From positions 1-42,569 of the forward strand of contig JAHJJU010000025.1 in the NCBI GenBank assembly GCA_018822805.1: a stretch of 42,569 nt of DNA, written 5' to 3'. Below the pieces are notes generated by a model, which was not told where the DNA came from, searched no databases, and saw only the letters and a list, made by a program, of their open reading frames with translations. Shown here in pieces: positions 1 through 42,569 of this stretch. Made by a program: the position numbers and the translations under genes. The DNA comes from a bacterium (GTDB lineage: Bacteria > Campylobacterota > Campylobacteria > Campylobacterales > Sulfurovaceae). Position 1 is the stretch's first letter. Each line of letters opens with the position of its first letter.

Positions 1-37
1 TATAAATATATTTAAAGTTTTAAAATATTTTTATTTA

Positions 38-66
38 TGAGTATCGAATTTTATGTTCGATACTCA
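38..66 (-). terminator. Hairpin at the end of argJ, possible weak terminator
   Basis: An 11-bp perfect inverted repeat (38-48 pairs with 56-66, loop of 7) overlaps the last codons and stop of argJ. The minus-strand sequence after it is A-rich rather than a clean U-tract, so termination here is only a possibility. Confidence 0.35.
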
Positions 67-1244
67 GCATTAATTTTGACATAGTCGTAACTTAAGTCAC
101 AACCATAAGAGGTGTAGGAACCTTCACCTAAACCGAGATCACAGGTGACTTTAAAACTGGCATTTTTCATAATAATGTAGGCTTTCTCTTCTCTTTCTTT
201 GTCAAGTTCTCGTTGTTCATTGGAGTAGATGAGTAGATTGTCATAGTGAATGGTCAGTGTACTATCATCACAGTTTATGCCACTGGCTCCAATGGTTGAT
301 GCGATTCGTCCCCAGTTTGGATCTTCACCAAATAGAGCTGTTTTAACCAAGAGCGAATTGGACAATGCTATACTGGCTGTTCGTGCTTCTTCATCATTTT
401 TCGCACCTTTGACTTCAAAGGCAACGAGTTTGGTTGCTCCCTCACCATCTTTTAAAATCATCATAGCCAATTCAAATGTAATTTTATTGAGGGCTTCTCG
501 AAAAGCCTCTTTATTATAAGATCCGGATACTTTGTTGGCTAAAAGCATAATGGTATCATTGGTTGAAGTATCTCCATCAACAGATATACGGTTAAATGAA
601 CCCTCTGTTGCTTCACTTAATAACTCTTCCATATCGGCTTTTGGAATGTCGGCATCGGTGGTGACAAAACAGAGCATGGTTGCCATGGCAGGGTTAATCA
701 TACCGGCACCTTTACAGATGGCTGCAATGTTAAATGAGCTACCATCATCGAGTTCAATTTTAAATGCCAACTCTTTTTTAAACTGATCTGTGGTCATAAT
801 AGATCGGGCTGCTCTCTCTGAGTTTTTAGCATTGTAATCAAATTTTGAAAAAGCAGAAGCAATTTTTTCTTGATTTAATCGGTAACCTATCACTCCTGTA
901 GAACTCATAACAGGATTTTGTACAGGGTGATGTTTTTCAAGCTCTTTAAAAAGGGCATGAATATCTTCTACCCCTTTTTCCCCTGTCATGGCATTGGCAT
1001 TTTTAGCATTCATTAAAATGAAATTGGTTTGAAAATCTTTAGGGTACTCTTGGTAATGTTTAATGGGTGCTGCTTGAAATTTGTTTGAAGTAAATCGTGC
1101 TGTAATGTCACACGGTACATCGGAACGAATAAAGGCTACATCTCCATCATTTGCCGGAGCTTTTTTCAACCCAACATTGACACCGTCACAAAAGAATCCT
1201 TCAACATTGTTAAGACCACCTTTAAGTGAAAATAGATTAAACAT
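51..1244 (-). CDS. argJ: Glutamate N-acetyltransferase / amino-acid N-acetyltransferase (ArgJ)
   Basis: Arginine biosynthesis enzyme. It transfers the acetyl group from N-acetylornithine to glutamate, recycling the acetyl group; some ArgJ proteins also use acetyl-CoA. At 397 residues it is of normal family length. The autoproteolysis motif ATML lies at residues 188-191, with Thr189 as the expected new N-terminal nucleophile of the beta chain. The STG segment at 115-117 fits the oxyanion region, and NAKNANAMTG (79-88) is typical of the family. The gene is last in a minus-strand run after rpmB and a potassium channel gene, starting one base beyond the channel stop, so the two are probably co-transcribed. 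Whether it is mono- or bifunctional cannot be told from sequence alone. Confidence 0.96.
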   Translation of the reverse strand: MFNLFSLKGGLNNVEGFFCDGVNVGLKKAPANDGDVAFIRSDVPCDITARFTSNKFQAAPIKHYQEYPKDFQTNFILMNAKNANAMTGEKGVEDIHALFKELEKHHPVQNPVMSSTGVIGYRLNQEKIASAFSKFDYNAKNSERAARSIMTTDQFKKELAFKIELDDGSSFNIAAICKGAGMINPAMATMLCFVTTDADIPKADMEELLSEATEGSFNRISVDGDTSTNDTIMLLANKVSGSYNKEAFREALNKITFELAMMILKDGEGATKLVAFEVKGAKNDEEARTASIALSNSLLVKTALFGEDPNWGRIASTIGASGINCDDSTLTIHYDNLLIYSNEQRELDKEREEKAYIIMKNASFKVTCDLGLGEGSYTSYGCDLSYDYVKINAEYRT

Positions 1245-1245
1245 G

Positions 1246-2367
1246 TTACATCTCCTCTGGTTTTATTGTTTTTCTAATTATTTTTTTAGCTTTTTTTATA
1301 CCTTCACTCGGACCTATAAGTAGAAGTCTACTTCCGGCTGTTATGGTAGTATCTCCTTTAGGCATGGGAATGAATTGTCCATCTTTATGCCATAATCCAA
1401 TAATGGTTACATTGGCAATCTCTCTAAAAGTAGCATCTTTAATTTTTTTAAGGGTTAGCCATGATGTTTTGGTAATTCTGGCCTCTTCCATATCTAAAGG
1501 TGTGTCTTGTCGGTATAAGAACTCTTGAAGTAAGTTCTCCATATCGGGACGTATCGCCATAGCATTAATGCGTTGAGCCATAATGTTGGTGGGTGTCACG
1601 ACTTTGTCGGCTCCAAGTTTTAAAAGTTTCTCTTCATCTGTGACGGTTGGTGCATTCGATATGATTAAAAAAGGTCGTCTACGTTGAATCTCTTTTTCAT
1701 AAAGACGAACAGAAGCAATGGTCGCAATGTTATCAGCAATGTTGTCAGCAAGGGTAATAATACCTTTGGCACTTGAAAGATGCGATTTTAAAATTGCTTC
1801 TTCGGTGTGAGGTTCAGCTTTAACAAAATAGGGGTAGTTATACTTTACTGCCAACTCTTCAATGTTTTCTCTAGGATCAATGACCACAAACGGAAGATGA
1901 CTTTCGCGTAAGTGCTTGGTTACTTGTATGGTAAATTCATTATGGTAACAAATAACAAAATGTTGTTTAAGTCGTGCAATATTATAAAGCATTGTTCTCT
2001 CCTTCATAATTTTTTGTAGTTCACCTCGATTTAACACATCAACAATAATACCTATGGCAGCTGAAAAAACTAAAAAACCAAAGATAATAAGACAAATGGT
2101 AAAGAGACGTCCTAAATCTGAAATGGGTGCAATTTCGCCAAACCCTACGGTTGTAAAGGTGATTCCTGTTTGATAGAGTGCATCAAGCAGTGACATATTG
2201 TCTATAAGAATGTAACCAAATGTTCCAAACAACATTGTTAAAACGGTTAAAATAAGGGGAAGTCTAAAAGGTGATAAGAGTACATATAACTCATCATTAA
2301 GAGTTATATGTGGTTTTGATGCTTCTCGCCAGTTGAGAAACTTTTTAATTCTATTTTGCGTTGCCAA
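1246..2367 (-). CDS. Potassium channel with TrkA/RCK domains
   Basis: A two-transmembrane potassium channel, 373 residues, in the inner membrane. Hydrophobic segments lie near 35-55 and 85-112. Between them is the pore helix and selectivity filter TVGFG (residues 73-77). A cytoplasmic RCK_N-like domain follows (about 134-260), then a TrkA_C-like domain (about 290-370, with the stretch VTIIGLWHKDG). Oddly, the usual Rossmann glycine motif at the start of RCK_N (GxGxxG) is replaced by FVICYHNEFT. Nucleotide binding may therefore be altered or lost, with gating by another ligand such as an ion. It lies between rpmB and argJ on the same strand. Function is well supported; ligand and physiological role are not. 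Confidence 0.9.
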   Translation of the reverse strand: MATQNRIKKFLNWREASKPHITLNDELYVLLSPFRLPLILTVLTMLFGTFGYILIDNMSLLDALYQTGITFTTVGFGEIAPISDLGRLFTICLIIFGFLVFSAAIGIIVDVLNRGELQKIMKERTMLYNIARLKQHFVICYHNEFTIQVTKHLRESHLPFVVIDPRENIEELAVKYNYPYFVKAEPHTEEAILKSHLSSAKGIITLADNIADNIATIASVRLYEKEIQRRRPFLIISNAPTVTDEEKLLKLGADKVVTPTNIMAQRINAMAIRPDMENLLQEFLYRQDTPLDMEEARITKTSWLTLKKIKDATFREIANVTIIGLWHKDGQFIPMPKGDTTITAGSRLLLIGPSEGIKKAKKIIRKTIKPEEM

Positions 2368-2399
2368 AATAGTTTAGTCTTGAGTTAAAGACTAATGGT

Positions 2400-2618
2400 T
2401 TATGCCTCAGCTGTTTCAGCTGTGGCTTGAGCAGCTTTTTTCTTCATTGTTCTAAGTGTAGAAGCAGCAACTGTAATTTTTTTTGTTGTACCATCTTCTA
2501 AAGTAACTTTTACAGATCTTAAGTTTGGTAATTGTCTTCTCTTTGTCTTGTTGTTCGCATGAGATACATTGTTTCCAACCAATGGACCTTTTCCTGTTAC
2601 ATCACATCTTCTTGCCAT
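2400..2618 (-). CDS. rpmB: 50S ribosomal protein L28
   Basis: Large-subunit ribosomal protein, 72 residues. The N-terminus [17 protein letters not shown] and the following [11 protein letters not shown] segment are diagnostic of L28. The C-terminal tail is extended and Ala/Glu-rich ([13 protein letters not shown]). The first gene of the minus-strand run rpmB-channel-argJ; a purine-rich AAAGG lies upstream of the start. The 284-bp AT-rich gap to the divergent gene at 2903 must hold both promoters, but I see no convincing -35 box there. Confidence 0.96.
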
Positions 2619-2902
2619 GTTAATACCTTTGTAATAATTTTCATTATATCGATTTGAATGATTTCTGAATATATCTATTTAAAATAGACCTCAAAAAAGT
2701 TTCGCAATTATACAAAAAAATATCTTAAAAACAGCATAGATAACAATGTAAAAACAAGTCAAATATACAGAACAATTATCAACAATTTTTAATGTTAATA
2801 TTTAAATTTTTTTTTTAAATAATATAGTGAAAAAATGATGCTTATTAAGTTTAAAACAACTATCATAATACAGATCGTTGTCATTATATTTAAGGAGAAA
2901 AG

Positions 2903-3556
2903 ATGCGTGTGTATTTTTATTCAACCATATTATTATCTGTTTTTTCATATGCAGGTGGGGATATTGTTCCCGTTGAGTTAGAGATGAAAGATGCAATAAC
3001 AAGTAATAATATAGTTAAAGTTGAACCAATTCAAAAAGAATCTTTAATTAAAAATTCTACAATAGATAAAAAAGTAGATAGAGTTAAAAATTTTACTAAC
3101 CCTCAAAAATATTATATTGGTATTTTGGGAGCTGAAGCAAGCTTTGATGGAAAAACTAATAATGGTGTTTTAAAGAATGGACATCCTCTAGGAATTATTG
3201 CTAAGGTAGGGTATAACGTTTCTAATTATCTAGCATTAGAAACGAGAGCCGGAGTGGGCTTAAAAAAAGATACGGTATCACAAGGCGAAAGTCAATGGCA
3301 GAGTCTTTTTGGAGTTTATGTGAAACCTAAAATAAATCTAAATAAAAATATGGAATTGTTTGGATTGATTGGTTATGGGGCAGTTAAACAAAAAATAAAT
3401 AGCAGTACGATTCATGCAAATGGATCGAGTTATGGTGCCGGTGCATCGTATCATTTAAATCAAGATTGGAGTATGGCAGTTGATGCTGTACGTTATGCTT
3501 CAGAAGATGATTATGATGTAGATGCTTATGCTCTTGGTTTAGAGTATCGATTTTAA
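2903..3556 (+). CDS. Outer-membrane beta-barrel protein (OmpA/OprF-barrel-like)
   Basis: A 217-residue exported protein. It has a hydrophobic N-terminus (residues 1-17, ending near SYAGG), a low-complexity Lys-rich linker to about residue 70, then an eight-strand-type barrel region starting at YYIGILGAEASF. Alternating strands such as NYLALETRAGVGL, GVYVKPKINL and WSMAVDAVRYA follow, and the protein ends in LGLEYRF, a terminal aromatic residue typical of BAM-inserted proteins. The start is supported by GGAG just upstream. The stop is 15 bp before the giant lipoprotein gene, so the two are likely one operon; the barrel could anchor or help display that protein (inference). No ligand or specific function can be read. 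Confidence 0.75.
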   Translation: MRVYFYSTILLSVFSYAGGDIVPVELEMKDAITSNNIVKVEPIQKESLIKNSTIDKKVDRVKNFTNPQKYYIGILGAEASFDGKTNNGVLKNGHPLGIIAKVGYNVSNYLALETRAGVGLKKDTVSQGESQWQSLFGVYVKPKINLNKNMELFGLIGYGAVKQKINSSTIHANGSSYGAGASYHLNQDWSMAVDAVRYASEDDYDVDAYALGLEYRF

Positions 3557-3571
3557 TTAAAAGGAGTTAAA

Positions 3572-6500
3572 ATGAAATTAAATTTTTTGCGTATGGTATT
3601 GATTACCATAATAACACTATTGTTTGCTGCTTGTGGGGGAGGTAGTAGTTTTACAGAAACCAATACAACCACACCACCTACTGAAACGACAACATATACG
3701 GGAACACTCATTGATGCTAAAGTGGTTGGTGCAAGGTATGAGTGTGGAGCTGATACAACATCACATTATACAGATGAAGATGGAAAGTTTGAGTGTACAG
3801 CTGTACCTATTCGATTTTATATAGGAAAGATTAAACTTGGTGAAATTTCCACCATTAATAGTGATGGAGAAGTTCGTATTCAAGAGTTTGTTTCAGGTGT
3901 AGAGAGAACCAATACTTCTGATCCACGTGTTGTAAAAATTGCTCGATTTTTGCAATCATTAGATGAAGGTGGACATCCTAATGATGCTATTGTTATTTCA
4001 AGAGCAAGAAATGCTCTATTTACTGAAAGTATTGATATCGCTAATTTTGATTTAAATGATTTGGTAGTTAAAGATAATACGATTGAACTCGTTTCAGAAA
4101 GTGATGCTATTGCACATTTACAGTTAACTGTAGGAATAACCGATGGTGGAACAACCGATGGTGGAACAACTGATGGTGGAACAACTGATGGTGGAACAAC
4201 TGATGGTGGAACAACTGATGGTGGAACAACCGATGGTGGAACGACAGAACCACCAGTAGTGAGCAAAGCAACGGGTACAGGACTAGCAAGTAAAGGGCCA
4301 TTTAGAGCAGGTTCTGAAGTTATAGCTTATGAGCTGGATGACAATGGTGCAAGAACAGGAAAGAGCGTTACGACTCAAACTATTGACAATAAGGGTACTT
4401 TTACAATTGAAATTGATTGGGAAGGGGCAACGGAGTTAATTGTTAGAGGTGATTATTTAGATGAGTCGACAGGAGACTATTTAAGTGGTGGAGAGCTTTC
4501 AGCTATTTTAAGTATGAAGATTGGAGAAGAGAGACCTGCAAGTGTTAACCTCTTAACAACGATTGCTGCAGCCGGAACCAAAGAGAAGATGGAAAGTGGG
4601 CAATCGGTAGATGATGCGAAAAAAGAAGCTTCTGAAGATGTGGAAAAACTTTTTAACATTCAGCTTGATGAGGGTGAAACATTAGAAGAGCTTGATGTTG
4701 TGAGTCGTGGAAATGGTAATGGACAGCTATTACGTTTTTCAGCTTCATTTACAAAAGTTGATGATCCTGCAGGACTTTTAGAAGATATTATAGAAGATAT
4801 AAAAGACAACAACGGTACTTTAGGTGAGGCAGCTGAAGAAGCACTTAAAGAGGTAAAAGAGAAAGCTAAAGAAGTTGATGTTGATGAGGTTGTTGAAAAC
4901 TTAAAAGGAACTTTAGGTGAAGAGGGTGATGATATTCCTGAAAGTCTAGAACAAAATGGTACTTTGGCTTGGGATCATAATATCTCTTTTGAAAATGAAG
5001 TAGATGCCTTTACCGAGACAACGTATACTTCTAATGAGGTTGTGGTATCCGGTATTTACGGTGAAAGTGCAAATATTTCAATTGTAGGTGGTTTTTATAG
5101 TATTGATGGACAAGGATTTACTTCAGAGTCCGGTCAAATATCAAATGGACAAACTTTAAGAGTTGAAAATAACTCTTCTACAGCATTTTTAGAGACAGTT
5201 ACGGCAATCGTGACTCTTGGTGGTATTGAAATTCCTTACAGTATTACAACTCAAGCCAATCCTTTTGTTGCAGATGGTAAACCAAATAAGTTTAAATTTG
5301 GAGTACAAAGAAAGGTAGCTCTAGGTACAACAGTAACGAGTAGCATCGTAACGGTTACAGGTATTAATGTTGAAGTACCAATATCTATTCAAGATGGGTT
5401 CTATTCTATTAATGGGGGAGCCTATACGGATGTTGATGGTGTTGTAAATGGTGATGATAACATTACCGTTCAACATAATAGTGCTTTAGATTATGCCACA
5501 CAAACTAGAACCTTTGTGACTATTGGTGGTGTTCAAGGACGGTTTATGTCGGTGACTGAACCTAAAGATGTACGACCTGATAAGTTTGAATTTACTCGAA
5601 AAAATGATGTGAACACTTCTACTCTAGTAGAATCTAATGTGGTAACCATTACAGGAATCAATGCTCCGGCAACTGTTTCTGTAACAGCTGGAGCTGAGTT
5701 TAAGATAGGAAACGGTGTATGGCAATCAGCAGATGCAAACATTAGTAATGGATTTGCATTACAAGTTCGACATACCTCTTCATCTGATTTTAAAACAAAA
5801 ACAACAACTTTTGTAACGGTAGGTAAACGGGTTAAAGCGTTTGTGAGTAAAACAAAAGCAGATGATGCTGATAGAATACCGGACAGTTTTACATTTGAGA
5901 CAAAAATTGAACAAAATCTTTCAACAGAAGTAGAGAGTAATGAGATTAATGTTTCCGGAATTAATAGAGATGATGTTTCAATTAAAGTAAGTGAGGGTGG
6001 AGAGTATAGTATTAATGGAGGGACGTATACCGATGCCAATGGTACAGTGAGTCCTGCTGATACCATTAAAGTTCGGCATACGACTTCCTCTACAGAGTTT
6101 AGAGATAGACAAGAAACTATTTTAACTATTGGTGGTATTAGTGGTAACTTTAAAACCATTACTATTAAAAAAGATGATAATCCGGATCTCTTTACTTTTG
6201 CAACACAAGAGGGGGTAGAACAAAATAGTACGGTAACTTCAGAAAGTGTGACGATTACAGGAATTAATACTGAAGTTCCAATATCTATTGTCAATGGAAA
6301 TGGTGCAATTGTTGGTGGTGCTACTGTGGTTAATAATGGTGATACTATTCAAGTAGAACATACTTCAGCATCGGCACAAGGTCAAAAGTCTATTACCATT
6401 TTACAAGTTGGAAAAGTTAAAGTCTCCTTTAAAAGTATAACTGCATTATTGGCTCCTAGCATCAGTGGTACACCGTCTAGTAGTATTGCACAAGGTATAA

Positions 6501-9500
6501 ATTATAGCTTTAAACCAACGGTTGATTTAGTAGCAGGAGGTAAAGTTGAACAGTGGTCCATTATTAATAAGCCAGATTGGTTGATTTTTAATACTCTCAA
6601 TGGAAAATTAACAGGAACTCCGAGTAATGATGATATTGGGAGTGCTATAGGTATTGTTATTGTTGCTTCAAATAGAATCGGTGATAGTAATATTACTTTT
6701 GACCTTGGTGTAACCAATGTTAATGATGCTCCAAGTATAGATGCTACTCCTACTACTAGAGTAGCACAAGACAGTAACTTTACATCATTTACGCCAACAG
6801 TTGATGATATAGATGGTGGTGATACTCATTCATTTACGATTGCTAATAATCCTGATTGGATGGAGATTAACAGTTCAACAGGTGAAGTCTTTGGAACGAG
6901 AATACTTGGTAATGGTGATGTTGGAACGACATCAAATATTGTTATCACTGTTACTGATGCTGAAGGTGCAACAGCTACCTTTACGTTCTCTGTAGAAGTT
7001 ACGAATACGAATGATGCCCCTGTAATTTTAGGAACACCGTCTGCTACTGCAGATGAAGGGACATTGTATACCTTTACGCCAACAGTTACAGATGCAGATG
7101 AAGATAAGGGTGATACAAAACTATTTGAAATTACCAATAAACCAGTATGGGCAACATTTAATACAACCACAGGTGTGTTAAGTGGAACCCCATTAAATGC
7201 ACATGTAGGGACAACAACAGGAATTGTTATTTCTGTAACGGATGGAGCTGGAGCAACAGCGAGTTTAGATGCATTTAATATTGAAGTTATTAATGTTAAT
7301 AATGCTCCTGAAATTTCCGGTCTTCCAAAGATTAGAATCGATGAAGGTGCTACTTACAACTTTACACCTATGGTTCGTGATATTGATGCTGGAGATACAA
7401 AAGCATTTACAGTAAGTGGTAATCCAACATGGTTAACCATTGATTCTGCTACAGGTACTTTAAGTGGTACAGCTACAGTTGGAGAAAACAGTAATGTTGT
7501 TATTACAGTAACGGATGGAGCCGGTGCTACAGATACTTTGGCGTTTACATTGGCTGTTCGAGATTTAAATGATGCACCGATACTTACAGCCATTCCAACT
7601 CAAACGGTAAATGAAGATGAATCAATAGATGTATTGTTAGTAACAACAGATCCGGACAGCGATGCAAAACATTTCTATACGGTATCAACCGATACAACTA
7701 AAGTTCGTGCAACGGTTGCAGGAGATACTTTAACGTTAACTCCTAGAGAAAATGTTAATGGAGATGTAACGGTACGTGTTACGACGAGTGATGGTACATT
7801 AACGGATACCAAAGAGTTTACCTTGAGTATTACTCCTGTGAATGATGATCCGGTACTCGAAGCAATTGCAGATCAGAGTGTGGTAGAAGATACAGCAGCA
7901 TTTAACGTTACCATGGTTGGAACAGATGTAGATGATGGGGATACTTTAACTTACTTTGCAAATAGTTCAGATACTGGTGTGGTTACGGTTAGTGTCAATA
8001 ATAACATTTTAACCATTACACCGATTGCTGAAGCGACAGGTGAATCAACCATTACAGCTAAAGTTAATGATGGGACGATTGATAGTAATGAAGTTACATT
8101 TAAAGTAACCGTTACACCTCTAAATGATGCACCACTTTTAGCTTTAATATCAGATGTAAACATCAGTGAAGATGAAAACACAACGGTTGAGTTAAATGCG
8201 ACAGATGTAGATGATGCTGAGTTAACGTATCAAGTTGTTTCTAGTAATACAGAGTTGGCAAATATTTATGTAGTTGCTGGAACTTTACATATAGAGACTG
8301 CTCAAGATAAGTATGGAGAGAGTAATGTAACGGTTACGGTAACCGATGCTGCAGGTCTTGAAGCCACACAATCATTTAGACTAATCGTGAATGCTGTAAA
8401 TGATGCTCCTGTTATTTCAGGAATACCAAATGGTACTGTAAATGAAGATGAAGCATACAGCTTTATTCCAACGTTTAGCGATGTTGATGAAGATAACTTA
8501 ACGTTAAGTATTGTAAACCGACCGACATGGGCTGAGTTTAATACAACAACAGGTGCCTTAACGGGTACACCGACCAATGATGATGTAAATATCACAACAG
8601 ATATAGTGATCTCTGTAACGGATGGAAATAAGACAGCTTCTCTTCCGGCATTTGATTTAGAAGTAGTAAATGTCAATGATGCTCCAATAGCAGAGGATTT
8701 AAATGTTACGATAAATGAGGATAATACTACAGTTATTAATATTGCTGCACTTGTTCGTGATATTGATGTTGATGCAAATCTTACTCTTTCAGGTATCGTA
8801 CCTCCTACACGTGGTACTTTGGTCAATCAAGGAGATGGAACAGCTCTTTATACACCGGCACCAAACGTAAACGGAAGTGATAGTTTTATTTATACAATTA
8901 GTGATGGTACAGCTGAAACTAATGGAACAGTGAATATTACGATTACGGCTGTGGATGATACACCAACCATTGTTTTAGAGTCACTTCCTCAGTTTATTAC
9001 TGAAAATACGACATTTAATGGTCAGGTTGTTGTTATTGACCCTGATTTAAACGATACAGGAAGTACAGAGCATCATACTTTTGCTATTAATGGAAACCCT
9101 TCATGGTTTACCATGAATTCGATAGGAGCTATCGTTGCTAATCCTCTTAATGCAGATTTAGGTGTTTACCCTATGAGTATTACCGTTACAGATAGCACAA
9201 GTTTAACAGCAACAGTAGACTTTACAGTGACGGTAACCGATGTGAATGATGCACCAACAGCAGTTGATGACAGTGCAAATGTTAATGAAGATGAAAATGT
9301 AAGTATTGATGTATTGGTTAATGATACTGATCCTGATAGTGCTGATAGTAAGACTTTAGTTAGTGTAACTGCTCCTCAACATGGTACAGCAGTTATTGTT
9401 AATGGAGAAATTTTTTATACACCATCATTGAACTATTATGGTAGTGATACATTTGGTTATACAATGAAAGATAAAGAAAATGTTGAATCATCAGCTACTG

Positions 9501-12244
9501 TTACGGTTACGGTAGTATCTATGAATGATGCACCAACCATTACTACTACGGCAGGAACAACGGGAACAGAAGATAATGAGTATACTTATGCACCTAATGT
9601 AACGGATGTTGATGGTGATACTGTAACTTGGACAATCAGTGGTAATCCGACAGGAATGACTATTGATGCTGCAACAGGTGCTATTTCATGGACACCACTA
9701 GAAGGTGTAACAACATCAGGTGCAGTAACGATTACAGCAACGGATAATGGAGATGGAGCGTTAAGCGATACAGAGACATTTGCAGTTGCTGTAACTGCAG
9801 TGAATGATGCACCGGTGTTATCTACAATAGCTGCACAAAGTATGCTTGAAGATGGAACTCCAATAACTGTTGAGCTTAATGCTACCGATGTAGATGGAGG
9901 AGCTATAACCTACAGAGCAGTAAGTTCGGATACTTCAAAAGCTAATGTAGAGGTTGTTGGAAGCCAATTAACCATAACAGCAGTACCGAATATGAATGGT
10001 GAAGTAACCATTACTGTAACAGCAAACGATACAGAACTTGATTCTAATGTTGAGCACTTTACTGTAACCATAACAGCCGTGAATGATACGCCAACATTAA
10101 ATTTAAGTGCTATTCCTTCTTCGATAATGCAGGATACACCATTAAGTGCCGTAATCACTGTTGATGATGTGGATTTAAATGATACACATACGTTTGCTAT
10201 TGTTGCGAATCAACCAAGTTGGATGAGTATTGATGGTGTTACAGGAGAATTGACAGGTACACCAACAAACAGTGATATTGGTACGTATGCAAGTATTACA
10301 GTAACGGTTACAGACAGTCAAAATGCTACAGATACACAAGATTTCTCTATTGAAGTGATTGATAAAAATGATGCTCCAACCATAGATGGAACACCAGATA
10401 CCAATGTATCGGTAGGAACAGAGTACAGCTTTACCCCAATAGCAAATGATGCTGATGTTAACAATACCTTAAGCTTTACTATTGAAAATCAACCATCATG
10501 GTTAGAGTTTAATACCAGCTCAGGAGAGTTAAAAGGTATTCCAGAGTTTAAAGATATCGGAACAAGTGATGAGATTATTATTACCGTTACGGATGATATG
10601 AACAGTACATCACTTTCAGGCTTTACTATTACGGTATTTGATGATACGAATATTACGGCGTTACCTGTACTGTTACCTACAGAACTCTATTCAGTTTGGC
10701 TAGATGAACAGTGTCAAGATGGTAACTGTACTAACGTTTACAGTTATGATAATGTCTCTTTGACAACAGATCCACGTATTTTCTTTAGAGAGTATCAATT
10801 GGATGAAAATGCTACCTTTAAGCAGAGAGGTTCTTCTTATTTCTTAAATCCAAACAATGGTGAGTGGGAGGCAGAAGCAGTCATGGGTAAAACCGTTGAA
10901 GTCAATAATAATTTTATGGATATTGTTGATGAAAATGTAAGAATTGCAGTAACGAATGTAACCAATCTGTCTAATCAAGAGCTTAATGTTTCAGGCTTGA
11001 TGGTAACCATGCCAGAAGGTGCTCAAAAATATACCTTGAATGCAAGAGGTTATGGGGAGCATTATTCTATTTGGGAGCCAAGACAGAATTATGCAACAGG
11101 TGGTGATTATGCAACGCTTGATGCATTTATGGCAGATACTTGTGAGCAGAAATTTATAACAGCCAAAGAATCAGCAGGCTATAACGTTGGTTTGGTTCCT
11201 GTTGGATGTACGAATAGTGAAACTGCTGGAGTATTACAAGAGTTTGATAATAATCAGGCACTTATTACTGAAAATGCTGGTTATTGGGTAATTAAAACAG
11301 TACATGGTAATGATATGCTGATTGTTTACCCAACAATTGATGGTTATGCCAGTGAAGATGGTAATGAATCAACCATGTTCACCGAGTTCGATGATGGAAA
11401 TGGTACCAAAGTATGGCAAGGTGCTGAAATGCATAGAAACGGTACATCTGAGATATTTGAGATGTTTAATGCTGTTGCGATAGATGTGATTAAACAAAAA
11501 ATGGTTGATGCTCAATTGGGTATTGAATTCAGATTTACCAGTGAGATGTTGGATAGTGTCGGTAGAGTATGGAATGTTTATCCTGAACATAATGAAACGA
11601 CAGGTGAACACTTCTGGGAAGGTGCAACATTTGAGTTTACAACATCTTATCTACAAGCACAAAGAGGTATTGTAGGTGTTGTTGATGCTCCAGAGTTGCA
11701 AGCTGAATACAATATTACCGATAGAGGGCAAGTAGTATTCTTTAATAGTATTGACAATGAACTGTCATATTTGACTATTGTTGATAAGACAGAGAGCAAT
11801 ATGACATTATGTTGGTCGAATACAGCTGTTCCTGCTTGTAATGAAAATGATTTGGAGTATGTATACTTTGATCAAACGCAAGCACAAGCTGTATTGGATG
11901 GATTAAATGCAAATGCTGTTCTGTTACCTGAAGGGTTTAATAACCCTGTTTATACTAATGAGTTAAATGGAACAGATCGTACAGTGGCATCAGGCATATT
12001 AAATGAGTATACCATTAAATTTTTCTCTAATGAGGATGTGGCAATTACAGGTCAAGAGTTACAAAAATCAGCTGTTGTTACAATAAATGGTGATGAGTCA
12101 GCAGAGATACCGATGGCTTCAACGTATAAAGGTAAAACAATTGTGGTTGCTGTTTATGATACTGAAGGAAAGTTAATTGCTTATTCAGAACAAATAATAG
12201 TTGAAAACAATGATTTCCCTATATTAGTTGAGTTTAATCTATAG
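3572..12244 (+). CDS. Giant repeat lipoprotein with cadherin/Ig-like domains and a C-terminal INNxG module
   Basis: A 2890-residue predicted surface lipoprotein. The signal peptide ends in a lipobox-like LLFAAC (Cys21). An N-terminal module (about 45-185, LIDAKVVGARYECG) is shared with the lipoprotein at 17437. A TDGGT x7 linker follows at 190-224, then a helical, acidic segment to about 465. Next come five units of about 95 residues (about 475-960) with the pattern VTITGIN...SINGG...TIGG. About 15 cadherin-like/He_PIG domains follow (about 960-2360), each opening with NDAP or a close variant. A region with Cys and aromatic residues follows, and an INNxG-family module (about 2785-2890) closes the protein. 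AAAAGGAG precedes the ATG. Most likely an adhesin or stalk. It lacks the usual RTX/T1SS C-terminal repeats and an autotransporter barrel, so its route to the surface is unclear. Confidence 0.88.
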   Translation: MKLNFLRMVLITIITLLFAACGGGSSFTETNTTTPPTETTTYTGTLIDAKVVGARYECGADTTSHYTDEDGKFECTAVPIRFYIGKIKLGEISTINSDGEVRIQEFVSGVERTNTSDPRVVKIARFLQSLDEGGHPNDAIVISRARNALFTESIDIANFDLNDLVVKDNTIELVSESDAIAHLQLTVGITDGGTTDGGTTDGGTTDGGTTDGGTTDGGTTDGGTTEPPVVSKATGTGLASKGPFRAGSEVIAYELDDNGARTGKSVTTQTIDNKGTFTIEIDWEGATELIVRGDYLDESTGDYLSGGELSAILSMKIGEERPASVNLLTTIAAAGTKEKMESGQSVDDAKKEASEDVEKLFNIQLDEGETLEELDVVSRGNGNGQLLRFSASFTKVDDPAGLLEDIIEDIKDNNGTLGEAAEEALKEVKEKAKEVDVDEVVENLKGTLGEEGDDIPESLEQNGTLAWDHNISFENEVDAFTETTYTSNEVVVSGIYGESANISIVGGFYSIDGQGFTSESGQISNGQTLRVENNSSTAFLETVTAIVTLGGIEIPYSITTQANPFVADGKPNKFKFGVQRKVALGTTVTSSIVTVTGINVEVPISIQDGFYSINGGAYTDVDGVVNGDDNITVQHNSALDYATQTRTFVTIGGVQGRFMSVTEPKDVRPDKFEFTRKNDVNTSTLVESNVVTITGINAPATVSVTAGAEFKIGNGVWQSADANISNGFALQVRHTSSSDFKTKTTTFVTVGKRVKAFVSKTKADDADRIPDSFTFETKIEQNLSTEVESNEINVSGINRDDVSIKVSEGGEYSINGGTYTDANGTVSPADTIKVRHTTSSTEFRDRQETILTIGGISGNFKTITIKKDDNPDLFTFATQEGVEQNSTVTSESVTITGINTEVPISIVNGNGAIVGGATVVNNGDTIQVEHTSASAQGQKSITILQVGKVKVSFKSITALLAPSISGTPSSSIAQGINYSFKPTVDLVAGGKVEQWSIINKPDWLIFNTLNGKLTGTPSNDDIGSAIGIVIVASNRIGDSNITFDLGVTNVNDAPSIDATPTTRVAQDSNFTSFTPTVDDIDGGDTHSFTIANNPDWMEINSSTGEVFGTRILGNGDVGTTSNIVITVTDAEGATATFTFSVEVTNTNDAPVILGTPSATADEGTLYTFTPTVTDADEDKGDTKLFEITNKPVWATFNTTTGVLSGTPLNAHVGTTTGIVISVTDGAGATASLDAFNIEVINVNNAPEISGLPKIRIDEGATYNFTPMVRDIDAGDTKAFTVSGNPTWLTIDSATGTLSGTATVGENSNVVITVTDGAGATDTLAFTLAVRDLNDAPILTAIPTQTVNEDESIDVLLVTTDPDSDAKHFYTVSTDTTKVRATVAGDTLTLTPRENVNGDVTVRVTTSDGTLTDTKEFTLSITPVNDDPVLEAIADQSVVEDTAAFNVTMVGTDVDDGDTLTYFANSSDTGVVTVSVNNNILTITPIAEATGESTITAKVNDGTIDSNEVTFKVTVTPLNDAPLLALISDVNISEDENTTVELNATDVDDAELTYQVVSSNTELANIYVVAGTLHIETAQDKYGESNVTVTVTDAAGLEATQSFRLIVNAVNDAPVISGIPNGTVNEDEAYSFIPTFSDVDEDNLTLSIVNRPTWAEFNTTTGALTGTPTNDDVNITTDIVISVTDGNKTASLPAFDLEVVNVNDAPIAEDLNVTINEDNTTVINIAALVRDIDVDANLTLSGIVPPTRGTLVNQGDGTALYTPAPNVNGSDSFIYTISDGTAETNGTVNITITAVDDTPTIVLESLPQFITENTTFNGQVVVIDPDLNDTGSTEHHTFAINGNPSWFTMNSIGAIVANPLNADLGVYPMSITVTDSTSLTATVDFTVTVTDVNDAPTAVDDSANVNEDENVSIDVLVNDTDPDSADSKTLVSVTAPQHGTAVIVNGEIFYTPSLNYYGSDTFGYTMKDKENVESSATVTVTVVSMNDAPTITTTAGTTGTEDNEYTYAPNVTDVDGDTVTWTISGNPTGMTIDAATGAISWTPLEGVTTSGAVTITATDNGDGALSDTETFAVAVTAVNDAPVLSTIAAQSMLEDGTPITVELNATDVDGGAITYRAVSSDTSKANVEVVGSQLTITAVPNMNGEVTITVTANDTELDSNVEHFTVTITAVNDTPTLNLSAIPSSIMQDTPLSAVITVDDVDLNDTHTFAIVANQPSWMSIDGVTGELTGTPTNSDIGTYASITVTVTDSQNATDTQDFSIEVIDKNDAPTIDGTPDTNVSVGTEYSFTPIANDADVNNTLSFTIENQPSWLEFNTSSGELKGIPEFKDIGTSDEIIITVTDDMNSTSLSGFTITVFDDTNITALPVLLPTELYSVWLDEQCQDGNCTNVYSYDNVSLTTDPRIFFREYQLDENATFKQRGSSYFLNPNNGEWEAEAVMGKTVEVNNNFMDIVDENVRIAVTNVTNLSNQELNVSGLMVTMPEGAQKYTLNARGYGEHYSIWEPRQNYATGGDYATLDAFMADTCEQKFITAKESAGYNVGLVPVGCTNSETAGVLQEFDNNQALITENAGYWVIKTVHGNDMLIVYPTIDGYASEDGNESTMFTEFDDGNGTKVWQGAEMHRNGTSEIFEMFNAVAIDVIKQKMVDAQLGIEFRFTSEMLDSVGRVWNVYPEHNETTGEHFWEGATFEFTTSYLQAQRGIVGVVDAPELQAEYNITDRGQVVFFNSIDNELSYLTIVDKTESNMTLCWSNTAVPACNENDLEYVYFDQTQAQAVLDGLNANAVLLPEGFNNPVYTNELNGTDRTVASGILNEYTIKFFSNEDVAITGQELQKSAVVTINGDESAEIPMASTYKGKTIVVAVYDTEGKLIAYSEQIIVENNDFPILVEFNL
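4139..4243 (+). repeat. Seven tandem 15-bp units encoding TDGGT
   Basis: An in-frame minisatellite in the giant lipoprotein gene. The unit ACCGATGGTGGAACA is repeated seven times with only C/T changes. It encodes a flexible linker between the N-terminal module and the rest of the protein. Because the unit is 15 bp, copy-number change would alter linker length without breaking the frame. Confidence 0.95.
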
Positions 12245-12248
12245 TCTT

Positions 12249-12284
12249 TTGAACCATAACTTTTTATGGTTCAATTTTATTTTT
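12249..12284 (+). terminator. Intrinsic terminator after the giant lipoprotein gene
   Basis: A perfect 10-bp stem (12249-12258 with 12265-12274, loop ACTTTT) is followed by a T-rich stretch (TTTTATTTTT). It starts five bases after the stop at 12244 and separates this gene from the lipoprotein gene at 12305. Confidence 0.75.
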
Positions 12285-12304
12285 AAGCATAAAGGATGGA
12301 ATAA

Positions 12305-12715
12305 ATGAAAAGAGAAATTTTAGTCTTATTGGTTGCTTCTTTTGCATTCATTGGGTGTGGTGGTTCTGATGTATCAACACAAACTGTAGATACAAACAGT
12401 CTAGCTGTACCGAGTGATTATAGTTATAAAGTTATTAATAATAGAGGATTGGCTGCTGAAGGTATACTTGATGATTATACTATTAAAATTTTTTCTAATC
12501 ATGAAGTTGATGCTGACCCTCAAAGTCGGCATTATGGAGTGGTAGTTAAGATAGGAGATAAAATAGCAGAAGAGATACCTATTCAAAGTAGTTATATTAA
12601 CGAAACGATAGTGGTTACTGTGTATAAGGATAATAAACTTATTGATTCATCTGATGTACTTACAATTGATGATAGTCAACCGTTAATCATTGTTGATATT
12701 GATGTCAATAATTAA
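12305..12715 (+). CDS. Small lipoprotein consisting of one INNxG module
   Basis: 136 residues. A lipoprotein signal ends in AFIGCGG (Cys18), followed by a short Thr/Ser linker and one INNxG-family module (about 35-136). The module starts VPSDYSYKVINNRGLAAEG, continues through DDYTIKIFSNHEVD, and ends with an EIPIQSSY...VVTVYKDN core. The protein is essentially a membrane-anchored single copy of a module found in most large proteins nearby. It is most similar to the lipoprotein at 19572 and to the C-terminus of the minus-strand lipoprotein at 17437. It lies 18 bp upstream of the next exported gene (12734), and the same gene pairing recurs at 19572/20008, suggesting a functional pair. I do not recognise a named family for the module. 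Confidence 0.85.
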   Translation: MKREILVLLVASFAFIGCGGSDVSTQTVDTNSLAVPSDYSYKVINNRGLAAEGILDDYTIKIFSNHEVDADPQSRHYGVVVKIGDKIAEEIPIQSSYINETIVVTVYKDNKLIDSSDVLTIDDSQPLIIVDIDVNN

Positions 12716-12733
12716 GTCTATTAAGGAAAAATA

Positions 12734-15700
12734 ATGAAAAATAAAATTTTGCTATTTCTAATAGTGATGTACTCTCTCTCTTTAAATGCTACAGAGTTAA
12801 AGAGGGAAGGATGGAATTTAATTTCTGTTTGTCAAGATACCAATAGAACGGATATTGATATGACAGGAGTTGAACAGATTCAGTCATTGGATGGAAAAAA
12901 TATTTATACAGGTGCATACGAAAGATATTCAAGTTTAAATACTCTAGTCGCTGGGTATGGTTATTGGATAAAAGGTAGTTTAGGTACAAATTTTAATAGT
13001 GGTGAGGCTTCTGGAAAATTAGAAATTTCTTTAAACAGAGAAGGCTGGAATATTATCGGAATGTGTGAAGAGAGATCACGAACCGATGTTAATATGACAG
13101 GTCTTGAGCAGATGCAATCTTTAGATGGAAAAAATATTTATACAGGTGCATATGAGAGATATTCTAGTTTAAATCTTTTAGAATCAGGGTATGCTTATTG
13201 GGTAAAAGGAACTCTTGGAACAACTTTTATTTCAAAAAATGGAATAAGTATTCCTAGTGCATACAGTTATCCTGTTTATACCAATGAATTAATAGGAGGA
13301 GAAAGGGTTAGTACATTCAGTGAACTGAATGGTTACATGATTAAATTTTTCTCTAATGAAGATGTAACTATTACTGGTCAAGAGTTACAAAAATCAATTA
13401 TTGTATCAATTAATGGTGAAGAAACATCAGAAATTCCAATGGCTTCAACCTATAAAGGTAAAAGTATTGTTGTTGCAGTTTACGATAGTGAAGAAAAATT
13501 GATTGCTGTTTCCGATGTTACAACTGTTTCGAATGATGATTTTCCATTGTTGATTCCTATGGTAATAGAGATGAATGATACGACAAACACTCCACCTATC
13601 TTAACCACCATCTCCAATCAAATTATGGCAGAAGGTGCTTCCACATTGGTTATTGAAGTAAACGCAACCGATGCAGATGATGACAATATTACTTTTGATG
13701 TAAACAGTTCAGATCCTGCAAGTGTAACGGCAAGTATTAATGGAAACCAACTTACATTAACACGACTAACTTCATCTGGTGGAACATTTACCATTACAGT
13801 AACAGCTACCGATGATAAAGGTGCAAGTGATACTAAAAGCTTTACCGTAACTTTACCAACCATAGTGATGGATACTGAAAATCCAATAGTCACATTAAAT
13901 GGTTCTGCCGAAGTCAATGTAACAGTAGGAGAAGTTTATACGGAATTAAATGCAACGGTAACAGATAATATTGATCATAATCTTACAGCCATAGTTACAG
14001 GAAGTGTCAATACAAGTAGTGTGGGTACCTATACGGTAACTTATACAGCAACCGATACAGCAGGAAATATTGGAACAGCTACGAGAACCATTCATGTAGT
14101 TGCAGCTCCAGTGATTGATACTGAAAATCCAATAGTCATATTAAATGGTTCTGCAGAAATCAATGTAACAGTAGGGGAAGTTTATACGGAATTAAATGCA
14201 ACGGTAACGGATAATATCGATTATAATCTTACAGCCGTAATTACAGGAAGTGTCAATACAAGTAGTGTGGGTATCTATACGGTAACTTATACAGTAACCG
14301 ATACAGCAGGAAATATTGGAACAGCTACGAGAACAGTTAATGTAGTGGCGTCAGTTGCTTCTTTTAACGATTTTAATGGTTATCTATACGTAGCCAATGA
14401 AGGACATGGAGGAGGTGGTGGAACAACCATTTTTAAAGTAGATGAAAATGGTACAGCTTCATTATTGGCAGATGGATTTAATGGACCTTCTGGTTTGGCA
14501 GTAGATGCATTGAGTCAAACACTGTATATTTCTGATGATAGAAATCAAGTTTATAGATTATTAGCAGATGGAAATCTATCGGTATTGCCTATAGATTCAA
14601 CCTATTTAAGTAATCCAAATGCTTTAGTCTTGGATTCTTATGGTTATTTATTAATTGCTAATGCAGGTTCAGGAACAATAGTCAGAGTAGACCCAAATAA
14701 TACAAGTGATATTCAAGTAATCGCTGAAGATTTTAATACACCACAAGCAGTTGAGATTTATGGTGACATGGCCTACTTTACAGACTTCTCAAATGATATT
14801 TATGAAGTCAATGTTAGTACTACTACAGCTGTAAATCCATCAAATTCTTTATATAAATCTATGAATGCTTACGTTAATGGTACACAAGGTGGTTTAGTAA
14901 GTGACTTTGCTGGTTCTCTTTATATCTCTAGTTATGAAACGGGAGAGGTATTTAAAGTTGACAGTAATCTAAATGTAACCACTGTGTATAGTAATCCAGG
15001 AAGTCAACCTAGAGGATTGCTGTATCTTGATGAGATGTTGTATGTAACTCTATACAATCAAGCCTCTGTTGCTAGAGTCAATACAAATACTTTAGCTACA
15101 GAAATTTTTTCAGATACTATTCCATTTAGTGGACCATTTGGTATCAGATACTCAAGTGTTAATTACCCAACATTTGATGCTACAAATCCTAATTCAGGAG
15201 GTACTAACGATGTTACGCTTCCAGTAGGATTTAACTATAGAGTGATTAACAATTTAGGTGAATATGTAAGTTCACAAGTTGATGGATATGAAATTCAACT
15301 TTATGCCAACTATATAGAAGGAGCCAATGACCAGTTAAATCATACAGGTGTGGTTACAAGACTTAATGGGGAGAATACACCTACTATTAATATTCAAAAT
15401 AGCTATAGAAGTCAGCAAATAGTAGCTGCTCTTTATGATTCAATAGGAAGATTGGTTTCTGTATCAATTCCAACGACAGTTGATGCAGTTGCCCCTATAA
15501 CAACTGTAGATTTAGTGTGGGATAATACGCCACAAAACAATGGATTTACTTTAACGGATGTTCAAAATAAAACATTTTATACAGTAACGCATAAAGATGG
15601 ACAACCTTCATTTAAATCAAAAGTAGAGTTTGCAGCAGATACACGAGCATTTTATACTTATGATGGTACATCCTATCAATTGCTAAATACAGTTGCTTAT

Positions 15701-17401
15701 GATGTTAATGACAGTGGTGTACTTCATGTGGCTGTACAGATTAATGGTGAAGAGTTGTATCTCTTTAAGAAAAATGGAACTTCTTCAGCTGTTATGATTA
15801 CTGATATGTTCTTAGGTTTAGGTCAAGCAACGTATTATGGTGAGCGACACTTTTTTGATTTGGAAGCAGATGCAGATGCTTATTTAAGTGGAAGTGGTGG
15901 CGATAATCAGCTTCCGACTATGAGTTTAAATCAAGATTATGTTCGTTTAAATATTGTTGATGGTTCAACAGCAGAAGTTCAAATTGATGCCAATGATACT
16001 GAAGATGGTACAGCTTTAACTTATGGAATAGAGTGTTACTCTTGTTTTGAAGATCAAGTGCCAAATTTTGTAACTTTAAATGGTACTACCATAACGGTTA
16101 GTCCTATTGCCGGAGATGAGGGTACTTATGATGTAACTGTTTATGTAGAAGACAGTGAAGGTGCACGGGATAATCAAAATCTTCATATAGAAGTGGTCTC
16201 AGAAACACCTGCTGTGAATATGGAGTTTTCTCATAATGTTGCAAGTGGTTCATACGATGCCAATGCAACAGTAGACCCTACCCCTATGGCCGGAACAGCA
16301 ATGTATGATTTACATTTTTCAACCTACAATAAGGGTAATGAACTTGAAGTAGAACGATTTACGATAAATACGTTAACCGTGGATATCTCAAAATTAAATT
16401 TAGATGACCCAAATAATCCAACATGGAGTACTCCTGAAAATATTCCTTATCTTTTAGATAATGGAGAGATGATTATTGATGAAGATGGTGATGGTGTAGA
16501 TGACTTTAAGATTAAATATGTTGGAGCGTTTAGTGATACGACGGTTTTAAATGAAATAGCAGGTTATGATATATTTGGTGCAGGTGTACAAGCGTATCGC
16601 TTTATCTATAAACAGTTACAAGACAAGATAAACTTTTATGATGAACAAAACTATGAGTATTCTCATGGAAATACAGCTAATGAGTTCTATTTATCTTTGG
16701 CAGAGTTCATCGAACATCAACAAGGTGGATCTTGGTTTATGTCCAAAGAGGGCAATGAAGGAGGCATTTCATTTGCTCAAGGGAGCAATGGAACAAGTGG
16801 TACACTTATAGAGGTTAATCAAAATGGTGACATCACAAATGCAAATGCCGGTACATGGGTAATTAATGCCGATAATATTTTGGTTGTCTCTCCAAATATG
16901 GAGTTGGGATACCATGCCGATGTATTTAAAGAGGTAAGTGTTGATTCAGAAACACGTATTGTACGTGGAGAGTATCAACGAGCAGGAGAAGAAGAGGAGT
17001 TCTTATGGTTTAATGAAGCAGGAAAAGATCAATTTTTAAATTTTGTATCTTCGTTTGCTAACTCCAATGGAGGTGGAACAGTATCCGATATTCCTCTTCC
17101 TAATGGGTTTGAATATTCTGTCATTAATAACCTTGGAACTGCTGTAGAAACAGAGATTGAGCTAGAAGGTAATTTATATACTCTACGGCTACATTCCAAT
17201 ATTGATATTGCTGCAAATGATCAAGCCAATCATGTAGGAATAATGATTTCTGTTAATGGGCAAAATGCTTTACTTCAAATTCAGAACAGTTATGAAACAC
17301 ATAATGTTGTCTTGGCTGTTTATGATAACAGTGGTCGGCGTGTAGCTGTTTCAGTAGAAACAACGGTGAATGGGAATACTCCAATTTCACTTACTTTCTA
17401 G
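12734..17401 (+). CDS. Large exported multidomain protein: GWNL pair, three INNxG modules, DUF5011 pair, NHL-like propeller
   Basis: 1555 residues with a cleavable signal peptide (about 1-19) followed directly by ATELKREGWNL. Visible order: two GWNL/YWVKG modules (about 22-165); INNxG module 1 (about 173-280); a cadherin-like domain (285-375); two DUF5011/HYR-type Ig-like domains (380-540); an NHL/SMP-30-like beta-propeller (about 545-815, blades such as GPSGLAVDALSQTLYISDD); INNxG module 2 (828-930); a region of unknown fold; an Ig-like domain (about 1055-1160); a region resembling the pre-terminal part of the giant lipoprotein; INNxG module 3 (1455-1555). There is no membrane anchor. AAGGA precedes the start. 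Probably co-transcribed with 12305. The role is likely binding or scaffolding at the cell surface; no catalytic motif is visible. Confidence 0.85.
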   Translation: MKNKILLFLIVMYSLSLNATELKREGWNLISVCQDTNRTDIDMTGVEQIQSLDGKNIYTGAYERYSSLNTLVAGYGYWIKGSLGTNFNSGEASGKLEISLNREGWNIIGMCEERSRTDVNMTGLEQMQSLDGKNIYTGAYERYSSLNLLESGYAYWVKGTLGTTFISKNGISIPSAYSYPVYTNELIGGERVSTFSELNGYMIKFFSNEDVTITGQELQKSIIVSINGEETSEIPMASTYKGKSIVVAVYDSEEKLIAVSDVTTVSNDDFPLLIPMVIEMNDTTNTPPILTTISNQIMAEGASTLVIEVNATDADDDNITFDVNSSDPASVTASINGNQLTLTRLTSSGGTFTITVTATDDKGASDTKSFTVTLPTIVMDTENPIVTLNGSAEVNVTVGEVYTELNATVTDNIDHNLTAIVTGSVNTSSVGTYTVTYTATDTAGNIGTATRTIHVVAAPVIDTENPIVILNGSAEINVTVGEVYTELNATVTDNIDYNLTAVITGSVNTSSVGIYTVTYTVTDTAGNIGTATRTVNVVASVASFNDFNGYLYVANEGHGGGGGTTIFKVDENGTASLLADGFNGPSGLAVDALSQTLYISDDRNQVYRLLADGNLSVLPIDSTYLSNPNALVLDSYGYLLIANAGSGTIVRVDPNNTSDIQVIAEDFNTPQAVEIYGDMAYFTDFSNDIYEVNVSTTTAVNPSNSLYKSMNAYVNGTQGGLVSDFAGSLYISSYETGEVFKVDSNLNVTTVYSNPGSQPRGLLYLDEMLYVTLYNQASVARVNTNTLATEIFSDTIPFSGPFGIRYSSVNYPTFDATNPNSGGTNDVTLPVGFNYRVINNLGEYVSSQVDGYEIQLYANYIEGANDQLNHTGVVTRLNGENTPTINIQNSYRSQQIVAALYDSIGRLVSVSIPTTVDAVAPITTVDLVWDNTPQNNGFTLTDVQNKTFYTVTHKDGQPSFKSKVEFAADTRAFYTYDGTSYQLLNTVAYDVNDSGVLHVAVQINGEELYLFKKNGTSSAVMITDMFLGLGQATYYGERHFFDLEADADAYLSGSGGDNQLPTMSLNQDYVRLNIVDGSTAEVQIDANDTEDGTALTYGIECYSCFEDQVPNFVTLNGTTITVSPIAGDEGTYDVTVYVEDSEGARDNQNLHIEVVSETPAVNMEFSHNVASGSYDANATVDPTPMAGTAMYDLHFSTYNKGNELEVERFTINTLTVDISKLNLDDPNNPTWSTPENIPYLLDNGEMIIDEDGDGVDDFKIKYVGAFSDTTVLNEIAGYDIFGAGVQAYRFIYKQLQDKINFYDEQNYEYSHGNTANEFYLSLAEFIEHQQGGSWFMSKEGNEGGISFAQGSNGTSGTLIEVNQNGDITNANAGTWVINADNILVVSPNMELGYHADVFKEVSVDSETRIVRGEYQRAGEEEEFLWFNEAGKDQFLNFVSSFANSNGGGTVSDIPLPNGFEYSVINNLGTAVETEIELEGNLYTLRLHSNIDIAANDQANHVGIMISVNGQNALLQIQNSYETHNVVLAVYDNSGRRVAVSVETTVNGNTPISLTF
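13871..14350 (+). repeat. Tandem 246-bp duplication encoding two DUF5011-type domains
   Basis: Copy 1 begins at 13871 and copy 2 at 14117 (offset 246 bp, 82 codons). They are nearly identical over most of their length, both starting GATACTGAAAATCCAATAGT. The products match the DTENPIVxLNGSA...TATDTAGNIGTATR pattern of DUF5011/HYR-like Ig domains. The DNA-level similarity indicates a recent in-frame duplication. Confidence 0.9.
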
Positions 17402-17414
17402 TCTTTAACCCAAT

Positions 17415-17443
17415 AAAGTAAGGAAGTGAATCTTCCTTACTTT
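17415..17443. terminator. Bidirectional hairpin between convergent genes
   Basis: A perfect 12-bp stem (17415-17426 with 17432-17443, loop TGAAT) lies between the stop of the 12734 gene and the stop codon of the minus-strand lipoprotein, which it overlaps. There is no long T-tract on either side, so termination strength is uncertain. Confidence 0.6.
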
Positions 17444-18357
17444 GAGAGAGTAACCACAATAACAGGTACATCTATAACCTCAATAATATCAGACACGATA
17501 ACCAATTCATTTCTTTCATTATAAACAGCAACTACCATGGATTTCCCAAGATAGGTGGCTTGAATGGCGATGTTTTCACCTACTTCTTCATTTATTTTTA
17601 CCACAACACCACTATGACGGCTTTGAGGGCTTATGGTCTCATTATAGTTACTATACAATTTAATAGTATAGTTGTCTAGTTTACTCTCTACAGCAATACC
17701 TTGATTGTTAATCATTCTATAGTTGTACCCTTCTGGAAGTTTTAGTGTTGTCGTCTCTTCATTGGTTGTATCCATATTTGCAGTGGGTGTTGTTGTATTG
17801 AGTTCATTGGATGTTGTGTTACCTCCACTATTTGTCGACGTTGTAAGGTGTTCCATGGCTTCAGTCTCATTAACCAAATGAAGTGTAGGATACAGTTGTT
17901 GTAGCTCTTCTAATGTTACATTTGTTAAAACAGTCTCATTTTCTTGATTAAAACTATTGCGTAAGGCTGAGGTAATAGTAATACCGTTACTTGCATTGTT
18001 ATCACTGTCTAAGGACTGTAATAAGGTTGCTAATTTAAGTACTTCACTATTGTTGAGTTTATCTCGACCAACCCCAATAATATCTTGTGGGAAGACTTTT
18101 GTGTCTGTTGGTATGTCTGAAATAGAACCCAAGTTTAAAGAACCAATGAAAAATGATACAGGTAGCGTGGGACAAATAAACTTTCCATCACTTGCTGTTA
18201 AGTCTATTTTATCTCCACATCTATACTCAACACCCTGCACTGCAGCATCAATTAAATAGCCAACTTTATCGCTTGAAGTTGTAGCAGAGTTGTTCCCACA
18301 TCCTGTTATTATCAGTAAAGAAGATGAGAGTAGTTTTAGCCAAAAATGTCTTTTCAT
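17437..18357 (-). CDS. Lipoprotein with the LIDA-type N-terminal module and one INNxG module
   Basis: 306 residues. The lipoprotein signal ends LIITGCGN (Cys20). Residues 33-175 match the N-terminal module of the giant lipoprotein: VGYLIDAAVQGVEYRCG, then DGKFICPTLPVSFFIGSLNLG, and later LATLLQSLDSDNNASNGI. A Ser/Thr/Asn-rich linker (about 178-205) leads to a C-terminal INNxG module (LPEGYNYRMINNQGIAVES to the end). The protein thus joins the two ends of the giant lipoprotein without the repeats between. It is transcribed divergently from the GWNL protein gene at 18509, making a third lipoprotein/GWNL gene pair. The LIDA-type module resembles N-terminal modules of many proteobacterial surface lipoproteins; its function is not known to me. 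Confidence 0.82.
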   Translation of the reverse strand: MKRHFWLKLLSSSLLIITGCGNNSATTSSDKVGYLIDAAVQGVEYRCGDKIDLTASDGKFICPTLPVSFFIGSLNLGSISDIPTDTKVFPQDIIGVGRDKLNNSEVLKLATLLQSLDSDNNASNGITITSALRNSFNQENETVLTNVTLEELQQLYPTLHLVNETEAMEHLTTSTNSGGNTTSNELNTTTPTANMDTTNEETTTLKLPEGYNYRMINNQGIAVESKLDNYTIKLYSNYNETISPQSRHSGVVVKINEEVGENIAIQATYLGKSMVVAVYNERNELVIVSDIIEVIDVPVIVVTLSK

Positions 18358-18470
18358 AGATTTCCTTTTAGTGATAAAATATTAAAAAAAGTTGATTTTT
18401 TCAATATAAATATTTTTTATTGTAGAGTTTATCTATTTATTACTAAAAGTCTTAAATATGTATAGCTTAG

Positions 18471-18482
18471 ATATGTTATTCT
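18471..18482 (+). promoter_or_regulatory. Shared upstream motif ATGTTATTCT, copy 1
   Basis: ATATGTTATTCT lies 27 bp upstream of the start at 18509. TGTTATTCT could be read as an extended -10 element (TGn-TATTCT). The motif recurs upstream of three other island genes. Promoter role is inferred. Confidence 0.4.
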
Positions 18483-18508
18483 TTGAAATTAAAAAAAGGA
18501 AGGTTCCC

Positions 18509-19369
18509 ATGAAAAAAACACTGCTATTAATCTCACTTATTTTTATGACACTATCAAGTACAGCCACGGAGTTAAAAAGGGATGGTTGGAATCTAATTTC
18601 TGTATGCCAAGACATGAATCGGTCTGATATTGACATGACAAATATAGAAGAGATACAGCGTCAAGATGGTCACACGATTTATACAGGAGCGTATGCCGAT
18701 TTTTCAAATCTTGATGCCTTAGCATCAGGGTACGGGTATTGGGTAAAGGGAGTTAAAGGAGTAAACTTTGCAAGTGGTGTGGCACAAAACAGATTGGAAA
18801 AGTCTCTTTTAAGAAATGGTTGGAACTTAATGGCATCTTGTGAAGATCGTGCAAAAGCCGACATAAATATGACAAATATAGAAGAGATACAGAGTCAAAA
18901 CGGTGATACTATTTATACCGGAGTTTATGCTGATTTTTCAAATCTTGATGGCTTAGTATCAGGGTATGGTTACTGGGTCAAAGGTGATGCTGGAACACTT
19001 TTCAATGCTTATCGAGGTAATGGTAGTTGTACTGAAGTAACAGACACGTTTCCAAATTTTATAATAGCCAAAGACAACATGTTAAAAGATGTCTCAAAAC
19101 TTTTTAACGGCTTCACCGTTACTGCCACAACAGACAGTGAAGTAGCAGAGACTTCCATGAGTACCAATGCCTTTTATGGAATTGTAGATGGAGCGAGTAC
19201 CAATGCTTTATTAAAACTAAACTCAAACTATAGTAATGGTAGTCGGTTTGTGGTCAAGGTTTATCGTGCCGGTACGTTGGTTGGAATTGGGACAGAAAAA
19301 GTTTTTGATGTTGCAAGTATCAGTATTGATTTTGGAGTGATAGATAATTTGAGTTGTGGAGGGGAGTAG
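18509..19369 (+). CDS. Exported GWNL-module protein with a diverged C-terminal INNxG-like domain
   Basis: 286 residues from the ATG at 18509. I prefer this start to an upstream in-frame ATG at 18458 because GGAAGG sits just before it and the product then begins with a normal signal peptide (MKKTLLLISLIFMTLSSTA). Two tandem GWNL modules follow (about 20-90 and 92-163). Each has the pattern GWNLxxxC, then DIxMTNIEEIQ, then YTGxYADFSNLDxL and YGYWVKG. The C-terminal 110 residues contain two cysteines (Cys near GNGSC and LSCGGE). They follow the strand order of INNxG modules only loosely (FNGFTVTATTDSEVAET, then VVKVYRAGTLVGIGTE). It is the shortest GWNL protein in the window and so shows the core architecture. 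No enzymatic motif is seen. Confidence 0.82.
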   Translation: MKKTLLLISLIFMTLSSTATELKRDGWNLISVCQDMNRSDIDMTNIEEIQRQDGHTIYTGAYADFSNLDALASGYGYWVKGVKGVNFASGVAQNRLEKSLLRNGWNLMASCEDRAKADINMTNIEEIQSQNGDTIYTGVYADFSNLDGLVSGYGYWVKGDAGTLFNAYRGNGSCTEVTDTFPNFIIAKDNMLKDVSKLFNGFTVTATTDSEVAETSMSTNAFYGIVDGASTNALLKLNSNYSNGSRFVVKVYRAGTLVGIGTEKVFDVASISIDFGVIDNLSCGGE

Positions 19370-19521
19370 GTAAAAAAGTATGAATCTTAAATTTAAATAG
19401 CCCTGTTATTTTAAGTTAAAAACAGTATTAATTAAATATGGTTTAGTATTTTTATCTAAACTGTATTTATTATAAAATTTATCAAATTTCTTCTATAAAT
19501 TCCAAATAATCATACCTTATC

Positions 19522-19532
19522 TATGTTATTCT
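19522..19532 (+). promoter_or_regulatory. Shared upstream motif ATGTTATTCT, copy 2
   Basis: TATGTTATTCT lies 39 bp upstream of the lipoprotein start at 19572, in a 202-bp AT-rich gap with no gene. It matches the copy at 18471 exactly over ten bases. Confidence 0.4.
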
Positions 19533-19571
19533 ATATACAAAATTTTAAAAACTTACTCAAAAGGAAAAATC

Positions 19572-19979
19572 ATGAAAACACAACAATGGCTCAAAATCTT
19601 AGGAATTTCACTACTACTTGTCGGATGTGGAGGAGGAGATACTGCATCAACAGAAACAGCTCAAAACAGTGTAACGGTACCAACGACGTACAATTATAAG
19701 GTCATTAATAACAGAGGATTAGCCGTAGAAGGTACAATGGACAATTACACGATTAAGATTTACTCGACCACAGAAGAGGTAGCAGACCCTAAAAGTATGC
19801 ATAAAGGGGTAGTGGTAACGATCAACGGTAAAGCCAGTGAAGTTATGCCGATACAGATATCTTACTTGAATAAAGAGATAGTTGTAGCAGTAGAGAATGA
19901 AAAAGGTGAACAAGTTGCTGTTTCAGATGCAATAGAAGTGACCGATGTCCCAGTGGTTGTTGTAGAACTAAGTATCTAA
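19572..19979 (+). CDS. Small lipoprotein consisting of one INNxG module
   Basis: 135 residues. The lipoprotein signal ends SLLLVGCGGGD (Cys18), followed by a short linker and one INNxG module (VPTTYNYKVINNRGLAVEG, then DNYTIKIYSTTEEVADPKS, ending VVVVELSI). It is a clear paralogue of the protein at 12305, with the same length and layout. It is followed after 28 bp by a large GWNL protein gene (20008), mirroring the 12305/12734 arrangement. AAAAGGAAAAATC precedes the ATG. Predicted to be anchored in the inner or outer membrane by its lipid; function unknown. Confidence 0.85.
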   Translation: MKTQQWLKILGISLLLVGCGGGDTASTETAQNSVTVPTTYNYKVINNRGLAVEGTMDNYTIKIYSTTEEVADPKSMHKGVVVTINGKASEVMPIQISYLNKEIVVAVENEKGEQVAVSDAIEVTDVPVVVVELSI

Positions 19980-20007
19980 CACTTAAGTAAATTTGGAGAC
20001 AATTGTT

Positions 20008-23000
20008 ATGAAAAAGGGATTATTAGTAGTATTATTAATTATGACGACACTGTTTGGAAATGCGACAGAGTTACAAAGAAGTGGTTGGAATCTTATATCT
20101 GTTTGTGAAGATATGAATAGAAGCCAAGTTGATATGAATGGAATAGAAGAGATACAGAGCCAAAATGGTGAGACCATTTATACGGGAGATTTTGCAGCTT
20201 ATTCTAATTTAAATACCTTACAAGCAGGGTATGGTTATTGGGTAAAAGGTGAAGTGGGTATAAGTTTTAATTCAGGGGAATCTCGAAATAGATTGGAGAG
20301 ACCACTAAATAGAAATGGTTGGAATCTTATGGCATCTTGTGAGGAAATTCCAAGAGCCGATATTAACATGACACACTTTGTAGAGCTTCAAAGTCAAAAT
20401 GGTCATACTATTTACACAGGAGCTTTTGAAGCTTATTCAAATTTAGATACTTTAGAGGCAGGGTATGGATATTGGGTTAAAGGAAATCAAGGAGTACTGT
20501 TTACTTCAAAAAGAGGTTTAAGTATACCAGTTGGATTTGATTATCAGACCATTAACAATTTAGGTACGATTATTGAAACAAACTATGAAGCTTATGTTGT
20601 TAAAGTATATGCAAATTATCAAGAAGTGGCAGATGATCAACAGAATCATACAGGGATAGGTATTACTGTTAATGGAAACAGCCTACCTATTATACAGATT
20701 CAAGGAACCTATAAAGGTCATGAAATAGTGGTAGCTCTCTATAATTCTTTGGGTAAATTGGTAGCTGTTTCTGATAATATCACTGTTGACAGTATTGCAC
20801 CGGTTACTTTGATTGAATTGGTGATAGAAGATCCGTACAATGATGGAGGAGGAACTGATCCGTATAATCCTGAAGGGGGAACTGATCCGTATAACTCTGG
20901 AGGAGTTGATCCATATAATCCTGGAGGGGGCACCGATCCATATAATCCTGAAGGGGGAACTGATCCGTATAACCCTGGAGGAGTGGATCCATATAATCCT
21001 GGAGGAGTTGATCCATATAACCCAGGAGGGGGAACCGATCCGTATAGGGGTAATGGTTTATTAATCACAACACCACTTTATAGTGACGATAGTAATATTA
21101 TCGTGAAAGTACAAGGTAATAGTGGAGATGTATTAATTGTTAATGGTATGGAGACAAATTACACGTTTACCAGTGATTACCAAGTTTTAGATGTCTCTTT
21201 AGAGAATAATAGTAGTATTGTTTATAATTTACAATTACAAAAGAGTGATGGAACATTGAGTGAAACAGAAAGTTTCCAAGTTTCTGATGACCTTTATACA
21301 GGATTACTAAATAAGGACTTAACGAATAAATCTATATCAGTACATAGAGATAGTGCATACGCCCAATACTATACCTTTAATATTGAGGATGAAAGAAATG
21401 TAACCATAGATTTAATGTCAAGTTTTGATACCTATTTATATCTATTAGAAGGTAATGGAAGAGATGGAAATGTAATTGAGTCGGATGATGATGGTGGTGA
21501 AGGATATAATTCTCGTATTAATAGGGTATTGCCTGTAGGTGACTATACGATAGAGGTGACAAGTTTTTCTCAATATACAGAGGGTTTGTTTGATTTAACT
21601 CTCTCTCCAATGGTAGATCCATATTCAAGTTTGAGAAACAAATTGGCAGGAAAGACCTATTATTTACCATACGAAGATGAAAATGGAACGAAGGTGATTA
21701 CCGAGTTAAATTTTGATAATAATCTTTCAACTTTAATTTGGCAAGAAGTAGAGGGAGGAAGTTCAGGAGGAACAAGTCAGATAACATTTGATTATACTGA
21801 GTCTGAAGGTAACAGATTGATTTTTGACGGAGAGATAAATTTTTCTATCGACCTATATGCTAATGATAATAATGAAACTCAACCATTAAATGCTTATATT
21901 TATCGAAATTATTATAATGGTTCTAATATTGATTTACCAGAAGGTGCATTTAAACTCTTTGGTAGTCAAGAAGAGGTACATACCTATTTAAGTACGCTAC
22001 TTGCAGGTAACACATACTATATCCCAAATTATTCTGAAAATAGAATAGATGAAGTGGTATTTAATGAAGGGTTTACGACTATTACTAGTGGAACAACCGA
22101 TTCAATAGTCGCTTTTGGGGACAGACTCTATATGGAAGCAAATGGAGTAATGATACTTCGCTACGTCAGTGATGATTATATGTACTTTGATTATCAAGGT
22201 TTAAATGAGCATAATCAAACGGTATATGAAACTATAGAAACATATACCAATAGAGATAATGCTCAAGAACAGTTGGATTATTATAATTCACAACCACATA
22301 TTTATCTTTCTGAAAATAATGTTAACATGAATGCAGGTGAAGTTAGAACCATTGCTTATAGCACAAGAAATCTAGACACTATTCGATTAGAGAATGCACC
22401 AGATTTTATAACGCTTGATGAGACAAATAACAGCATTATAATTGATACAACAAATGTGCAGTATAGTCAATCATTTGATATGTATTTGGTTGGAATAGAT
22501 AATGAAACAGGTTATGAAATATCGGAGTATTTATATGTTTATGTTTATGTTGACGAAGCAAGCAGATTAAGAAACAAACTGGCAGGAAAGACCTATTACT
22601 TACCTTATGTAGATGAGAATGGAACGAAAGTTATTAGAGAGTTAACATTTGATGATAATCTTTCAACTATAAATTGGCAAGATGTTGAGGGAGCTAATGC
22701 TAGTGGTACGACAGATATAAGAATTGAAGGAAGTAACCTTGTTTATGATGATGTAATGAACTTTTCTATTGACTTATATGGAGATTCTACTCAGCCTCTA
22801 AATGTATATATCTATACTTATTATAATGATGGTAATCTTACTTTGACATTTCCAGAAGGACAATTTATACTCTTTGCTAGTCAAGAAGAGGTATATAGTT
22901 ATTTAGGTACATTACTGGCTGGTCAGACATTGTATATTCCAAATTATTCTGAAAATAGAATAGATGAAATGGTGTTTAATGAAGAGTTTAGCAGTATTAC

Positions 23001-23517
23001 CAGAGAAACAACAGAGACAATAGCCACTTTTGGAGATAGATTGTATATTGGGGCGAATGAGGTTATAATACTTCGGTATGTTGATAGTGATTCTATGTAC
23101 TTTGACTATGAAAATTTAGATGATAATAATCAAACCATACATAATGGAATACAAACTTATCGTGATAGAGATAGTGCACAGCTACAGTTGGATAATTATA
23201 ATGCATCAGCACATATTTATTTTGATGAAAACAATATCAATATGAATGTAGGCGAAGTCAGAACCATTGCTTATACCACAAGAAATGTGGATACGCTTCG
23301 ATTGGAGTATGCACCTGATTTTGTAACACTTGATGAGACAAATCAAAGTATAACGATAGATGCCAGAACTTTAGAATATAGTGAAAGTTTTTTTATTCAA
23401 GTTGTAGGAACAGATAATACAACATATAATCAAACATGGAGTTATGTTTGGGTTAATATTACTGGTAATGAATCAGACCCTTATGCAAATGATGGAGTTG
23501 ACCCTTATAATCCTTAA
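20008..23517 (+). CDS. Exported GWNL/INNxG protein with DPYNP linker, PPC domain and duplicated LAG-TYY units
   Basis: 1169 residues from the ATG at 20008, preceded by GGAGAC at suitable spacing; the frame is open from a TTG at 19993. A signal peptide precedes ATELQRSGWNL. Order: two GWNL modules (about 20-165); an INNxG module (168-273); a DPYNP-rich linker (275-346); a sheet-like segment (LLITTPLYSDDSNI, 350-428); a pre-peptidase C-terminal (PPC) domain (about 430-535, FDTYLYLLEGNG and ESDDDGGEGYNSR). Then comes a 312-residue unit duplicated in tandem, each copy containing two LAGxTxYxP subunits (LAGKTYYLP, LAGNTYYIPNYSENRIDE). The protein ends in another DPYxx repeat, with no anchor. The segment plus PPC domain recurs in the DGR target at 27632. 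A binding or scaffold role is likely; it has no catalytic signature. Confidence 0.83.
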   Translation: MKKGLLVVLLIMTTLFGNATELQRSGWNLISVCEDMNRSQVDMNGIEEIQSQNGETIYTGDFAAYSNLNTLQAGYGYWVKGEVGISFNSGESRNRLERPLNRNGWNLMASCEEIPRADINMTHFVELQSQNGHTIYTGAFEAYSNLDTLEAGYGYWVKGNQGVLFTSKRGLSIPVGFDYQTINNLGTIIETNYEAYVVKVYANYQEVADDQQNHTGIGITVNGNSLPIIQIQGTYKGHEIVVALYNSLGKLVAVSDNITVDSIAPVTLIELVIEDPYNDGGGTDPYNPEGGTDPYNSGGVDPYNPGGGTDPYNPEGGTDPYNPGGVDPYNPGGVDPYNPGGGTDPYRGNGLLITTPLYSDDSNIIVKVQGNSGDVLIVNGMETNYTFTSDYQVLDVSLENNSSIVYNLQLQKSDGTLSETESFQVSDDLYTGLLNKDLTNKSISVHRDSAYAQYYTFNIEDERNVTIDLMSSFDTYLYLLEGNGRDGNVIESDDDGGEGYNSRINRVLPVGDYTIEVTSFSQYTEGLFDLTLSPMVDPYSSLRNKLAGKTYYLPYEDENGTKVITELNFDNNLSTLIWQEVEGGSSGGTSQITFDYTESEGNRLIFDGEINFSIDLYANDNNETQPLNAYIYRNYYNGSNIDLPEGAFKLFGSQEEVHTYLSTLLAGNTYYIPNYSENRIDEVVFNEGFTTITSGTTDSIVAFGDRLYMEANGVMILRYVSDDYMYFDYQGLNEHNQTVYETIETYTNRDNAQEQLDYYNSQPHIYLSENNVNMNAGEVRTIAYSTRNLDTIRLENAPDFITLDETNNSIIIDTTNVQYSQSFDMYLVGIDNETGYEISEYLYVYVYVDEASRLRNKLAGKTYYLPYVDENGTKVIRELTFDDNLSTINWQDVEGANASGTTDIRIEGSNLVYDDVMNFSIDLYGDSTQPLNVYIYTYYNDGNLTLTFPEGQFILFASQEEVYSYLGTLLAGQTLYIPNYSENRIDEMVFNEEFSSITRETTETIATFGDRLYIGANEVIILRYVDSDSMYFDYENLDDNNQTIHNGIQTYRDRDSAQLQLDNYNASAHIYFDENNINMNVGEVRTIAYTTRNVDTLRLEYAPDFVTLDETNQSITIDARTLEYSESFFIQVVGTDNTTYNQTWSYVWVNITGNESDPYANDGVDPYNP
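20830..21045 (+). repeat. GG(T/V)DPYNP tandem linker repeat
   Basis: Nine DPY-containing units of 8 or 9 residues (24 or 27 bp) in tandem, alternating GGVDPYNP and GGGTDPYNPE types. All units keep the reading frame. A similar DPYxNDGVDPYNP motif forms the extreme C-terminus of the same protein (23480-23517). Confidence 0.93.
21631..23470 (+). repeat. Tandem 936-bp internal duplication
   Basis: Copy 1 begins near 21631 and copy 2 near 22567. Both begin LRNKLAGKTYYLP and run through NYSENRIDE, the FDY-type segment, and NxGEVRTIAY. They are still recognisable at the DNA level but are more diverged than the other duplications in the island. Confidence 0.8.
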
Positions 23518-23537
23518 GCTGAAAACTAAATCTTTAG

Positions 23538-23567
23538 AACACTTCTCTACTAGAGGAGTGTTTTTTT
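23538..23567 (+). terminator. Intrinsic terminator after the 20008 gene
   Basis: An 11-bp stem with one G-U pair (23538-23548 with 23552-23562, loop ACT) is followed by a run of T (23561-23567). It lies between the convergent 20008 and O-antigen-ligase genes. Confidence 0.85.
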
Positions 23568-23577
23568 AATACTACTC

Positions 23578-25281
23578 TTACTTTTTCTTCAACGTTAAAA
23601 TCCTCTTCTTCAAATCCAATATCTTCTTATTTGTCTTATCAAAAATCAATAATTTATCAATGGTTTTAAGAGCTTGGTCGTACTGTTTTATTCGGTACTG
23701 AAAGGTTGCTTTTTTAATATGTGCATTAATATTGTAAGGGTAGAGTTCGAGAAAATTATCTAAGTAATGTATGGCTAATGGATAGTTATGGTTGGCATAG
23801 GCTTCAAATTGGGCACGTTTTAAGAGGGCTGATTCATTATAAGGATTGAACTTTAGTGCTTTTTGAAGATAGTTAAAATTTCGTTGGGTTGTAAATTGGG
23901 TACTGTAATATTTTGACATATAAAAGAGTATAAAAAACAGAGGAATAAAGATTAAAAAAGATTTACAACACATTTTTTTCAGTTTAAAAAATATTTTACT
24001 TGAAGTTAATGAATGGTAACGATAGAGGAGTATCGCAAAAAGTAACGTAGAGAAAAAAAGATTGGTGGGTGTTAGAAATACAGCACTTAACATAGAGTGA
24101 AAAAGGGTAGCTCCAAATGCAATCGCAATTAAATAGTCCAGTTGCTCTCCTTTTAGAAGTGTAATAATAACCATTCTTGTTAAAATGATTAGTATGAATA
24201 TAAAAAGAAGACCTCCTATCCAACCCAATTCAGAAGTAAATTTTAAAATAATGTTGTGAGGGTTGGTAAATACTTGTTTTTCATTGACATAGGGGGTTGC
24301 ATAGGGGGTTCCTACTTTGGCATAGAGAGGGTGAATGTATTCATAGTTTCCTGCTCCTACTCCCCATGGATTATCGATAATCATATCGATGGTATTGTTG
24401 TAGATATTTACTCTGTTAGAAGATAGATGATTCAGACTGTTTTTTGGAGTTTTTTTATTGGTTGTTTCTATAGGATGGGTGACTGTACTGTATCTTTCAA
24501 GCTTCTTCGTTATCTGCTGAATATGTGTAGGAGCAAAACTTTGATGCATAAAAAAGAGGCCAATAAGTGCAAAGCTAATACTAGGATAGAGTTGAATTTT
24601 TTTATGTTTTATAAATACAAATAGTACAATAATAATTTCTGATAAAATCAAACCAAGTATAGAACCTCGTGAACCTGAGATAATGAGAATGTCGACTAAA
24701 AAAATCATAAGAATTAGTGATGTGTATTTTAAAAGTTTGTTCTTTTGTATAAAAAAATTAAGTAGTAAAAGTGGAATCCAAATGTTTAAAACATGGGCTG
24801 TATAATTAATATGACCGATTGGAGAAAAGGAAGAGTTTGATCTGAAAATATTTATAACTTGAGTTCCATAAAGATAATAAATTGAAAATAAAAACGCTGA
24901 CAAGAGTATAAGGTTTTCAAGCTGTTGAAGTGTTACTTTTTTATAATAAAGAAAATCATAGATAAACGCAATTAAAATAACGGTATTAAAAAATCGAAAC
25001 ATAAACTCAAAAGAGTAGCCGATATTGCTGCTTTGAAAGAATGAGAGTAGTATAAAAAGTATAAGTACAGAATAAAGCAAGGATAAAAGAGAAAAATTAA
25101 ACTCTTTTTTGTAATAAAAATAATAGATGGTAATCAAAGAAGTCACGATGTCATAAAGTGCAAATTTTGGAGCATCAAAAGGATGTCTAAAGAGAGTGGT
25201 GTGAATCAGTGGCAAAAGTAGAGCAGTAACAATAAACAAAATGAAGAGAGCATAATGTTTAGAAGTAATGGCTTTGTACAT
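23578..25281 (-). CDS. O-antigen ligase / Wzy-type membrane protein with C-terminal TPRs
   Basis: 567 residues, polytopic inner-membrane protein with about ten hydrophobic segments over residues 1-450. Family marks are ISGSRGSILGLI, DNPWGVGAGNYEYIHP and NPHNIILKFTSELGWIGG, which fit the Wzy_C/WaaL family of O-antigen ligases and polymerases, a family that also includes PglL-type protein O-oligosaccharyltransferases. The C-terminal 110 residues are TPR-like (LQKALKFNPYNESALLKRA, then YDQALKTIDKLLIFD). The donor and acceptor glycans cannot be told. Its position inside a cluster of exported, Asn/Thr/Ser-rich proteins allows the idea that it glycosylates them, but that is inference. It is the only minus-strand gene between 18509 and 34604. 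Confidence 0.82.
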   Translation of the reverse strand: MYKAITSKHYALFILFIVTALLLPLIHTTLFRHPFDAPKFALYDIVTSLITIYYFYYKKEFNFSLLSLLYSVLILFILLSFFQSSNIGYSFEFMFRFFNTVILIAFIYDFLYYKKVTLQQLENLILLSAFLFSIYYLYGTQVINIFRSNSSFSPIGHINYTAHVLNIWIPLLLLNFFIQKNKLLKYTSLILMIFLVDILIISGSRGSILGLILSEIIIVLFVFIKHKKIQLYPSISFALIGLFFMHQSFAPTHIQQITKKLERYSTVTHPIETTNKKTPKNSLNHLSSNRVNIYNNTIDMIIDNPWGVGAGNYEYIHPLYAKVGTPYATPYVNEKQVFTNPHNIILKFTSELGWIGGLLFIFILIILTRMVIITLLKGEQLDYLIAIAFGATLFHSMLSAVFLTPTNLFFSTLLFAILLYRYHSLTSSKIFFKLKKMCCKSFLIFIPLFFILFYMSKYYSTQFTTQRNFNYLQKALKFNPYNESALLKRAQFEAYANHNYPLAIHYLDNFLELYPYNINAHIKKATFQYRIKQYDQALKTIDKLLIFDKTNKKILDLKKRILTLKKK

Positions 25282-25352
25282 AAAGAATTTCCTTAATTTT
25301 TTGTAGTGTATCAGATATTTAATATAATTAAAGATTTTAAAATAAAATAGAG

Positions 25353-25364
25353 TTATGTTAATCT
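25353..25364 (+). promoter_or_regulatory. Shared upstream motif, diverged copy 3
   Basis: TTATGTTAATCT lies 45 bp upstream of the metalloprotease start. It differs by one base from the ATGTTATTCT motif seen upstream of 18509 and 19572. Confidence 0.3.
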
Positions 25365-25409
25365 GAAAAAGTTATAATTTATAATTAAATTATAAACAAA
25401 AGGTTTTTT

Positions 25410-27416
25410 GTGAAACACTTCTCTATTATATTTTTTTTCTTGTTTGCCGGTACATTCGTTTTAGAAGCCACTCAGTTAAAACGGACAGGTTGGAATCTTA
25501 TGGCTGTTTGTCAAGATATCTCTAGGGCAGACATCAATATGACCGGTATTGAGGAGATTCAAAGTCAAGAAGGACAATCTATCTATACAGGAGATTTTGC
25601 AAGTTATTCCAATTTAGAGACTTTACATGCCGGGTACGGATATTGGGTTAAAGGTGAAGTGGGCACTGTTTTTAATTCAGGAGAGTCTCTCAATAGATTA
25701 GAAAAACCATTAAATAGAGATGGTTGGAACCTCATGGCTTCATGTGAAAACATTTCAAGTACTGATGTGAATATGACATATCTTGAAGAGATACAGCGTC
25801 AAGACGGTGCAACCATTTATACAGGAGATTTTTCCAATTATTCTAATTTAAACAGTTTAGATTTTGGCTATGGGTATTGGATAAAAGGTGTTCAAGGAAC
25901 ACTCTTTACGTCCAACAGAGCATTAAGCACACTCCCTCCTATTGATAATAATGGAACAACTGGGACTCCACCTACGAATGAAAAGGTTTCTATCTCCGGA
26001 AAAGTAACTTATGATCGAATCCATGTAAACAGTAACCATATAGGTTTAGACTATAACAATATAACTCAAGAAAATGCACGGCAGGTTGTTGTTGAAGCAA
26101 TCGATATCAATAACAGTGTAGTAGCCACAACCACAACAGATGATAATGGTGAGTATCTTTTAGCAAATCTTCCAAACAATCAGAATATTAAAATTCGTGT
26201 TTATGCAAAAATGTTTAAAAACGCTACATGGGATGTAAAAGTCATTGACAACTACAATAATGGTGTACTTTATGTCATCGAAGGAAATATGGAAACAACG
26301 GGTTCAAACAACAGTATTCGAAATCTTACTGCTTCTTCAAGTAACAAAAGTTCACCTCCCTTTGCGATACTCGATTCGGTTTATACTGCGATGCAAAAAG
26401 TTTACTCTGTGGACAGTAGCGTTGTCTTCCCTGCACTAAAAATGAACTGGTCTGTTAATAATATAGAGAGTGGTACCTATTATGATGGTATTGACAACAT
26501 CATGTTACAGGGTGATCAAAATGGAGACAGTGATGAGTATGATGACCATGTCGTCACGCATGAATGGGGTCACTACTATGAAGATAAATTTTCACGAACG
26601 GATAGCATTGGTGGTGCACATGGTGCTGGAGATCATTTAGACATTCGTGTAGCATTTGGTGAAGGATTTGGTAATGCCATGTCAGCCATCGTAAGCGATG
26701 ACCCAATCTATTTTGATACTTTTAGCTACAGTGGCTCATCAAATGGATGGTACATGAACATCGAGAGTGAGACCAAAGATAACCCAGGTTGGTTTAGTGA
26801 AGCTTCCATTCAACGTATTTTATATGACCTTTATGACAGTGATGATGATGGAGAAGATCAGCTCTCTTTAGGTTTTTCAGCACTACACGATGTGTTTATT
26901 GACGCTCAAAAAAACACCGAAGCATTTACCAGTATATTTTCATTTATTACGGAGTTTAAATTGGCAAATCCAGATGAAAGTGCAATGGTTGACAGTATGG
27001 TCTCATCTGAAAATATGGCGACCATTACTGATAGTTATGGATCGGGACGCAGCAATCTTGTAAGTGAAACCCCGTTGTATACAGACTTAACCGTGGGTGA
27101 AATGGTTAATGTCTGTACTAAAAATGGTTATGGAAGTTATAATAAGTTAAACAACCGAAAATACATTAAGTTTATTGTCTCCAACAGTGCACGTTATACC
27201 ATTAGCGTAGCACAAAGTAATGGTACTGATAGTGACCCTGATTTTCAAGTTTATAAAGCATCTCCACATACCTATATGGGAAGTGCTAAGAGTCCTGATA
27301 TAGGAGTCGAAGAGACAACTTTAAATTTAACCACAGGTTCGTATCTGCTGGATATTTCAGATGACAATAATATTGCAGCACCTTGTTTTAATGTGACGGT
27401 GAATAGTGTAAATTAA
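25410..27416 (+). CDS. Exported zinc metalloprotease with N-terminal GWNL module pair
   Basis: 668 residues, GTG start (AAAGG 7 bp upstream). Signal peptide (1-20), then two GWNL modules (about 21-166). A carboxypeptidase-regulatory-like Ig domain follows (about 193-266, DDNGEYLLANLP), then a protease domain. It contains HEWGH at 384-388 (Glu385 as general base) and GEGFGN at 417-422, where Glu418 is the likely third zinc ligand, giving a gluzincin-type arrangement of HExxH plus Glu about 30 residues later. The C-terminal part (about 560-668) is a beta-rich PPC-like domain (KYIKFIVSNSARYTISVA). It is the only protein here with a clear catalytic site, and it shows that the GWNL pair can be fused to an enzyme. 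Substrate unknown; no partner lipoprotein gene lies next to it. Confidence 0.85.
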   Translation: MKHFSIIFFFLFAGTFVLEATQLKRTGWNLMAVCQDISRADINMTGIEEIQSQEGQSIYTGDFASYSNLETLHAGYGYWVKGEVGTVFNSGESLNRLEKPLNRDGWNLMASCENISSTDVNMTYLEEIQRQDGATIYTGDFSNYSNLNSLDFGYGYWIKGVQGTLFTSNRALSTLPPIDNNGTTGTPPTNEKVSISGKVTYDRIHVNSNHIGLDYNNITQENARQVVVEAIDINNSVVATTTTDDNGEYLLANLPNNQNIKIRVYAKMFKNATWDVKVIDNYNNGVLYVIEGNMETTGSNNSIRNLTASSSNKSSPPFAILDSVYTAMQKVYSVDSSVVFPALKMNWSVNNIESGTYYDGIDNIMLQGDQNGDSDEYDDHVVTHEWGHYYEDKFSRTDSIGGAHGAGDHLDIRVAFGEGFGNAMSAIVSDDPIYFDTFSYSGSSNGWYMNIESETKDNPGWFSEASIQRILYDLYDSDDDGEDQLSLGFSALHDVFIDAQKNTEAFTSIFSFITEFKLANPDESAMVDSMVSSENMATITDSYGSGRSNLVSETPLYTDLTVGEMVNVCTKNGYGSYNKLNNRKYIKFIVSNSARYTISVAQSNGTDSDPDFQVYKASPHTYMGSAKSPDIGVEETTLNLTTGSYLLDISDDNNIAAPCFNVTVNSVN

Positions 27417-27423
27417 ACTAGAT

Positions 27424-27470
27424 GTTAAACTTTGTGATACTTTAAAATATTTTATAAAGTTTAACTTTTT
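27424..27470 (+). terminator. Probable terminator after the metalloprotease gene
   Basis: A 10-bp stem (27424-27433 with 27456-27465) around a 22-base AT-rich loop, then TTTTT (27466-27470). A small second hairpin, TAGGAT/ATCCTA, follows at 27470-27483. The rest of this 215-bp gap holds only the candidate promoter motif at 27541. Confidence 0.55.
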
Positions 27471-27540
27471 AGGATAAATCCTAATTTTGCTTTAAATTAC
27501 TTTTTCTTTAAGTAAATCCCTGAAAAAATAAATATGATGT

Positions 27541-27550
27541 GTGTTATTCT
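27541..27550 (+). promoter_or_regulatory. Shared upstream motif, copy 4
   Basis: GTGTTATTCT lies 81 bp upstream of the start of the DGR target gene. It shares TGTTATTCT with the copies at 18471 and 19522. If it is a promoter, the target gene has a leader of about 75 bases. Confidence 0.35.
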
Positions 27551-27631
27551 TAACCATTAAAACTAATTTTATAAAATGTTTAAAATTAATAAAATTGGTT
27601 TACATACATTCTGACATAAAAAGGGAAAATT

Positions 27632-30600
27632 ATGTATCGTCAACGCTTTAAATTATTGTTGTTGGTAGTGTTGTTTATTGGAACAACACTATTTGGAAAT
27701 GCTACGGAACTGAAACGAACAGGTTGGAATCTTATTGCTGTTTGTCAAGATATATCTAGGGCAGATATAAATATGACAGGTATAGATGAAATTCAAAGCC
27801 AAGATGGACAAACCATTTATACAGGAGCCTTTGCAGCGTATTCTAATTTAGAAACATTAGAAGCAGGATATGCTTATTGGGTTAAGGGAACGGCAGGAGA
27901 CAGTTTTGAGAGTGGTCATGCAAAAAATAGATTGACCGTTTCTTTGCGTAGAACGGGTTGGAATCTTTTGGGTTCTTGTGAAAACATTTCTAGAACTGAC
28001 ATTAACATGACAAACTTCAGTGAAATGCAAAACCAAGATGGACAAACTCAATATACTGGAGCCTTTGAAGCTTATTCAAACTTAGATGGATTAGAGTTGG
28101 GTGTGGGCTATTGGGTAAAAGGAGAGATGGGAACAGCGTTTGTTTCTAAACGGGGATTAACGCTTCCCATCGGTTTTGATTATCAGACGATTAACAATAG
28201 TGGTGATACTGTTGAGACAATGCATAATGGCTATAATGTTAGGCTTTATGCTGATTATAATGAAACAGCCAATGATCAATCTAATCATGTAGGTATTGTG
28301 GTGAGGGTTAATGGTAGCAATAGCCCTTTAATGATGGTTCAAGGAACGTATCAAACTCATGCTTTGGTAGTAGGTATTTATGATGTAAATGGTAGTTTAG
28401 TTGGGGTTTCTGATGCAATAATTATTAATGGGAATACTTTCATTGATGTGACAACAATTGCAGATAATTTATCTCCAACACCTCCAACCCTAACAACCAC
28501 TCCACCAACTACCACCACAGACAGCAACACAACCGTCGAAGTCAACGGAGAAGTAGGCAGTGCTGTTTATGTCAATGGAGTAGAGGTGGCAACAGTAGGT
28601 GCTGATGGTCGAGTGTTGGTAACATTAAACCTAAACACAGGAGACAATAACTTTAGCATTACGCTTAGAGATGCACAAGGTAATGAGAGTTCGGCGTTGA
28701 GTTTTGTGGTGCTTAGAAATGCAACAAATCAAGCACCTGCATTTGATGTTAATTCTATGAGTTCTATGTTTGAAACACATACTATTTCGACCGATGTAAG
28801 TGATGCTCGGGCAGTCTATTCTATAGATATGGACAGTGATGGAGATATAGATGTATTGGCTATAGCTTATAATAGAGTCTTATGGTATGAAAATAATGGA
28901 ACATCAAGTTTTGAAGAGCATATGATTAGTGAAACTATTACAGGGGCTAATTCTATTCAAGCCAAAGACATAGATTCTGATGGCGATATAGATGTATCTA
29001 TTACAGCAGAGGATTCAGTTTTATGGTATGAGAATAATGGAAGTCAGAGTTTTATTGAACGTAATATATCGGTGAATGCATATGGTGCCAATTCTATACA
29101 AGTTGAAGACATAGATGCTGATGGAGATATAGATATTGTCGCTACAGCAGATAATAGAGTGATATGGTATGAAAATAGTGGAACTCAAAACTTTGTTGAA
29201 CATAATTTATCGGTCAATGCATATGGTGCTAATTCGGTTAAAGCAATTGATATAGACAGTGATGGAGATAAAGATATTGTAGCATTGACGTATAATGATG
29301 ATAAGATTTTATGGTATGAAAATAATGGAACAACATCTTTCTTAGAGCATAGTATATCAACCAGTTTAAATGGATTAACAGCACTAGATGTAGGGGATAT
29401 TAATAGAGATGGATATATTGACCTTGTAGTAGGATCAGATGGTAGTCCTGATGCTGTTATTTTGTTTATAAATGATGGAAATCAAAGTTTTAGTGCTATA
29501 ACAGTTGCAAACATAGAAGCAGAGTCTGTAAAATTAGCTGATGTTAATGGTGATGGTTTTATGGATATTGTTACAGCAGAAGATGATAATGATAGAGTTT
29601 TTTGGTATGAAAATAATGGAACAGAAGTATTTACTGAACATCTTATTGCTGAAAATGTTTATGGAGCTATTTCCGTAAGTGTAAATGATATAAATAGAGA
29701 TGGAAGAGTTGATATTCTTTCAGCTTCTGCAAATGATAATACCATTGCATGGTATGGAGTGACAAAAGGTTTCAATACTCCAGAAAACAATAGCAGTATA
29801 GGAAGCATAACAGCCACAGACCCAGATGGTGATAGTTTAACCTACAGTTTATCAGGAGAAGATGCAGCACTCTTTAGTATTAATAGTACAACAGGAGCAT
29901 TAAGTTTTATAGGCGTACCAAACTTTGAAAACCCTACAGATAGTAATGGTGATAATGCTTATAGTATTACCATATCAGTAACAGATGGAACACAAACGGT
30001 GAGTCAAGGGATTGTGGTTAATATTGAAGACAGACCAGATGTTAGACCTACATTGAGTCATTCAACCTTTTCAGTTGTAGAAAACACATTAGAAAATTAT
30101 CGTCTAGGTCAAGTATATACAAATAGTAACGGTGACAGTGATATAACGTCCTTTAGACTTGAAGGAGATGCAAACTTTGATATAGATAACAGTGGTTATA
30201 TCTATGTGGCAAGTGGAGCAGAGATAGATTATGAGACCACAACATCGTATGCATTAAGAGCGTATGCGTCTAATGACGCAGGAGAGAGTGATGGAGTAGA
30301 TATCAATATTTCTGTATTGGACATAAATAAACCCATACTGCTCACAACTCCTATTTACAGTAATGAGAGTAACATTACCTTTGGGGTTCAAGGTGATGAT
30401 GGAGATTTATTGGTGATTAATGGGGTGGAAAGTAGTACAGTATTGGGTAGCAGTGCTGTAGAAGTGACACTCGAACGAGATGGAAGCAGTGTTTATCTGT
30501 TGCAATTAAAACATGCAGACGGAACGCTAAGTGAGTCGGTAAGCTTTGAGATTTTTGATACCTTGGATATTGTCTTGAATGACCAAAATATTACAGAGTT

Positions 30601-31723
30601 CATTGCTTCAACACAAAGAAGTGGTAAGTATGCAAGATATTATACTTTCCAAACAAATGATGAACGAAATATTACAGTCAATATGACAGCATCTTTTGAT
30701 ACCTATCTTTATTTGTTGGATGAAAATGGAAGTAGGTTGTATAGCGATGATGATGGAGGAGATGGATACAACTCTAAATTAGAAGAGCTTCTTTTACCAG
30801 CAGGTAATTATACCATTGAAGCAACAACTTTTAGTAATGCTACAGTAGGAACTTTTGATTTAAACATTACAGACAATAGAGTAGACAACAATGACACCAC
30901 CCTACCATCAGTCCCAACCCTAACAACCACTCCACCAACTACCACCACAGACAGCAACACAACCGTCGAAGTCAATGGTGAAATAGGCAGTGCTGTTTAT
31001 GTCAATGGAGTAGAGGTGGCAACAGTGGGGGCTGATGGTCGAGTGTTGGTAACATTAAACCTAAACACAGGAGACAATAACTTTAGCATTACGCTTAGAG
31101 ATGCACAAGGTAATGAGAGTTTGGCGTTGAGTTTTTCTATAAATCGAGAAGAGACAGTTGTGGCTACCTCTTCTGTGAAAAAAACAGGACAAACCATAAG
31201 TTATGATGAAAGTGGAAACGAAGTAGCTGACGGCACACAAAGAGATGATGGTCACTACCAAAAAGGAACCACCTCAAGCTACACACGAGATGACGACAAT
31301 GAGGTGGTAACCGATAACCTAACAGGACTCATGTGGCAAGATGATGCTGCCGTGGCATCGGTACAAAAACAGTGGTTAACGGATGCCAACTATGATACAT
31401 GTCGCAACAATACAAGTGACCCAGCCTGTTTTGACACCACAGGCGATACAGCAACCACCTATTGTGATGAGCTGGTCATGGGTGGGTTTGAAGATTGGAG
31501 GTTGCCAACACGTAAAGAGTTACAAGGTTTAGCTGACTATGGACGATATTCCCCTGCCATCAATAGTACTTTTGTAAATACTATGTCTGACTATTACTGG
31601 TCGTCGACTACCTATGCTAACCGTAGTAACCTTGCGTGGAGCGTCTATTTCTATAGTGGTAATCAGAACTACGACGGTAAGGGCAATGGCTATTATGTTC
31701 GGTGTGTTAGAGCAGGACAGTAG
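27632..31723 (+). CDS. DGR target protein 1: exported multidomain protein with variable C-terminal DUF1566/Lcl domain
   Basis: 1363 residues with a signal peptide (about 1-24, ending FGNA). Order: two GWNL modules (25-170); an INNxG module (178-278); a TTPPTTTTDSNTT linker plus sheet domain (285-358); seven VCBS/FG-GAP repeats (about 370-710, DxDxDGDxD calcium motifs and WYENNGT), likely a seven-bladed propeller; two cadherin-like domains (715-885); a LLTTPIYS segment with a PPC domain (about 900-1080); a second copy of the linker domain (1095-1168); a C-terminal DUF1566/Lcl domain (1190-1363) with LTGLMWQDD, EDWRLPTRKEL and YYWSSTTYAN. The last 46 codons are VR1, a mutated copy of the template repeat at 32215. 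The variable residues lie in the region that in known DGR targets forms an exposed binding face. Probable surface or secreted receptor or adhesin. Confidence 0.92.
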   Translation: MYRQRFKLLLLVVLFIGTTLFGNATELKRTGWNLIAVCQDISRADINMTGIDEIQSQDGQTIYTGAFAAYSNLETLEAGYAYWVKGTAGDSFESGHAKNRLTVSLRRTGWNLLGSCENISRTDINMTNFSEMQNQDGQTQYTGAFEAYSNLDGLELGVGYWVKGEMGTAFVSKRGLTLPIGFDYQTINNSGDTVETMHNGYNVRLYADYNETANDQSNHVGIVVRVNGSNSPLMMVQGTYQTHALVVGIYDVNGSLVGVSDAIIINGNTFIDVTTIADNLSPTPPTLTTTPPTTTTDSNTTVEVNGEVGSAVYVNGVEVATVGADGRVLVTLNLNTGDNNFSITLRDAQGNESSALSFVVLRNATNQAPAFDVNSMSSMFETHTISTDVSDARAVYSIDMDSDGDIDVLAIAYNRVLWYENNGTSSFEEHMISETITGANSIQAKDIDSDGDIDVSITAEDSVLWYENNGSQSFIERNISVNAYGANSIQVEDIDADGDIDIVATADNRVIWYENSGTQNFVEHNLSVNAYGANSVKAIDIDSDGDKDIVALTYNDDKILWYENNGTTSFLEHSISTSLNGLTALDVGDINRDGYIDLVVGSDGSPDAVILFINDGNQSFSAITVANIEAESVKLADVNGDGFMDIVTAEDDNDRVFWYENNGTEVFTEHLIAENVYGAISVSVNDINRDGRVDILSASANDNTIAWYGVTKGFNTPENNSSIGSITATDPDGDSLTYSLSGEDAALFSINSTTGALSFIGVPNFENPTDSNGDNAYSITISVTDGTQTVSQGIVVNIEDRPDVRPTLSHSTFSVVENTLENYRLGQVYTNSNGDSDITSFRLEGDANFDIDNSGYIYVASGAEIDYETTTSYALRAYASNDAGESDGVDINISVLDINKPILLTTPIYSNESNITFGVQGDDGDLLVINGVESSTVLGSSAVEVTLERDGSSVYLLQLKHADGTLSESVSFEIFDTLDIVLNDQNITEFIASTQRSGKYARYYTFQTNDERNITVNMTASFDTYLYLLDENGSRLYSDDDGGDGYNSKLEELLLPAGNYTIEATTFSNATVGTFDLNITDNRVDNNDTTLPSVPTLTTTPPTTTTDSNTTVEVNGEIGSAVYVNGVEVATVGADGRVLVTLNLNTGDNNFSITLRDAQGNESLALSFSINREETVVATSSVKKTGQTISYDESGNEVADGTQRDDGHYQKGTTSSYTRDDDNEVVTDNLTGLMWQDDAAVASVQKQWLTDANYDTCRNNTSDPACFDTTGDTATTYCDELVMGGFEDWRLPTRKELQGLADYGRYSPAINSTFVNTMSDYYWSSTTYANRSNLAWSVYFYSGNQNYDGKGNGYYVRCVRAGQ
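28484..28705 (+). repeat. 222-bp direct repeat, copy A
   Basis: Matches 30914-31135 (offset 2430 bp) with six mismatches in 222 bp by my count. It encodes the TTPPTTTTDSNTTVEVNGE linker plus a beta-rich domain. It is richer in C than the flanking sequence. Confidence 0.95.
30914..31135 (+). repeat. 222-bp direct repeat, copy B
   Basis: Second copy of the repeat at 28484-28705. It lies directly before the DUF1566/Lcl domain that carries VR1, so the repeat brackets the propeller, cadherin and PPC part of the gene. Confidence 0.95.
31585..31723 (+). repeat. DGR variable repeat VR1
   Basis: An ungapped alignment to TR (VR1 position + 630 = TR position) over 139 bp gives 20 mismatches. Eighteen are at TR adenines (to G, T or C). 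The two others are 31606 T-to-G (silent, Ser) and 31718 G-to-C near the 3' end. The last bases before the stop, GTGTTAGAGCAGGACAG, form the likely IMH site. Sequence upstream of 31585 does not match TR, so this is the 5' edge of homing. Confidence 0.95.
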
Positions 31724-31748
31724 CAGTTTTGATTTTTGAAAGAGAACA

Positions 31749-32099
31749 ATGAATCAGAATTTACCAATATTTAAATCGGCATTAGACCTTTGTGTCTATA
31801 TTGATACCATTGTTAAGAACCAAGAGAAGTATCATAAATATGGTATCGGTTCTGAATTAAGAGCATCTACAAGAGAGATGTTCTATTTTGTCTCTAAGGC
31901 AAATAGTAATAAAGAGAATAGAGTGCTGTTGTTGCAAAAACTTATAGAAAAATGTGAAGAGACCAAAGCTATTTTATACCTTGCCAAAGAGATAAAGGCG
32001 TTTAAAAGCTTTAAGCAGTTTGAACATGGTTCAATGTTGACCGTAAATGTTTGTAGACAAGCACAAGCATGGCTAAATTCTGCCCGAGTATCTAAATGA
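31749..32099 (+). CDS. avd: DGR accessory variability determinant (Avd-like four-helix protein)
   Basis: 116 residues, predicted almost wholly helical and Lys/Glu-rich. Four helices are visible: FKSALDLCVYIDTIVKNQEKY; GIGSELRASTREMFYFVSKA; RVLLLQKLIEKCEETKAILY followed by LAKEIKAF; and the C-terminal MLTVNVCRQAQAWLNSA. The order and the Y(H/K)KYGIGSELR turn fit the four-helix-bundle/S23-like family to which DGR Avd proteins belong. Avd forms a pentameric barrel that binds the RT and the TR RNA (known from the Bordetella phage system). It lies 25 bp after the VR1 stop and upstream of TR, the usual DGR order. By similarity alone the family call would be moderate; context makes it strong. Confidence 0.88.
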   Translation: MNQNLPIFKSALDLCVYIDTIVKNQEKYHKYGIGSELRASTREMFYFVSKANSNKENRVLLLQKLIEKCEETKAILYLAKEIKAFKSFKQFEHGSMLTVNVCRQAQAWLNSARVSK

Positions 32100-32214
32100 A
32101 TGGTTCTTTAGATAGTGTGCAACTTTACTGTGTGGTGTTCTTGCCAAAGTGCATAGAAGTCTATATTTGTGGCATTTCTGCAAACAATAGCATAAATAGA
32201 ACACTTATTTTTGC

Positions 32215-32353
32215 GTCTAACAATTACTGGTCGTCTACTACCTATGCTAACAATAGTAACAATGCGTGGAACGTCAATTTCAATAGTGGTAATCAGAACA
32301 ACAACAATAAGAACAATAACAATTATGTTCGGTGTGTTAGAGCAGGAGAGTAG
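32215..32353 (+). ncRNA. DGR template repeat (TR)
   Basis: A 139-bp template that matches VR1 (31585) and VR2 (33811). It has about 52 adenines, 22 of them in the AAC/AAT-rich segment 32291-32327, so the encoded pattern is Asn-rich at the variable positions, as in other DGR templates. Its 3' end has GGAGAG where both VRs have GGACAG, which marks the IMH*/IMH difference. The transcribed region probably extends through 32100-32463, the 364-bp gap between avd and the RT. I see no other gene there. An open frame from 32096 to 32353 runs through TR but has no RBS or upstream homology. Confidence 0.95.
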
Positions 32354-32371
32354 GGTGCAATTCATTGCACC
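32354..32371 (+). other. Hairpin directly after TR
   Basis: A perfect 7-bp stem, GGTGCAA and TTGCACC, with loop TTCA, begins at the base after the TR stop triplet. A slightly imperfect version (TGCAA/TTGCA, same loop) lies at 33970-33983, about 20 bp after VR2. DGR targets often have a short hairpin downstream of the IMH site that aids homing. None is seen after VR1. Confidence 0.6.
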
Positions 32372-32463
32372 ACAAAAACAAGATTTTTGAATGGAAACGG
32401 AATTTGGGTTTGAACATTTAAATACGGTGCAATTCAATACACCAAAAAAAGAAAGAAGAAAAA

Positions 32464-33564
32464 ATGTTTTCATTTCAAAATATATACAAAGCCTATATGG
32501 CATGTAGAAAAACAAAACGAAATACCTTCAATCAACTACTATTTGAGCGTGATTTGATAACAAATCTTTGGAATTTACAGTATGAACTTTCAACCTACAA
32601 TTACAAGATAGGACGTTCACTCTGTTTTTTGACCTCTTCACCCAAACTTAGAGAGGTTTTTGCTGCAGATTTTAGAGACCGAGTGGTGCATCATATTTTG
32701 GTCAATGAGCTAGAGCCTCTCTTTGAGAGAAAGTTCATACATGATGTCTATAATAATCGTCAAAAAAGAGGTACACATCAAGCTGTAAAACAAGCCAAAA
32801 GGTACATGAACCAAACACTTAAAGGATATTACTTACAACTTGACATAAAAGGTTTTTTCTATAATCTGAACAAGATGATACTTTTTGATAAAATTAAAAA
32901 AGAGGTCATAGGTTCAGACTTAGATGTCTCATCGGTACTTTATTTGACTAACAAAATACTCTTTCATGACCCAACTAGAGATTATCATTTTAAAGGAGAT
33001 AGGTCAAAACTGACACTTTTACCTGAACATAAAACACTTTTTAAGATACCAAAAAGTAGAGGACTTCCCATAGGAAACTTGACAAGTCAATTCTTTGCCA
33101 ATGTTTACATGAATGACTTTGACAATTTTGTAAAACGAAAATTAAAGGTAAAAAGATACATTCGTTATGTTGATGATTTTGTACTTTTTGATGAGCGTAA
33201 AGAGAGATTGGCGATGCTAAAAGTAGAGATAGAAAACTACTTAAGTACAGAGCTTCATTTGACGCTTCGAGAAGACAGTAAACTTAAACGACATAGTGAA
33301 GGCTTGGACTTTTTGGGTTATATCATTCGCCCTAACTACACACTAGTACGTCAAAGAGTGGTCAATAATTTTAAGAAGAAAAAGGCTACTTATTTAAGAA
33401 ACTATGAAAGCCAAAAGGGAAAAATGAGTCGTGAAGAGATAAAAAATTTTTTGTCTGTTCAAGCTTCATTTGTGTCGCATAATAAACACGCAAACAGCTT
33501 TAATTTAATGAACAAGGTAGGAAAATTAGATGAGAACAATCCTTTTGATTATGATAGGACTTAG
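32464..33564 (+). CDS. DGR reverse transcriptase
   Basis: 366 residues. It copies TR RNA into adenine-mutagenised cDNA that replaces the VRs. Motifs: LDIKGFF (Asp127, first catalytic Asp), GLPIGNLTSQFFAN at 200-213 (the IGNLTSQ form is the DGR signature, in place of the GxPQGG seen in group II introns), YVDDF at 235-239 (catalytic Asp237 and Asp238), and LDFLGYII at 281-288. It lacks maturase and endonuclease domains, so it is not an intron protein. An A/G-rich leader precedes the ATG. The C-terminal 35 bp of the gene overlap the start of the second target gene, so the RT and target 2 are translated from one message. Confidence 0.95.
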   Translation: MFSFQNIYKAYMACRKTKRNTFNQLLFERDLITNLWNLQYELSTYNYKIGRSLCFLTSSPKLREVFAADFRDRVVHHILVNELEPLFERKFIHDVYNNRQKRGTHQAVKQAKRYMNQTLKGYYLQLDIKGFFYNLNKMILFDKIKKEVIGSDLDVSSVLYLTNKILFHDPTRDYHFKGDRSKLTLLPEHKTLFKIPKSRGLPIGNLTSQFFANVYMNDFDNFVKRKLKVKRYIRYVDDFVLFDERKERLAMLKVEIENYLSTELHLTLREDSKLKRHSEGLDFLGYIIRPNYTLVRQRVVNNFKKKKATYLRNYESQKGKMSREEIKNFLSVQASFVSHNKHANSFNLMNKVGKLDENNPFDYDRT

Positions 33565-33949
33565 TAGCCTTTTAACAGCAGATTTTACAAGAGATGCCAA
33601 TGGCATAGTAACAGACAGTACAACAGGTTTAGCGTGGCAAGACGATAGTATAGGCAGTCAAATGAATTGGCAATCTGCCATAGATAATTGTGAAGCTTTA
33701 ACTCTAGGAGGTCATGAAGACTGGCGACTACCTAACCTAAATGAACTGACTTCATTGGTCGATGACAGAGAGTATAATCCAAGCATAGATGATGTTTTTC
33801 AGAACACTGCGTCTAACTATTACTGGTCGTCTACTACCTATGCTAACTATAGTTACTATGCGTGGTGCGTCTATTTCTCTAGTGGTCTTCAGGGCAACAG
33901 CTATAAGAGCCATAACAATTATGTTCGGTGTGTTAGAGCAGGACAGTAG
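33530..33949 (+). CDS. DGR target protein 2: small exported DUF1566/Lcl-domain protein
   Basis: 139 residues: a short signal peptide (MRTILLIMIGLSSLLTA) followed by a complete single DUF1566/Lcl domain. Its family marks are VTDSTTGLAWQDD, GGHEDWRLPNLNELTSLVD and NYYWSSTTYAN, the same as in the last 170 residues of target 1. The final 46 codons are VR2. The start lies inside the RT gene (35-bp overlap), with GGTAGGA as a plausible RBS. The product is essentially a free, soluble or periplasmic version of the diversified domain without the family's other modules. Its TGxxWQDD and WRLP cores are intact. Confidence 0.92.
   Translation: MRTILLIMIGLSSLLTADFTRDANGIVTDSTTGLAWQDDSIGSQMNWQSAIDNCEALTLGGHEDWRLPNLNELTSLVDDREYNPSIDDVFQNTASNYYWSSTTYANYSYYAWCVYFSSGLQGNSYKSHNNYVRCVRAGQ
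33811..33949 (+). repeat. DGR variable repeat VR2
   Basis: An ungapped alignment to TR (VR2 position minus 1596 = TR position) gives 18 mismatches over 139 bp. Seventeen are at TR adenines, and the last is 33944 G-to-C, the same change as in VR1. Eight adenine positions are altered in both VR1 and VR2, not always to the same base. Homology extends three bases further 5' than in VR1. Confidence 0.95.
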
Positions 33950-33966
33950 ATTTTTGATTTTTGGTA

Positions 33967-34026
33967 GGATGCAATTCATTGCACCACAAAAACAAGGTTT
34001 TTGAATGGGAATGGAATTTTGGGTTT
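33967..34026 (+). repeat. Copy of the TR downstream flank behind VR2
   Basis: About 60 bp starting at the hairpin (GCAATTCATTGCACCAC) match 32355-32412 with few mismatches and one indel, after which the two diverge with a further partial match near CACGGTGCA (34046) and TACGGTGCA (32424). The shared region goes beyond the stop codon and IMH site, so TR and VR2 descend from a duplication larger than the template itself. Confidence 0.85.
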
Positions 34027-34119
34027 GGATGTTTGAAGATTTAAACACGGTGCATTAAAATGACACCCTACGGATGCGATGTTGTTTTTGAATTTATTGT
34101 ATTCAAATGAAGGAATAAA

Positions 34120-34575
34120 ATGAAAACATACCTTATATTTTTTATACTATACATCCCCATAGCAGTATGGGGAACAAAAATAGAATACACAAACTTAACT
34201 TACCAAATAATCCCTACCCAAAAAGCTTCTAAAAAAAAGTCTTACTATACACTCACTTCAAAATATCATTTAAAAAACTTTTCAAAAAAAGATACACCAT
34301 CACTTCTCTTAAATCGTAAGCAGTATATGTTAAAGAATAACTATTATGCAGAAGGAAGGTTTAAAACGTCGATGACCAATTTAATATATAAAAAAGCATA
34401 TGTCTTAGGAGGAAAAGTTTATCTGCTTGACGTGATGGGTCAAATTAACAAGAGTCAAGTTAAAGCCAAAGAGGTGGTTTATGATGGGTATAAATCGTAT
34501 TTGCTTAAAAAGTGTGAAATTCAGACAAAATCTAAAATATATCGTCGTAATAAAATGACTTTAAAAGAAAAGTAA
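34120..34575 (+). CDS. Small basic exported protein, unknown function
   Basis: 151 residues. A hydrophobic N-terminus (MKTYLIFFILYIPIAVWG) suggests a signal peptide. The mature part is strongly basic and beta-rich, with strands around YYTLTSKYHLKN, AYVLGGKVYLLDVMG and SYLLKKCEIQTKSKIY. I do not recognise a family; a vague likeness in pattern to periplasmic LPS-transport (LptA/LptC-like) strands is too weak to use. AAGGAATAAA precedes the ATG. It lies downstream of the VR2 flank and converges on the Uma2-like gene. Its codon use and orientation do not tie it to the DGR. Confidence 0.6.
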   Translation: MKTYLIFFILYIPIAVWGTKIEYTNLTYQIIPTQKASKKKSYYTLTSKYHLKNFSKKDTPSLLLNRKQYMLKNNYYAEGRFKTSMTNLIYKKAYVLGGKVYLLDVMGQINKSQVKAKEVVYDGYKSYLLKKCEIQTKSKIYRRNKMTLKEK

Positions 34576-34604
34576 TACGAAAGATAAAATTTGGTTTTTT
34601 GGTA

Positions 34605-35150
34605 CTACCTAAATTTCGCAAAAACAGCTTCAAAATTAATAGAGGCTGAGCATTCTAAATCATTAAATTCATACGTTTCTAAAGAAAAGTCACCCTCTTT
34701 AATGTACTCATTTCCTTGAAGTTTATAGATTTTGGCTTTTAAGTCATTTGGGTAGACCAAAACATAGTAGGGAACGCGTTCATCTTTATAAATTTCAAAC
34801 TTATATTTTTCATCTCTTTTGGCTGTTGATTTACTGATGATTTCTACGACAATAAGAGGAGATTTTGTTATATAGGAGAGATTGGTTTCATGACAAATGA
34901 GTGAAATGTCAGGTTTAAGCACAGTAACTTCATCTATTTTCCAATCTTGTTCAACTACAATGAGACAGTTTTTGCATTTTCTTACCGATGAGACCAATTC
35001 AAAAGTTATTTCTCCTGCAATGGCTTGATGTGAAATCATAGGAGAAGGAGCCATAGCATAAGCAATACCCTCTATCAATTCCCAATCTCCTTCCCATGTT
35101 TTATAATCATCATAAGTATAATACTCTATGGCTTGAGCTAATGGTGGCAT
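34605..35150 (-). CDS. Uma2 family (DUF820) putative restriction-endonuclease-fold protein
   Basis: 181 residues. Family marks are YTYDDYKTWEGDWELIEGIAYAM at the N-terminus (two adjoining motifs), SHQAIAGEITFEL, then the PD-(D/E)xK-like core with VLKPDISLIC and PLIVVEIISKSTAKRD, and YVLVYPNDLKAKIYKL. These fit the Uma2/DUF820 family, whose members share the PD-(D/E)xK nuclease fold; most have no proven function and they often occur as stand-alone genes. AAAAGGAG precedes the start. It is flanked by convergent (34120) and divergent (rpe) genes and shows no toxin-antitoxin partner. Confidence 0.88.
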   Translation of the reverse strand: MPPLAQAIEYYTYDDYKTWEGDWELIEGIAYAMAPSPMISHQAIAGEITFELVSSVRKCKNCLIVVEQDWKIDEVTVLKPDISLICHETNLSYITKSPLIVVEIISKSTAKRDEKYKFEIYKDERVPYYVLVYPNDLKAKIYKLQGNEYIKEGDFSLETYEFNDLECSASINFEAVFAKFR

Positions 35151-35261
35151 GGAGTTCTCCTTTTGGTGTTACTTTATGTTTTGATTATATCAGATAATGA
35201 TTGAAGTATGGATAAAGCAAAAACCTATATAATACGCCAAAAATTAAAACTAGGATTTAAC

Positions 35262-35906
35262 ATGTTGGTAGCTCCAAGTATTCTTTCGGCAGATTTTGGG
35301 AATTTGGCACGGGATGTAGAGGCGATTTGTGAGGCAGGGTGTGATTTGGTTCATGTCGATGTGATGGATGGGCATTTTGTACCCAACTTAACCATAGGCC
35401 CTGTGGTGGTCTCTGCTGTGGCAAAGGTTGCTGCCAAACCTTTGGACATTCACTTAATGGTGGAGAACAACACTTTTTTTGTTGAGCTTTTTGCTCCGTT
35501 AAAACCGGGGTACATCTCTTTTCATATTGAAGAAGAGAAACATCCACACCGATTGGTTCAAAAAATTCGTTCGTTGGGTATAAAACCAGCCATTACGTTG
35601 AACCCTCATACGCCACCAGAGAGTATAGAGTTTTTATTGGCCGATATTGATATGGTACTTTTAATGTCGGTGAACCCCGGTTTTGGTGGGCAAAAGTTTA
35701 TCCCCTCGGTGTTGGAGAGAGCCAAACGTCTTAAAGCATTAATCAAAAAACATAATCCTGACTGTCTTATTGAAGTGGATGGTGGAGTGAGTGACCAGAA
35801 CATTCAAGAGCTTAAAGCAGCCGGTGTGGACGTTGTGGTAGCAGGTTCGTATGTTTTTGGAAACAAAGAGGGATATAAGCACGCTATTGATTCTTTAAAG
35901 GTATAA
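35262..35906 (+). CDS. rpe: Ribulose-phosphate 3-epimerase
   Basis: Interconverts ribulose 5-phosphate and xylulose 5-phosphate in the pentose phosphate pathway or Calvin cycle; cytoplasmic TIM barrel. 214 residues from the ATG at 35262, chosen because family members begin MxxAPSILSADF; the frame is open from an ATG at 35208 that would add 18 atypical residues. Motifs: VAPSILSADFGNL, HVDVMDGHFVPN (metal His/Asp), LDIHLMVEN, LLMSVNPGFGGQKF (phosphate and metal region), and EVDGGV with the second catalytic Asp. It is followed after 47 bp by trpF. Confidence 0.96.
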   Translation: MLVAPSILSADFGNLARDVEAICEAGCDLVHVDVMDGHFVPNLTIGPVVVSAVAKVAAKPLDIHLMVENNTFFVELFAPLKPGYISFHIEEEKHPHRLVQKIRSLGIKPAITLNPHTPPESIEFLLADIDMVLLMSVNPGFGGQKFIPSVLERAKRLKALIKKHNPDCLIEVDGGVSDQNIQELKAAGVDVVVAGSYVFGNKEGYKHAIDSLKV

Positions 35907-35953
35907 TTTTTTTCACTTACTTTGAGGGAAGTAGAAGTATAAAGGAGTTTAAT

Positions 35954-36544
35954 ATGCGTGTAAAAATTTGTGGAATCACCAATTTTCAAGATGCCATGCA
36001 GGCAGTAGAAGCAGGAGCAGATGCACTTGGTTTTGTTTTTTACCAAGAGTCACCACGGTACATTACCCCGGCCGATGCAAAGAAGATTATAGATAAATTA
36101 CCACCATTTGTAGGAAGAGTGGGACTGTTTGTGAATGAAGGTGTTGATACCATTGATACCATTTCTAACTATTGTGATTTAACGTTGTGTCAAATTCATT
36201 TTGAAGTGGATGAAGAGGCATTGGACATGATCGGTTCAAAATCCATGCCGGTTATTCGAGCCAAAGAGGCTAAAGACATTTTGCAATATAAAGATCGATA
36301 CCGTTTGGTCGATGCCTTTAGCGAAGCCTATGGGGGGAGTGGAAAACGGTTGAATCTTGAGTGGTTTGATGGCATTGATTGTTCTAAAATTATTTTAGCA
36401 GGTGGATTAACGCCTGACAATTTAGAAGCGTTAAAAAAGTACAACTTTTATGGCGTTGATGTGAGTTCAGGTGTGGAACGAATAAAAGGTCGAAAAGATT
36501 ATGCAAAGGTGAGCAAGTTTATAGAGAATGCAAAAAGTTTATGA
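35954..36544 (+). CDS. trpF: Phosphoribosylanthranilate isomerase
   Basis: Tryptophan biosynthesis: Amadori rearrangement of N-(5-phosphoribosyl)anthranilate to CdRP. 196 residues, monofunctional and of usual length. Motifs: MRVKICGITN with the catalytic Cys6, ALGFVFYQESPRYI, GLFVNEG, LVDAF (catalytic Asp), GGSGKRLNLEW, LAGGLTPDN (phosphate loop) and GVDVSSGVE. The usual LQLHG segment reads LCQIHFE here, a mild variant. AAAGGAG precedes the ATG. The stop overlaps the next gene by 17 bp, so the exonuclease is translationally linked. Confidence 0.96.
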   Translation: MRVKICGITNFQDAMQAVEAGADALGFVFYQESPRYITPADAKKIIDKLPPFVGRVGLFVNEGVDTIDTISNYCDLTLCQIHFEVDEEALDMIGSKSMPVIRAKEAKDILQYKDRYRLVDAFSEAYGGSGKRLNLEWFDGIDCSKIILAGGLTPDNLEALKKYNFYGVDVSSGVERIKGRKDYAKVSKFIENAKSL

Positions 36545-37331
36545 TGAATTAACAGCAGCGTTTAGACGTAATGAGGGCTATTTATCTGCTCCGGCGTATC
36601 GACGTATAGTCAAAAAACATACCACTCTTTTTGAAGACAGTGATACCTTGTTTCTTTTATTGCAAGCAGCAGGATACCCCATAGTAGAAGAGGGAACCGG
36701 TTACTGTTTAGAGAGCTTTTTTACACCTTATACACAGCAAAAATATTGTGTTATTGACATAGAGACCAACGGTTCTAAACCTGAAACGGCACAGGTAATA
36801 GAAGTGGGTGCCGTTATGGTACAAAACGGTGAAATTATTGATCGTTTTGAGAGCTTTGTCGAGTGTGCCTTTTTACCGGAGTATATTACAAAAATTACAG
36901 GAATCGTACCTGAAGATTTGGTGGATGCTCCGAGTCGTTTAGAGGTTTTAAGCAATTTAAGAATCTTTATGGACAATGCCGTGTTTGTCGCTCATAATGC
37001 CAATTTTGATTATGGATTTTTAAATCACTCTTTTGATCGCTTTGGTTTAGGCAGCATTGGTAATCAGAAACTCTGTTCTATTGATTTGGCACGACGAACC
37101 ATCGAGAGTGAACGGTATGGCTTGGCGTATTTAAGTGAGTCCTTGGAGTTGGGTGATCATATGCATCATCGTGCTTTTTCCGATGCACTAGCGACAGCAA
37201 AACTGCTTGCACTTACGTTTGAAAATCTTCCGGCTTATGTGCAAACTACCGATGATCTTTTACGTTTCTCAACTTCAAGTAGAAAAGATCGAACAGAAAA
37301 CAAGAAAATATCGTTTACTTCTGTAGATTAA
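36528..37331 (+). CDS. DnaQ-like 3'-5' exonuclease (DEDDh)
   Basis: 267 residues. An N-terminal helical domain (1-70) precedes an exonuclease domain with all DEDDh residues: DIETNG (Asp77, Glu79), HNANFD (Asp161), and HRAFSD (His214, Asp219). This fits the DNA polymerase III epsilon-like proofreading family, as a stand-alone enzyme probably acting in DNA repair or RNA turnover rather than the replicative subunit, since it carries no clear alpha-binding tail and has the extra N-terminal domain. It overlaps trpF by 17 bp, in a different reading frame. Confidence 0.9.
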   Translation: MQKVYDELTAAFRRNEGYLSAPAYRRIVKKHTTLFEDSDTLFLLLQAAGYPIVEEGTGYCLESFFTPYTQQKYCVIDIETNGSKPETAQVIEVGAVMVQNGEIIDRFESFVECAFLPEYITKITGIVPEDLVDAPSRLEVLSNLRIFMDNAVFVAHNANFDYGFLNHSFDRFGLGSIGNQKLCSIDLARRTIESERYGLAYLSESLELGDHMHHRAFSDALATAKLLALTFENLPAYVQTTDDLLRFSTSSRKDRTENKKISFTSVD

Positions 37332-37428
37332 AACAGCTGATTTTTTAAACTATATTTAATTAAAAAGAATAAAAGTAAATATTTGTAATTAATTCATAAT
37401 ATTAATACTTATAATATCAAGAGATTGT

Positions 37429-37434
37429 TATAAT
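37429..37434 (+). promoter_or_regulatory. Candidate -10 box TATAAT upstream of the SPOR gene
   Basis: An exact TATAAT, with a second TATAAT at 37410-37415. The 3' T of the nearer box is the first base of the large inverted repeat, so transcription would begin inside the left arm. Campylobacterota promoters often lack a -35 box. Assignment is by sequence only. Confidence 0.45.
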
Positions 37435-37493
37435 AAGTAAGTGGACACAATAGGTTTCATTAAAATATGAAACCTATTGTGTCCACTTACTTA
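37434..37493. repeat. Perfect 27-bp inverted repeat with 6-base loop
   Basis: The left arm 37434-37460 and right arm 37467-37493 are exact reverse complements, with loop TAAAAT. The arms contain AAGTGGACACAATAGGTTTCA-type sequence (read from either strand). No T-tract follows, and the RBS of the SPOR gene lies 15 bp downstream. It may be a regulatory leader structure, an operator, or a miniature mobile-element remnant. Confidence 0.9.
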
Positions 37494-37518
37494 AATAAAA
37501 AGTTTTAAAGGGAAACAT

Positions 37519-38340
37519 ATGAAATACAGTAAAGGTTTAATAATTTCAACAGCAGCCTTATCCATCTTGGCAACAGGTTGTGTTAAGAAGACTACAGCTG
37601 AGACGCCTGTTGTTTATGACAACGCTCAACCTGTCTATGAAAGTGGTTCACCGATTGTTTATGAAACACCGGGAACAACCGGTTCATCAGGTACGATTTA
37701 TAGTGAAGTACCAACTGATAATACAGTTATTACAACAACCGGTGCATATAATAATCCTTATGGAACGGATACAGCATATCCGGATCCGTATGCAAATCAA
37801 CCAATAGCAACCGATTATCCTGCGTCATCAAGTACAGGAGTACAAGGTGGTGGAATTCATCTTCAAGTTGCAGCTTTAAAAGATTATTATGCAGCTGAAG
37901 AGTTTAGAAAGGGTTTAAGTTTAGATCCTAAATACACCTCTTATGTGCAACAAGGTGCAATGAATAAGGTTATTGTCTCAGGTATCTCTTCGGTCAGTGA
38001 AGCCAATCAATTAAAAGCAACACGTTTCCCTGACGCATTTATTGTTAGTGGAAGTGCTACATCCGTATCAAGCACCGGTGGATACACAACCAATACTCCT
38101 TATGGAAATACAGCAGCTGCTAGTGGTATAGGTGTTCAGATTGGAGCATTTTCAACACATGAAAGAGCTCAAAATGCTGCACAATCTGCAAGCAGTAAAT
38201 ATGCACCACTTGTTAAGACAGGAACAAGTAATGGTAAGACCATTTATAAAGCAATTTTAACAGGTTTTTCATCAGAACAAGAAGCTCGTTCATTTATCGC
38301 CCAAAGAGGTGGTGTAGGATTCTTGGTTCACGGTCTTTAA
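37519..38340 (+). CDS. SPOR-domain lipoprotein
   Basis: 273 residues. The lipoprotein signal ends SILATGC (Cys21). A Pro/Tyr/Thr-rich low-complexity region follows to about residue 108 (repeated YGTDTAYPDPYAN-like stretches). Two SPOR-like domains come next: residues about 112-178 (GIHLQVAALKDYYAAEEF) and about 200-273 (GIGVQIGAFSTHERAQNAA, then EARSFIAQRGGVGF). SPOR domains bind denuded glycan strands of septal peptidoglycan, so the protein probably works in the periplasm at the division site. GGGAAAC precedes the ATG. It lies downstream of the large inverted repeat and converges on pabB. Confidence 0.88.
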   Translation: MKYSKGLIISTAALSILATGCVKKTTAETPVVYDNAQPVYESGSPIVYETPGTTGSSGTIYSEVPTDNTVITTTGAYNNPYGTDTAYPDPYANQPIATDYPASSSTGVQGGGIHLQVAALKDYYAAEEFRKGLSLDPKYTSYVQQGAMNKVIVSGISSVSEANQLKATRFPDAFIVSGSATSVSSTGGYTTNTPYGNTAAASGIGVQIGAFSTHERAQNAAQSASSKYAPLVKTGTSNGKTIYKAILTGFSSEQEARSFIAQRGGVGFLVHGL

Positions 38341-38367
38341 GCTAAGAAACTTATTGTGTTTACTTAC

Positions 38368-39312
38368 TTATAATGGCAGATAGATTTTATCTATCAGTTC
38401 ATTGTATTCACTTTTGGCATCACTATCTAAGGTGATGCCCCCTCCACTTTTATAGTACAGTTTTTCATTCTCTTTCTCAATAAATCGTATCATGACAGCA
38501 GAGTAGAGATTCTTTCCGTCAAAAAGTCCAAATACACCCGTATAAAATCCTCGGTGGTAATCTTCGATGTTATGAATAATAGTAACCGTACTGCGTTTGG
38601 GTGTCCCTGTAATAGATCCGGCCGGAAGCAGGGTTTGAATAAGGGTACCTAAATTTTCTCGCCAATCATCAGGAAGAGAAGCAGTGATTTTAGAGCTTAC
38701 TTGTAGTAATTCTTTATCTCCTGCTTGGATTTTATCGATATATCGGAATTTTTCTACCTTGACATTGCTTGCAACCATGCCCAAGTCATTACGCATTAAA
38801 TCAACAATCATGACATGTTCTGCCATCTCTTTTTCATTGCCAAGAATTTTTGTTTTAGCATCAGGTAGGGAGGCTTCAATGGTACCTTTCATGGGGTAGG
38901 TAGCAATGGTGTTTCCTTCTATTTCGATAAATTTTTCAGGAGAAAAACAGATGAATTGGTCTTTAAAATAGAGTTTATACTTGGCTTTGGAATAGGTAAA
39001 AATCTCTTTGAGTGAAAGATTGGTCTCTATGGGGGTTTTAAATGTTAAATTGAGTAGATAGGTGTTTCCCGAACGAATCTCTTCTAGTACTTTTTCTAAA
39101 GAAGCTTTATAGGTTTCAAATTCAAGAGGGGTTTTGTTTAAATAATAGGCGTGTTCTCGAGGTTTTTTAGGGTAGTTACGCTGATTGCCTATTTTAAAAA
39201 AGACATCAGCATCTAAATTTTGAAGGGGTTGGACAAATTGTTCGCTTAAATCATAAGAGAATACAAATAAAAATGGCTCTCTTTGTCGAGCCAATTTGGT
39301 GATTTCTTCCAT
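38368..39312 (-). CDS. pabB: Aminodeoxychorismate synthase component I (PabB-like)
   Basis: 314 residues, the short chorismate-binding form. Motifs: IRSGNTYLLNLTF, SPEKFIEIEG, TYPMKGTIEAS, VMIVDLMRNDLGMVA, LLPAGSITGTPKRST and YYKSGGGITLDSDAKSEY, which together define the chorismate-binding enzyme family. PMKGT with Lys fits aminodeoxychorismate synthase, the first step of p-aminobenzoate and folate synthesis, rather than anthranilate synthase. It lacks the N-terminal domain of longer PabB and TrpE proteins, as is usual for this subfamily. It overlaps the pyrB stop by one base, so it is translationally coupled. No pabA or pabC lies in the window. Confidence 0.92.
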   Translation of the reverse strand: MEEITKLARQREPFLFVFSYDLSEQFVQPLQNLDADVFFKIGNQRNYPKKPREHAYYLNKTPLEFETYKASLEKVLEEIRSGNTYLLNLTFKTPIETNLSLKEIFTYSKAKYKLYFKDQFICFSPEKFIEIEGNTIATYPMKGTIEASLPDAKTKILGNEKEMAEHVMIVDLMRNDLGMVASNVKVEKFRYIDKIQAGDKELLQVSSKITASLPDDWRENLGTLIQTLLPAGSITGTPKRSTVTIIHNIEDYHRGFYTGVFGLFDGKNLYSAVMIRFIEKENEKLYYKSGGGITLDSDAKSEYNELIDKIYLPL

Positions 39313-40187
39313 TAACTGTCAAGCAGTAGGGCTTTTAAAATTGCCATTCTAACAAACACACCGTTTTTAACCTGTTCAAGAACTTTACATCGTGAATCTT
39401 CCAACATCTCATCGCTAATGTCAATGTTACGCATAACAGGTCCCGGGTGAAGTAGTAAAATATTTCTCTCTCCCAATCGTTCACTTGTAATGCAGTACTC
39501 TTTGGCATACTCTTCATAATCTTCAAAAATAGGTGCTTTATGACGTTCAAGTTGGGCACGAAGACTCATAATAATATCAACATTGTCAATCACATCGTCT
39601 AGCTGTTCATACTTTGGTAGATCATTGTCAGGCATAAAGGGTTGTGGTGCAACCAATACCACATTCATTCCCATTCGTGTAAAAAGACGAATACCGGAAC
39701 TGGCGACACGAGAGCTGACAATGTCTCCTACAATGGCAATGGTTTTACCTTTTAAATCACCAAAATGTTCCAGCATGGTAAAGTAATCAAGTAGGGCTTG
39801 AGTAGGGTGAGCATAGTTCCCGGCACCGGCATTAATGACACAAGTTAACTCTTTATCTGCCAATTTTCTAGGTGTGTTATTGTATTCATGACGAATAATC
39901 ACCCCATCAGGCTCCATGGCACAGAGGTTGGCAAAAGTGTCTTCTAAACTCTCTCCTTTGTTTGTAGAACTCTTGGCAGGATCCAGATGGACAACAGCAG
40001 CTCCCAATCTTTTTGCTGCCACTTCAAAAGAACTACGGGTTCTGGTTGAACTTTCAAAAAAGAGGGTTATCAGTAATTTGTCTCTTAAAAGCTGACTTGG
40101 CATCTGCTTTTTAAATGCTCGTGCATCTTTCAAAATATTGGCTATTTGTTTTTCACTGAAGTCATAGGTGTCGACTAAATGTTGCAT
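39312..40187 (-). CDS. pyrB: Aspartate carbamoyltransferase catalytic subunit
   Basis: Condenses carbamoyl phosphate and aspartate to carbamoyl aspartate in pyrimidine synthesis. 291 residues, usual length. Motifs: FESSTRTRSSFEVAAKRLG (carbamoyl-phosphate loop), SSTNKGES, DGVIIRHEYNNTP, AGAGNYAHPTQALLDYFTM, SLRAQLERH and LLHPGPVMR. No regulatory-subunit gene (pyrI) is next to it, as in most non-enteric bacteria. It is the first gene of the two-gene unit with pabB. A 134-bp gap separates it from the divergent gene at 40322. Confidence 0.96.
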   Translation of the reverse strand: MQHLVDTYDFSEKQIANILKDARAFKKQMPSQLLRDKLLITLFFESSTRTRSSFEVAAKRLGAAVVHLDPAKSSTNKGESLEDTFANLCAMEPDGVIIRHEYNNTPRKLADKELTCVINAGAGNYAHPTQALLDYFTMLEHFGDLKGKTIAIVGDIVSSRVASSGIRLFTRMGMNVVLVAPQPFMPDNDLPKYEQLDDVIDNVDIIMSLRAQLERHKAPIFEDYEEYAKEYCITSERLGERNILLLHPGPVMRNIDISDEMLEDSRCKVLEQVKNGVFVRMAILKALLLDS

Positions 40188-40284
40188 GAGTACCCTTTGT
40201 TTTTTCTATAGGATTATAGCCAATGGATGGTAAAATATTTGAGTCAAATTCATCTATTTTTAAAATATATAAGGTATAGTTATT

Positions 40285-40290
40285 TATAAT
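40285..40290 (+). promoter_or_regulatory. Candidate -10 box for the 40322/40764 pair
   Basis: TATAAT within TATTTATAATATAAT, 31 bp before the ATG at 40322, with an AAAGGA ribosome-binding site between. No -35 box is evident. Confidence 0.4.
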
Positions 40291-40321
40291 ATAATTAAAA
40301 GAAATAAAGGAAAAAGAGAAT

Positions 40322-40714
40322 ATGCAGCAATCAATGGTCATGGAGAAGTATCCAATCAGTGAATTGGATATTGCAAAAGAAACAACAAGTTTTAGAACCG
40401 TAGACGAGGTGTTACTCTATTTAAAAGAGAAAATAGATAGGCACCCTGTGGCAGCTTATATTGCTACCTTTGACCATTATATCCATACCGAAGGTTTAGC
40501 AGAAGGAGAGATTAACCCAAAGATTTTGAATGCTAAAAATATTGTTTGTTGTTTTGGAAAACAATTGTCAAAGCCTAATATGTTGGCTATTAGACCACGC
40601 TCGATTGGGGTGGCTGAAATGGCTGATAAATTTGTAGTTAGTTTTATGGATGCCCCTAATCCTCAAGCTCACAAAGCGATGGTTTCTTGGGTTAAAGGTA
40701 TAGCAAACAAGTAA
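40322..40714 (+). CDS. Small conserved protein next to an SQR-like gene (DUF6858-like)
   Basis: 130 residues, no signal peptide and no membrane segment. Recognisable stretches are FDHYIHTEGLAEGEI, NIVCCFGKQL and AIRPRSIGVAEM. I recall similar proteins, labelled DUF6858, beside flavoprotein genes in sulfur-oxidising Campylobacterota, but I cannot confirm the family here. The adjoining Cys-Cys pair in NIVCCFGK could bind a sulfur species, heme or metal; this is speculation. It is followed after 49 bp by the SQR-like gene, likely in one operon. Confidence 0.65.
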   Translation: MQQSMVMEKYPISELDIAKETTSFRTVDEVLLYLKEKIDRHPVAAYIATFDHYIHTEGLAEGEINPKILNAKNIVCCFGKQLSKPNMLAIRPRSIGVAEMADKFVVSFMDAPNPQAHKAMVSWVKGIANK

Positions 40715-40763
40715 TAAACTATAATTATATAGAATATAAGAAAAAATAATAGGAAGAGAAACA

Positions 40764-41936
40764 ATGAAAAAAGTTTTAGTATTGGGTGGTGGTTTTGCTG
40801 GTGTTGAAGCAGCTATTTATTTGAAAAAAGAAGAAAATCTTGATGTAACTTTAGTAAGTGATCGTGATTATTTTTATATTTATCCGACTTCTATTTGGAT
40901 TCCAACAGGGGACACAACCAAAGAAAAAATATCTATACCTTTAGATCAGTTGGCTGTAAAACATGGTTTTCAAGTGATTGTTGATGCTGTAACCGTTTTA
41001 GATGCATCTAATAAAGTGGTTACTTTAGAGAGTGGTCGGGTTTTAGAAGGCTATGATTATATTGTCGTAGCGATGGGACAAGACAAAATGAAAGCACCCG
41101 GAATTGAAAACACACTTTCAATTTGTGGAAAACCGGAAGAAGCTGTAGAGTTAAAAGAACGATTAGATGCTTTGGTAGCAAAAGGTTCAGGGAAAATTGC
41201 CATGGGCTTTGGTGGAAACCCTCATGATACTTCAGCTGTACGTGGTGGTCCTGCATTTGAAGTATTGTTTAATGTCAATACCCTACTTAAAAGAAAAGGT
41301 CTTAGAGATAAATTTGAACTCACTTTCTTTGCACCTATGGAGAAACCGGGTCAAAAAATGGGATCAAAAGCATTGGTGATGATGGACAAAATGTTTGGCA
41401 TGACCAACATTAACAAAAAAGTAGGTTCAAAAATTACCTCTTTTGAAGCTGATGGAATTAACTTTGAAGATGGTGAGAAGTTGGAATCTGATTTAACCAT
41501 GTTTATTTCAGCCGGTAAGGGGCATTCTGTTTTAGAAGCTTCAGCCTTACCACTGAGTGATGCAGGTTTTGTTGTAACCAATGAGTACAATGAGATAGAA
41601 GGTTTTGATGGTGTTTATGCTATTGGTGATTCTGCTGCACTCATGGGACCGGAGTGGCGAGCAAAGCAGGGACATGTGGCAGAAGTCATGGCTAAAAATG
41701 TGGCGTACAATATCTTTCAACATTCTCAAAAGATGAATTCTAAACGAAGTTACATGGAGCATTTGAACATTTTATGTGTGATGGATACAGGTGATGGAGC
41801 AGCCTTTGTTTACCGAGATGATCATGGTGGAAAGATGATTCCTATGCCATTTGTCGGTCACTGGATGAAAAAAGGTTGGGGTTGGTACTGTAAACAGTCT
41901 AAGCTTGGGCGTATTCCTCGTATTCCCGGGATGTAA
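40764..41936 (+). CDS. Sulfide:quinone-oxidoreductase-like FAD/NAD(P)-dependent flavoprotein
   Basis: 390 residues of the SQR/FccB/NDH-2 superfamily. The FAD-binding GGGFAGVEAA motif lies at residues 8-17, the second dinucleotide-binding region near YDYIVVAMG, and the family C-terminal YAIGDSAAL at 285-293 (FAD-ribityl Asp). Hydrophobic aromatic residues at the C-terminus (WMKKGWGWYC) fit monotopic membrane association and quinone reduction. Cysteines are C121, C338 and C376. In classical SQR a cysteine sits two residues before the GPAxE motif, but here that position is Arg160 (AVRGGPAFE). The enzyme therefore lacks one of the two usual sulfur-bridging cysteines and may be a divergent SQR type or use another substrate. 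GGAAGAG precedes the ATG. Confidence 0.82.
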   Translation: MKKVLVLGGGFAGVEAAIYLKKEENLDVTLVSDRDYFYIYPTSIWIPTGDTTKEKISIPLDQLAVKHGFQVIVDAVTVLDASNKVVTLESGRVLEGYDYIVVAMGQDKMKAPGIENTLSICGKPEEAVELKERLDALVAKGSGKIAMGFGGNPHDTSAVRGGPAFEVLFNVNTLLKRKGLRDKFELTFFAPMEKPGQKMGSKALVMMDKMFGMTNINKKVGSKITSFEADGINFEDGEKLESDLTMFISAGKGHSVLEASALPLSDAGFVVTNEYNEIEGFDGVYAIGDSAALMGPEWRAKQGHVAEVMAKNVAYNIFQHSQKMNSKRSYMEHLNILCVMDTGDGAAFVYRDDHGGKMIPMPFVGHWMKKGWGWYCKQSKLGRIPRIPGM

Positions 41937-41975
41937 ATATAATATAACATAAACATAATATTTGAGGGATTATTA

Positions 41976-42569
41976 ATGAAGAAATTAACAAGCATCTTTC
42001 TAATCCAAATATTTACAATAACAAGTTTAGGCATTCCTTATATTTATTCCTATGACAATAGAAATTATGTAAAAAAACAGGGGCAGAATCTGGCTCCTGA
42101 ATCTGTTTTAAATAGAAAAACTATGTTAGACGATGAAAAGAGGGAATGTATAATTAAGGTAATAAGCGAAGAAATGGCTAGGATAATAAGTGCAGGGAAC
42201 TTGGCAAATGGAAAAGAATTTTCTGCGGATGAAATGAAAAAATTTATGAAGGTAGAAAAAGATATTATAAATAACTTAAAAGGTGACAAGCTGGTTATGT
42301 TAGAAGATTTTATTAAATGGGTAAAGGAACAAAAAAAATCTGCGTATGAACTGAAAGGTTTTATAATCACAGCAGGAAAAGTTATAGAGAAAAATGATAT
42401 AGAAACAGCAGGTAAAAAATTGGAACTGTTAAAGGGCATAATTGAATGGGGAAAGGAAAAAGGAATTTCTGCAGATGAAAGGGGACCTTTGATATCCGCA
42501 GCAGCAGGAGTTATAGAGAAATTAGAAGACAAAAAACTGGAACTGTTAAAAGGCATAATTGAATGGGGA
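41976..42569 (+). CDS. Exported helical-repeat protein, 3' end beyond the window
   Basis: An open frame of 198 codons from the ATG at 41976 (GAGGG upstream) to the window edge without a stop. The N-terminus MKKLTSIFLIQIFTITSLG looks like a signal peptide. From about residue 110 there are tandem helical units of about 40 residues. The marks are KLELLKGIIEWGKEKGIS and the ISAAAGVIEKLEDKK type, with two clear copies, an earlier diverged one (LVMLEDFIKWVKEQKK), and a third cut by the edge. Charged and amphipathic, with no enzymatic motif. Codon choice (AGG, ATA, GGG) differs somewhat from the neighbours, which could mean transfer. I do not recognise the family. Confidence 0.7.
   Translation, partial: MKKLTSIFLIQIFTITSLGIPYIYSYDNRNYVKKQGQNLAPESVLNRKTMLDDEKRECIIKVISEEMARIISAGNLANGKEFSADEMKKFMKVEKDIINNLKGDKLVMLEDFIKWVKEQKKSAYELKGFIITAGKVIEKNDIETAGKKLELLKGIIEWGKEKGISADERGPLISAAAGVIEKLEDKKLELLKGIIEWG

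Follow-up and report, generated by a model that had tools for sequence, protein, structure and literature searches.

The window analysed here (the whole stretch of 42,569 nt from a Sulfurovaceae genome) almost certainly holds a complete cellular diversity-generating retroelement (DGR) with two Lcl_C targets. An earlier note, made from the same DNA, had claimed a complete DGR with two target genes in a Campylobacterota-like surface island, and our analysis found every part of it, in the claimed order on the plus strand: target gene 1 with VR1, an Avd-type gene, TR, the reverse transcriptase (RT) gene, and target gene 2 with VR2. The features are, in window coordinates:

27632–31723, plus strand: target gene 1, a 1363-aa secreted/surface protein with FG-GAP, cadherin and Ig-like repeats (Pfam FG-GAP_3, 2.9e-53)
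~31304–31711, plus strand: C-terminal Lcl_C domain of target 1 (Pfam Lcl_C, 1.7e-31)
31585–31723, plus strand: VR1, whose end is the stop codon of target 1
31724–31739, plus strand: 3' flank of VR1, CAGTTTTGATTTTTGA, with the TTTGAY motif found after many VRs of the clade
31749–32099, plus strand: Avd-type accessory gene, 116 aa (PHROG 3206 'Avd protein of DGR', 6.4e-13; Pfam bAvd, 1.5e-7, under the cut-off)
32212–32353, plus strand: TR, A-rich, with 18 AAY codons
32348, plus strand: base discriminating TR (G) from VR1 and VR2 (C)
32354–32463, plus strand: TR–RT spacer, 110 bp, with a REP-type palindrome, GGTGCAAT-TC-ATTGCACC, at 32354–32371 that is dispersed in the genome
32464–33564, plus strand: DGR reverse transcriptase, 366 aa
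33530–33949, plus strand: target gene 2, 139 aa, with a signal-peptide-like N-terminus and one Lcl_C domain (Pfam, 1.4e-35)
33808–33949, plus strand: VR2
33950–33984, plus strand: 3' flank of VR2, ATTTTTGATTTTTGG (TTTGAY motif), then a second REP-type palindrome

The start of target gene 2 overlaps the end of the RT gene by 35 nt, and Pfam places an Lcl_C domain at the C-terminal end of both targets, each ending in its VR. Elsewhere in the window, the same surface island encodes, at 3572–12244, a lipoprotein-like protein of 2890 aa with many tandem-95 repeats. Five window proteins (12734–17401, 18458–19369, 19993–23517, 25410–27416 and 27632–31723) have in common an N-terminal ELKRxGWNLIxVCQ...GYGYWVKG repeat pair, a part without Pfam match; only the last of the five has a VR at its end.

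Adenine-directed changes and the reverse transcriptase

We compared 139-bp segments of TR (32215–32353), VR1 (31585–31723) and VR2 (33811–33949). TR and VR1 disagree at 20 of the 139 positions, 18 of them among the 52 template adenines and 2 among the 87 other sites (Fisher, 2.3e-7), and TR and VR2 at 18, with 17 of the 52 adenines and 1 of the 87 other sites changed (Fisher, 1.1e-7). This alignment reproduces exactly the mismatch counts claimed before (18 of 20 in VR1 and 17 of 18 in VR2 on adenines), with Fisher values of about 1e-7 each. The bias runs one way only: with either VR in the role of 'template', adenines carry none of the mismatches. At non-adenine sites VR1 has a silent T>G, and both VRs have G>C at TR position 32348; the homology between TR and VR2 runs 3 nt further in the 5' direction (to 32212 and 33808, respectively). 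Sorted by codon, 35 of 72 adenines in AAY codons are changed compared with 0 of 32 adenines elsewhere (both VRs; p 8e-8), the codons with unchanged adenines including those for Tyr, Thr, Ser, Lys, Gln and Arg. An adenine change in an AAY codon cannot yield a stop. Many unchanged codons specify residues that are conserved in the family, and so the absence of change at non-AAY adenines is likely due to selection for folded proteins.

A search of the whole genome with an A-tolerant pattern returned three copies only (TR, VR1 and VR2), the reversed control pattern gave 0 matches, and no remote VR was found by this genome-wide search. Lcl_C domains are common in the genome (8 matches); its other Lcl_C genes were ruled out as targets, as there is no TR-like DNA inside them. 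On contig C89 of this genome (L093:4301–7671), two adjoining Lcl_C genes, one resembling target 1 and the other target 2, have no RT or TR with them and may be an old cassette that was stripped. That Lcl_C genes are this numerous, with one pair among them lacking an RT, would fit a reading of the three repeats as the ends of ordinary Lcl_C paralogues that gene conversion holds alike, with the RT an unrelated neighbour. The one-directional adenine bias already refutes this; moreover, in the window and its relatives the mismatched sites are nearly all A in the copy between Avd and RT, and the RT belongs to the DGR clade (see below), leaving the paralogue explanation with practically no probability.

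The IGNLTSQ and YVDD motifs that the earlier note had read in the RT are present and intact. The RT matches PHROG 1423 at 1.2e-91, and its best solved relative is the RT of 8ub7 (E 5e-37), well ahead of group II RTs; we take the 8ub7 series to be the BPP-1 RT–Avd–RNA complex. We built a tree that included RTs from phage and plasmid loci, several of these loci being annotated with avd genes and SUMF1-type targets. In it the window RT and 18 other Campylobacterota RTs form one clade of 19 (support 100/100); this clade groups with DGR RTs, and two further RTs of the window's genome fall elsewhere. The fork between DGR RTs and the rest has support 93/81 and some tree rows are long, so the DGR placement is less firm than the clade itself. 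The assignment to DGR RTs made earlier is supported both by the tree, where the RT falls among annotated DGR RTs, and by the top solved match. PADLOC and NCBIfam also returned matches to DRT and group II models (those of NCBIfam all under cut-offs), as would be expected of an antiviral or group II-type enzyme, but the PHROG match, the top rank of 8ub7 and the position in the tree away from the genome's two other RTs make such an identity extremely improbable.

The Avd-type protein has the PHROG match listed above, yet it stays under the curated Pfam and NCBIfam cut-offs, and a profile search with the Avd alignment turned up no relative of solved structure. A viral origin of the element was rejected: a search of IMG/VR with the window RT found no relative, and phage relatives among the matches listed are about 40% identical or less.

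Predicted target fold and mechanism

An AlphaFold model of target 2 (mean pLDDT 79) has as its best fold match the Lcl C-terminal domain of Legionella pneumophila (PDB 8q4e; Z 13.6, 111 residues aligned, 26% identity), followed by C-type lectins; we therefore predict that the VR protein adopts the Legionella Lcl type of C-type-lectin fold. The domain here ends in a VR; on whether Legionella Lcl is a DGR target the fold match is silent. The Bordetella phage BPP-1 system (mtd-avd-TR-brt; PMC3240598) has in common with the window element the order VR, Avd, TR, RT, the adenine-specific change, a VR forming the C-terminus of a protein with the C-type-lectin fold, and TR and VR 3' ends that differ. 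Unlike BPP-1, the element here is cellular rather than phage-borne, has a second target after the RT, and carries Lcl_C in place of Mtd.

By analogy with BPP-1, TR would be transcribed into a TR RNA, from which the RT, together with the Avd-type protein, would make cDNA with template adenines copied at random. Priming of the cDNA, recognition of the 3' address and integration may proceed as in BPP-1, the cDNA taking the place of the VR with which either target gene ends. In both secreted Lcl_C domains this would rewrite the loops that are exposed and keep the scaffold, and the targets might act, displayed or secreted, as adhesins or as proteins that bind variable partners.

Related loci, spacer insertions and decayed cassettes

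RT relatives were gathered from public genomes and from searches of the family and the order, where an RT match at 1e-50 was seen in 12 of 175 family genomes and in 9 of 399 genomes sampled from the order (the window's genome being in both). Wherever both flanks are present (~17 related loci), the layout is target 1 with a C-terminal Lcl_C domain, Avd, TR, RT and a small Lcl_C target 2, with a single exception, L079, in which TR precedes Avd. The adenine signature claimed for the window holds among these relatives as well, recurring in about 19 loci. Pooled over the clade loci without L044, mismatches occur at 537 of 1423 A sites (38%) and at 15 of 2562 other sites (0.6%), a contrast that describes the set and is no independent test, because the segments were picked by a scan favouring adenine mismatches. 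The same cassette was seen on contigs labelled Patescibacteria and Helicobacter pylori (L046 and L059), labels that are likely binning or labelling errors. Other genomes of the same genus hold a second, distantly related type of DGR with an LGNLTSQ RT (L034 and L033); in L034 a TR at 2685–2798 is accompanied by two VRs, at 600–713 and 3548–3661.

According to PMC6642488, several VRs occur in 28.6% of DGRs and DUF1566 is the commonest Pfam domain of the targets. DGRs with DUF1566 (Lcl_C) targets and multiple VRs, as presented in PMC6642488 and PMC4159848, resemble the window element in target family and multi-target design and differ from it in that here two targets flank the cassette, in a layout fixed clade-wide; we found no Campylobacterota example in the text searched. 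Delta- and Epsilonproteobacteria together make up 2.6% of the DGR set of PMC3521204, and among the papers searched none was found that names a Sulfurovum, Sulfurimonas or Campylobacterota DGR of such kind, though supplements of large surveys may list some. The window element adds a cellular member to a known kind of DGR, on a branch that is little described.

The nearest relative, L044 (genome G169), has an RT 79% identical to that of the window. The backbones of the window VRs match their own TR at 82–83 of 83 non-A core sites while the L044 copies differ from the window TR at 10–11 of 84 non-A sites, and we infer from this comparison of sequences that both VRs have probably been rewritten since the split from the L044 lineage. 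Of the earlier description of the element as recently active, probable rewriting after that split is what stands, and recency is only partly shown.

L044 itself has four copies of the repeat: a TR site (7692–7833), VR1 (7018–7152), VR2 (9349–9483) and a remote VR3 that closes an otherwise different gene on a separate contig (L118, ~5347–5487 from its start; G169:C36:8514–8654, reverse strand). Thirty of the 32 variable sites among these copies fall on A of the window TR (p 4e-11). At the 32 sites the L044 template site has A at 11 and the VRs at 10, 14 and 15; in intact loci TR has A at 87–100% of the variable sites. An A-rich copy was searched for in the L044 genome and none was found. The simplest reading of these sequences suggests that the L044 template was replaced by mutagenised cDNA, or by a VR via gene conversion, resulting in a burnt-out template; alternatively, the mutagenised site could be an assembly error or the template could be missing from the assembly, the listed contamination of this genome being 10%. 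We found no description of template self-destruction as the end of a DGR in the literature searched. The same genome holds a second, intact DGR, at L079:6133–8620. Another end state is represented by L061 (402–2512), a fossil cassette in which both Lcl_C targets are kept, Avd and RT are only remnants with most of the RT gone, and TR is absent.

The palindrome after the window TR is a REP-type repeat that occurs in many places of the genome, some of them on contigs that also carry RAYT-type transposase genes. In L047 and L058 a Y1_Tnp gene with palindromic repeats lies between TR and RT, in inserts of 0.9–1.2 kb (RAYT-type Y1_Tnp regions at L047:5124–6056 and L058:6793–8649), and REP/RAYT elements thus insert repeatedly between TR and RT in the clade. 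The RT of L058 holds in-frame repeats, GCDALASPMTRLKQEYI, that are REP-derived in look.

In many related loci TR almost touches the RT start, so a REP palindrome in the window's 110-bp spacer could impair TR-RNA function. On this account the DGR, though intact in its anatomy and recent in its signature, might have been silenced not long ago, for instance by the REP insertion parting TR from RT, and relatives that are silenced or stripped do exist (L044 with its mutagenised template site, L061 without TR and most of the RT). At the same time, L047 and L058 still show clean adenine-only changes in their VRs despite far larger inserts, which indicates that the TR–RT spacer tolerates insertions, and in the window the RT and Avd frames are open and the VR backbones match TR as given above. 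We consider silencing unlikely, though it deserves more weight than the other alternatives to a working two-target DGR.

A candidate target address and its meaning for the clade

In BPP-1 (PMC3240598), a target is recognised only if it has an IMH at the VR end and, no more than 24 bp further on, a hairpin. Whereas TR and VR of BPP-1 are told apart by a 21-bp element, the 3' ends in the window differ essentially by one base, C in both VRs and G in TR, and no consistent hairpin directly follows the VRs, but a TTTGAY motif does. In sequence tails counted by eye, with Fisher's test for the comparison, a C directly follows the last common GGA (or equivalent) in 34 of 40 clade VRs and in 0 of 22 clade TRs, the exceptions among the VRs being L044 VR1, the remote L044 VR3, L050 VR2, both L090 VRs and L091 VR1. 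TTTGAY, a motif picked after inspection of the tails, is present in the 35 nt near or after the ends of 24 of 42 VRs, 0 of 22 TRs and 6 of 145 other long reading frames at the same loci. These counts overstate independence, as the loci are related and the flanks of VR1 and VR2 may have a common ancestry; taken together, the C base and TTTGAY are a candidate for the target address.

A hairpin just downstream is absent after VR1, and the REP palindrome after VR2 is also found after TR. We rejected the dispersed hairpin GGTGCAATTCATTGCACC as a DGR cruciform on the same grounds, since it is a genome-wide REP-type repeat. Across loci, hairpins are weakly enriched after VR2 relative to TR (p 0.03), which terminators could explain, and hairpins after VRs are in general less consistent.

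Tentatively, and with rather more doubt than conviction, we propose a Campylobacterota DGR lineage with a fixed two-target cassette, whose targets are marked by a single C plus TTTGAY rather than by a BPP-1-type hairpin, and whose members can come to an end by overwriting their own template with mutated cDNA, as L044 appears to show. The comparison across about 20 loci is of wider interest than the window alone, and it yields a testable address candidate and what may be a case of template self-destruction. Bacteria use DGRs to diversify proteins in a targeted way and on a very large scale; in this cellular lineage, which is conserved among Sulfurovum- to Sulfurimonas-like bacteria, one template would diversify two secreted lectin-like proteins.
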